A stretch of 40,898 nt of DNA from Crocinitomicaceae bacterium (lineage in GTDB: Bacteria; Bacteroidota; Bacteroidia; Flavobacteriales_D; Crocinitomicaceae), in the NCBI GenBank assembly GCA_023262855.1, contig JALQYQ010000025.1, positions 1 to 40,898 of the forward strand, written 5' to 3'. Positions within the stretch are counted from its first letter, which is position 1. Every line of letters begins with the position of its first letter. Positions 1 to 40,898 of this stretch are shown here, piece by piece. The notes under the pieces are model-generated. The model saw nothing but the letters and a program-made list of their open reading frames with translations. It had not been told where the DNA came from and made no database searches. The translations under genes were made by a program, and so were the position numbers.

Positions 1-390
1 AACATTTGGTCCACGACAACAACGTTGATAGGAAACAGTATAACCTCCTGGAGTTGGTGGTAGATTAATCACTGTTGTGTAAACAGCTTTTTCAACACAA
101 ATATTGTTTGGTGGTGTAACGCACGGATTATTGAAAACAACTGGTAAAATTGTGCTCCCCGGAAAAGGAACAGCAACATTATCTACTAAAAAATTATTCG
201 CCGTATAAATTGCTAACATTAGTGGATCATCATAAGCAGCACCAGTTGAATTGCAATCACGATAAACAGAAATATAAAAACGATAATTGTTGTTTCCTAA
301 GTAGTCATAATAAATATCTCCTCCCACAATGTGAGAAGCTCTTGCCGTAAACAGCGAAAGAAAAACAATAAGTGTACTTAAGTATTTCAT
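1..390 (-). CDS. Surface-protein N terminus, SHIVGGD family (partial)
   Basis: This frame stays open for 130 codons from an ATG at 390 to the left edge, so the gene is cut by the window. It begins with a signal peptide (MKYLSTLIVFLSLFTARA) followed directly by SHIVGGDIYYDYLGNNNYRFY and a later YQRCCRG motif. From family knowledge, this SHIVGGD opening is common at the mature N terminus of very large Bacteroidota secreted proteins that end in a CHU_C (T9SS type B) sorting domain, but that end is not visible here. The likely location is the cell surface. No catalytic motif is visible. The start is supported by the signal peptide immediately after the ATG. Family recognition is good; the function is unknown. 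Confidence 0.85.
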   Translation of the reverse strand, partial: MKYLSTLIVFLSLFTARASHIVGGDIYYDYLGNNNYRFYISVYRDCNSTGAAYDDPLMLAIYTANNFLVDNVAVPFPGSTILPVVFNNPCVTPPNNICVEKAVYTTVINLPPTPGGYTVSYQRCCRGPNV

Positions 391-452
391 TTTTTCTAAG
401 ACGCGAAATTACGGCAAATGTTGTTCCAAAAAGTTGTTAAAATGTTAATCAA

Positions 453-1214
453 TCAAAAAAAGATGGATTGATTAAATTGAAAGTCAAGTGTTTCAATTAA
501 TTTTTGGCTTGATATTTCTTTCCCAAAAGATCCTTCAGTAATGAATTTTGGAAGCGGAATCCCTCTTGAAATCGCTGTTTGAGTATAATAATCTCTTCGC
601 GATGGATGTTCTGGGGAACAAACATTGTAAATGGTGTTCCAATCTGCAGCATTTAATTGTATAAGAACCGCATTGATGACATCCAGCTTGTGTACCAAAT
701 TCACTTTTCCGAGTGCGTTTTGTGTTTCTCGATCGCTGAGAAATTTAATTGGATGGCGGGTTTCATCGATTAATCCGGCCAAACGAAAAATACAATAGTT
801 GTGTCCTGAATTGATTACACAATCCTCAGCTGATGTCACTGCGTGTTCCTTGTTTCTTTCGGCAGTTTCATCAATTCGTGCATCAATATCTTTGTAAACA
901 CTAGTTGAACTTGTAAATAAAACCTTTGTTTCGGAAGAAAATTGTTCGATTAAGTCGTGCACTTGTTGTGCATAATCGGATGATTTGGATGGCGGAAAAT
1001 TAATGATCAGGAAATCAGATGATTTTGCTTCGCTGGGAATTGAAGTCGTATTAAATTCAGAATAAAGAAAGCCATGCATTCCAGCAGAAGTAATAGAGTC
1101 CACTTTTTCCTGACTTTGACCAGAACCATAAACTGTAAATTCTTCTTTTAGTAGACTGATTCCCAGTGGAAATCCAAGCCAACCGCATCCGACTATGGTA
1201 ATTGTTGATTTCAT
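453..1214 (-). CDS. NAD(P)-binding epimerase-like protein, YeeZ type
   Basis: This is a 253-residue protein with a Rossmann N terminus, MKSTITIVGCGWLGFPLG, whose glycine-rich loop binds NAD(P). Further on are FTSSTSVYKD and a Tyr/Lys-poor, atypical short-chain dehydrogenase body ending near FNQSIFF. The order of motifs matches the E. coli YeeZ-like group of extended-SDR relatives, whose substrate is not established. I chose the ATG at 1214 rather than the longer frame from 1247, because the Rossmann strand normally starts within a few residues of the N terminus and the extra 11 residues have no homologous look. No signal peptide is seen, so it should be cytoplasmic. It is a single gene with no obvious partner. 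Confidence 0.75.
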   Translation of the reverse strand: MKSTITIVGCGWLGFPLGISLLKEEFTVYGSGQSQEKVDSITSAGMHGFLYSEFNTTSIPSEAKSSDFLIINFPPSKSSDYAQQVHDLIEQFSSETKVLFTSSTSVYKDIDARIDETAERNKEHAVTSAEDCVINSGHNYCIFRLAGLIDETRHPIKFLSDRETQNALGKVNLVHKLDVINAVLIQLNAADWNTIYNVCSPEHPSRRDYYTQTAISRGIPLPKFITEGSFGKEISSQKLIETLDFQFNQSIFF

Positions 1215-1480
1215 ATTCGATTCAAAAATACGCAAATCAGGACTCAAAATTAAAATAAATGCAAAAAAGGTATATGTTTACAAAATAAATATATTTGGTA
1301 AAACACTATATATCAATACTATAAAATAAAAAAGATTTTTTTGATTTAATGTATTTTAAAAATAATCGTTTTAAATTCTATGTAAATAGGATAAGATATA
1401 TATAATTTACATTAAACTATATGGTTTTTTTTCTTTCTACTACTTTTTTGTCTATTCGATAAAATTTTAATCGACTCAAG

Positions 1481-2806
1481 ATGAAAAAAACAAATCTACT
1501 ACTAATTGTTTTAGGATTATTGACGAATGTGGCTTTCGGTCAAGGTTACACGGAGTATGAATCGGGTATGAAGCTCAAGTTAAATCCAGAAGGAACAAAA
1601 TACATTCGCTTTATTAATTGGAATCAAGTTTGGCTTCGCTACAATGATAATAACACTGGAAGTACATTATTAGGTAAAAAACAAGACAATCAATTTGATT
1701 TTGGTTTGAGACGAGTTCGTTTTTTGGCTTACTCTCAAATCAGTGATCGATTTTTAATTGTCACACATTTTGGTATCAACAATCAAAACACGTTTAGTGG
1801 AGGTGTGAACGGTACGGATGGTAAAAAGCCGCAATTATTTTTACATGACGCCTATGTAGATTACAAGGTGTTCAAGAACAAAATAGCAAGTTTAAATTTT
1901 GGTGCCGGATTACATTATTTCAATGGTATTTCTCGAATGACGAGTACTAGTACCTTGAATTTCCTGGCATATGATGCTCCAATTTTTAACTGGCCAACCA
2001 TTGATAAAACCGATCAATTTGGTCGTAAAATGGGACTTTTTGCGAAAGGAAAGGTAAGCAAATTGGATTATCGTTTTTCTGTGAACCAAGCGTTTCAAGC
2101 GAATACCGCAAAAGCAATAAGTGTTGATAAATCTGAATTCAATCCTTATTCGTCAGGTTGGCAAAGTGCTGGCTACATCAACTGGCAGTTTTTTGAACAA
2201 GAAAGTAACTTACTTCCTTATTTTGTTGGAACGTATTTAGGAAGTAAAAAAGTGCTAAATGTTGGGGTTGGTTTTGAAAATCAGAAAGATGCGATGTGGC
2301 ATCGTACCTCTGCAGGTGATACGGTTGTTCAAGACCAATTATTATTAGGAGCCGATGTTTTTATGGACATGCCTTTAAGTAAGGAAAGAAAAGATGCTAT
2401 CACCTTGTATAGTGCTTATTACAATTACAATTTTGGTAAAAATTATGTTCGTTCAATTGGAATTATGAATCCAGTAGACGGCGGAGGAACTTATAAAGGA
2501 AACGCGCTTCCAATGGTTGGGACTGGATCAATTTTTTACACGCAACTTGGTTATCTGGTACCAAATTTCAGTGAGAAAGTTCGCTTCCAACCTTACGGCG
2601 CATTTACCCATTCAGTTTTTGAAGGACTGAAAAATGCCAACGGTGAAAAAGTCCCAGTAAATATGATTGATGCGGGTGTAAATGCTTATTTGGCAGGTCA
2701 TCATGCAAAAATGACGTTGAATTATCGTTCGCGACCTGATTTTTCGAATATCGAGTCCGTGAAAAATAGAGGAGAAGTTACCTTGCAATTCATGGTTTAT
2801 TTGTAA
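1481..2806 (+). CDS. Outer-membrane porin of the acetate operon
   Basis: This 441-residue protein starts with a clear signal peptide (MKKTNLLLIVLGLLTNVAFG, cleaved before QGYTEYES). The rest is amphipathic beta-strand sequence rich in alternating aromatics (IRFINWNQVWLRY, FDFGLRRVRFLAYSQ) ending in EVTLQFMVYL, as expected for an outer-membrane beta-barrel of the phosphate-selective-porin-like kind. It is the first gene of a same-strand run with a small membrane protein, a symporter-kinase, a receiver and acetyl-CoA synthetase, so it probably admits acetate or other small carboxylates (inference from context). The roughly 266-bp AT-rich stretch before it has no gene and probably carries the operon promoter. 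A TATATTTG at 1290-1297 resembles the Bacteroidota -7 box but lacks a good upstream partner. Confidence 0.8.
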   Translation: MKKTNLLLIVLGLLTNVAFGQGYTEYESGMKLKLNPEGTKYIRFINWNQVWLRYNDNNTGSTLLGKKQDNQFDFGLRRVRFLAYSQISDRFLIVTHFGINNQNTFSGGVNGTDGKKPQLFLHDAYVDYKVFKNKIASLNFGAGLHYFNGISRMTSTSTLNFLAYDAPIFNWPTIDKTDQFGRKMGLFAKGKVSKLDYRFSVNQAFQANTAKAISVDKSEFNPYSSGWQSAGYINWQFFEQESNLLPYFVGTYLGSKKVLNVGVGFENQKDAMWHRTSAGDTVVQDQLLLGADVFMDMPLSKERKDAITLYSAYYNYNFGKNYVRSIGIMNPVDGGGTYKGNALPMVGTGSIFYTQLGYLVPNFSEKVRFQPYGAFTHSVFEGLKNANGEKVPVNMIDAGVNAYLAGHHAKMTLNYRSRPDFSNIESVKNRGEVTLQFMVYL

Positions 2807-2838
2807 TAATAATTAAATTGCATACATAATATTGAAAC

Positions 2839-3033
2839 ATGGAAAAACGTAAAATAAGTTCTCTATATGCTGTATTGGCTGTCATAGGATTGCTCTTATT
2901 TAACTATCCCATCATTCATGTTTTTCAAAAAATTAAATGGAACGGAATACCTGGTATTCTGTTCTATTTTTGTTTAGTGAGTGTGTTCATTGTCATCGCT
3001 GGATTTCTAATTACACGCTTTAAAGAAGAGTAA
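2839..3033 (+). CDS. Small two-helix membrane protein paired with symporter
   Basis: This 64-residue protein has two predicted transmembrane helices (about residues 9-29 and 38-60), a positively charged N terminus (MEKRK) and a charged tail (RFKEE). It ends one base before the start of the symporter-kinase gene, so the two are almost certainly translated together. Small hydrophobic partners encoded just before a sodium:solute symporter are known for acetate permeases (YjcH with ActP in E. coli), but sequence similarity to YjcH cannot be claimed from reading alone. The likely role is assembly or gating of the symporter. It is real by position, tight spacing and membrane topology. Confidence 0.75.
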   Translation: MEKRKISSLYAVLAVIGLLLFNYPIIHVFQKIKWNGIPGILFYFCLVSVFIVIAGFLITRFKEE

Positions 3034-3034
3034 A

Positions 3035-5716
3035 ATGACTATTGGACTAATCGCAATCGTTTTAATCGCTTACTTGGCAATGTTGTTTTTTGTGGCTTAT
3101 CGCATTGACAACTCAACTCGTTTGCGCCTAAGATTGATTAATAGTCCGACCATTTATGCGCTTTCTCTTGCCGTTTATTGTACAGCTTGGACCTTTTTCG
3201 GTAGTGTTGGAGCGGCTTCGAAGTACGATTTAGAATTCCTAACGATCTACATTGGTCCAATTATTATCGCTCCTTTTTTATGGGTAATTTATCGCAAATT
3301 TATTCGTATTGCGAAGGCACAAGGTATATCATCAATGGCTGATTTCATCGCTAATCGCTATGATAAAAGTATCACCGTCAACCGTTTGGTAACGGTTTTG
3401 TTGTTTGTTGGAATTGTACCTTATATTGCATTGCAAATAACCGGAATTGAACGTGCTATCGAAACACTGCTATCATGGAATGCGAAACAATCGAATTCGT
3501 TTCTGAACCATTTTGATATTGCGTTAATAGTAACCATTGGATTAGGTGCTTTTATTGTGATGTTTACGACCCATCGTTTTCAGAATAAGGAGCAAAATAC
3601 AGGTTTGATTGGTGCCGTAGCTGTAGAATCAATCGTGAAATTGTTGGTGTTTTTGATTTTTGGAATCTATGTGACGTATTTCATTTTCAATGGACAAAGT
3701 GATTTGTACAGTAGTATTCCTGAAAATGCTTTAACGATCAATAAAAACAATGATTACGGACAATGGTTTGGGATGATTTTGCTCTCGATGATGGCATTTT
3801 TGTTTTTACCACGTCAGTTTGAAATGGGAATTGTTGAGATTTCTCAAGAGCGACAATTAAAACGTGCCATTTGGGTTTTTCCATTGTATTTGGTTTTGAT
3901 CAACTTATTTGTTATTCCTATTGCGATAGCTGGTAATCAATTGTTTGAAGGAAAAGGATTGGACGGAGATACTTACATGTTGGCAATTCCGCTTTTATTC
4001 AATAACACGTGGATGGCAGCACTTGTATTACTTGGTGGGTTTTCTGCAGCTAGTGGAATGATTATCGTCTCGACACATGCTTTGAGTAAAATGGTTTCGA
4101 ATTCGATTTTAATGCCTGTGTTTATCAATCGTGCATTTATCTTAAATCGTTTTAAGGAACGCAATCACAAAATTCCTGTTTTCTTCCGCCGCATCAGTAT
4201 TTTTCTTGTATTGATTTCTGCCTACTTGTATTATCGTTTTGTTGTAGCTGATTTTTCATTGATATCAATTGGATTAATTTCATTTGTAGCGGTTGCGCAA
4301 TTTGCCCCAGCGATTATTGGCGGTGTTTATTGGAAATTAGGGAACAAAAAAGGAGCAATTGCTGGAATTTCGGTTGGATTTGCTGTTTGGCTCATTTTAC
4401 TTATTATTCCCTCACTTTTTTCGAGTGATTTTCAACAAATCTATCATTATCTCGGTGTAAAGAATTCGCAATACGATGAAGGCGCAGTGATTACAACGGT
4501 ATTGTTTTGGAGTTTGACATTGAATGCCTTGACCTATGTGTTAACTTCTTTATTCACCAAGCAATCAATTTTGGAACGCAATCAGGCAATGATTTACGTG
4601 GATATTTTCAAGTATTCTGAGCAAATTGATTCTACAGTAGTTTGGAAAGGAAAGGCATTTTTTCCTGATATTCGCTCATTGCTAGTTCGTTTCTTAGGTG
4701 AAAATAGAACACAAGCAGAATTAAATAGCTTTGCCAAACGTCATGATATAGATTTAGCCAATCAACAGGAGTTAGATCCGCGAATCATCAACTTTTCTGA
4801 ACGTTTATTAAGCGGAATTGTGGGTGCCTCTTCAGCAAAAATATTGGTTTCTTCTGTTGTGAAAGAAGAGAAATTAAGCATGCAAGATGTTGTCAACATC
4901 CTGGAAGAGTCACAAAAACTGATGACTTTGAACAAGCAACTTCAGCAAAAGACGGACGAATTAAAACGTGTGACAGACGCCTTGAAAATTGCGAATGAAA
5001 AAATGAAGGAAACAGACTTGTTAAAAGACGAGTTCTTGTACACTGTTACACATGAAATGCGCACGCCTCTTACAAGTATTAAAGCTTTAAGTGAATTGTT
5101 GGAAGACGAAGACGACGATATGCCTGAAGAAGTTAAAAAGGAATTTCTGCAAACGATTTTAAAGGAAACGAACCGAATGACGCGACTTATTTCGCAAGTC
5201 TTGGATTTGGAAAATTTCGAATCAGGGAAACATCAGTTGGTTATTGAGCGCGTCGATATCAAACAATTGATTGCCGATTGTTTGAAGTCATTGGATGGTG
5301 TTTTTCAACAAGAGCAAATCGAAGTTTCGACAGAAATCGATGAGACGATTCCAGCGTTGGAAATTGATTATGATCGCATTGTTCAAGTTTTCTTGAATAT
5401 TTTATCCAATGCAGCAAAATATTGCGAAAAAGGAAATGGAAAAGTTTCAATTGTTGCGCGTCAAACAACTTCTGATGTAATCATCGAAATTTCAGATAAT
5501 GGTCCCGGCGTAAAAGAAGATATGCAGGAGATCATTTTTGAGAAGTTTTTTCAAGCAAAAAATCAAACGATGCGCAAACCGAAAGGAAGTGGATTAGGCT
5601 TAGCGATTTCGAAAAAAATTATACAATTACATGAAGGAAGAATTGGTGTTCGCTCTGGTGAAACCAAGGGTTCCATTTTTACATTTAGTTTACCAAAACC
5701 GAAGAATTTTATTTAA
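3035..5716 (+). CDS. Sodium:solute symporter fused to sensor histidine kinase
   Basis: This 893-residue protein joins two functions. Residues 1 to about 500 form a multi-helix (about 13 TM) sodium:solute symporter unit. Then comes a soluble linker of about 120 residues and a coiled coil (about 625-660). The C-terminal transmitter carries an H-box with the phospho-acceptor His673 (VTHEMRTPLTSIKAL), an N-box (ILSNAAKYCEKG), a G1 box (ISDNGPGVKED), an F-box (FEKFFQAK) and a G2 box (GSGLGLAISKKI), so it looks fully active. No PAS domain is seen. The architecture is that of CbrA-like transporter-kinases, in which transport or binding of a solute controls the kinase. With acetyl-CoA synthetase downstream, acetate is the best guess for the ligand. 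The partner receiver starts 5 bp after the stop codon. Confidence 0.93.
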   Translation: MTIGLIAIVLIAYLAMLFFVAYRIDNSTRLRLRLINSPTIYALSLAVYCTAWTFFGSVGAASKYDLEFLTIYIGPIIIAPFLWVIYRKFIRIAKAQGISSMADFIANRYDKSITVNRLVTVLLFVGIVPYIALQITGIERAIETLLSWNAKQSNSFLNHFDIALIVTIGLGAFIVMFTTHRFQNKEQNTGLIGAVAVESIVKLLVFLIFGIYVTYFIFNGQSDLYSSIPENALTINKNNDYGQWFGMILLSMMAFLFLPRQFEMGIVEISQERQLKRAIWVFPLYLVLINLFVIPIAIAGNQLFEGKGLDGDTYMLAIPLLFNNTWMAALVLLGGFSAASGMIIVSTHALSKMVSNSILMPVFINRAFILNRFKERNHKIPVFFRRISIFLVLISAYLYYRFVVADFSLISIGLISFVAVAQFAPAIIGGVYWKLGNKKGAIAGISVGFAVWLILLIIPSLFSSDFQQIYHYLGVKNSQYDEGAVITTVLFWSLTLNALTYVLTSLFTKQSILERNQAMIYVDIFKYSEQIDSTVVWKGKAFFPDIRSLLVRFLGENRTQAELNSFAKRHDIDLANQQELDPRIINFSERLLSGIVGASSAKILVSSVVKEEKLSMQDVVNILEESQKLMTLNKQLQQKTDELKRVTDALKIANEKMKETDLLKDEFLYTVTHEMRTPLTSIKALSELLEDEDDDMPEEVKKEFLQTILKETNRMTRLISQVLDLENFESGKHQLVIERVDIKQLIADCLKSLDGVFQQEQIEVSTEIDETIPALEIDYDRIVQVFLNILSNAAKYCEKGNGKVSIVARQTTSDVIIEISDNGPGVKEDMQEIIFEKFFQAKNQTMRKPKGSGLGLAISKKIIQLHEGRIGVRSGETKGSIFTFSLPKPKNFI

Positions 5717-5721
5717 CAACC

Positions 5722-6093
5722 ATGGAAGGAATTAAAATATTGATTGTGGATGATGAGCCAAACATTGTATTGTCCTTGGATTACTTAGTGCGTAAGAAAG
5801 GATATACTCCATTCATTGCCAGAAATGGTAGTGAAGCATTGGCAATAGCGGAGAAAGAGAAACCAAATTTGGTGGTGCTTGATATTATGATGCCAGATAT
5901 TGACGGTTATGAAGTATGCAAACAGATTAAGTCGAACACGAGTTTAGCGCATACAAAAATCATTTTCCTATCGGCGAAATCGCGTCAAGAGGATATTGAT
6001 AAAGGTTTAGCGATGGGCGCTGATCAATATGTAACGAAACCGTTCAGCACGAAGCAAATCATGCAAGAAATAATAAATCTATTGAACCAATAA
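5722..6093 (+). CDS. Stand-alone receiver-domain response regulator
   Basis: This 123-residue CheY-like receiver has an acidic pocket at Asp10/Asp11, the phospho-acceptor Asp54 (VVLDIMMPD), Ser84 in the Thr/Ser switch position and Lys106 in TKPF, so all functional residues are present. It stops at the end of the receiver fold and has no DNA-binding or enzymatic output domain. It lies 5 bp after the symporter-kinase and 18 bp before acs, making it the obvious phosphorylation partner. A receiver without an output must act by protein-protein contact or pass phosphate on, so how it affects acetate metabolism is not visible here. Confidence 0.93.
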   Translation: MEGIKILIVDDEPNIVLSLDYLVRKKGYTPFIARNGSEALAIAEKEKPNLVVLDIMMPDIDGYEVCKQIKSNTSLAHTKIIFLSAKSRQEDIDKGLAMGADQYVTKPFSTKQIMQEIINLLNQ

Positions 6094-6111
6094 ACTTTAA
6101 TTATAAGAATT

Positions 6112-8013
6112 ATGAACAACAATTTACAAATCAAATCTTTTGAAGAATATCAAGAGAAATACGCGAAAAGTGTAGCAGATCCAGAAGGATTTTGGGAAGA
6201 TATTGCCAATGAATTTGTGTGGCAGAAAAAATGGGATACGGTTTTAGAATGGAATTTTGACGAGCCAAAAGTTGAATGGTTCAAAGGAGCGAAACTGAAC
6301 ATTACTGAGAATGCATTGGATCGCCATTTAGAGAAAAGAGGAAATAAATTGGCCTTGATCTGGGAACCAAATGATCCGAAACAGCGTTTTGTGCGTTACA
6401 CATATCGTGAGTTATACGAACAAGTTTGCCAATTCGCAAATGCATTAAAAGCAAAAGGTATTCAAAAAGGTGATCGCGTTTGTATTTACATGCCGATGAT
6501 TCCAGAACTAACAATTGCTGTTTTGGCATGTGCACGCATTGGAGCGATTCATTCTGTGATTTTTGCAGGTTTCTCTGCGACTGCCGTGGCTGATCGTGTA
6601 AACGATGCTCAAGCGAAAATGGTAATTACTGCTGACGGTTTGAACCGTGGAGCGAAACAAATTCCATTAAAACGTGTGATTGATGAGGCTTTGGAACATT
6701 GTACTTCCGTTGAATCTGTAATCGTGTTTGATTGTTTGGGATGGATGCCAACAATGGCTGAAAATCGCGATTATTGGTGGCATGACGCGATTTCGGGTCA
6801 GTCAAAATCTTGTCCGGCAGAACAAATGGATGCTGAAGATATGTTATTCATTTTGTACACATCTGGTTCGACAGGAAAACCAAAAGGTGTTGTTCATACG
6901 TGTGGTGGTTACATGGTTTATACAGCTTATTCGTTCCAAAATGTATATCAATACCAAGAATCGGATGTTTATTGGTGTACTGCGGATATTGGCTGGATTA
7001 CGGGACATTCATACATTGTTTATGGTCCATTGTTATCGGGTGCAACGACGGTTATGTTTGAAGGAATTCCGACGTATCCAGATCCAGGACGTTTTTGGCA
7101 AGTGATTGATAAACATGGTGTGAACCAATTCTTAACGGCTCCAACTGCAATTCGTTCCTTGATGGCGTATGGTGAAGATCACGTTTTATCGTACAGTTTG
7201 GATTCATTGAAAGTGCTTGGAACAGTTGGTGAACCAATCAATGAAGAGGCTTGGAAATGGTATTATTTGCACGTTGGTAAAGAGCGTTGTCCTGTAACTG
7301 ATAACTGGTGGCAAACGGAAACAGGTGGAATTATGATTTCCGGAATTGGAAATTTATCACCGATGAAACCAACGTATGCTGGTTACCCAATGCCGGGAAT
7401 TCAACCCGTTTTGTTGGACCAAGAAGGAAATGAAATTCAAGAGGCAAATGTTGAAGGATATTTGTGTGTGAAAGCGCCATGGCCTTCAATGATTCGTACA
7501 ACCTACGGTGATCATGAGCGTTGCAGAATTAATTATTTCTCACATTATAAAGGATATTATTTCACTGGTGACGGCGCGAAACGTGATGAAAACGGAATGT
7601 ACCGCATCATTGGACGAATTGATGATGTAATCAATGTTTCAGGACATCGATTTGGAACTGCAGAAATTGAAAATGCAATCAATACCAATAGTCATGTGAT
7701 AGAATCTGCGGTTGTGGGTTATCCGCATCCTGTGAAGGGACAATCGATTTATGCGTTTGTTGTTTTGGATTCTAATGTTGAGGATCACGATATGGCGAAA
7801 GGTGAAATCGTGGAAACGGTTGTTGCTGAAATTGGAAAAATTGCATTGCCAGAAAAAATTCAGTTTGTGTCAGGTTTACCGAAAACGCGTTCAGGAAAAA
7901 TTATGCGCCGTATTTTGCGAAAAGTAGCTGAAGGAGATGTTTCAAATCTTGGTGACACTTCAACTTTGTTGGATCCATTAGTTGTGGATGAAATTGTAGA
8001 AAATGCTTTGTAA
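6112..8013 (+). CDS. acs: Acetyl-CoA synthetase
   Basis: This 633-residue AMP-forming enzyme activates acetate to acetyl-AMP and then acetyl-CoA in the cytoplasm. Seen in the sequence: the ACAS N-terminal segment (FEEYQEKYAKSV), the ATP-binding loop YTSGSTGKPKG at 249-259, WWQTETGG, YFTGDGAKRDENGMY, and the C-terminal catalytic lysine Lys596 in RSGKIMRR. In other bacteria this lysine is the site of inactivating acetylation (family knowledge), so the same control is possible. The length matches the family (about 630-650). It is the last gene of the operon with porin, symporter-kinase and receiver, and is followed by a strong terminator. The combination points to acetate uptake, sensing and activation in one unit. 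Confidence 0.96.
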   Translation: MNNNLQIKSFEEYQEKYAKSVADPEGFWEDIANEFVWQKKWDTVLEWNFDEPKVEWFKGAKLNITENALDRHLEKRGNKLALIWEPNDPKQRFVRYTYRELYEQVCQFANALKAKGIQKGDRVCIYMPMIPELTIAVLACARIGAIHSVIFAGFSATAVADRVNDAQAKMVITADGLNRGAKQIPLKRVIDEALEHCTSVESVIVFDCLGWMPTMAENRDYWWHDAISGQSKSCPAEQMDAEDMLFILYTSGSTGKPKGVVHTCGGYMVYTAYSFQNVYQYQESDVYWCTADIGWITGHSYIVYGPLLSGATTVMFEGIPTYPDPGRFWQVIDKHGVNQFLTAPTAIRSLMAYGEDHVLSYSLDSLKVLGTVGEPINEEAWKWYYLHVGKERCPVTDNWWQTETGGIMISGIGNLSPMKPTYAGYPMPGIQPVLLDQEGNEIQEANVEGYLCVKAPWPSMIRTTYGDHERCRINYFSHYKGYYFTGDGAKRDENGMYRIIGRIDDVINVSGHRFGTAEIENAINTNSHVIESAVVGYPHPVKGQSIYAFVVLDSNVEDHDMAKGEIVETVVAEIGKIALPEKIQFVSGLPKTRSGKIMRRILRKVAEGDVSNLGDTSTLLDPLVVDEIVENAL

Positions 8014-8033
8014 GTAATTACAATTATCAAAGG

Positions 8034-8064
8034 AACGCCCATTCTTCGGAGTGGGCGTTTTTTT
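8034..8064 (+). terminator. Intrinsic terminator after acs
   Basis: The stem AACGCCCA/TGGGCGTT extends through further pairs to a cTTCGg tetraloop (8044-8049), an exceptionally stable RNA loop. It is followed by seven T residues at 8058-8064. It lies 20 bp after the acs stop codon and closes the acetate operon. Confidence 0.92.
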
Positions 8065-8300
8065 GTGGTTCAATTTTCTGAAAACGACTCACATTTCCAA
8101 TGAAATTAATCCTTCGAAGTGAGTAAATGAAATTGTTCAATGAAATCTTCTGCGCTGACGGAGGTGAATAGCTGCAAGCGATGTGTTTTGAATACCAGAA
8201 AAGCTTGTCTCGATTTGAGCAAGCTATTGAAGGCAAAACACGTGTGTTGCACTAGTAGCCGCAGACAGAATTCGCAGCCAAAAAAGAAATTAGAAAGCAT
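8065..8300. other. Gene-free stretch with possible gene remnant
   Basis: Between the two terminators there is no convincing gene. A minus-strand frame (8106-8300) reads like protein in its second half (for example TSVSAEDFIEQFHLLTSKD), with normal-looking codons. It is only 64 residues, has a Cys/Phe-rich unconvincing start, and I recognise no family. It may be the tail of a decayed gene. The segment around 8149-8183 also vaguely resembles the 39-bp repeat near the tRNA (shared TTCTGCGCT and GCAAGC), but the match is too weak to call. Confidence 0.3.
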
Positions 8301-8326
8301 AAAAAAGGAGTCTCGAAAGACTCCTT
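8301..8326 (-). terminator. Intrinsic terminator of the transporter unit
   Basis: Read on the minus strand, the 9-bp stem AAGGAGTCT/AGACTCCTT has a TTCG loop and runs into a T-tract (8301-8306 on the complement). It lies about 20 bp after the stop of the small membrane gene and ends the minus-strand pair of small protein and MHS transporter. Confidence 0.9.
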
Positions 8327-8346
8327 AATTCAATTGTTAACTTAGG

Positions 8347-8565
8347 TTATTCATCGTATTCGCCAATCACGGAATAGTATCCGAAAATTGCTAGTCCAAA
8401 TACGATCAATGGAGTTAAAATGAACAGGATGATAATCCCAAACACTAAATCGTCTTGTTTGCCTGTACTGAATTTTGGAAGGCCGAATTCAACGATACAG
8501 AAGTAGGCAGCTAATAGAGCCAATGCTATCCAAACTATGCCTAAAAGGCGTCTTACTTGTTTCAT
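8347..8565 (-). CDS. Small membrane protein accompanying MFS transporter
   Basis: This 72-residue protein has two hydrophobic helices (about 7-27 and 40-63) and an acidic tail (GEYDE). It begins 35 bp after the MHS transporter on the same strand and shares its terminator, so it belongs to the same transcript. Short two-helix proteins of this kind follow MFS transporters in many Bacteroidota. I believe this matches the family named DUF6814, but that should be treated as a memory-based guess. The function is unknown; a transporter accessory role is an inference from position. Confidence 0.7.
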   Translation of the reverse strand: MKQVRRLLGIVWIALALLAAYFCIVEFGLPKFSTGKQDDLVFGIIILFILTPLIVFGLAIFGYYSVIGEYDE

Positions 8566-8600
8566 ATGCGTATAATTTGTTTTTTCTGTGAATGATCTAA

Positions 8601-10142
8601 TTAATCTTGGTAACGGTGTTTCTTTTCGTTGATGTAAATCAAACCAATCAAGAAACTAATTCCAGCAATGATGATTGGATACCACAATCCGCTCAAATAA
8701 AACTCTGCATCGCCGTTGTCTTTCGATTGTGTCACCAAATAGGTTGCAATTGCAGGAAGTAATCCACCGAAGATACCATTTCCAATGTGATACGGCAATG
8801 ACATCGATGTGTAGCGAATTTGAACTGGGAACAACTCAACCAAGAAGGCAGCGATTGGACCGTAAACCATTGTTACGAACAATACTTGAATTAAGACCAT
8901 TAAACCTAACCAAAAGCGATCTGAACTGTTAGCCAACACTGTTTTCTTCGTGTCTATTTTTTCTTTTTTATCAGCTCCAATGATTCGAACTTTTTCTTTT
9001 GTTAAGTGAACTGTTTTTTCTTCGGTGAATTTTGTTCCGTCTGCGTAAACTTTATTTGTAACATAAACAGAATCAATACCTCCACCTTTCGCTGTAACTT
9101 CACTCACAGCTAATGTAGTTTGATCAGTTAATTCTGTTTTGTTCTTCACATTCGTTGTTTCGTACATTGATTTGTAGATAGGTCGATACAAGACAATTGC
9201 GAAAAGCATACCTGCCAACATGATTTTTTTACGTCCAATTTTATCACTCAACCACCCAAATACAACGAAGAATGGTGTTCCGATGAGTAAGGCAATTCCA
9301 AGTAATGTATCCACTTGATTGGAATCAATTCCCATAACCGTTTTTAAGAAGCTCATGGCGTAGAATTGTCCTGTGTACCAAACAACACCTTGTCCCATTG
9401 CAACTCCGAACAATGCTAATAAGACATATTTGAAGTTGTAACGGTTTCCGAAACTTTCTTTCAATGGATTTTTACTCACTTTTCCTTCGTCTTTCGCTTT
9501 TTGGAAGACAGGAGATTCATGCATTTTCTTACGAATCAAGTAAGAAACAAGAACCATTAAAATTGAAACCCAGAAAGGAACACGCCATCCCCAGCTATCG
9601 AACGATTCTTTTGTTAACATTGTTTTCGTAAGCAAAATCACCATCAAGGAAACAAATAAACCAACTGTTGCTGTTGTTTGAATCCAAGAAGTCCAATAAC
9701 CGCGTTGATTTGAAGGTGCGTGTTCTGCCACGTATGTTGCTGCACCACCGTATTCTCCACCAAGTGCTAAACCTTGCAATAAGCGTAGTAATAAAACCAA
9801 AATAGGTGCTAAATACCCTATGGATTCATAACTTGGTATACAACCAATTAAAAAGGTTGCGCCACCCATTAAAAGAAGTGTTACCATGAAGGTGTATTTT
9901 CGTCCGATTAAATCGCCCAATCGTCCGAAGAACAATGCTCCAAATGGTCGAACCACGAAACCAGCAGCAAATGTTGCAAGAGTTGATAAAAATGCTGCGA
10001 CAGGATTGTCAGCAGGGAAGAATTTAGTAGAGATGACTACCGCCAAACTACCAAAAATGTAAAAGTCATACCATTCGATCAGTGTTCCTACTGAAGAAGC
10101 TGAAATGACCTTCCAAATACCTTTAGTTGATTTTTCGCTCAT
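8601..10142 (-). CDS. MFS transporter, metabolite:H+ symporter (MHS) family
   Basis: This 513-residue 12-TM major facilitator has the MHS signatures: SSVGTLIEWYDFYIFG at the N terminus, GRLGDLIGRKYT after TM2, QGLALGGEYGGAATYVAEHAP, and a second WLSDKIGRKK loop. MHS members move dicarboxylates, betaine/proline or shikimate with protons; the substrate cannot be read from the sequence. I chose the ATG at 10142 (MSEKSTKGIWKV) because the helix-1 motif then sits at its usual distance; the longer frame from 10181 adds 13 unrelated residues. One oddity is an 85-residue hydrophilic insertion (about residues 325-408), rich in Lys/Thr/Val, between TM8 and TM9, which makes it longer than the usual 420-450. 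Confidence 0.88.
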   Translation of the reverse strand: MSEKSTKGIWKVISASSVGTLIEWYDFYIFGSLAVVISTKFFPADNPVAAFLSTLATFAAGFVVRPFGALFFGRLGDLIGRKYTFMVTLLLMGGATFLIGCIPSYESIGYLAPILVLLLRLLQGLALGGEYGGAATYVAEHAPSNQRGYWTSWIQTTATVGLFVSLMVILLTKTMLTKESFDSWGWRVPFWVSILMVLVSYLIRKKMHESPVFQKAKDEGKVSKNPLKESFGNRYNFKYVLLALFGVAMGQGVVWYTGQFYAMSFLKTVMGIDSNQVDTLLGIALLIGTPFFVVFGWLSDKIGRKKIMLAGMLFAIVLYRPIYKSMYETTNVKNKTELTDQTTLAVSEVTAKGGGIDSVYVTNKVYADGTKFTEEKTVHLTKEKVRIIGADKKEKIDTKKTVLANSSDRFWLGLMVLIQVLFVTMVYGPIAAFLVELFPVQIRYTSMSLPYHIGNGIFGGLLPAIATYLVTQSKDNGDAEFYLSGLWYPIIIAGISFLIGLIYINEKKHRYQD

Positions 10143-10269
10143 GTGTAATAATAGTTTATAATTTATTAGCTCGTTTATCATTGAACCAAACGTGTTGATT
10201 CACAAGTCAATATTCTAGAATTGTGAGCAAAGAAAAAAAACAACTATATAATTGTGTAAAAAAGTATAG

Positions 10270-10689
10270 TTAATCTTTAAAACGTTCCCATTTTATGAGC
10301 ATGAATTTATCACCAAGCTCAGTGATAATCATACCTGCTCCTGCAAGTTTATCCTTGTCTTTTAGGAATTCGATCAACTCAGAGTGAGTAATGATGCGGT
10401 AGGTAGGATGATGGTAATTATCGTTAAGTCGTTTTACTTTGTAGTGACGAACCCAATTAGAGACAGTGACGTGCGAAACACCTAAAATTCGCTCAATTTC
10501 ACGGTAACTTAGACCTTCCAAATAAAGTTGTAGCGCTTTGGTGATGTAGTAATCATCAATTTTCTTTCCGATTTTATCGACCGTAAAATTGTAATTACAC
10601 GCTTTGCATGTATAGCGTTGTCGTTGGTTTACAATACCACTTTTAATGATTTTGGGGCTGTGACATTTGGGACAATTTTCTATGCGCAT
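10270..10689 (-). CDS. IS1 InsA-like zinc-finger and HTH protein
   Basis: This 139-residue protein has a four-cysteine zinc ribbon (CPKC near residues 6-9, CKAC near 33-36) like the N-terminal InsA module of IS1 transposases, followed by a helix-turn-helix (LSYREIERILGVSHVTVSNWVRH, residues about 59-81). The C-terminal 50 residues (ITHSELIEFLKDKDK... LIKWERFKD) have no DDE residues. I see no transposase catalytic partner, no terminal inverted repeats and no target duplication nearby. It is therefore likely a domesticated, transposon-derived DNA-binding regulator rather than a live IS. It sits divergently from the heme A synthase gene across a 121-bp gap and could act on either gene. The regulatory role is an inference. 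Confidence 0.75.
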   Translation of the reverse strand: MRIENCPKCHSPKIIKSGIVNQRQRYTCKACNYNFTVDKIGKKIDDYYITKALQLYLEGLSYREIERILGVSHVTVSNWVRHYKVKRLNDNYHHPTYRIITHSELIEFLKDKDKLAGAGMIITELGDKFMLIKWERFKD

Positions 10690-10810
10690 ATCCTTAACTA
10701 TTCCAATTTTGCATAAATATAGTATTTTAGCAATATATATGCAAAAAAAAATAGTGCATTTAATTGGCTGTTTATGAACAGAGCTTTGACCAATTCAGTA
10801 ATTTTACACT

Positions 10811-11824
10811 ATGAATTATTCAAAATCCTTCGTACGTTTTAATTGGGTCACGCTTGTCCTGATTTATCTGGTTGTTGTAGCTGGAAGTTTTGTTCGAATC
10901 ACTGGAAGTGGAATGGGATGTCCAGATTGGCCAAAATGTTTTGGACAATGGGTTCCGCCAACTGATGTTAGTGAATTGCCTGCCGATTATAAGGAAATCT
11001 ATTCTGAAAAGCGGGCGAAGAAAATTGAAAAATTCTCTAAGTTCTTATCGAAAATTGGGTTGAAAGCGACGGCAGATCAAATCATGAATGATCCAACATT
11101 GCGTGTGGAGGAATCGTTCAATTGGAAAAGAACGTGGACAGAATATGGGAATCGACTTGTTGGATTTTTGGCAGGAAATTTCATGTTAGCCATGTTCATT
11201 TGGATTTTGATTAAGTACCGTAAACGCAAGTTGGTATTGATTACGCTTTTCAATTTGGTTTTGATGTTTTTGGAAGCGTGGTTTGGATCTATCGTTGTTG
11301 CATCGAATTTAGTTCCGTGGACAATTACAATCCATATGTTCTTAGCGTTGGTAATTATCGGAATTCAGTTGTATGTCATTCGGGAAATAAGTCCAGTTCA
11401 ACAAAAGAAAATTGAATTGAATAAAACGATGAAATGGATGGCTATTGTTGTTTTGTCAATTACGTTTTACCAAATGTTCTTGGGAACACAAGTGCGCGAG
11501 TTTATTGATGAATTAACGAAGGCTGGTTATGGACGCGAGGCTTGGACGGAACATTTGGGTTGGGCTTTCTTGATTCATAGAAGCTTCTCGTGGTTGGTTT
11601 TGGTCTTAATGACATACATGATTTGGAAAAATGAAAAAACGTCAAAATTGACCATTGTTCGAACAGCATATGTAATCTTGGCTTTAGAATTGATTTCAGG
11701 TGTGTTGTTAGCTTATGCGAATATGCCAGGATTGGTGCAGACGAGTCACTTAGTGTTTGCTGCTGTTTTGTTTGGAATATTGACAATGCTTGTTTTCCGT
11801 ATGCGTTCAGCTGCCACAAATTAA
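10811..11824 (+). CDS. ctaA: Heme A synthase, COX15/CtaA family
   Basis: This 337-residue, 8-TM membrane protein converts heme O to heme A for cytochrome oxidases. Seen: the signature VRITGSGMGCPDWPKCFG with the two conserved cysteines Cys37 and Cys43, and three heme-ligand-type histidines in TIHMFLAL, LIHRSFSW and QTSHLVFA. The first-half motif normally written E-x-x-H-R in Bacillus-type enzymes reads EYGNR here, so that histidine is Asn. I believe this is common in Bacteroidota CtaA but cannot verify it. A hydrophilic stretch of about 55 residues (50-105) follows the cysteine loop. No other cytochrome-oxidase assembly gene is adjacent. Confidence 0.92.
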   Translation: MNYSKSFVRFNWVTLVLIYLVVVAGSFVRITGSGMGCPDWPKCFGQWVPPTDVSELPADYKEIYSEKRAKKIEKFSKFLSKIGLKATADQIMNDPTLRVEESFNWKRTWTEYGNRLVGFLAGNFMLAMFIWILIKYRKRKLVLITLFNLVLMFLEAWFGSIVVASNLVPWTITIHMFLALVIIGIQLYVIREISPVQQKKIELNKTMKWMAIVVLSITFYQMFLGTQVREFIDELTKAGYGREAWTEHLGWAFLIHRSFSWLVLVLMTYMIWKNEKTSKLTIVRTAYVILALELISGVLLAYANMPGLVQTSHLVFAAVLFGILTMLVFRMRSAATN

Positions 11825-11836
11825 TTTTAGCGAGTA

Positions 11837-11867
11837 CTTGATTTTTGCAGATGATATACTATATTTG
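11837..11867 (+). promoter_or_regulatory. Putative Bacteroidota promoter for the tRNA
   Basis: CTTG (11837-11840) and TATATTTG (11860-11867) fit the Bacteroidota consensus of a TTG-type -33 element and TAnnTTTG -7 element with 19 bp between them. It follows the ctaA stop and would give a leader of roughly 160 nt before the tRNA that contains the 39-bp repeat pair. Assignment is by consensus only. Confidence 0.5.
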
Positions 11868-11947
11868 CAACCCAATTCAATCGAGAATTGTTTAAGCGAT
11901 TTGTAGAATTTTTAGACTGCTTTCAACTTTTGAAGGTTTCACAAAGT

Positions 11948-12029
11948 GTTTCTGCGCTAACGCTTGAAAATAATCGCAAGCTTCGCACAGGTTTCTGCGC
12001 TAACGCTTGAAAATAATCGCAAGCTTCGC
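11948..12029 (+). repeat. Perfect 39-bp direct repeat before the tRNA
   Basis: Two identical 39-bp copies lie at 11948-11986 and 11991-12029, separated by ACAG. Each contains GCTAACGCTTG and CAAGCTTCGC, which can form an imperfect hairpin around an AATAAT loop. The second copy ends 7 bp before the tRNA. Only two copies exist and the spacer is 4 bp, so it is not a CRISPR. Confidence 0.9.
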
Positions 12030-12036
12030 TTGCTCT

Positions 12037-12110
12037 GGTCCTATAGCTCAGTTGGTTAGAGCACCTGACTCATAATCAGGTGGTCCCTGGTTCGAGCCCA
12101 GGTGGGACCA
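12037..12110 (+). tRNA. tRNA with CAT anticodon (Met elongator or Ile2)
   Basis: This 74-nt cloverleaf has a 7-bp acceptor stem (GGTCCTA/TGGGACC with one G-U), D arm GCTC-N9-GAGC, anticodon arm CCTGA-CTCATAA-TCAGG with CAT at 12071-12073, a TTCGAGC T-loop and discriminator A at 12110. CCA is not encoded. The G1-C72 pair and the anticodon stem without three G-C pairs exclude the initiator. CAT can mean elongator Met, or Ile2 if the C is modified to lysidine; the sequence alone does not settle it. Confidence 0.95.
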
Positions 12111-12113
12111 CAG

Positions 12114-12146
12114 AAAAAAGTCCAACCAAAGCGGTTGGACTTTTTT
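12114..12146 (+). terminator. Intrinsic terminator after the tRNA
   Basis: The perfect 8-bp stem GTCCAACC/GGTTGGAC has an AAAGC loop, flanked by six A residues upstream and six T residues downstream. It starts 4 bp after the tRNA, so it ends that transcript and insulates the beta-glucosidase gene. Confidence 0.93.
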
Positions 12147-12160
12147 CGTTTTCTTGATAG

Positions 12161-12181
12161 ATATTGTACAAATGACAATAT
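12161..12181. promoter_or_regulatory. Operator palindrome 1 (ATATTGT-N7-ACAATAT)
   Basis: This perfect inverted repeat has 7-bp arms and a 7-bp spacer and ends 35 bp before the GH3 start codon. The core TATTGT-N7-ACAATA recurs upstream of the repeat-protein gene and between the divergent GH-A operon and sugar transporter. The shared core, spacing and position in a single sugar locus support a common regulator, most likely the Nudix-like protein encoded directly after GH3. Confidence 0.8.
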
Positions 12182-12216
12182 TTAATTAACTTTCCCCATA
12201 TTTTACTCTTAGAAAA

Positions 12217-14526
12217 ATGAAAAAGTTAATCTTTTTGCTTGTAAGTTGCGTTAGCATTCTATTATTCATCTCGCCAAATAGTTTGTATGCTCAAGGATTT
12301 AATTCATCACTTGACTCGAAAATTGAAGATCAGATTACATCTATTTTAAGCAAACTTTCAATTGAGGAGAAGATCGGTCAAACGTGCCAGATCACCTTGG
12401 ATGCGATTCTTCAAGTTGATGAAAAAGGTTCAGTTATTTACCCTCATAAAATTGACCCTAAAAAATTGAATGAAGCACTTGAAAAATTCAAAATAGGATC
12501 TATTTTAAATGTTAGTTCGCACACCTTGACTTTAAAAGAATGGGAGTATATTTTATCAGAAATCCATTCAACATCAAAGAAAATGAAAAATTCAATTCCC
12601 ATCATTTATGGTATTGATGCCATACACGGAATGAATTATACAGTGGGAGGGACTCTTTTTCCTCAAGAAATAGGACTTGCAGCAACTTGGAATCGGTCGT
12701 TCGCAAAAAGTTTTGGTGAAATAACAGCCTATGAAATGCGTGCATCTGGAATTCCATGGAATTTCTCTCCAGTGCTAGATGTTGCCAGACAGCCGCTTTG
12801 GTCAAGGTCTTTTGAGACATTAGGTGAAGACCCTTTTTTAGCTGCTGAAATGGGGAAAGAATTGATAATTGGCTATCAAGGGAGTGGAACAATTGATGAA
12901 TATCATGGTGCTGCTTGTCTAAAACACTTTGTTGGCTACAGTCAACCGCTTTCTGGACGAGATAGAACTCCTGCTTGGATTCCAGAAAAATACATGCAAG
13001 AATTATTTTTACCGCCATTCAAAGCGGCAATTGATGCCGGAGCAATGACTGTGATGGTTAACAGTGGTGATGTTAATGGTATTCCAGGACACATTAATTC
13101 TTATTTATTGACGGATGTGTTGAAAGGAGAATGGGGATTTAAGGGTTTTGCGGTTTCTGATTGGGAAGATTTTATTATGCTCGAAACTGTTCATTCAGTT
13201 GCCGAAAATGCAGAAGATGCTGTTGTAATGGCATTCAATGCTGGAGTAGATATGAGCATGGTTCCTACAAGTCCAAATTACAAAACCTACTGTGATTTAA
13301 TGTTGAAAGCTGTTCAATCAGGTCGAATTTCTCAAGAGCGTTTGAACGATGCCGTTCGCCGAATCTTGCGTGTAAAGTTGAGTCTTGGGCTATTCGACAA
13401 AGATATGAATCAAGCAAAAAGCTATCCCTTGTTTGGGTCAAATGAATTTAAATTGGCCGCTCTAAAAAGTGCTGAGGAATCAATCACATTGTTGAAAAAT
13501 GAAGAGCAACTCTTACCATTGTCAACGACCAAGAAAATACTTGTTGCTGGTCCAACAGCCAATAACATGATTTATTTAAATGGTGCATGGACTCATACAT
13601 GGCAGGGATACGATTCAATATATAACACTAAAAATGTTGCAACGATTTATTCTGCAATTGAACAAAAGGTTGGAAAAGAAAACTGTCTTTATTCCCAAGG
13701 TGCGGAACTCTACTTTGAGAATGGATATGAAGAATCTCGCTTGACAGATGTATCGGATTTCAGCGAAAAAGCAAACCTGAGTGATGTTATTGTTTTATGT
13801 TTGGGAGAATTACCACAAACAGAAAAACCAGGAGATATTCGCTCATTGAATTTATCTGCAGCTCAAATTGAGTTAGCAAAAATTGCATATTCAACGAATA
13901 AACCAGTAATTCTTGTATTGACTGAAGCACGCCCTCGTATCATTCATTCTATTGTTGATTCAGCTTCGGCGATTGTGCAATGTTATCTTCCTGGTGATTT
14001 TGGTGGAACGGCACTTGCCAACATTCTATTTGGAGATGCAAATCCTTCAGGAAAATTACCTTATACCTATCCAAAATATGACGGTGTAATTGAGTTTTAT
14101 GATCATCCAAAAAGTGTCGACAGATCAAAAAACAATGATTTCAAAGCGTTTGATCCTGAATGGGAGTTTGGTTTTGGACTTAGCTACACGAATTTTGAAT
14201 ATTCGGATTTAAAAGTGAATAGAACCACAATTACTGATAATGAACAATTGCACATTTCTCTTAATGTGAAAAACACAGGCGAATTAAAAGGACAAGCAGT
14301 TGTTCAGATGTTTTTATCGGACAAGGTAAGTTCTTCGGTTCCAGCTGGTAAACGATTGAAAGGATTTGAAAAAATTACATTGGAACCTAATGAATCAAAA
14401 CGTGTCGATTTCACCATTTCAAAAGAAGATCTTATGTTTGCAGACCATAACGGAAAATGGATTTTAGAACCGGGAACTTTTTCAATTGAAATTGGCAGTT
14501 TAGAAACCACATTTGAATTAAAATAA
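12217..14526 (+). CDS. GH3 beta-glucosidase, periplasmic
   Basis: This 769-residue enzyme has a signal peptide (MKKLIFLLVSC... NSLYA, cut before QG; no lipobox at the cleavage site). The glycoside hydrolase family 3 barrel contains IPIIYGIDAIHG, the KHFVGYSQP motif and the nucleophile Asp315 in GFAVSDWEDF. The second alpha/beta domain has LGELPQTEKPGD (Glu531/Glu536, acid-base candidates) and LPYTYPKYDG, and a fibronectin-III-like C-terminal domain begins near residue 655. It should release glucose from the non-reducing ends of beta-gluco-oligosaccharides, most likely in the periplasm because it has no T9SS tail. It is preceded by operator 1 and followed after 11 bp by the Nudix-like regulator, so the two form one transcript. 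Confidence 0.94.
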   Translation: MKKLIFLLVSCVSILLFISPNSLYAQGFNSSLDSKIEDQITSILSKLSIEEKIGQTCQITLDAILQVDEKGSVIYPHKIDPKKLNEALEKFKIGSILNVSSHTLTLKEWEYILSEIHSTSKKMKNSIPIIYGIDAIHGMNYTVGGTLFPQEIGLAATWNRSFAKSFGEITAYEMRASGIPWNFSPVLDVARQPLWSRSFETLGEDPFLAAEMGKELIIGYQGSGTIDEYHGAACLKHFVGYSQPLSGRDRTPAWIPEKYMQELFLPPFKAAIDAGAMTVMVNSGDVNGIPGHINSYLLTDVLKGEWGFKGFAVSDWEDFIMLETVHSVAENAEDAVVMAFNAGVDMSMVPTSPNYKTYCDLMLKAVQSGRISQERLNDAVRRILRVKLSLGLFDKDMNQAKSYPLFGSNEFKLAALKSAEESITLLKNEEQLLPLSTTKKILVAGPTANNMIYLNGAWTHTWQGYDSIYNTKNVATIYSAIEQKVGKENCLYSQGAELYFENGYEESRLTDVSDFSEKANLSDVIVLCLGELPQTEKPGDIRSLNLSAAQIELAKIAYSTNKPVILVLTEARPRIIHSIVDSASAIVQCYLPGDFGGTALANILFGDANPSGKLPYTYPKYDGVIEFYDHPKSVDRSKNNDFKAFDPEWEFGFGLSYTNFEYSDLKVNRTTITDNEQLHISLNVKNTGELKGQAVVQMFLSDKVSSSVPAGKRLKGFEKITLEPNESKRVDFTISKEDLMFADHNGKWILEPGTFSIEIGSLETTFELK

Positions 14527-14537
14527 ACGCTACGAGC

Positions 14538-15233
14538 ATGCAAAATAGTGACTTAAAAAATTTCTTTACCTATTCATTTTCACTTGATTGTGTGATCTTT
14601 GGTTACCAGAATGGAAAAATTCACGTTCTTTTAATTAAACGCTCGATTGAACCATTTGAGAACTATTGGGCAATTCCCGGGGATTTAGTTTATCCAGATG
14701 AGGATCTTCCAGTAGCAGCAGAACGCATACTTTATGATTTAACTCGTTTAAAAAATATTGAACTACATCAAGCACAGACTTTTGGAAACCCAAATCGCCA
14801 TCCGCAAGGACGTGTTATAACTAACGCTTATTTTGCTCTAATTCGTATTGATGAGTTTCAAGCTGAAGCATCTTCTTGGGCAGAGGAAGTACTTTGGGTT
14901 CCAATTGATGAAGTACCAAATTTGGCTTTTGATCATAATTTAATTGTGAATTCAACCTACGAATTACTAAAACAAAAACTTACGTTTGAACCTATTTGTT
15001 TCGACCTTTTACCAGTTCGTTTTACACTGAATGAATTTCAACAACTCTATGAATTTGCATTTGATCAGGAAATGGACAAGGCAAACTTCAGAAAAAAAAT
15101 AAAGTACATTCCACTCATTGCTCATGATGAAAAACAACAAAATGTAAAACACAGACCTGCAAAGTTGTTCTCATTTAATGAAAAGCTCTATCACGAACAA
15201 GTTAAAAAAGGTATTTATCAATTTAGGATGTAG
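14538..15233 (+). CDS. Nudix-fold transcriptional regulator, NrtR/AraR-like
   Basis: In this 231-residue protein, residues 10-150 form a Nudix fold (YWAIPGDLVYPDEDLP) and residues about 155-231 match the winged-helix tail typical of NrtR-family regulators (FDLLPVRFTLNEFQQLYE, KANFRKKIKY, RPAKLFSF). The Nudix catalytic box is ruined: the REUXEE core reads ERILYD (62-67) and the first Glu is Asp54, so hydrolysis is unlikely and the fold probably binds a sugar effector. Related non-catalytic members control sugar genes in Bacteroidota (AraR). It is co-transcribed with GH3 behind operator 1, which suggests autoregulation. The three palindromes in this locus are its probable binding sites; repression relieved by a sugar is the inferred mode. 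Confidence 0.88.
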   Translation: MQNSDLKNFFTYSFSLDCVIFGYQNGKIHVLLIKRSIEPFENYWAIPGDLVYPDEDLPVAAERILYDLTRLKNIELHQAQTFGNPNRHPQGRVITNAYFALIRIDEFQAEASSWAEEVLWVPIDEVPNLAFDHNLIVNSTYELLKQKLTFEPICFDLLPVRFTLNEFQQLYEFAFDQEMDKANFRKKIKYIPLIAHDEKQQNVKHRPAKLFSFNEKLYHEQVKKGIYQFRM

Positions 15234-15278
15234 TGAACATTTTTAAAGTTTAATTGTTTTAACAAGAAATATTTTACC

Positions 15279-15299
15279 TTATTGTATTTTTTACAATAA
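15279..15299. promoter_or_regulatory. Operator palindrome 2 (TTATTGT-N7-ACAATAA)
   Basis: This perfect inverted repeat has 7-bp arms and an A/T spacer of 7 bp, 46 bp before the start of the T9SS repeat protein. A -7-like TATATTAG lies at 15307-15314, so a bound protein would cover the -33 region, consistent with repression. The core is identical to the sites at 12162-12180 and 24972-24990. Confidence 0.8.
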
Positions 15300-15345
15300 T
15301 TTAATTTATATTAGCTACACAATTTAAAACTTTAAATTAAAAACT

Positions 15346-16659
15346 ATGATTCTTAGAAGATTACACAATTTAAAAAGCGCTTTGCTTCTTTTAATTGGAT
15401 GTTGTGCTTTTGGAAGTTCTTTCGCACAAGATTTAATTATTACAACTGAAGTTTGTAATTCTGCAAACGAAGTTAGACTTACGGGACCTTGGTGGGGCTG
15501 GAACCCAGCAGGAGGACCTGTTGCAGTAAATAATGGAAATGGCACTTGGACATTCACGTTGTCACCGGCTCCAACTGCAGATATGGAATATTTATTGGTC
15601 GTTGATGGTGTTCAAGAGAATTTAATATCGGCTATGCAGAACGGTGGAACTTGTGCCCCGGTTACAGACTATTTTAGCTATGCAAATCGTAAATGGTTGA
15701 CTACTGACCCTTTAACAATTTCAAATACTTACGGTCAGTGTACGGCGTGTAATAACTTATTAATTAATGTTGACGTTTGTTCAGCTACAGCTCCTACTTC
15801 AGTAAGAATGACAGGGCCATTTTGGGGTTGGGATCCGAATGCAGGGCCAATCGCTAGTGCAAATCCAGATGGAACGTATACATTCTATTTGAATCCAGCA
15901 CCAACGACTGATATGGAATACTTAATAATTGTAGATGGTGTTCAAGAGAATTTAATTTCAGACATGCAAAACGGAGGTTCATGTGCACCAGTTACAGATT
16001 ATTTTAGTTATGCAAATAGAAAATGGGTTGTTGGATCAGGGGATGTTTCGATTAATTATGACCGTTGTGTACCATGCGATTATCCAGATTTAGTCATAAC
16101 AACAGAAGTATGTGATTCTGCTACACAAGTTAACTTAACAGGTCCAATATGGCAATGGAATCCAGCTTTTGGTCCTCAGGCAGTGGACAATGGTGACGGA
16201 ACATGGACATTTACAATTTCACCAGCACCAACAGATACTCTAGAGTATTTATTGGTAAAAGATGGTGTTATGGAAAATTTAATCTCTGAAATGGCTAATG
16301 GTGGTGGATGTGCACCAATTACGGATTATTCTACTTATGCAAATCGTCAATGGATCATTGGTCAAGGTGCAATCTCTAACACCTATGATCGCTGCAGTCC
16401 TTGTGCATTGGGAGTTGAAGAATTCAGTCAAATGGATGTTGCTATCTATCCGAATCCAACGAATGCGTTCATTACTTTGACAAGTTCAAAAGCAATTGAA
16501 AAAATTGAAGTTTATTCATTAGTTGGTGAATTAGTTCTTTCGACTGAAACAAACAAATTTGTTGTTGAACTAGATATTACTTCATTAGAAGCAGGTTTAT
16601 ATACTGTAAATGTTCATGGAGCAAACGGAATGCAAACTGCACGAATCGTGAAAAATTAA
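15346..16659 (+). CDS. T9SS-exported protein with three Cys-rich glucan-binding-like repeats
   Basis: This 437-residue protein has a signal peptide (cut near SSFA-QD), three tandem ~107-residue repeats (about 29-135, 138-244, 248-353) and a T9SS type A sorting domain (364-437, VAIYPNPTNAFITL). Each repeat has the pattern TGPxWxWNP, NGDGTWTF, PAPT, EYLLVVDGVQENLIS, CAP(V/I)TDY, YANR(K/Q)W and four matched cysteines (for example C37, C103, C132, C135), ending in CxxC. The aromatic WxW and the 'NGDGTWT...YLLVVDG' order resemble CBM20/48-type starch-binding sandwiches, but I cannot name the family. There are no catalytic residues. It lies behind operator 2 and next to a secreted GH16 endoglucanase, so surface capture of beta-glucan is the best inference. 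Confidence 0.85.
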   Translation: MILRRLHNLKSALLLLIGCCAFGSSFAQDLIITTEVCNSANEVRLTGPWWGWNPAGGPVAVNNGNGTWTFTLSPAPTADMEYLLVVDGVQENLISAMQNGGTCAPVTDYFSYANRKWLTTDPLTISNTYGQCTACNNLLINVDVCSATAPTSVRMTGPFWGWDPNAGPIASANPDGTYTFYLNPAPTTDMEYLIIVDGVQENLISDMQNGGSCAPVTDYFSYANRKWVVGSGDVSINYDRCVPCDYPDLVITTEVCDSATQVNLTGPIWQWNPAFGPQAVDNGDGTWTFTISPAPTDTLEYLLVKDGVMENLISEMANGGGCAPITDYSTYANRQWIIGQGAISNTYDRCSPCALGVEEFSQMDVAIYPNPTNAFITLTSSKAIEKIEVYSLVGELVLSTETNKFVVELDITSLEAGLYTVNVHGANGMQTARIVKN

Positions 16660-16678
16660 TTCATAATTAATTACCTTT

Positions 16679-16706
16679 AAGGAGGGCTTTTGCCCTCCTT
16701 TTTTTT
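16679..16706 (+). terminator. Intrinsic terminator between repeat protein and GH16
   Basis: The 9-bp stem AAGGAGGGC/GCCCTCCTT has a TTTT loop followed by eight T residues (16699-16706). It ends only 11 bp before the GH16 start codon, leaving no room for a separate promoter after it, so GH16 expression must depend on read-through or an internal promoter. Confidence 0.9.
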
Positions 16707-16717
16707 ACTCCATAAAA

Positions 16718-17731
16718 ATGAAAGCACTAGGATTTACAGTTACGGTTTTACTCATTAGTTTTCAATCTTATTCACAATGGGTAATGATTTGGAATGACGA
16801 GTTTGATAATTCAACGTTGGACAATTCGAAATGGGTTAACGATGTTGGAGGCAATGGTTGGGGGAACAACGAAGCGCAATATTACACTGCTGGGAATTCA
16901 AACCTGACAATTGCAAATGGAGAAGCAACATTTAGAGCAAAAGCTGAACAATTCGGCACGAATGAATATACATCCGTAAAGATTATTTCAAAAAATCTTT
17001 TTGATATTCAATACGGGAAAATTGAAGGCCGAATGAAATGTCCAATGGGGAAGGGGCTTTGGCCTGCCTTCTGGATGTTGGGTTCAAATATTGACACGGT
17101 TAGTTGGCCTGCTTGCGGTGAAATCGATGTAATGGAACACATCAATAGTGAAACAAAAATACATGGTACTGCCCACTGGGAGAATGTTGGTCATCAATAT
17201 TTAGGTGGAATCATAAATACAGATCCAACGGTATTTCATACTTATTCTATTACCTGGGATTCTACTTACATCAAGTGGTACATGGATGATCAATTGTATT
17301 ACCTAATAAATATTACCAATGGTACAAATGGAACTGAAGAATTTCATAAAAAGTTTTATTTGATTTTGAATTTAGCCGTTGGTGGTAATTGGCCAGGGTA
17401 CCCTGATGGTACAACTGTTTTTCCTGCAGACTTTGTTGTAGATTATGTTCGTGTTTACAAGGATCAATCTGAATTGACATTAGATGAGTTAGCAGCAAGT
17501 AATCTGCAGGTTTATCCAAATCCGACGAATGATATTTTAACGCTAGAAGGAATCAATGGGATGACATCGTTGAGTTATTCGATTTATAGTTTAAACGGCG
17601 AGAAATTAGCTGAAAGTACCCTAAAAGACGAAAATCCTATTGACGTATCTCATTTGACAAGTGGAATGTATATTCTTGAGGTTAAGAATGATGATGGAAC
17701 AACAAAACGGATCTCATTTTCAAAAAATTAA
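16718..17731 (+). CDS. GH16 endo-beta-1,3-glucanase (laminarinase-like), T9SS-exported
   Basis: In this 337-residue protein a signal peptide (residues 1-19) is followed by a GH16 jelly roll (about 21-248) and a T9SS type A sorting domain (263-337, LQVYPNPTNDILTL). The catalytic motif GEIDVMEH supplies the nucleophile Glu135, Asp137 and acid/base Glu140, in the bulged ExDxxE form typical of laminarinases. The substrate-cleft motifs WPAFWMLG and NLAVGGNWPG agree. It should cut beta-1,3(-1,4)-glucans outside the cell. It follows the three-repeat protein across a terminator and is closed by a bidirectional terminator. Exact linkage specificity cannot be read from sequence. Confidence 0.95.
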   Translation: MKALGFTVTVLLISFQSYSQWVMIWNDEFDNSTLDNSKWVNDVGGNGWGNNEAQYYTAGNSNLTIANGEATFRAKAEQFGTNEYTSVKIISKNLFDIQYGKIEGRMKCPMGKGLWPAFWMLGSNIDTVSWPACGEIDVMEHINSETKIHGTAHWENVGHQYLGGIINTDPTVFHTYSITWDSTYIKWYMDDQLYYLINITNGTNGTEEFHKKFYLILNLAVGGNWPGYPDGTTVFPADFVVDYVRVYKDQSELTLDELAASNLQVYPNPTNDILTLEGINGMTSLSYSIYSLNGEKLAESTLKDENPIDVSHLTSGMYILEVKNDDGTTKRISFSKN

Positions 17732-17742
17732 TCCCTCAAAAC

Positions 17743-17777
17743 AAAAAATGGCCAAAAGTACTTTTGGCCATTTTTTT
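17743..17777. terminator. Bidirectional terminator between convergent operons
   Basis: A perfect 34-bp palindrome (17743-17776) is centred on AAAAGTACTTTT, with GGCC blocks and flanking A6 and T7 runs. It can end transcription on both strands between GH16 (plus) and the CBM9-like gene (minus), which converge here. Confidence 0.93.
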
Positions 17778-17796
17778 ATGCATAAAAATTAGTTTC

Positions 17797-19056
17797 CTAT
17801 TTGAGTCGAATTCTCCCCCATTTACTTGGTGATAAATGAAAACCTTCCGTTGAAACACTGTTCCATCGGTCTTGTTGCTTTCTTACATTTGCTTCAGAAC
17901 CAAGATCAATGGCTAATTCAAAGCCGAATGATGATCCACTTAACAAGGTTTTCGAATAGATTTCTTTAACAGGAAGCGCTAGTTCTAAGAAATAACCATT
18001 TTCTTCAGGTTTTAACTTATAGTTGACTGAATTTAACGCTGTATTTCGTTTGAAATCCCACGCGTACGTTTCAGCCCCACAATTAATACCAATGTGCTGA
18101 TCACTTAGTAAATAATAGTTTCTTTTTTCATCTGCTTCAGTGTTTGTTGCAAAAGCAATTTCAACAGCATCCCCTTTCCATAAATCAGCTCCTTTATTGA
18201 TATTTTGTAGGGCCGAAGAATCTTTTACATGTACACCAATGTATAAAACATCTGAAGTATAATACAGTGCCATTTGATGCCCACCAACAATTTCAGTGAA
18301 TTCTGAAGTTTTCCAATCAGAGGATTCTCCATCTATTTGAATATTCGATTTGCTCGGTGTAACAATTATTTCCTCTTTCAGTTTTCGAGAAAAAGGAACA
18401 AGTTGAATCGAGTTGATTTCAATCTTACCTTCAGAAAATAACTGAACAATTAATTGTTTCACATTGAACAAATCAAAATCATTCTCTTCGAATGGAAAAA
18501 GCGACATAGGAATTTCCACTTTTGTCCATTCGGTTCCTATTTCTTTTGCTAACAAAAATGACTTGTTGTAGCCCAGCCAAGCTTGATTTCCTGAATAATC
18601 CTCAAAACCAAATGCCCAAGGTATATTTGTAAATGGTTTACTAGTAGAACGAACCATCAGTTGAATCGCTAAGGTATCTCGAACAGCTGCCATGTCTTTT
18701 CCCGTCCACATATCCCATCCATAGCCCATTCCGACCCAATCACACCCATCTTGATCTTTGTTCCATTTCACTTGTAAAAACGTATCTTTTACATCTGTTT
18801 TCATTGACAAAGAAATACAATTCACATTATTTGTTGACCAGATTTCTTCACTAAAAGCATTGTCAAAAATCAGTAATTGATCAAAACCTCTAATGGAATA
18901 GCTTTGCGCAATCTCCTCGTCATAGAGCGAAAGCGGTTTAACTATTTTCCGCTTGGGCATGACGGTAACGTCCTTTAATTTAACGAACTTTTGAATGGAA
19001 TCTTGACCAAACGATAGTGTTGAAATTAATAGAATACCGCTAAAAATTAATTTCAT
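17797..19056 (-). CDS. Secreted protein with CBM9-like sugar-binding domain
   Basis: This 419-residue protein has a signal peptide (MKLIFSGILLISTLSFG, cut before QD). Residues about 30-220 form a beta-sandwich rich in Trp (GMGYGWDMWTGKDMAAV, WAFGFEDYSGNQAWLGY) that looks like a carbohydrate-binding module. Residues about 228-419 match the CBM9/DOMON-like pattern (IQIDGESSDW, ALYYTSDVLYIGVHVKD, LWKGDAVEIAFATN, ELALPVKEI, WGRIRLK). No catalytic pair, T9SS tail or lipobox is seen. It is the last gene of the five-gene minus-strand operon, 3 bp after the lipoprotein gene, and should hold glucan fragments in the periplasm or at the outer membrane. Family assignment of the first half is uncertain. 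Confidence 0.8.
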   Translation of the reverse strand: MKLIFSGILLISTLSFGQDSIQKFVKLKDVTVMPKRKIVKPLSLYDEEIAQSYSIRGFDQLLIFDNAFSEEIWSTNNVNCISLSMKTDVKDTFLQVKWNKDQDGCDWVGMGYGWDMWTGKDMAAVRDTLAIQLMVRSTSKPFTNIPWAFGFEDYSGNQAWLGYNKSFLLAKEIGTEWTKVEIPMSLFPFEENDFDLFNVKQLIVQLFSEGKIEINSIQLVPFSRKLKEEIIVTPSKSNIQIDGESSDWKTSEFTEIVGGHQMALYYTSDVLYIGVHVKDSSALQNINKGADLWKGDAVEIAFATNTEADEKRNYYLLSDQHIGINCGAETYAWDFKRNTALNSVNYKLKPEENGYFLELALPVKEIYSKTLLSGSSFGFELAIDLGSEANVRKQQDRWNSVSTEGFHLSPSKWGRIRLK

Positions 19057-19059
19057 AGC

Positions 19060-20061
19060 TTAAGGATTCAAAGGTGCATTTTCCGTAAAAATCATGTAAT
19101 CCAATTTAGCTTTAGCGAAACCTGAAACTGGATTAGCCAAATGAAGCATATTGATAGTTTTGATTTTATTCGATTGATGTGTTCCCTCACCATTTGGAGC
19201 TGCTGGAGAACCATTCACTAAACAAGGAATATCGCTGTATTTAATGCTTACCATTTTCCAACCAACCCAATCAACTGTGACTTGCAAAGAATACATATCT
19301 TCTGAAGCACTCGTAAATGCTCCGTCACCATTTTCATCCTCTTCAAATTGAAACAATACAAGACTGTTCGTCAGTCCTGGTTCACCGTATATCATGACAT
19401 TAAAATAGACGTTATTTGGATTAGATGACAAAGGAAACGTCGATGCACCGTATGCACTCGCGTTAAAATTAACCAAGCCAATTAACCAATCCCAATCAAC
19501 CGTTCCTGCCATGTTGTAATAGGAATTTCCTTCTGGGGCTGAAACATCTGATTTAATTTGAAAATCCATGTTCGCACCAGCTTGTACGAATGATGTCCAA
19601 CCACCATTAAATCCTGTTTCAAAATCGGAAATTAAAAACCCAGTATTTGTTTTTGGAGCCAAGACCTTTACATAAACGGTCATCGTATCAGGTTCATTTG
19701 TAAATGTTAAATCTACCTTACACATTTCCGCTTTAAAGATTGGTAAGTTGGTCGTGTTTCCTGTCCACAAACTTTGACTCACATCAATTGAACTGCTCAA
19801 TCCAGTAATTTCCTTCACAGCACCACTTGTTTGACCAGTAATAGTGATTTTCCAAGCACTGGTTTTCGATAAATCAGCTGTGAAATAGACACTTTCTCCA
19901 GCAGCAAAATCTACAGAATCTTGACTCGCTTGTAAACTGTTGATGATTACAAAAGCGCCATTTAAATCTTGTAACGAAGGTCCATCAAATTGATTCACTT
20001 CATCTTTTCGACAAGCAACAAGGCCTAATCCTAGAACGAATAAAAAAAGATATTTTTTCAT
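19060..20061 (-). CDS. Surface glycan-binding lipoprotein candidate
   Basis: This 333-residue protein has a lipoprotein signal ending in LVAC (lipidated Cys17) followed by RKDEV. A Lys-Asp/Glu-Asp/Glu run just after the cysteine matches the surface-export signal known from Capnocytophaga/Flavobacterium lipoproteins, so it is probably outside the outer membrane. Residues about 30-130 look like a PKD/Ig-like spacer. Residues about 140-333 form an aromatic-rich beta-sandwich (SDFETGFNGGWTSF, VDWDWLIGLVNF, DWVGWKMVSIKYSDI) like carbohydrate-binding modules. By position it would fill the SusE/F-type role in an operon lacking SusC/SusD. It is separated from both neighbours by 3 bp. Confidence 0.8.
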   Translation of the reverse strand: MKKYLFLFVLGLGLVACRKDEVNQFDGPSLQDLNGAFVIINSLQASQDSVDFAAGESVYFTADLSKTSAWKITITGQTSGAVKEITGLSSSIDVSQSLWTGNTTNLPIFKAEMCKVDLTFTNEPDTMTVYVKVLAPKTNTGFLISDFETGFNGGWTSFVQAGANMDFQIKSDVSAPEGNSYYNMAGTVDWDWLIGLVNFNASAYGASTFPLSSNPNNVYFNVMIYGEPGLTNSLVLFQFEEDENGDGAFTSASEDMYSLQVTVDWVGWKMVSIKYSDIPCLVNGSPAAPNGEGTHQSNKIKTINMLHLANPVSGFAKAKLDYMIFTENAPLNP

Positions 20062-20064
20062 AAC

Positions 20065-21756
20065 TTAAAATTTCATGATGTAGTAAATATAAAACTGATT
20101 GTAACGATATGAACTTACTGAACTAAAGGAGTTTGTATTACTTTCATAAATTGCAGCAAGGTAAATGGATGGCGTAAAATTATATTTCAATCCACCCGCT
20201 AAACATAATTCTTCTCCACTAATGTTCATTGCTGTATAGTTGATTATCTCACCTTCAGCGTTTCGAACAGGCATCGACTCATTTCCTTTACTTTTGAAAT
20301 AATAGCTATTCGCTAATAAATAAAGATCTTCCACCAATTCCATTTCTAACCCTAAATTTAAGGTAGTGGATTTCAAAGCTATTTGTTCGAATGCTAAATC
20401 ACTTGTTCGTTTGGTATCTTGAAACGCAAACCCCGCTGTCAATTTTTGTTCTTTTTTCCAATTAAAAATGTTTGAGAAATTGAATTCTAAGGTTGAATTG
20501 ATCGAATTGAACGAACGTAGTTTTGTTGTACCTTGTCCACGCACTTCTCCTAAACGATAATAATTCGCGTCAAGTTTTACACTTTTCTGTTTATTTGAAA
20601 CTGTCAATCCCGCAAATAATCCACGACGATTAAAGGTAGCGATTCCATAAGGCAATACATTATTTACAGCAGGATTATACGCCATAATTCCAGTTGTGAT
20701 CGAATTAGAATAAAGTGTTGGATCATTGTATAAGTCATAATTTGACAATGGACGAATAATTTGATCATTGGTATAACGTTCGTAGAAGTTATTCAGTTGG
20801 TTGAAATCAACACGTTTGCTTTGTGCACCAAAACTTCTGAAATCAGCACCATTATCCATGTAACCAAGATGAACTTTTAATCCAGATTTTTTATTCTGAA
20901 AATTCGCTTGAACATTGATGAAATAATCCTTTAATCCACCGGTCGTATCTAAACTGAGGGCACTAGACGAAATTCCAGATTCTCCGCTAATTCCAAAAAT
21001 GTTCTTTTTCAAATCGAGCGTCGCTTTATAGCTAACTGAACTAACATTATTGCGATAAGCATTGTCATTCAGTGCTGTATTCTTAAGATCGAAAATACTT
21101 ACATGATTAAATCCAAGCGTCAAGTATTTACTCTGCGTGAAAATCACGTTTCCACCGCCGTACAAGCGCTCTAGGATATTACCCAAATTACTTGGATTCA
21201 AACGTGTAATGAAGGCATTTACTTTAATTTCATCTACCACTTTCGGGAATTGAAGTGCAAAATCAATTGCGGCTCCTTGCTGGCGCCATGTATTGTTTTT
21301 GTAAAACGATTCGTAATTAAGTACTTCTTCTTTTATCTTTAAAACTGAACTGGATTGCACCAATAAGTCAGCATTGTGATTGTAGAACGTGTAAGGCGTT
21401 AATTTATAATCAATGTTTCCAATTTGATAACGCAAAGCATTCTTCACCACTCCTTTAACATACAATTGACGAACATCAAATGTGACGCCGCTGCCCCAAA
21501 ATCCGCCAAAGGCATTTTTTATACGCACCATTCCAAGAATTTCGGTAGAAGCATTTGGATTAATTTTAAAGCCCAAATCGATCAAGGCGTAACCACCTGA
21601 ATTTTTACGACTTGTAACTGTGTCTTCCTGATCTGAACTAAAATCTGCATTTGAAATAATAGAACGTGCCCCTCCAACATATTGCACCTTCTTGTCTTCC
21701 TGAGAAAAAGAGCTAACTGCAATAAGCGTGATGATAACTGTGAGAATATTTTTCAT
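20065..21756 (-). CDS. Outer-membrane beta-barrel protein (563 aa)
   Basis: A signal peptide (MKNILTVIITLIAVSSFS, cut before QE) is followed by alternating polar/aromatic strands throughout (YQIGNIDYKLTPYTFYN, NVQANFQNKKSGLKVHLGY, NQFYIYYIMKF). The terminal Phe is the classical outer-membrane assembly signal. I recognise no named family; it has no TonB box or plug domain, so it is not a SusC. Its start codon directly abuts the stop codon of the preceding barrel gene, so the two are translationally linked and may form a pair. A role as oligosaccharide porin is inferred from the operon. Confidence 0.78.
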   Translation of the reverse strand: MKNILTVIITLIAVSSFSQEDKKVQYVGGARSIISNADFSSDQEDTVTSRKNSGGYALIDLGFKINPNASTEILGMVRIKNAFGGFWGSGVTFDVRQLYVKGVVKNALRYQIGNIDYKLTPYTFYNHNADLLVQSSSVLKIKEEVLNYESFYKNNTWRQQGAAIDFALQFPKVVDEIKVNAFITRLNPSNLGNILERLYGGGNVIFTQSKYLTLGFNHVSIFDLKNTALNDNAYRNNVSSVSYKATLDLKKNIFGISGESGISSSALSLDTTGGLKDYFINVQANFQNKKSGLKVHLGYMDNGADFRSFGAQSKRVDFNQLNNFYERYTNDQIIRPLSNYDLYNDPTLYSNSITTGIMAYNPAVNNVLPYGIATFNRRGLFAGLTVSNKQKSVKLDANYYRLGEVRGQGTTKLRSFNSINSTLEFNFSNIFNWKKEQKLTAGFAFQDTKRTSDLAFEQIALKSTTLNLGLEMELVEDLYLLANSYYFKSKGNESMPVRNAEGEIINYTAMNISGEELCLAGGLKYNFTPSIYLAAIYESNTNSFSSVSSYRYNQFYIYYIMKF

Positions 21757-23604
21757 TTAAAAGTAGATTTTTAATTCAACTGTTGTTTCTGTACCATTGT
21801 AATGATCAAGTGAAAAACTACGGTCTTGGTAGTTCATCCAGCGATGTTTTATATAGAGTCCTGTATTTTTTGCTAATTGCAAATCAAGTCCGATTGCGTA
21901 AGAAAGCCCTTCTTGATTTTTCGCTTTATTGCTTACTACATCTAACACCGTTTGATCGTTCGCAATAATTCGATCGTAACCAAAATAATTGGAAAGAATA
22001 ACTTTCGGGAAGAGCAAATAATAAAACTCCAACTGGTTATTGTACGATTGCAAATAGGCCTTTTGTGAGTAGTTTGGTAGAGCAGAAAATTTCGACTGAA
22101 CACTGTGCATTCCACCTAAATAAAAGACCAAAAGATCTTTACCAAACAGTTTAAACTCAGTTTTGTAACTAATTTCTAATGAATTGAATCCTTTTGCCGT
22201 AATTGAATCTGTAATTTGGACAGTTTCATATACACCTCGATAAATTTTATTTAAGTTATCGTATGGTCCAACCCCTGCAGGAAAGCCCCAACGCCAGAAG
22301 CGCGACAATGCCAAATTATTTGCAGGATGCCCGTAAGTGATTTTGTCAGACAAGGCTACAATTTCACTCGCAGCGCTATAACCAACAGTTAATTTGTGTT
22401 TTTTTAATGCCATGTCCATGTTTAAAATCACACCGCGACGATTGTTGGTCATTTGTCCGATTGAAACAAGAGAACTAGCAAATGGAATCAAAGAAGTTTG
22501 ACTTCCAGGCGTTGCTTCACCTGTGAAATTGTCGTTGTATTCTTGAATTGATGAATTCCAAAATACACCGTTGTTGTTTATCACATTCGGACTAATTTGA
22601 AAGTAACGGACCTCTAAAGGAAAATGTGTCCATTCTTTGGAGAATTGAAGTTTGATGTCCAAGGCCTCTCCCCACTTTCCTGTTGCTGTTGGACTGAAAT
22701 AATTTCCAGTTCCAACTTCACCCAACAACTGCATTTCTTTCCAAATCAGTTTAAATTCGGACGTCACTAAATTATATCCTAATGCCAAACGCGCCAAACT
22801 ATCTGTATACGTTTTACTTGAAATACCGTTAATGCTAACAAAATTGTTCTTGAATTCCTTTTTAATTTTTCCAGCCATTAAAGCGTTTGGAGTTGGCAAT
22901 GCGCCACCATTGAATTGCGATTTACCATACATATAAGCAAACGAAAATTGCTTTGGTAAACGCACTCCGTCAAGAATAAATCCTTGAAATGCTTGTTGTC
23001 CCCAACGCGTATCTTGTGTTAATGCGCCATCTGAATAAAATTTGTGGTAGCGATCATAAACTGATTTCATTGCTGGATCCCATGGATTGCGCTCAAAAAC
23101 ACTAAAACGATTGTATCCAGTATTTGATGCAAATGTAAACGGGCTAATCGTGTACCAATGAATACCACCTGTGCGAACACTAAATGTTCCGTACTTTGTA
23201 GAATGCGTTCCGGTAAGATTAACTCCTAAATTAAGGCCTTTCACATAATCCGTTTGACTTCCTGACATCGGTGTCCACAAATACAAATCTGTTGAAAATG
23301 AAGTTGTTTTACTCGGTCGTCCGCCAATTGTAAGCATCAACTGTGGAATATTACTATCATCACCCAAGAAAACACGATTTTTTACATCGCCAAACTCAGG
23401 ATATTGATCTTTCATTTGTGTGTAGCAACCTAAAAAGCGATAATATCCTGAAACACTGATGGTATTCATCATTGCTTCCATCTTCTTTGGGTACAATCCA
23501 CTATTCTTTGGAACGAAAGCCGAAGTATCGATCAGTTGTGCTTTTGAATTGATAGAAACCAAACAAAGCACCAGAAAAACGAAGGTTGATTTTTTATTCC
23601 TCAT
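21757..23604 (-). CDS. Outer-membrane beta-barrel protein (615 aa)
   Basis: A signal peptide (MRNKKSTFVFLVLCLVSINSKA, cut before QLID) and a long run of amphipathic strands (VSGYYRFLGCYTQ, TTSFSTDLYLWTPM, LSYAIGLDLQLAKNTGLYIKHRW) end in TTVELKIYF with a terminal Phe, so this is an outer-membrane barrel. No plug domain or SusD neighbour is present. It overlaps the end of the GH-A glycosidase gene by 11 bp and abuts the next barrel gene, so all three are co-translated. The family is not recognised. The likely job is passage of glucan fragments, though a structural or binding role is possible. Confidence 0.78.
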   Translation of the reverse strand: MRNKKSTFVFLVLCLVSINSKAQLIDTSAFVPKNSGLYPKKMEAMMNTISVSGYYRFLGCYTQMKDQYPEFGDVKNRVFLGDDSNIPQLMLTIGGRPSKTTSFSTDLYLWTPMSGSQTDYVKGLNLGVNLTGTHSTKYGTFSVRTGGIHWYTISPFTFASNTGYNRFSVFERNPWDPAMKSVYDRYHKFYSDGALTQDTRWGQQAFQGFILDGVRLPKQFSFAYMYGKSQFNGGALPTPNALMAGKIKKEFKNNFVSINGISSKTYTDSLARLALGYNLVTSEFKLIWKEMQLLGEVGTGNYFSPTATGKWGEALDIKLQFSKEWTHFPLEVRYFQISPNVINNNGVFWNSSIQEYNDNFTGEATPGSQTSLIPFASSLVSIGQMTNNRRGVILNMDMALKKHKLTVGYSAASEIVALSDKITYGHPANNLALSRFWRWGFPAGVGPYDNLNKIYRGVYETVQITDSITAKGFNSLEISYKTEFKLFGKDLLVFYLGGMHSVQSKFSALPNYSQKAYLQSYNNQLEFYYLLFPKVILSNYFGYDRIIANDQTVLDVVSNKAKNQEGLSYAIGLDLQLAKNTGLYIKHRWMNYQDRSFSLDHYNGTETTVELKIYF

Positions 23605-24934
23605 CGAATGATTTTAGTGTTTGTTCTTTAAAATGAATGCGCTCTGCATTGTTCCCAGGTTCCACATAAAACGGAATGTTCATGTAAGCTAATTTCTCAC
23701 CGTCGTATACTTTTACAAACAGACGGTACCTTCCTTCTTTCAACGGAGCTTTCAATTGCACACTTGCTTGATTTTTCCCTTTTAATCTTCCATTGATAAT
23801 TGGCGGTTTCATTTCAGCATCACCTCCTGATTTTAAGTCGGTACTTTCTGGATAAAGTTCCCACGTATAATTGAGTTTATCTTGATTTAGATCTGTTGCA
23901 AAAAGTTCGAATGAATAGCTTGTATTCGCTTTAACAATACAATTTGGCGCCAATTTCTGTTCATTGAAATAAATGGAATCAATACGAGGAGCTCTGTTTG
24001 TTGGGTAAGCACCAGACCAACAAAACGTCAGTTCATCAATGGCTTCAGTTGGAATTCCATCTTCGTTAAAGAGTCCGTACCATGTGCTTGTATATTCCTG
24101 CTTTTGTCCCCACAAAAATGCAAACGAACCAATGCACTGAGCACTGTCCGCTGCAATACAAGTTTGATAACGTTTTAGGTAAACAGCCGCTTTTTCGGAA
24201 CTAGTTTGTTCAATGGACATTCCCCAAATCGTTTTAGGAGATTCCCAATGTCCGTTTGGTCCCCATTCAGTGATCATGTAGGCACCTGTGTAATTTCCAT
24301 TCGTCAAAACGCCTTTTACAGATTCAATGTCACCATAGGTATTGATTCCGTAGATATCAACTTCAGTCAAAATGGTTTTAACAAAGTTCAATTTTTCAGC
24401 ATTTGTACCTGCAGTAACTGTCGAAGTGGGATGATTCTTATCTTCTTCGTGAACCATTTTTGCGATATCGTTCACCGCAGCCCATACTTTTGTATTCGAA
24501 TATTCTAATTCGTATTCATTTCCAACTCCCCACATTAACAAGGCTGGATGATCTTTGTATTTACGCACTGCTGTGCGAAATCCTTCTAATTGATTCTTAA
24601 TTTTTTCTTGATCGTTGTAATCAAAGCCATGACGCTCATGTTGCACCCACAATCCGAGCATCACCTTTAAACCGTTTTTTTCTGCTTCGTCTAATATTGC
24701 CTGTGCATTTTCAATTCCCCATGTACGTATTGTGTTTCCACCGCAAGCTTTTACAACATCCATTTGAACAGTTCCACCTGCACCTCGAATATAAAACGGC
24801 TCATTATTTACACGCAATTGCCACTTACTATTTTCTTTCGTAATCGTAACTTTTCGAACTTGCCCACTGACATGACCAATCAATAATAGGTTAAAGCAGA
24901 AGAATACGAACAAAGCTGTTTTTTTCATTAGCAC
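23594..24934 (-). CDS. Clan GH-A glycoside hydrolase (GH2/GH5-like barrel)
   Basis: In this 446-residue protein, after a signal peptide (to about residue 24, cut before QVRK), a short strand region (WQLRVNNEPFYIRGAGG) leads into an (alpha/beta)8 barrel. The clan-A catalytic pair is visible: acid/base Glu140 in MWGVGNEYELE and nucleophile Glu223 in MITEWGPNG, 83 residues apart. Residues about 315-446 form an Ig-like beta-sandwich (RAPRIDSIYFN... YRLFVKVYDGEKLAY). The barrel resembles the catalytic core of GH2 enzymes without their N-terminal sandwiches; which CAZy family it belongs to cannot be settled by eye. It is the first gene behind operator 3 and has no T9SS tail, so it is probably periplasmic. 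An ATG at 24928 is an equal alternative start. Confidence 0.85.
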   Translation of the reverse strand: MLMKKTALFVFFCFNLLLIGHVSGQVRKVTITKENSKWQLRVNNEPFYIRGAGGTVQMDVVKACGGNTIRTWGIENAQAILDEAEKNGLKVMLGLWVQHERHGFDYNDQEKIKNQLEGFRTAVRKYKDHPALLMWGVGNEYELEYSNTKVWAAVNDIAKMVHEEDKNHPTSTVTAGTNAEKLNFVKTILTEVDIYGINTYGDIESVKGVLTNGNYTGAYMITEWGPNGHWESPKTIWGMSIEQTSSEKAAVYLKRYQTCIAADSAQCIGSFAFLWGQKQEYTSTWYGLFNEDGIPTEAIDELTFCWSGAYPTNRAPRIDSIYFNEQKLAPNCIVKANTSYSFELFATDLNQDKLNYTWELYPESTDLKSGGDAEMKPPIINGRLKGKNQASVQLKAPLKEGRYRLFVKVYDGEKLAYMNIPFYVEPGNNAERIHFKEQTLKSFDEE

Positions 24935-24971
24935 GATTATTAGCGTTTTGTTGGCAATTAGAATAATAACT

Positions 24972-24990
24972 TATTGTAATTTGTACAATA
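24972..24990. promoter_or_regulatory. Operator palindrome 3 (TATTGT-N7-ACAATA), divergent region
   Basis: This perfect inverted repeat has 6-bp arms and a 7-bp spacer. It lies 37 bp upstream of the GH-A operon start on the minus strand and 137 bp upstream of the FHS transporter on the plus strand. One site in a 193-bp divergent gap could control both directions, though it is placed better for the minus-strand operon. Confidence 0.8.
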
Positions 24991-25127
24991 TTAAAATTTA
25001 TTTTTAATTTTCACAACTTAAACTTCACAAATGGTAGGTTTCAATCTTACAAATGTTTGAGTTTATTTACAGTTAAATATACTGAAGAACAGTTAACAAA
25101 GGAAATAGTTTCATTAAACAAAAAATC

Positions 25128-26936
25128 ATGGCGAACGAAAAACAACCATCAACAAATTACAATGCTTTGGCAACTTTGTCAAGTGTCTTTTTTTTCTGGG
25201 GTTTTATTGCAGCTGGAAACAGTGTGTTTATTCCTTTTTGTAAAAATTACTTTCACTTAGATCAATTTCAAAGTCAATTAATTGATTTTGCATTTTATTT
25301 AGCCTATTACTTAGGAGCTTTGTTATTATTCATTCTTAGTTCTGCATTCGGTAAAGATTATGTTGCTCGTTGGGGTTATCGAAAAAGTATCGTTTACGGA
25401 TTATTGTTTTCTGCCTTTGGCTCAGCAGCGATGATTGTCTCCGTCTATGCGAATTTATTTCCAGGAATGTTGCTCGGATTATTCATAGTAGCTTTGGGTT
25501 TTTCCTTGCAACAAACTTCTGCTAATCCTTTTATGATTTTGATTGGAGACGAACGTACAGGTGGAAATCGAATCAGTTTTGGTGGAGCAATAAACAGCCT
25601 TGGAACCACTATCGGACCATTGATTGTTGCCTTAGCTTTATTCGGTACTTCAGCTGCCATAAGTGACGATATGATTAAATCCTTGTCGCTTACAAAAGTT
25701 ATTATTCTTTATGCGTGCGTTGGAATGTTGTTCGTTGGTGTTTCAGCATTATTTGCCCTTTCGAAAAATCTTCCAGACGGAAAGTTAGTCGAACAAACAG
25801 CAAGTGAACCGCTCGAAAAATCGCCCAAAGCGATGTTAACGTTGTTGGTTATGACCTTGTTTTTAGCGATTTGTTTTATTCCAGTTTTCAGCAGTTACAA
25901 AAGTGATTCAGCAATTAAGATTAGCAAATTAGAACAAGAATGTGACTCTATTGCGAAAATGGATACCCTATTCGATGCGAAGAAGAAAAATTCACCTGAA
26001 ATCATTCTAAATCACAATCAATACAAACATGATATTGCAGAAATTAAATCAGATGTTCACCTATTAAAGGAGCCTTTAGAAATGAATCGTTTGATGTGGT
26101 TGAGCACTGGTTTGTTGGTTATTCTATCAGGAATTTTCTTTGCATTTTTCCGCGGCAGTAAACAACAAACCGGCTGGGGTGCAATGCGCTATCCACAATT
26201 ATCGTTGGGGATGCTGGCCATTTTTGTTTACGTTGGTGTTGAGGTTGCAGTCGGAAGTAATTTAGGTGAATTGTTAAAACAAAAATCATTTGGATCACAT
26301 AGTTCTTCGCAAATTGCGCCGTACATCGCCATGTTCTGGGGAAGTTTAATGATCGGACGCTGGTCTGGCGCCATCAATGCTTTTGACTTATCTGATAAAC
26401 TAAAAATGCGCTTAAAAATAATCGTTCCAATTGCAGCATTTGGACTTGTACTCGGTCTTACATGGATTTCTGGTTATTCAATTGAAGCTTTGTATTGGTA
26501 TGTTGCGTGTGTTGTAGTTCAGTTAATAGCGTTTATTGTAACAAATGACAAACCAGCTTTAACCTTAAGTGTTTTTGGAATATTAGGCGTACTTGCAATT
26601 TTAATCGGAATTAACACTTCGGGTACTATCGCTATATACGCATTCCTGTCATGTGGTTTGTTTTGTTCAATCATGTGGCCTTCCATTTTCTCTCTTTCAT
26701 TAGCCGGACTCGGTAAGTATCAAGCTCAAGGTTCCGCATTTTTGGTAATGATGATTTTAGGTGGTGCAATCATTCCTCCAATTCAAGGTAAATTATCCGA
26801 TGTACTTGGTATTCAGTTTTCCTTCATCATCGGTGGGGTATGCTTTTTATACTTAACGCTTTTTGCGTTAATTGTGAGAAGTCTTCTAAAAAAACAAGGT
26901 GTTTCATTAGATGATTCTGGAAGTCACGCGCATTAA
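25128..26936 (+). CDS. FHS-family sugar:H+ symporter (FucP/GluP-like)
   Basis: This 602-residue major facilitator carries fucose/glucose/galactose (FHS) signatures: FFFWGFIAAGNSVFIPF in TM1, ALGFSLQQTSANPFMILIGDE, NSLGTTIGP, and a C-terminal FSLSLAGLGKYQAQGSAFLVMMILGGAIIPP. It should import a monosaccharide, most likely glucose released by GH3 and GH16, across the inner membrane. FucP-type carriers are about 410-440 residues; this one has a hydrophilic, coiled-coil-like insertion (about 255-320, KISKLEQECDSIAKMD) between helices plus extra helices. It is divergent from the GH-A operon and shares the gap holding operator 3. I chose the start MANEKQPS because helix 1 follows at the normal distance. 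Confidence 0.9.
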   Translation: MANEKQPSTNYNALATLSSVFFFWGFIAAGNSVFIPFCKNYFHLDQFQSQLIDFAFYLAYYLGALLLFILSSAFGKDYVARWGYRKSIVYGLLFSAFGSAAMIVSVYANLFPGMLLGLFIVALGFSLQQTSANPFMILIGDERTGGNRISFGGAINSLGTTIGPLIVALALFGTSAAISDDMIKSLSLTKVIILYACVGMLFVGVSALFALSKNLPDGKLVEQTASEPLEKSPKAMLTLLVMTLFLAICFIPVFSSYKSDSAIKISKLEQECDSIAKMDTLFDAKKKNSPEIILNHNQYKHDIAEIKSDVHLLKEPLEMNRLMWLSTGLLVILSGIFFAFFRGSKQQTGWGAMRYPQLSLGMLAIFVYVGVEVAVGSNLGELLKQKSFGSHSSSQIAPYIAMFWGSLMIGRWSGAINAFDLSDKLKMRLKIIVPIAAFGLVLGLTWISGYSIEALYWYVACVVVQLIAFIVTNDKPALTLSVFGILGVLAILIGINTSGTIAIYAFLSCGLFCSIMWPSIFSLSLAGLGKYQAQGSAFLVMMILGGAIIPPIQGKLSDVLGIQFSFIIGGVCFLYLTLFALIVRSLLKKQGVSLDDSGSHAH

Positions 26937-26970
26937 ATAACAAAGAGTTAAAAAAATGAACTATTTGTTT

Positions 26971-28452
26971 TCAATGTTTCTTGAACCTAGATTTTAGTTC
27001 AACAAGTTCTAACCTTAAGTAGCCGCTCATCGCCTTTCCAATAAGTTTCAACGGAATGATGTAAAATTTAGCACCATTTGGGATGCGTACACCAGAGTAT
27101 TTTAAAGTGTTTGGCAACGTGGCAGAAATCCGACCCTCGTTTATTCTCTTGGTATGAATCTTTTTTAAACGATGAATTAAAAAAGAAACGCCGAGTTGTT
27201 CGATGCGGGTAAAGGTGAGTGGTTTTTTGAATTTTTTCGGAAATAAAATAGAAGGATAAACGACACCTGAAAAGTATTTGACATTTCCAGCTTTCAGCCA
27301 AGTTGTATATAAATCATAAGATTCGATAAAGTTGTAACCTGCTTCGTACATTTTTAATCGCGCTGCATACGCTTTTAAGAACAGTACATTGTACTTTTCC
27401 CATTTTTGCGCCTGAAAGTGATTCGTTTTTTTGTCGTCTACCAGTAATTCAGCTAAAGTGAGTGCTTGCTGACTGATTAATTCCAATCCAGGACTAATCA
27501 AGGGGTCAATAAATGCACCGCTTTCACCAATCAATGCCATTCCTTTCGAATAGAGCCGTTCAGAAACATATGGAACAGATTCTATGTGACGTATTGGGCC
27601 AATTTCCGCCTTCGCTAGTAATCTAGAAAGTTGCGCATCATTTTTAATTTCAGCAAGAAAAAATTCCTCAGGATTTTCGAATTTGACTTTATTGTTATCG
27701 AATACAACCCCAATACTTGTTGTTTCATTGTCTAAACGAATAATCCACCACCAACGGTTTTTTCGCATTAAATGTGTTGTACTGAATTTACGTTTGCCAA
27801 TTGCACATGTATCCCATTCTTTGTTCATTGGTGTATCCCATTCATCTGCTTCCGCGATGTTTTTGAAATGCGCCATGACTGAACCAGTGTTCAAACCTAT
27901 TTTTTGATCTTTCCAATTCATGGTGCGCTGAATGAAGCGCGAACGACCTGAAGCATCGATTAACCATTTTGATTGCACCAAGTGGATTTCACCGTTGGAT
28001 TGAATATCAAGTTGATTGTCAAATTCGGTATGGACATTCTTTATTATTTCAGCTGGACGAATAACATGAACACCTTTTTTCTCAACTTCATCTAATAATT
28101 GCTGATCAAAAAGACTTCTGTTTAAATGGTAACCTTTAATTCTTCCTTTGTAAGATGGACTTGCGAATTCAGCAACATCTGCTCGGTCAAAGCTGTTTGA
28201 TTCATTGAATAAAAAACGAATTCCTGTTTTTGTGGTTTGCTCTGTTAGTATGTGTTCAATTCCCAAACGTTGCACAAAAAGTGCCGTCATGTCGATTAAA
28301 GATTCGCCAATTTTTAGAGGAAAAGTTACACTTTGTTCGAGGATGAGAATATTGAAATTAGGATTTAATTTGAAAATAGATAAGCACAAAAAGCTTGCAG
28401 CCGCACCACCTCCAACAATTATAAGATCATATTTTTCGCGATTCGTTTTCAC
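26971..28452 (-). CDS. FAD-dependent oxidoreductase, tryptophan-halogenase-like
   Basis: In this 493-residue protein the N-terminal YDLIIVGGGAAASFLCL is the FAD-binding Rossmann motif. KIGESLI (about 46-52) and the later GESGAFIDPLISPGLEL match flavin-dependent halogenases and their reductase relatives (geranylgeranyl-reductase-like). In the position of the halogenase WxWxIP signature the sequence reads RWWWIIRLD, so the Pro is replaced by Arg, and activity as a true halogenase is doubtful. The C-terminal 110 residues are basic. It is cytoplasmic with no signal peptide. It stands alone between the glucan locus and the adhesin array, with no visible biosynthetic cluster or flavin reductase. 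The substrate is unknown. Confidence 0.8.
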   Translation of the reverse strand: MKTNREKYDLIIVGGGAAASFLCLSIFKLNPNFNILILEQSVTFPLKIGESLIDMTALFVQRLGIEHILTEQTTKTGIRFLFNESNSFDRADVAEFASPSYKGRIKGYHLNRSLFDQQLLDEVEKKGVHVIRPAEIIKNVHTEFDNQLDIQSNGEIHLVQSKWLIDASGRSRFIQRTMNWKDQKIGLNTGSVMAHFKNIAEADEWDTPMNKEWDTCAIGKRKFSTTHLMRKNRWWWIIRLDNETTSIGVVFDNNKVKFENPEEFFLAEIKNDAQLSRLLAKAEIGPIRHIESVPYVSERLYSKGMALIGESGAFIDPLISPGLELISQQALTLAELLVDDKKTNHFQAQKWEKYNVLFLKAYAARLKMYEAGYNFIESYDLYTTWLKAGNVKYFSGVVYPSILFPKKFKKPLTFTRIEQLGVSFLIHRLKKIHTKRINEGRISATLPNTLKYSGVRIPNGAKFYIIPLKLIGKAMSGYLRLELVELKSRFKKH

Positions 28453-28475
28453 ACTTAAAATTCAGTAAACATTGA

Positions 28476-28508
28476 TTCTTGAGATAGTAAAGTTACTTTT
28501 TTCAAGAA
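28476..28508. other. Imperfect palindrome between oxidoreductase and adhesin genes
   Basis: The outer arms TTCTTGA/TCAAGAA and inner arms AGTAA/TTACT are nested in the 64-bp gap. There is no clear T-tract on the minus strand, so it is not a textbook terminator. It could still be a transcript-end hairpin for the upstream adhesin gene or a binding site for the downstream gene. Confidence 0.4.
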
Positions 28509-28516
28509 ATTTGAAC

Positions 28517-31501
28517 TTATCGGAGCACATTTACATGACCGACAATCATTTTGCGTTCATCAGTATCAGAAGTTTTAAATTCAATTTTCCAGGTGTAAAC
28601 ACCATCTTGAACAAGTTCAATTTCCGAATTTTTGCCATAACTTCCATTCCAACCAACTTTTGCGTCATGCGATTCGAAGATTAATTCGCCCCATCGATTG
28701 TAGATGAATAAATTGTAATCATAAGGATCAAATCCAGAGGTGAAAATTGGTTGAAAAAACTGATTAAACTCGTCATCATCAGGAGTAAAACAATTTGGAA
28801 TGTAGTACACTAAATCTTCTTTTATTTGGATAATTCTACTTGTTGTATCAACACATCCAGATGGTGAATAAGCAATAAGTGTAACTAGATAATTTCCAAG
28901 TGGTAGTCCTGCATAATCGTGTTCAGGATTTATCAGCGTAGAAGTAGCAGAACTGTCTCCAAAATTCCAAGTATAGTTTACTCCTCCAATCGTCGTGTTA
29001 TGGAAACTTGTTTGAGAATCATATTGGCTCAGTATAGCTGGTGTTGCTACAAAAGAAGCAAGTGGTGGAGCTTCAACACACGCACTGTTTTGCTGTGTGA
29101 ATGAATTCGTACAACCATTTGCAAAAGTTACTGTAAGTGTAACATCATAACACCCCACCTGTAAAAAAGTTGTTGAAGCTGTACCACAATTGGTGCTTGT
29201 CATTCCATTTCCGAAATCCCACAGACAACTAACAGAATTTAAAGTGGTATTGGTAAAATTGACTAGAAATGGAGAACAACCTAAAGTATTATCAGGTGCA
29301 AAGGATACATTTTCAATTGAATTGAACTGAATGTTGACAGAATCCATATCTGTACAACCTGCAGTGCTTGTTCCGGTAACAATATAGGTGGAAATGGAGG
29401 TTGAAGGAACGAAGGATACGCCATCATTAACTCCATTATTCCAAGAATACGTTGAAGCGCCACTACCAGTTAAAATAACAGAAGTGCCTGGACAAACAAG
29501 AACATCATTACCAGCGAAAACGTTAGGAATTGGATTAACCGTTACGACAAGTTGATCTGTATTTAAACATCCTTCCAATGAAGTACCAGTAACTGTAAAT
29601 GTTGTTGTGACTGTTGGAACGAAGGAAACACCATTTTGAATTCCATTGTCCCAACTATAAGTTGAGGTGCCTGTCGCGGTTAATGTAACTGATTGTTCAT
29701 CGCAGATTGAAAGATCTAACCCAGCATTAACAGCAGGTAAAGTATGAACTGTAATTGTAAAATCAACAGGTGTTCCAGAGCAAGTCCCCACGGTTGGAGT
29801 GATTGTTATAGTCGCAATTTCATCGCTTGAAGAGTTGTTTGTTGCAACAAAACTTGGCAATGCGTTTGAACCTAGTCCGCCAAGACCAATAGAAGTATTA
29901 CTATTTGTCCATGAGTAAGTAACTCCAGAAAAACTGCTTGTGAAAGACAGCGCGGGAATGATATCACCAGGACAAAAATCAATAGAAGTCGGAGTGTCCA
30001 TAGTAGGTAGAGGTAGAATGGTTACATCAAGTTGAGATCTTGGACTTTCGCAACCATTTACAGTTTGCGAAACGAAAAAGCTGAAAGTTCCGGCAGTTGA
30101 TGTGGTTGGGGTTGGAGCTGTTGATGAACCAACTCCTCCAGTTGCACTTGGGTACCAAAGTAAATTGGTTCCAATTGCCGTAAGCGGGTTTGAATTAGCA
30201 TTTTGACAATAAGTTTGTGCAGTGACTGTCGGCGCAAGTGGAATTGGATTAACTGTGATTGTAACTGACTCTGTTGATGTGCAACCAGCAAAGTCGGTTC
30301 CGTTTAAAATAGCTGTGAACGTTCCTGGATTGGAATATGTAATTGTATGCGGACCAGCACCAGTAGCTGCTGCTTGAGAACCGCCATTTGAAAAATTCCA
30401 ATTTAATCCCCCAGCAACATTAGTAGAAGTTGAACCATTAAAATCCACGGAACTTCCCGCGCAGATGCTAACTGGATTTGCGACAATGTTCGGATTTGGA
30501 CCTTGAAAAGTTCCTGTGCCACCGAAATTCACAGTGAATCCCATGTTTGCACTGAAGTTATTTACAAGTATGGCGTAACTTGTTCCTGCTGTCATATTGA
30601 TAAACTGACAATAGGCGTTTTCACCTGGATCACAATTTGGATCTTCAGTAATGTCAAAATCGGTTAAACTCAAACCAGTTGAACCATTGGCGTTTAAGCA
30701 GGAGGATGAATTACATCTCAGAATTGTTCGAGGGCCACATGGATTTGCACTGTTCAACTGATAAACAATGAAATCGATATCATCCATTGGATTCAAAGGA
30801 GTAATATCAATGGTAAACGTACCGGAATTTCCACAGGTCCAATAGAACCAAGAAGAATTACCCTCGTCAGCGCCAAATGCATTTTCCAAACAAGAGTTTG
30901 ATTCTGGCTCATCGTTGTCTAATCCACCACCGCTTAGCGTTCCAACACTGACTGGATTTTGATTGCATAGAAAGGCTGCTCCACCACAATCAGCTCCTGG
31001 ATTTGCAGAAGGTGTATAATTGTTGACACAAAGTTCAAAAGATCCCTCGTTTGCCTGTGTTGTTGAAACACGGATGTAATACACATTTCCTTGTAGCATT
31101 GCGCCTTCATACAATTGAACGATACCAGAACCGAAAGTTGCACTCGCACAACCTTGTTCAAAAACACCTGTTGTACAATCTCCGTTGTAAATCGCAACTG
31201 ATGGGTTCAACATCGTTCCCCCATTTCCACTACCACCAACAGAAATCAAAGCATCTGTTCCCGTTGCGGTAAATTGAAACCAAACATCTTCTGTTGTAGT
31301 TGCACCAAAACATGTTGGATTTCCCCACGTACCAACCGTTGAACCGCTATTCGTATAAAATGCGGCACCAGAACAATAATTTGAAACGTTGGTTAATTGA
31401 AGTGCAGTTGAGCAATCATCTCCTTGAGCAAATAGAGTTCCTGTCAAAGTAAAAATTACGATGAAACTTAACCTAAACCTAACTAAGAACCCTAAAATCA
31501 T
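28517..31501 (-). CDS. Giant T9SS surface protein with PKD/Ig-like repeats and CHU_C tail (994 aa)
   Basis: The signal peptide ends in GTLFA before QGDD. The N-terminal half has two adjacent Cys-containing beta-sandwich modules (about 27-165, DDCSTALQL... FELCVNNYT; about 170-340, GADCGGAAFLC... MGFTVNFGG). Then follow PKD/Ig-like modules, two of which belong to the 70-residue type also seen in the next two genes (AVNAGLDLSICDEQSVTL, NVFAGNDVLVCPGTSVIL), two true PKD modules (CLWDFGNG, YTWNFGDSS) and the CHU_C/T9SS type B sorting domain (about 900-994, NCFTPDDDEFNQFF, IYNRWGELIFES, DGVYTWKIEF, GHVNVLR). It should be anchored on or released from the cell surface as an adhesin-like protein. No enzyme motif is seen. 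Confidence 0.88.
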   Translation of the reverse strand: MILGFLVRFRLSFIVIFTLTGTLFAQGDDCSTALQLTNVSNYCSGAAFYTNSGSTVGTWGNPTCFGATTTEDVWFQFTATGTDALISVGGSGNGGTMLNPSVAIYNGDCTTGVFEQGCASATFGSGIVQLYEGAMLQGNVYYIRVSTTQANEGSFELCVNNYTPSANPGADCGGAAFLCNQNPVSVGTLSGGGLDNDEPESNSCLENAFGADEGNSSWFYWTCGNSGTFTIDITPLNPMDDIDFIVYQLNSANPCGPRTILRCNSSSCLNANGSTGLSLTDFDITEDPNCDPGENAYCQFINMTAGTSYAILVNNFSANMGFTVNFGGTGTFQGPNPNIVANPVSICAGSSVDFNGSTSTNVAGGLNWNFSNGGSQAAATGAGPHTITYSNPGTFTAILNGTDFAGCTSTESVTITVNPIPLAPTVTAQTYCQNANSNPLTAIGTNLLWYPSATGGVGSSTAPTPTTSTAGTFSFFVSQTVNGCESPRSQLDVTILPLPTMDTPTSIDFCPGDIIPALSFTSSFSGVTYSWTNSNTSIGLGGLGSNALPSFVATNNSSSDEIATITITPTVGTCSGTPVDFTITVHTLPAVNAGLDLSICDEQSVTLTATGTSTYSWDNGIQNGVSFVPTVTTTFTVTGTSLEGCLNTDQLVVTVNPIPNVFAGNDVLVCPGTSVILTGSGASTYSWNNGVNDGVSFVPSTSISTYIVTGTSTAGCTDMDSVNIQFNSIENVSFAPDNTLGCSPFLVNFTNTTLNSVSCLWDFGNGMTSTNCGTASTTFLQVGCYDVTLTVTFANGCTNSFTQQNSACVEAPPLASFVATPAILSQYDSQTSFHNTTIGGVNYTWNFGDSSATSTLINPEHDYAGLPLGNYLVTLIAYSPSGCVDTTSRIIQIKEDLVYYIPNCFTPDDDEFNQFFQPIFTSGFDPYDYNLFIYNRWGELIFESHDAKVGWNGSYGKNSEIELVQDGVYTWKIEFKTSDTDERKMIVGHVNVLR

Positions 31502-31524
31502 CCTCTAACCTAACAATTTTATTT

Positions 31525-34500
31525 TTATCTAAGCACATTTACATGACCAGTAATCATTTTTCGTGCGTCGGATGCTTTCGTTTTAAATTCAATTTTCCAG
31601 GTGTAAACGCCCTCTTTTACGAGCCCTTTATCTCCGTAGGTACCATCCCATCCAAATTCAACATTGTGAGATTCGAATATGACTTCACCCCAGCGGTTAT
31701 AAATCCATAATGTGTAATCATAAGGATCATAACCTGACGTGAAAATGGGTTTAAATACTTGATTGTACATATTATCATCTGGAGTGAAAGAGTTAGGAAC
31801 GTAATAGATTAAATCTTCCAATAATTGAATTGTACGTGTCGTTGTATCTGAACATCCTGTTGGTGAAAATGCGATTAAAGTCACGATATAACTACCAATA
31901 CCTGCTTCTGCATAATCGTGTTCAGGATTCGTTAAGGTTGAAGTTTCTGAGTCATCACCAAAATCCCAGACATAGGTTGACCCACCAACCGTTGTATTAT
32001 GAAATTGTACCTCAGAGTCGTATTCATTTAATGCAGCAGGAGTTCCATTGAATGCGGCAATTGGTGGTGCTTCAACACAAATTAAATTGCTTGCATTTGA
32101 ACTATTAGTACAACCCACATTATCTGTTACTGTTAAGGTAATATCATAACAATCAATTGCTTCAAAGGTATTTGAAATCGTTCCACAACCATTGATACTC
32201 GTTCCATCGCTCATGGTCCAAATACAATTGACAGAATTGGAACTCGTATTGGTAAAATTGACTGTTAAAGGTGTACAACCTGTAATAACATCGGAAGTGA
32301 AGGAAACAGTAGGAAGTGGAATAACGGTTACATTTACTTGGTCAGTATTTACACAACCCGTTGCTCCAGTTCCAGTAACTGTATAATTCGTTGTTCCAAG
32401 AGATGGTGTAAATCCAACACCATCTATCACACCATTGTTCCATACGTAATTGGATCCACCTGACGCCGTTAAAATTACTTGATTTCCAACACATAAAGTT
32501 TGGTCTATTCCAGCATTTATAGCAGGAAGAGGAGTGACAATCAACTGAACATTAGAGGTTGAATCACATCCATTAACACTTGTGAATATTTGTGAATATG
32601 TTCCAGCAGTTGTCTGATTAACACCATGAATTATTGCCGTTTGACCTTGACAAATTGTTACTGTAGTGTTGTTAACGATGTTCGCTAGTTCAGTTGTGTT
32701 CACCGGAGCTGAAATTCCCTGACAACCAAAATTGTTTGTAACTGTTAAAGTAATTGGATTATTAGCACTTGTCACGCTTGCTGTGTTAGTAGAACTTCCA
32801 GAAGACCATGTGTATGTTGAATAGCTTGCATCGGCACTTAATGTTGTTGGGAATCCGACACAGTAAATTAATGTTCCAACAATTGAAGGAGTTGGATTTG
32901 GATTTACCGTTACATCAACGGCGTCGGTTGTTGTACATCCAGCGCTACTTGTACCAGTTACTGTGTAAGTAATCGTACCAATACTTGGTGTGAAAGGAAT
33001 ACCATTTGATATGGCATTGTCCCATGAATAGGTTGAAGCTCCTGTCCCTGTTAATGTGACACTCGTTCCATCACAAATTGAAATATCTGTACCCGCATTT
33101 GTTAGGGGTAAAGGGTTAAAAATTACTTGTACATCGTCGGTATTTTCACATCCATTTAAGTCTGTTCCTATAACTGTATATGTTAAGGTTGATGCAGGTA
33201 CAAAAGCAACATTGTCAGTAATTCCATTCGTCCAGGTGTAGGTATTTGCTCCAGTTCCAGCTAATGTCACACTAGTACCTTCACACACTGCTTGGTCATT
33301 TCCAGCATTCACTGTTGGAAGTGGATTCACCGTAACATTGATTTGGTCAGTTCCACTGCAACCATTGTTGTCAACGCCAATTACAGAGAAAACCTCAGAC
33401 GATAAAGGAATAAAGGTTACGCCATTTGTAGCACCATTATCCCACGTATAGTTTGTTGCTCCGTTTCCTGCTAGGGTAATTGAAGTACCAGCGCAGATTA
33501 CAAGGTCAGTTCCTGCATTGACTGTTGGATTCGAATTTATTGTTACAGTCATATTATCAGTTCCTGGACAGCCGTTTGCATCTGTTCCTGTTACAGAATA
33601 AACAGTCGTAGCTGCTGGAGTAATAGAAACATTATTGCCATTGCCCAAGCCATTGTCCCACGTATAAGTTAATCCACCAGAAGCACTTAAAATTGTTGAG
33701 GCTCCTTGACAAATTGTTACGTCAGGTCCAGCATTTACAGGTGTTGTAGGCACAACGGTAACAGTTATTGGATCTGTATTGACACATCCATTGATATCGG
33801 TTCCTGTCACAGTATATGTAATTGTTGCTTGAGGTGTTGAATTAACACTTGCACCTGTCGTCTGATTTAAGTCGGTTCCAGGTGACCAATTGTACGTAGA
33901 TCCTCCACTTGCATTTAGTGTAATAGTTCCATTAGCACAAACCGAAACATCATTTGCTATGATTGTAGGCAATGGGTTTACAGTAACTACAACCTGATCA
34001 GTATTTGTACAACCAGCTGAAGTGCCTGTCACAGTATAAGTTGTTGTTGCTGCAGGAACAAACGTTACACCATTAGATACTGAATTGTTCCAACTATAGG
34101 TTGTTGCTCCAGAGCCTGTCAAAGTCACAGAAGTTCCTACACAAACTGTTTGATCGGCACCTGCGTTCACTGCTGGTAATGGGTTTACAACGACTGTCGT
34201 TGAAGCTGTTGCTACACATCCAGTTGAGTTAACAGTTAAATTATAAGTCCCGGCATTTGCAGTTGTACTTGCAGGAATTGTAGGATTTTGAAGATTCGAT
34301 GTGAAACCGTTTGGTCCAGTCCACGAATAGGTTGAGGTAGCATTTCCGCCACTTCCTGTTAAGGAAACCGTAGCTCCAGCACAATATGCTCCAGTATTTG
34401 AAGCAGTTGCAGTGCCGAGACCAGCAACATAATTGATAGTTACATAACCATTTCCTGAATTATTGGCTGCGAGACAACTTCCACCTGCAGGTACAAGACT

Positions 34501-35247
34501 GGATCCACCGCCACCGCCGCCGCCACCATTGGCACCTGTGCAACAACCATCATTTCCACCGCCGCCACCGCCGTAGTAGCCACCGCCGCCACCGCCACCA
34601 GAAGCTGTTGACCAAAATCCTCCTTGCCCCCCGTTTCCAAGGGAACCAGCAGATCCACCAGGAGGTGTTCCAGCCCAAGGAGTTCCCGCTGCTCCACCAG
34701 ACGTTTGTGTTCCACCACCACCACCAGATCCATAAGAACTTGTACCAGCAGCACCATTGTTACATGTAGCACCACCGCCACTAGTAGTAGTTGTAGAACC
34801 GCCACCTTTTCCACCGCCGCCACCAGCAACGATGACACGGTTTGCAAGTGCTATTCCTCCAATTCTGATATCCGAAGCACCTCCACCACCACAAGAGTTG
34901 TAAGAAGCATTCGCTGGATTTGAGGCCCAACCGGTTGCACCGCCATTCCAACCACCAGAGTTATTTCCACAGCTTCCCGCTCCACCAACAAAAATATTCA
35001 GAACTTGTCCAGGAGTAACAGTCAGCGTTGCCGTAATTCTTGCGCCATTTCCTCCAGCGCCACCACCACCTTTCGCTCCAGCTACAATTACGTTGATTGA
35101 AGTAACACAGGGTGGAACAGTCCACGTTTGCATTGCTCCAGTATAATTGAAAGTAACGCTTTGACCAAAACTTGTAAAAACGGTAAAGAACAACGCCAAA
35201 AGCGTTAATTGAAAAGTGACAATTTTATAGATAAAATTACGTTCCAT
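31525..35247 (-). CDS. Giant T9SS adhesin-like protein with glycine-rich domain (1240 aa)
   Basis: I chose the start MERNFIYKIVTFQ at 35247 because a signal peptide follows it (cut after TSFG); an in-frame start at 35301 would add 18 unlikely residues. Residues about 30-270 are a glycine-rich domain (runs such as GGGGGGYYGGGGGG with conserved Cys) of the kind fused to many Bacteroidota surface proteins. An Ig-like module and about nine ~70-residue repeats (pattern VNAGTDxxICxGTSVTLTG, TYxWxNG, FxP, YTVTGTDxNGC, TDQVxVTVNPLP) follow, then two PKD modules (CIWTMSDGT, YVWDFGDDS) and a CHU_C tail (NSFTPDDNMYNQVF... GHVNVLR). It lies 23 bp upstream of the next adhesin gene on the same strand, so they may be co-transcribed. 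It is likely an adhesin or matrix protein. Confidence 0.88.
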   Translation of the reverse strand: MERNFIYKIVTFQLTLLALFFTVFTSFGQSVTFNYTGAMQTWTVPPCVTSINVIVAGAKGGGGAGGNGARITATLTVTPGQVLNIFVGGAGSCGNNSGGWNGGATGWASNPANASYNSCGGGGASDIRIGGIALANRVIVAGGGGGKGGGSTTTTSGGGATCNNGAAGTSSYGSGGGGGTQTSGGAAGTPWAGTPPGGSAGSLGNGGQGGFWSTASGGGGGGGYYGGGGGGNDGCCTGANGGGGGGGGSSLVPAGGSCLAANNSGNGYVTINYVAGLGTATASNTGAYCAGATVSLTGSGGNATSTYSWTGPNGFTSNLQNPTIPASTTANAGTYNLTVNSTGCVATASTTVVVNPLPAVNAGADQTVCVGTSVTLTGSGATTYSWNNSVSNGVTFVPAATTTYTVTGTSAGCTNTDQVVVTVNPLPTIIANDVSVCANGTITLNASGGSTYNWSPGTDLNQTTGASVNSTPQATITYTVTGTDINGCVNTDPITVTVVPTTPVNAGPDVTICQGASTILSASGGLTYTWDNGLGNGNNVSITPAATTVYSVTGTDANGCPGTDNMTVTINSNPTVNAGTDLVICAGTSITLAGNGATNYTWDNGATNGVTFIPLSSEVFSVIGVDNNGCSGTDQINVTVNPLPTVNAGNDQAVCEGTSVTLAGTGANTYTWTNGITDNVAFVPASTLTYTVIGTDLNGCENTDDVQVIFNPLPLTNAGTDISICDGTSVTLTGTGASTYSWDNAISNGIPFTPSIGTITYTVTGTSSAGCTTTDAVDVTVNPNPTPSIVGTLIYCVGFPTTLSADASYSTYTWSSGSSTNTASVTSANNPITLTVTNNFGCQGISAPVNTTELANIVNNTTVTICQGQTAIIHGVNQTTAGTYSQIFTSVNGCDSTSNVQLIVTPLPAINAGIDQTLCVGNQVILTASGGSNYVWNNGVIDGVGFTPSLGTTNYTVTGTGATGCVNTDQVNVTVIPLPTVSFTSDVITGCTPLTVNFTNTSSNSVNCIWTMSDGTSINGCGTISNTFEAIDCYDITLTVTDNVGCTNSSNASNLICVEAPPIAAFNGTPAALNEYDSEVQFHNTTVGGSTYVWDFGDDSETSTLTNPEHDYAEAGIGSYIVTLIAFSPTGCSDTTTRTIQLLEDLIYYVPNSFTPDDNMYNQVFKPIFTSGYDPYDYTLWIYNRWGEVIFESHNVEFGWDGTYGDKGLVKEGVYTWKIEFKTKASDARKMITGHVNVLR

Positions 35248-35329
35248 TTGTAGTGTTTGCATTAGTGTTTTGGAGTGGCTTCGTGAAATATTCCCACGCA
35301 CGCTAAATATATAAAATGCAAACGCCTTG

Positions 35330-35349
35330 AATATTAGTGAACTAATATT
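35330..35349. repeat. Palindrome AATATTAGT-GA-ACTAATATT
   Basis: Nine-base arms around GA lie about 83 bp upstream of the glycine-rich adhesin start, in a 155-bp AT-rich gap. It could be an operator or a chance AT-rich palindrome. I see no second copy. Confidence 0.45.
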
Positions 35350-35402
35350 AACTAGGCTTTAATTATCAAAGTGGCTATCAGAAATAATATATTGAATTGT
35401 AC

Positions 35403-38400
35403 TTAACGAATTAAGTTGACATGGCCAGTGATTTGATCTGTTTTTGCAGTGTTTACTTTTTTGTAAGTTATTGTCCAAGTGTACATTCCATCTTGTACAA
35501 CTTCACCAGAATTGAAAAGAGATCCATTCCAGCCAATTGAGGCATCGTGCGTTTCAAAAACGCGTTCTCCCCAACGATTGTAAATGGTCATAGAAAAGTT
35601 GAAAGGATCGAAACCATCCGTGAATATTGGCTGGAAAATTTGATTCAATGCGTCTTCATCTGGAGTGAATGTATTTGGAACGAAAAACAGTGATTCCTCA
35701 TCCATTTTTATCAGAACAAAATTAGAATCTGTACATCCCATTGATGAACTTGCAATTAATTTCACCATGTAATTTCCAAAAGGAAGACCATTGAAATCAT
35801 GTATTGGATTTTCTTCAGATGAATTAGCTGAATTATCTCCGAAATTCCAATTATAGCTTGTTGCCCCCTCTGTTGAATTGAAAAAATGTACCATACCATC
35901 TATTTGATTTACAACTTCTGTGGATGGGGTAAAAGAAACAGTTGGGGCATCTTCAACACAGATGAAATTATTGAACTGTTTGCTATTCGAACAACCATTT
36001 GTTCCGAGAACCTCTAAGGTAATATCATAACACCCTTCTTCTGTAAAGGTATATGATGCATCGGAATAATTCCAAGTAGATGGATCTGAACCGAATTTCC
36101 ATGTACAACTTTGTGTATTTTCAGTTTCATTTAAGAAATTAATCGTTTTTGGAATACAACCATTTGTAGCATCTGCTTCAAATTGAATGGAAGGAATTGG
36201 CTTTACAATCAATGTCAAACTATCTGAATTTAAACAGCCAGCATTCGTCGTTCCAACAACCGTGTAGATAATTGTCCCAACGTTTGGACTGAATGTAGCA
36301 TTATTTGTTACACCGTTATTCCAAGAATAAGAATCGGCACCTGAACCAGACAGAATAAATGATTCTCCATAGCAAATTGCAGTATCAGTTCCTGCTTCAA
36401 CTACTGGAATTTGGTTTACCGTTACGAATAAATTATCACTGTTCACACATCCATAACTAGAAGTTCCAGTTACAGAATAAAGAGTACTTGCTGTTGGAAT
36501 AAAAGAAAGTCCATCTTGAATTCCATTCGTCCAAACGAAATTTTGACCACCTTGTGCTGAAAGAGTAACGCTTTCTCCATCGCAAATTGAAACATCTGTT
36601 CCGGCTTGAATTTGAGGTAATGGATGCACTAAAACTGTAAGTTGATCTGAACTGGTACAACCAAGTGATGATGTTCCAACAACGCTATAAACCGTTGTTC
36701 CAACTGGTGGATTAAACGATTGGTTGTTGCCAATGTTGTTATTCCAAGTGTAGCTCACTGCCCCTGTTGCATTTAGCACAATACTTGTGTTTTGACAAAT
36801 TTCTTGATTTAGTCCCGCTTCTACAACTGGTAAAGGGTTGACTTGAACCTCAAATTGATCGGAATTTATGCACCCAAACGATGAGGTACCAACAACTGTA
36901 TAAACAGAAGTGCCAGTTGCCGGGATAAATGATGAACCATTGGCTAATCCATTGTCCCACGAATAATTAACTGCTCCTGTTGCATTTAATAACAACGGTG
37001 TTCCATCACAGATTATCTGATCGGGACCAGCGTTTACAGTTGGTAATTGGTTAATAGTTACTGTCAATTGATCGTTATTTGAACAACCATTAGCATCGGT
37101 TCCAGTTACAGTATAAATTGCTGTTTGTGTGGGTGAGAATGTTGATCCATTGGATACTCCATTCGACCAATTGTAGCTTATTGCTCCAGTTGCATTAAAT
37201 GAAATTGAATTACCAATACAAATTGAAGTATCATTTCCAGCAAAAACGCTTGGTAAACTAAAAACATTTACGAATAAAGTGTCAGAATTTGTACAACCTT
37301 GCAAGGATGTTGCGCTAACAATGTATTGATGATTCCCAACTGAAGGTTGATTACTTTGATTATTTGTAAAACCACCAAGCCAATTGAAGGTTCCATTTGA
37401 ATTTGCGTTCAATTGAAAGTTACTCCCAGCACACAAGTTCATATCTGCTCCAGCATTTACTTGAGGAGCAGGATTCACAATTAGCGTAACTGTTGAAACA
37501 CTATCACATCCAAGCGGGGTAAAGATTGAATTTACATAAACCCCAGGAGTTGATTGAGAGACTCCATGAATTAATACAGTATCTCCTTCACAAATGGTAA
37601 TCGTTTGAAAGGTAGAAATTAAATTATTTTCGACAACATTGAATGGACTCGAAGTTGCTGTACAACCGAATGAATTTGTTACTGATACTGTAATCGGATT
37701 GTTAGCTTGAGTTGCATTTGTAGATGTATTTGTACTTCCAGTTGACCATGCATAACTGTCAAATGAAGTATTCGTTGTCAAGACTGCAGAACTTAATGAG
37801 CAATAGTTCACAATTCCATTGATACTTGGATTTGGTAAAGGGTTCACTGTTACTGTCATTTGGTCTGATGCACTACATCCTTCAGGGTTTGTTCCTGTAA
37901 GAGTATAAGTTGTAGTTGCGGAAGGTGTAAATGCCTGTCCATTGATGGCTCCATAATTCCAATTGAGCGAAGTTGCCCCAGTTCCAGTTAAGGTGATTTG
38001 TTCTCCTTGACAAACCGTTATGTCAGTTCCCGCATTTATCGATGGCAGACTGTTGATGGTAATTTCTAATTCATCAGTATCTGTGCAACCAAAGACTGTT
38101 GTTCCAGTCACTGTGTAAATTCCAGAAAATGTTGGAATGAATGGTGTATTTGTAGTGGCACCATTCGTCCATTGGTAATTATTTGCGCCTGTAGGATTTA
38201 ATGTTACAGCATTACCTTGACAAATAACAATGTCGTTTCCAGCATTTACAATTGGGTTTTCATGAACGATAATTTGTACTTGATCTACTTTTGTACATCC
38301 GTTTAAAGAAGTTCCAGTCAATGTGTAGGTATGAATCCCAAGGCTAGGAGTAAATGAAGTGTTACTATTCATTCCTTGATCCCATTGCAAAGTCGGAGCG

Positions 38401-39863
38401 CCTGAACCAATAATTACAGTGCTTTGACCTTCGCAAAGTTGTTGATCTGGGCCAGCGTTAACATTCGGCAAAGGGTTAACGTTGATGGTTACTTGATCCG
38501 TGTTTGAGCAGCCATTCGTACTTCCAGTAACTGTATAGGTTTGTGTTTGATTCGCCGCGAATGGGACACTATTCGTAACCCCATTGTTCCAAGAGTAATT
38601 TGTTGCTCCGGATCCGTTTAGTTCAAGGACAGTTCCTGCACAAACTGTTGTGTCTGCACCTGCATTTACCACAGGAATTGGTGTTACTGTTACAGTTGCT
38701 GTTTGTGTGGTGTTCCCACAATCACTTTGTCCAGTTACGGTATAACTTGTAGTTGAGGTTGGGGAAACAGTTTGAGTTGGTGAAGTGACACCATTTGACC
38801 ATAGATATGAAGTTGCTCCCGATGCAATTAAACTAGCACTTTGACCTTGACAAATACTTGCAGAATTAACCTGTAAACCGTTAACAGTTGAACAAGATAT
38901 ACCAGCAGTCCCAAAAAAGTTGATAGGAATCACCGTATTCAAAGCATTCCAATTGGATAAACAAATAATAAATTTTTGACCACATGAAACTTGCATCGTT
39001 GGTTCAAAATCACCTTGGTTTGCGCCGATTGGAAGAGTTGATGCGATACCAGTGAATCCTTGACAACTTGCATTCCAATTACATCGAATTGGAGCTAAAC
39101 TGTTCGTGCTAATTTGATTAATGGTGGAGGTTCCATTGTACGGCCACATGATCCAATCGAGGCATTTGTTTGTTGACGTGCTTGGAGCTCCAAACGAAAA
39201 CTCTAATGTTCCAGCGCTTGCAACATTCACTATAAGCCAACTACTGTTTACTTCTCCTGTTAATAAACAACCTGAGTTTGTTGAAGCTGGATTTGTAGAT
39301 GGATTTGAAAAGCTGCCAACCGTAAATTCAGTGATTAGACCACTGTTGTTTGGGTCTAATAAAAAAGTTGGATTTGTACATATGTTAACTGCTTGAAATG
39401 CGTCACTTGCCGAAATTGGAGTCGGAGGAACTGTTGGTGTTGTGCCACAAGGGTTCGTTAAAATATTCGCAAACCAGCCTGATGAGCTAACGTTACTATC
39501 TGAAGTAAAAATTAAGGTTAAACAACCAGATGTTGAAGTGAAATTAGTTGGAAGGTAATTCCCAGTTAAGGTTGCAATCAAATTGGCTGGACTAGTAGTA
39601 CTTCCGTTATAAATTCTTAGATAATCGAAATTTGCTTCAAGATTAAATTCAAGGAATTGAATGGTTACACATTGACCAGGTGAACTGGCACAAATTGTTT
39701 GGGTAATATTAGATGAATTGGCGTAATTACTAAATCCGTTAGGATCAGTATATGTTCCATTATTCAATGTAACAGTCCCCGTGGACATAGCTGTTTGACC
39801 AGACACATTGAAACTAAGTGTCAAAATCAAAACTGACAAAACCAAAAGTAAATATCGTATCAT
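35403..39863 (-). CDS. Giant T9SS adhesin-like protein with CUB domain and 13 repeats (1486 aa)
   Basis: I chose the start MIRYLLLVLSVLILTLSFNVSG at 39863, which begins the signal peptide; an in-frame ATG at 39908 is possible. Residues about 25-140 resemble a CUB domain (FDYLRIYNGSTTSPANLIATL, SGWFANI). Residues about 145-330 form a Cys-rich sandwich (NSGCLLTGEVNSSWLIVNV). Next come 13 tandem ~70-residue Ig/PKD-like repeats (for example VVNAGADTTVCAGTVLELNG), including one odd short module (ITICEGDTVLIHGVSQSTPG) that also occurs in the glycine-rich neighbour, then two PKD modules and a CHU_C tail (NTFTPDEDALNQIF, IYNRWGERVFET, GHVNLIR). Each repeat has a conserved Cys pair. It should be a surface adhesin exported by T9SS. 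Confidence 0.88.
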   Translation of the reverse strand: MIRYLLLVLSVLILTLSFNVSGQTAMSTGTVTLNNGTYTDPNGFSNYANSSNITQTICASSPGQCVTIQFLEFNLEANFDYLRIYNGSTTSPANLIATLTGNYLPTNFTSTSGCLTLIFTSDSNVSSSGWFANILTNPCGTTPTVPPTPISASDAFQAVNICTNPTFLLDPNNSGLITEFTVGSFSNPSTNPASTNSGCLLTGEVNSSWLIVNVASAGTLEFSFGAPSTSTNKCLDWIMWPYNGTSTINQISTNSLAPIRCNWNASCQGFTGIASTLPIGANQGDFEPTMQVSCGQKFIICLSNWNALNTVIPINFFGTAGISCSTVNGLQVNSASICQGQSASLIASGATSYLWSNGVTSPTQTVSPTSTTSYTVTGQSDCGNTTQTATVTVTPIPVVNAGADTTVCAGTVLELNGSGATNYSWNNGVTNSVPFAANQTQTYTVTGSTNGCSNTDQVTINVNPLPNVNAGPDQQLCEGQSTVIIGSGAPTLQWDQGMNSNTSFTPSLGIHTYTLTGTSLNGCTKVDQVQIIVHENPIVNAGNDIVICQGNAVTLNPTGANNYQWTNGATTNTPFIPTFSGIYTVTGTTVFGCTDTDELEITINSLPSINAGTDITVCQGEQITLTGTGATSLNWNYGAINGQAFTPSATTTYTLTGTNPEGCSASDQMTVTVNPLPNPSINGIVNYCSLSSAVLTTNTSFDSYAWSTGSTNTSTNATQANNPITVSVTNSFGCTATSSPFNVVENNLISTFQTITICEGDTVLIHGVSQSTPGVYVNSIFTPLGCDSVSTVTLIVNPAPQVNAGADMNLCAGSNFQLNANSNGTFNWLGGFTNNQSNQPSVGNHQYIVSATSLQGCTNSDTLFVNVFSLPSVFAGNDTSICIGNSISFNATGAISYNWSNGVSNGSTFSPTQTAIYTVTGTDANGCSNNDQLTVTINQLPTVNAGPDQIICDGTPLLLNATGAVNYSWDNGLANGSSFIPATGTSVYTVVGTSSFGCINSDQFEVQVNPLPVVEAGLNQEICQNTSIVLNATGAVSYTWNNNIGNNQSFNPPVGTTVYSVVGTSSLGCTSSDQLTVLVHPLPQIQAGTDVSICDGESVTLSAQGGQNFVWTNGIQDGLSFIPTASTLYSVTGTSSYGCVNSDNLFVTVNQIPVVEAGTDTAICYGESFILSGSGADSYSWNNGVTNNATFSPNVGTIIYTVVGTTNAGCLNSDSLTLIVKPIPSIQFEADATNGCIPKTINFLNETENTQSCTWKFGSDPSTWNYSDASYTFTEEGCYDITLEVLGTNGCSNSKQFNNFICVEDAPTVSFTPSTEVVNQIDGMVHFFNSTEGATSYNWNFGDNSANSSEENPIHDFNGLPFGNYMVKLIASSSMGCTDSNFVLIKMDEESLFFVPNTFTPDEDALNQIFQPIFTDGFDPFNFSMTIYNRWGERVFETHDASIGWNGSLFNSGEVVQDGMYTWTITYKKVNTAKTDQITGHVNLIR

Positions 39864-39867
39864 TTTA

Positions 39868-39899
39868 CTGCCTAAAAGTTTATTAATAACTTTTAGCAG
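39868..39899 (-). promoter_or_regulatory. Hairpin directly before the CUB-adhesin start codon
   Basis: On the minus strand, CTGCTAAAAGTT pairs with AACTTTTAGGCAG (one bulged G) around a 7-nt loop, and the stem ends 4 nt before the ATG at 39863. It would hide the ribosome-binding region, so it may lower or regulate translation. If translation started at 39908 it would be coding sequence. Confidence 0.5.
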
Positions 39900-40170
39900 T
39901 CGCAACATAGGGGGTTTCGGGACGAAATATTGCTATTTCGGAAAACTAATGTAGGTATTAATTAGTTAATTTACAATAATTAACGACCATTTTTTAGTCG
40001 ATTAAATGAAACTAATTAATTTATATCAATCTTCACACTGCAACAAGCCGTTCCAATTTATCCGCTTTAACAATACGGTAAACGTTTCTCAAAGGTTACA
40101 TAAAGTTCGAAAAGCGTTTACCAATTGTCAACTTTGTATTCAATTAAGAGATTGCTCTTAATTGAATTTT
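39900..40170. other. Intergenic region with several inverted repeats
   Basis: No gene is seen. Inverted repeats are CGAAATA-TTGC-TATTTCG (39923-39940), GGTAAACG/CGTTTACC (40077-40084 and 40115-40122, 30-nt loop), and a 10-bp stem CAATTAAGAG/CTCTTAATTG with loop ATTG (40141-40164) just past the stop codon of the next upstream adhesin gene. The last one has its T-tract on the plus-strand side, so as a minus-strand terminator it is imperfect. The region must hold the promoter of the CUB adhesin, but no clear TAnnTTTG box was found. Confidence 0.5.
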
Positions 40171-40898
40171 TTATCTTAAGATATTAACGTGACCAACAAT
40201 CATTTTTCGTTCATCGTTGGCTTTTGTTTTAAATTCAATTTTCCATGTATAAGTTCCATCTTGAACCATTTCGATTTCACCATTGCTGCCGTATGTACCA
40301 TTCCAACCAACATTTGCGTCATGTGATTCGAAGATAATTTCTCCCCATCGGTTAAAGATCAATAACGTGTAGTCGTATGGATCAAAACCTGAAGTAAAGA
40401 TTGGTTTAAATGTTTGATTGAAATTATCGTCATCAGGTGTAAATGTATTTGGAACATAATAAATCAATGGCTCTTGAATTTGGATTGTTGCTTGAGCCGA
40501 ATCCACACATCCCAATGGTGAAGTTGCAATCAACACAACAAGGTAATTTCCATAATCTCCTGTTTGATAATTGTGAGATGGGTCTGTTAATGTTGAAATT
40601 GGAGATCCATCGCCAAAACTCCATATGTATTGAGAAGCTCCAGTGGTGTTATTGTTGAATAATACATTTGTATTGTCATCTGTCAAAATTGAATTCGATG
40701 GTGTAAATGCAGCATTAGGCGCACCTTCAACACAAATCAAATTTGTTGATGTAAGTGAGTTCACACAACCATTATTCGAAGTAGTTGTAAGGGTCACATC
40801 ATAACAACCAGGGATAGTAAAAGTGTTCGTTACTGATCCGCAACCATTTATAACGGATCCGTCACTCATTGTCCAGACGCAGTTAGATACGTTAGGAG
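40171..40898 (-). CDS. C-terminal part of a fourth CHU_C surface protein (partial)
   Basis: The frame is open to the right edge: codons before the internal Met at 40869 read NVSNCVWT, continuing a PKD-like module that matches NSVNCIWTMSDGT in the glycine-rich paralogue. The true start is outside the window. Visible are two PKD-like modules (CVWTMSDGS, YIWSFGDGS) and the CHU_C/T9SS type B sorting domain (NTFTPDDDNFNQTF, LIFNRWGEIIFESHDANVGW, DGTYTWKIEFK, GHVNILR). By eye its tail is closest to that of the 994-residue protein rather than to its immediate neighbour. Confidence 0.9.
   Translation of the reverse strand, partial: PNVSNCVWTMSDGSVINGCGSVTNTFTIPGCYDVTLTTTSNNGCVNSLTSTNLICVEGAPNAAFTPSNSILTDDNTNVLFNNNTTGASQYIWSFGDGSPISTLTDPSHNYQTGDYGNYLVVLIATSPLGCVDSAQATIQIQEPLIYYVPNTFTPDDDNFNQTFKPIFTSGFDPYDYTLLIFNRWGEIIFESHDANVGWNGTYGSNGEIEMVQDGTYTWKIEFKTKANDERKMIVGHVNILR

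Follow-up and report, generated by a model that had tools for sequence, protein, structure and literature searches.

Among described regulators, the closest to the one considered here is BtAraR (BT0354) of Bacteroides thetaiotaomicron, represented by PDB entries 5bs6, 5dd4, 5ddg and 5deq. Its published description reports that the DNA-contact residues Lys179, Arg180, Asn181, Lys184, Lys204 and Arg205 are all conserved in the AraR branch, and that Arg180 intercalates in the DNA complex (PMC4666351). From the same phylum, XylR (BT0791) of Bacteroides is a predicted sugar regulator belonging likewise to the NrtR family (PMC3878776, PMC4666351).

A BtAraR-related protein encoded within a putative glucan locus

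A 231-aa protein is encoded at positions 14538–15233 (forward strand) of the window, i.e. the whole 40,898-nt stretch of Crocinitomicaceae DNA analysed in this study. It was shown to have the two-domain layout of the NrtR family, with an N-terminal Nudix-like domain (PF00293, 38.7 bits; cut-off 21.1) and a C-terminal NrtR winged helix (PF21906, NrtR_WHD, 64.8 bits; cut-off 27), and it reached 142 bits with the model of NAD-type NrtR (NF050029, ADPR responsive repressor), below the cut-off of 400. BtAraR was its top sequence match (phmmer, E 5e-49) and BtAraR structures occupied Foldseek ranks 1–6 against the predicted model (TM 0.78–0.84), followed at ranks 7–9 by Shewanella oneidensis NrtR (3gz5, 3gz6 and 3gz8), which has the same two-domain architecture. 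The Nudix signature (GX5EX7REUXEEXGU) is impaired, as residues 48–72 read GDLVYPDEDLPVAAERILYDLTRLK, in which ERILYDLTR replaces REUXEEXGU. Residues R35, R87 and H133, corresponding to the sugar hydrogen-bonding Arg34, Arg86 and His131 of BtAraR, are kept in all orthologues compared (27/27). The predicted model contains a helix at 181–187 (mean pLDDT 89.3), and the recognition helix reads D180 K181 A182 N183 F184 R185 K186. These features are best explained by a BtAraR relative in which a winged helix is joined to a Nudix sensor that has lost catalysis, and which is predicted from comparative evidence to bind palindromic operators as a dimer.

The regulator gene is co-transcribed with that of a GH3 beta-glucosidase-like enzyme (12217–14526, +), the first gene of the operon, which matches PF00933 and PF01915, with BglX and other models all below cut-off. 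The next unit encodes a secreted protein with three similar units and a T9SS sorting tail (15346–16659, +; PF18962 above cut-off, CBM_48 weak and below cut-off), referred to as the CBM-repeat gene, and a GH16 glucanase-like enzyme with a T9SS tail (16718–17731, +; PF00722, 71.6 bits, and PF18962). A leftward operon begins with a 446-aa glycoside-hydrolase-like protein (23594–24934, −; Glyco_hydro_2_C at 29.5 bits against a cut-off of 21, with a Cellulase match too low to pass its own), designated GH446 by us after its length and not after a CAZy family, and proceeds through OMP615 (615 aa; 21757–23604, −), OMP563 (563 aa; 20065–21756, −) and a weakly CBM11-similar protein (19060–20061, −; match below cut-off) to a CBM9-like protein (17797–19056, −; PF06452). 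OMP615 and OMP563 are likewise our own labels; both proteins are conserved in relatives and without family matches, and our guess, from reading their sequences, is that they are outer-membrane proteins. Divergent from this operon lies the gene for a GluP-like MFS transporter (25128–26936, +), which scored 175 bits with the gluP model, below its cut-off of 202.55. As the first-pass annotation had proposed, the Nudix-like protein appears to be the sole regulator inside the locus, no second one being found when the ten genes between 12217 and 26936 were matched to protein families. Elsewhere, the window encodes a response regulator (5722–6093) and a small HTH protein (10270–10689).

Operator sites in the window and in the genome

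Exact copies of the palindrome TATTGT-N7-ACAATA, to which no strand applies, were found at three positions in the window: operator 1 (12162–12180), ending 36 bp upstream of the GH3 start codon; operator 2 (15280–15298), ending 47 bp upstream of the start of the CBM-repeat gene; and operator 3 (24972–24990), between two divergent start codons, that of GH446 at 37 bp and that of the MFS gene at 137 bp. The earlier claims of three palindromes with the same 7-bp spacer length, one before each transcription unit, were therefore borne out, and the sites mark three promoters of one glucan locus. Their arms are identical, while the spacers differ in sequence (ACAAATG, ATTTTTT and AATTTGT, respectively).

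The whole genome (3.28 Mb in 73 contigs) contains five exact copies, compared with none of the reversed control, and both copies outside the glucan locus (contigs C18 and C37) are situated within open reading frames. Under a second-order Markov model derived from ~94 kb of the same genome, the expected number of exact sites is 0.82 for the entire genome and 0.010 for the window, with P ~2e-7 for at least three in the window. With two mismatches allowed, the window contains 10 sites versus 5.9 in shuffles (9 of 100 shuffles reached 10), and with one mismatch the genome contains 30 versus 18 for the control; because the looser motif barely exceeds shuffles or control, its signal is drowned and near-exact sites alone are informative. 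The slight excess of degenerate versions over expectation would suit chance palindromes in A+T-rich promoter DNA, but the Markov estimate, together with the repetition of the site in relatives, where exact permuted half-site controls yielded zero (see below), argues so strongly against this origin that it was rejected as vanishingly improbable.

The promoter −7 consensus of Bacteroidota is TAnnTTTG. Candidate elements matching it at five of six positions were identified on the forward strand directly after operator 1 (TAACTTTC, 12187–12194), after operator 2 (TATATTAG, 15307–15314) and between operator 3 and the MFS gene (TATTTTTA, 24999–25006); the opposite flank of operator 3 scores 4/6. Such elements follow 12 of 21 operator sites, which are partly related to one another, versus 4.4 in shuffles (p 0.0015). 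Since the sites end 36–47 bp before three start codons and next to −7-like elements, they fit the blocking of RNA polymerase. Alternatively, the protein might activate transcription from these sites or act in both directions; this placement argues against it, as does the form of sugar-bound BtAraR, described in PMC4666351 as unsuited to DNA binding, so that activation or dual action is regarded as improbable. We infer binding by the regulator, and repression rather than activation.

Conservation of the operator beside orthologous regulators

Exact sites were found near 19 of 37 distinct orthologues, versus 0/37 for each of 29 permuted half-sites; with one mismatch, sites were present near 26/37, compared with a mean of 1.6 and a maximum of 8 for permuted half-sites. 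Related loci that keep the regulator mostly keep the motif as well, TATWGT on both arms being observed near 28/37 orthologues, or 31/37 if the outermost letter may be A. Among the six without a good site close by, three (L055, L084 and L089) have an exact site farther off in the same locus, one (G056) carries an exact copy in its genome but on a different contig, and two (L075 and L085) are on short contigs. Across 60 genomes, 15 copies of the variant TATAGT-N7-ACTATA were counted, of which seven lie within 300 bp of an NrtR/AraR-type regulator, where ~0.0065 are expected.

When the surroundings of 126 NrtR/AraR-type regulators were searched de novo for palindromes with a gap, the half-site TATTGT at spacer 7 recurred in 23 loci, compared with at most six for any half-site at unrelated spacers; spacers 5 and 9 displayed the same TATTGT sites in a shifted register. 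The total number of palindromes at spacer 7 (177 versus 99 in shuffles) was dropped as an outlier because spacers 14 and 16 match its ratio, and the recurring half-site alone counts. Four genomes (G003, G017, G019 and G020) carry a GH3 relative and no orthologous regulator; in the first three, no site precedes the GH3 relative within 1.5 kb, with a GH16 gene intervening in G017 and G019. As the GH3 match in all four reaches the contig end or comes within a few bases of it, regulator loss is indistinguishable from an assembly gap.

The link between protein and sites, first put forward as an inference, is now well supported by the rarity and clustering of the sites, the permuted controls, the BtAraR-like spacing and the TATAGT variant near regulators.

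Pairing of recognition helix and operator

In 58 of 60 scorable regulators, the helix type goes with the letter at half-site position 3, a figure that represents one or two independent contrasts, so that no significance is claimed for the co-variation. The remaining 66 regulators of the 126 were left unscored for lack of a site or because the letters were mixed; of the 71 KR-type members, 40 fall here as having no site at all. At L048, two adjoining orthologues with helices NKA and DKA are located beside TATAGT and TATTGT operators, respectively. Aspartate-to-asparagine at helix position 1 and T-to-A at half-site letter 4 agree in 20/21 cases, constituting a single contrast; for one NKA case out of four, the palindrome scored was AAAAGT although a TATAGT site adjoins too, and L053 (NKA) was excluded for mixed letters. 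DRR-helix members in relatives are associated with TTGTGT/TTGCGT-type sites, and the three neighbouring genes that were checked are PRPP-synthetase-like, macro-domain and NAMPT-like, respectively.

Another regulator, Crp-like or LacI-type, might bind the palindromes while the Nudix-type gene merely adjoins them, given that in Bacteroides sugar operons the AraR and XylR sites are accompanied by a further palindrome (PMC3878776). That palindrome, TATGTTnTAnAACATA, is unlike TATTGT-N7-ACAATA, and the sites here track the Nudix-type gene across genomes, their letters track its helix and their spacing equals that of the solved AraR–DNA complex, making this alternative very improbable.

Predicted extension of the regulon to glucose genes and candidate effectors

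Orthologous loci share the neighbours observed in the window (GH3, GH16 and a GluP-like MFS transporter), along with SusC/D and zwf. In relatives, the operator is also located upstream of a SusC/D-GH16-GH3 locus, of gluP-like genes and, in two orthologue-bearing genomes, of zwf-pgl-edd, which argues for a regulon in which the degradation of glucan is coupled to the catabolism of glucose. The site before zwf is exact in G011, G012 and G090 and degenerate in G079, L084 and G035, and some sites are on contigs other than that of the regulator, namely those at GH446/gluP in the genomes G016 and G025 and the one at zwf in G012. Of the 'beta-glucan regulon' named in the first-pass annotation, the site set of the glucan locus stood; the substrate is suggested by GH16 and GH3 membership only, no substrate-specific enzyme model scoring above its own cut-off anywhere in the window, and the relatives' regulon reaches zwf-pgl-edd.

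The genome under study carries a second NrtR/AraR-type regulator beside zwf. TAGTGT-N7-ACACTA occurs there once and its reversed control twice, so that the count is meaningless and only the place, beside the second regulator, counts. In G046, zwf is preceded by a weak site of the TAGTGT type but is not linked to a regulator. Where no hexose paralogue lies beside zwf, the zwf promoter has the letters of the glucan regulator in 6/7 cases, and G024 carries three NrtR-type paralogues, assigned to NAD salvage, hexose catabolism and glucan use. It may be, on an evenly balanced judgement, that genomes of one bacterial family have up to three such paralogues, that these are kept from each other's sites by one or two base differences within a shared GT-N7-AC operator, that recognition-helix residues 178–180 (BtAraR numbering) read these bases, and that a zwf promoter without a hexose paralogue takes the glucan letters, making polymer breakdown and the Entner–Doudoroff pathway one glucose-sensing regulon.

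Pocket residues D49-L50 are common to the regulator and all nine zwf-linked paralogues, and D49 is present also in 25 of 63 other KR-type members, the targets of which were mostly not examined. Gly-Phe as a mark of arabinose was dropped, as DRR-type (NAD-like) members carry it too. Glucose or a close derivative has roughly an even chance of being the effector. Somewhat less probably, the same regulator and sites would respond to glucose-6-phosphate, 6-phosphogluconate, KDPG, laminaribiose, cellobiose or another monosaccharide instead of free glucose: operators before zwf would make a pathway intermediate a natural signal, and related NrtR proteins take ADP-ribose, a phosphate ligand. Against this, the orthologues show no variation at the three residues with which BtAraR holds free L-arabinose, and side chains in BtAraR fill the phosphate and base spaces.

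Discussion

On the sites, the protein family and the way in which regulator and operator occur together from genome to genome, we put the probability that this Nudix-like protein acts as a repressor of the glucan locus through TATTGT-N7-ACAATA at about 0.85. The sugar-free dimer would bind at three promoters beside the −7 element, blocking its own GH3–regulator operon (autoregulation), the CBM-repeat/GH16 unit and the divergent GH446 operon and MFS gene. A product of glucan breakdown, most likely D-glucose or a close derivative, would enter the Nudix pocket and shift the winged helices, and DNA would be released; in relatives, the same regulator would tie glucan breakdown to glucose catabolism.

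To our knowledge, control of glycan loci in Bacteroidota outside the gut is poorly known, and the present analysis names a regulator, an operator and a testable sugar for one such locus. It also provides a route to predicting the operators at which further Nudix-like genes next to sugar loci would act, and an example in which small changes in one recognition helix would keep paralogous regulators distinct, and suggests that genes of this type would be misread if annotated as hydrolases. Literature searches retrieved no report pairing NrtR with laminarin or phosphofructokinase, or Nudix with Entner–Doudoroff or with laminarin and polysaccharide utilization together, and, judged by title, nothing related for Nudix with beta-glucan, although an earlier prediction could have been missed in each.

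The regulator represents a new branch and operator within the known NrtR/AraR family, not a new kind. NrtR of S. oneidensis and NAD-type NrtR are associated with ADP-ribose and NAD genes, unlike the regulator described here, and XylR, alike in family, is associated with xylose genes. With BtAraR, the regulator shares the impaired Nudix box, the sugar-binding Arg/Arg/His and, according to PMC4666351, the GT-N7-AC geometry and spacing of the crystallised operator. However, identity in the structural alignment is 35–39%, Arg180 is replaced by Ala182 and Lys204 aligns with His205 in a loop with an alignment gap, while the other four DNA contacts are kept. The half-site reads TTGT instead of the GTGT of BtAraR, Asp49-Leu50 takes the place of Gly48-Phe49 in the pocket, and glucan and glucose genes surround the regulator where BtAraR is accompanied by arabinose genes.

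Candidate operator sites and the glucan locus

The three TATTGT-N7-ACAATA palindromes that the first-pass annotation had proposed as operators of one sugar locus were found as exact matches at 12162-12180, 15280-15298 and 24972-24990 (operators 1 to 3). A whole-genome search returned five copies, compared with none for the reversed control; the numbers expected from a Markov estimate are 0.82 for the genome and 0.010 for the window. Only two copies (L071 and L072) lie outside the locus, both within open reading frames and with G+C-rich spacers. The predicted sites end 36 bp ahead of the GH3 start codon, 47 bp ahead of that of the CBM-repeat gene and 37 bp ahead of that of GH446 (named here for its protein length, 446 aa), and operator 3 is common to GH446 and a divergent MFS gene. 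Between tRNA-Met and operator 1 lies a terminator-like inverted repeat of 15 nt (12113-12147), and two exact 39-nt direct repeats, absent from the rest of the genome, precede tRNA-Met (11948-12029).

Based on Pfam and NCBIfam profile matches, the locus (12217-26936) encompasses, from its low end, a GH3 enzyme, the regulator (231 aa; 14538-15233, forward strand), a secreted CBM-repeat protein and a GH16 enzyme, then a leftward operon of GH446, two proteins without family matches, a weakly CBM11-like protein and a CBM9-like protein, and is closed by a GluP-like MFS transporter. None of the enzyme assignments passed a substrate-specific model cut-off, and the earlier 'beta-glucan' designation is therefore retained as a reading from GH16 and GH3 jointly, both of which are present. 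The two large middle proteins of the operon (OMP615 and OMP563), which matched no Pfam or NCBIfam family, may represent a glucan uptake system. The GH446-OMP615-OMP563-CBM11-like-CBM9-like cassette (17797-24934), whole or mostly, adjoins the regulator in five families; loci carrying it are L040, L041, L058, L059, L060, L062 and L064. The sugar locus is adjoined by a flavoprotein of the tryptophan-halogenase family (26971-28452), and large repetitive surface-type proteins are encoded at 28517-40869, the only one scanned (40171-40869) containing PKD domains and a CHU_C type IX secretion domain.

Recurrence of the site near orthologous regulators

The evidence is comparative throughout and derives largely from fragmented assemblies. 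A regulator match of some kind was observed in 66 of 99 genomes, the window's own among them, and orthologues of at least 60% identity in 24, all within the same family. Among 18 named records at 60-74% identity, ten are named Crocinitomicaceae or its genera, five are unclassified Flavobacteriales, two are labelled Chitinophaga pinensis and one Bacteroidetes. Comparison of orthologous loci, which the first-pass annotation had put forward as a check on its pairing of protein and sites, revealed the exact motif near 19 of 37 distinct orthologues; 29 permuted half-sites gave no exact match around the same 37. With one mismatch allowed, the count rose to 26/37 (permuted mean 1.6, highest 8), and TATWGT was present on both arms near 28/37. 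The variant TATAGT-N7-ACTATA occurred 15 times in 60 genomes, with seven copies within 300 bp of an NrtR/AraR-type regulator (~0.0065 expected), and is the sole genomic copy where regulator-adjacent in G008, G009, G010, G013 and G024.

All six-base palindromes with spacers of 0-18 were also counted de novo in intergenic DNA around 126 regulators. At spacer 7, the half TATTGT led with 23 loci; TATAGT and AAGTGT came next (five each), then TAGTGT and TTGTGT (three each). High counts for ATTGTA (spacer 5) and TTATTG (spacer 9) represent TATTGT sites in shifted register, and no half exceeded six loci at unrelated spacers. The palindrome total at spacer 7 (177 versus 99 shuffled) was the highest of all spacers; its ratio to the shuffles was no better than those of spacers 14 and 16, for which reason half-site recurrence alone was relied on. 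Judging from these sequences, the family seems to have a common GT-N7-AC core with variable outer letters.

Probable wider regulon in relatives

The G046 locus (L039) has the regulator behind a GluP-like gene and a site ahead of SusC-SusD-PKD-GH16-GH3; L079, L080, L091 and L092 look similar, with a site ahead of a gene of ~1030 aa. In G006, G016 and G025, GH446 and a gluP-like gene flank a site that is separate from the operon of the regulator: in G006 the two are 27 kb apart on one contig, and in G016 and G025 they are on different contigs. The G006 transporter scores above the gluP cut-off (203.8 versus 202.55). An exact site is located 36 bp ahead of zwf-pgl-edd in G011 and G012. In G011 this operon extends with eda and gap, and it shares contig and strand with the GH16, GH3 and regulator genes as well as with two large genes that take the SusC/D position.

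Twenty remote sites were fetched and sorted by position relative to genes. Six precede GH446, GluP or GH3 genes (L195, L199, L200, L201, L207 and L209), two precede zwf (L204 and L205), and three (L202, L206 and L208) precede secreted proteins whose T9SS tails were checked; one (L196) precedes a protein that looks similar. The remaining eight lie inside or between other genes, including the single site taken from each of G048 and G053, which are without a regulator orthologue. The secreted proteins at L196 2039-3004, L206 3078-4403 and L208 3022-3846 have similar starts, and each is directly behind an exact operator; in two of them the T9SS tail was checked and is the only family match. They are candidate glucan-binding proteins.

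A zwf-linked paralogue

The window's genome encodes one further family member (contig C27; 42% identical to the regulator), located between a divergent BadF-type kinase gene and zwf-pgl-edd, with gap past the kinase (L070 7021-13850). TAGTGT-N7-ACACTA has one copy in this genome, ahead of that gap gene; only its place is telling, because the reversed control has two copies. Twelve genomes or records have a TAGTGT- or AAGTGT-type site 78-92 bp ahead of zwf, palindromic at just 4-5 of its 6 positions, and in every one of them an NrtR/AraR-family member lies beside zwf; the recognition helix of this member is DKR in all seven that were tabulated after near-duplicates (the other five) had been removed. 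A TATTGT-type zwf site is present in six cases (exact in G011, G012 and G090, degenerate in G079, L084 and G035), in none of which a zwf-adjacent member was found. G046 is an exception to this pattern. The scan gave no clear zwf site of either type in G000 (the window's genome), G006, G040 and G059; by eye, the G000 region contains TAGTGT-N7-ACGTAA.

In Mucilaginibacter, Pedobacter and Flavihumibacter records (L129, L131, L140 and L147), KR-type regulators are divergent to pfkA-like, small and gap-like genes, an arrangement suggestive of NrtR-type control over glycolysis in these bacteria; family models were run on the pfkA and kinase genes of L131 only.

Recognition helix and operator letters

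Helix types were assigned at positions equivalent to residues 178-180 of BtAraR (BT0354) of Bacteroides thetaiotaomicron. Scoring covered those regulators (60 of 126) in which the two arms of the best site agree in having T or G; of the rest, 52 lacked a site (40 of KR type) and 14 had letters that were mixed or different. The third half-site letter was T in 31/31 regulators with helix DKA, NKA, DKG or DTR and G in 27/29 with KR or RR, and the fourth was A with NKA and T with DKA in 20/21. Since the tree reduces these agreements to one or two independent contrasts each, the association of helix type with operator letters is suggestive rather than proven. The clearest individual example is G013 (L048), which has a pair of orthologues 2.6 kb apart, the one with helix NKA beside TATAGT-N7-ACTATA and the one with DKA beside TATTGT-N7-ACAATA.

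DRR-type members with TTGTGT/TTGCGT-type sites (L176, L177, L178, L179, L188, L189 and L191) are likely NAD-type NrtR proteins; PRPP-synthetase-like, NAMPT-like and macro-domain genes neighbour the three checked.

Proposed effector and mode of action

The three residues of BtAraR that hydrogen-bond L-arabinose are invariant in the orthologues. Gly48-Phe49 of BtAraR is replaced by Asp49-Leu50 in 27/27 orthologues, 14/14 and 7/7 members of the next groups and 9/9 zwf-linked paralogues; the pair is Gly-Phe or Gly-Leu in DRR-type members, and the Asp is present in 25/63 other KR-type members. The same altered pocket in two glucose-linked paralogues points to D-glucose, or something close, as the putative effector.

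A -7-like element directly follows the site in 12 of 21 cases (4.4 in shuffles), and the regulator gene sits in a site-bearing operon. According to PMC4666351, sugar converts BtAraR to a form unsuited to DNA binding. Taken with this precedent, the two observations are most simply read as an autoregulated repressor, which would occupy its operators, that of its own operon included, until freed from the DNA by sugar.

Comparison with BtAraR

The regulator scored above the cut-offs for the NrtR winged helix, the AraR C-terminal domain and the Nudix domain, the catalytic core of which is destroyed. Its structure model is confident (mean pLDDT 89.3), and BtAraR is its best solved relative by both sequence and fold. 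No description of its regulon was found in the literature searched on NrtR/Nudix regulators and glucan or glucose use. The BtAraR operator is GTGT-N7-ACAC, contacted by Asp178, Lys179, Arg180, Asn181, Arg183 and Lys184 (PMC4666351); the corresponding helix of the regulator is Asp-Lys-Ala-Asn-Phe-Arg-Lys. Sequence comparison places the protein in a new branch, with a new predicted operator, within the known NrtR family. Its half-sites have the N7 spacing of the BtAraR operator and read TTGT-N7-ACAA instead of GTGT-N7-ACAC.
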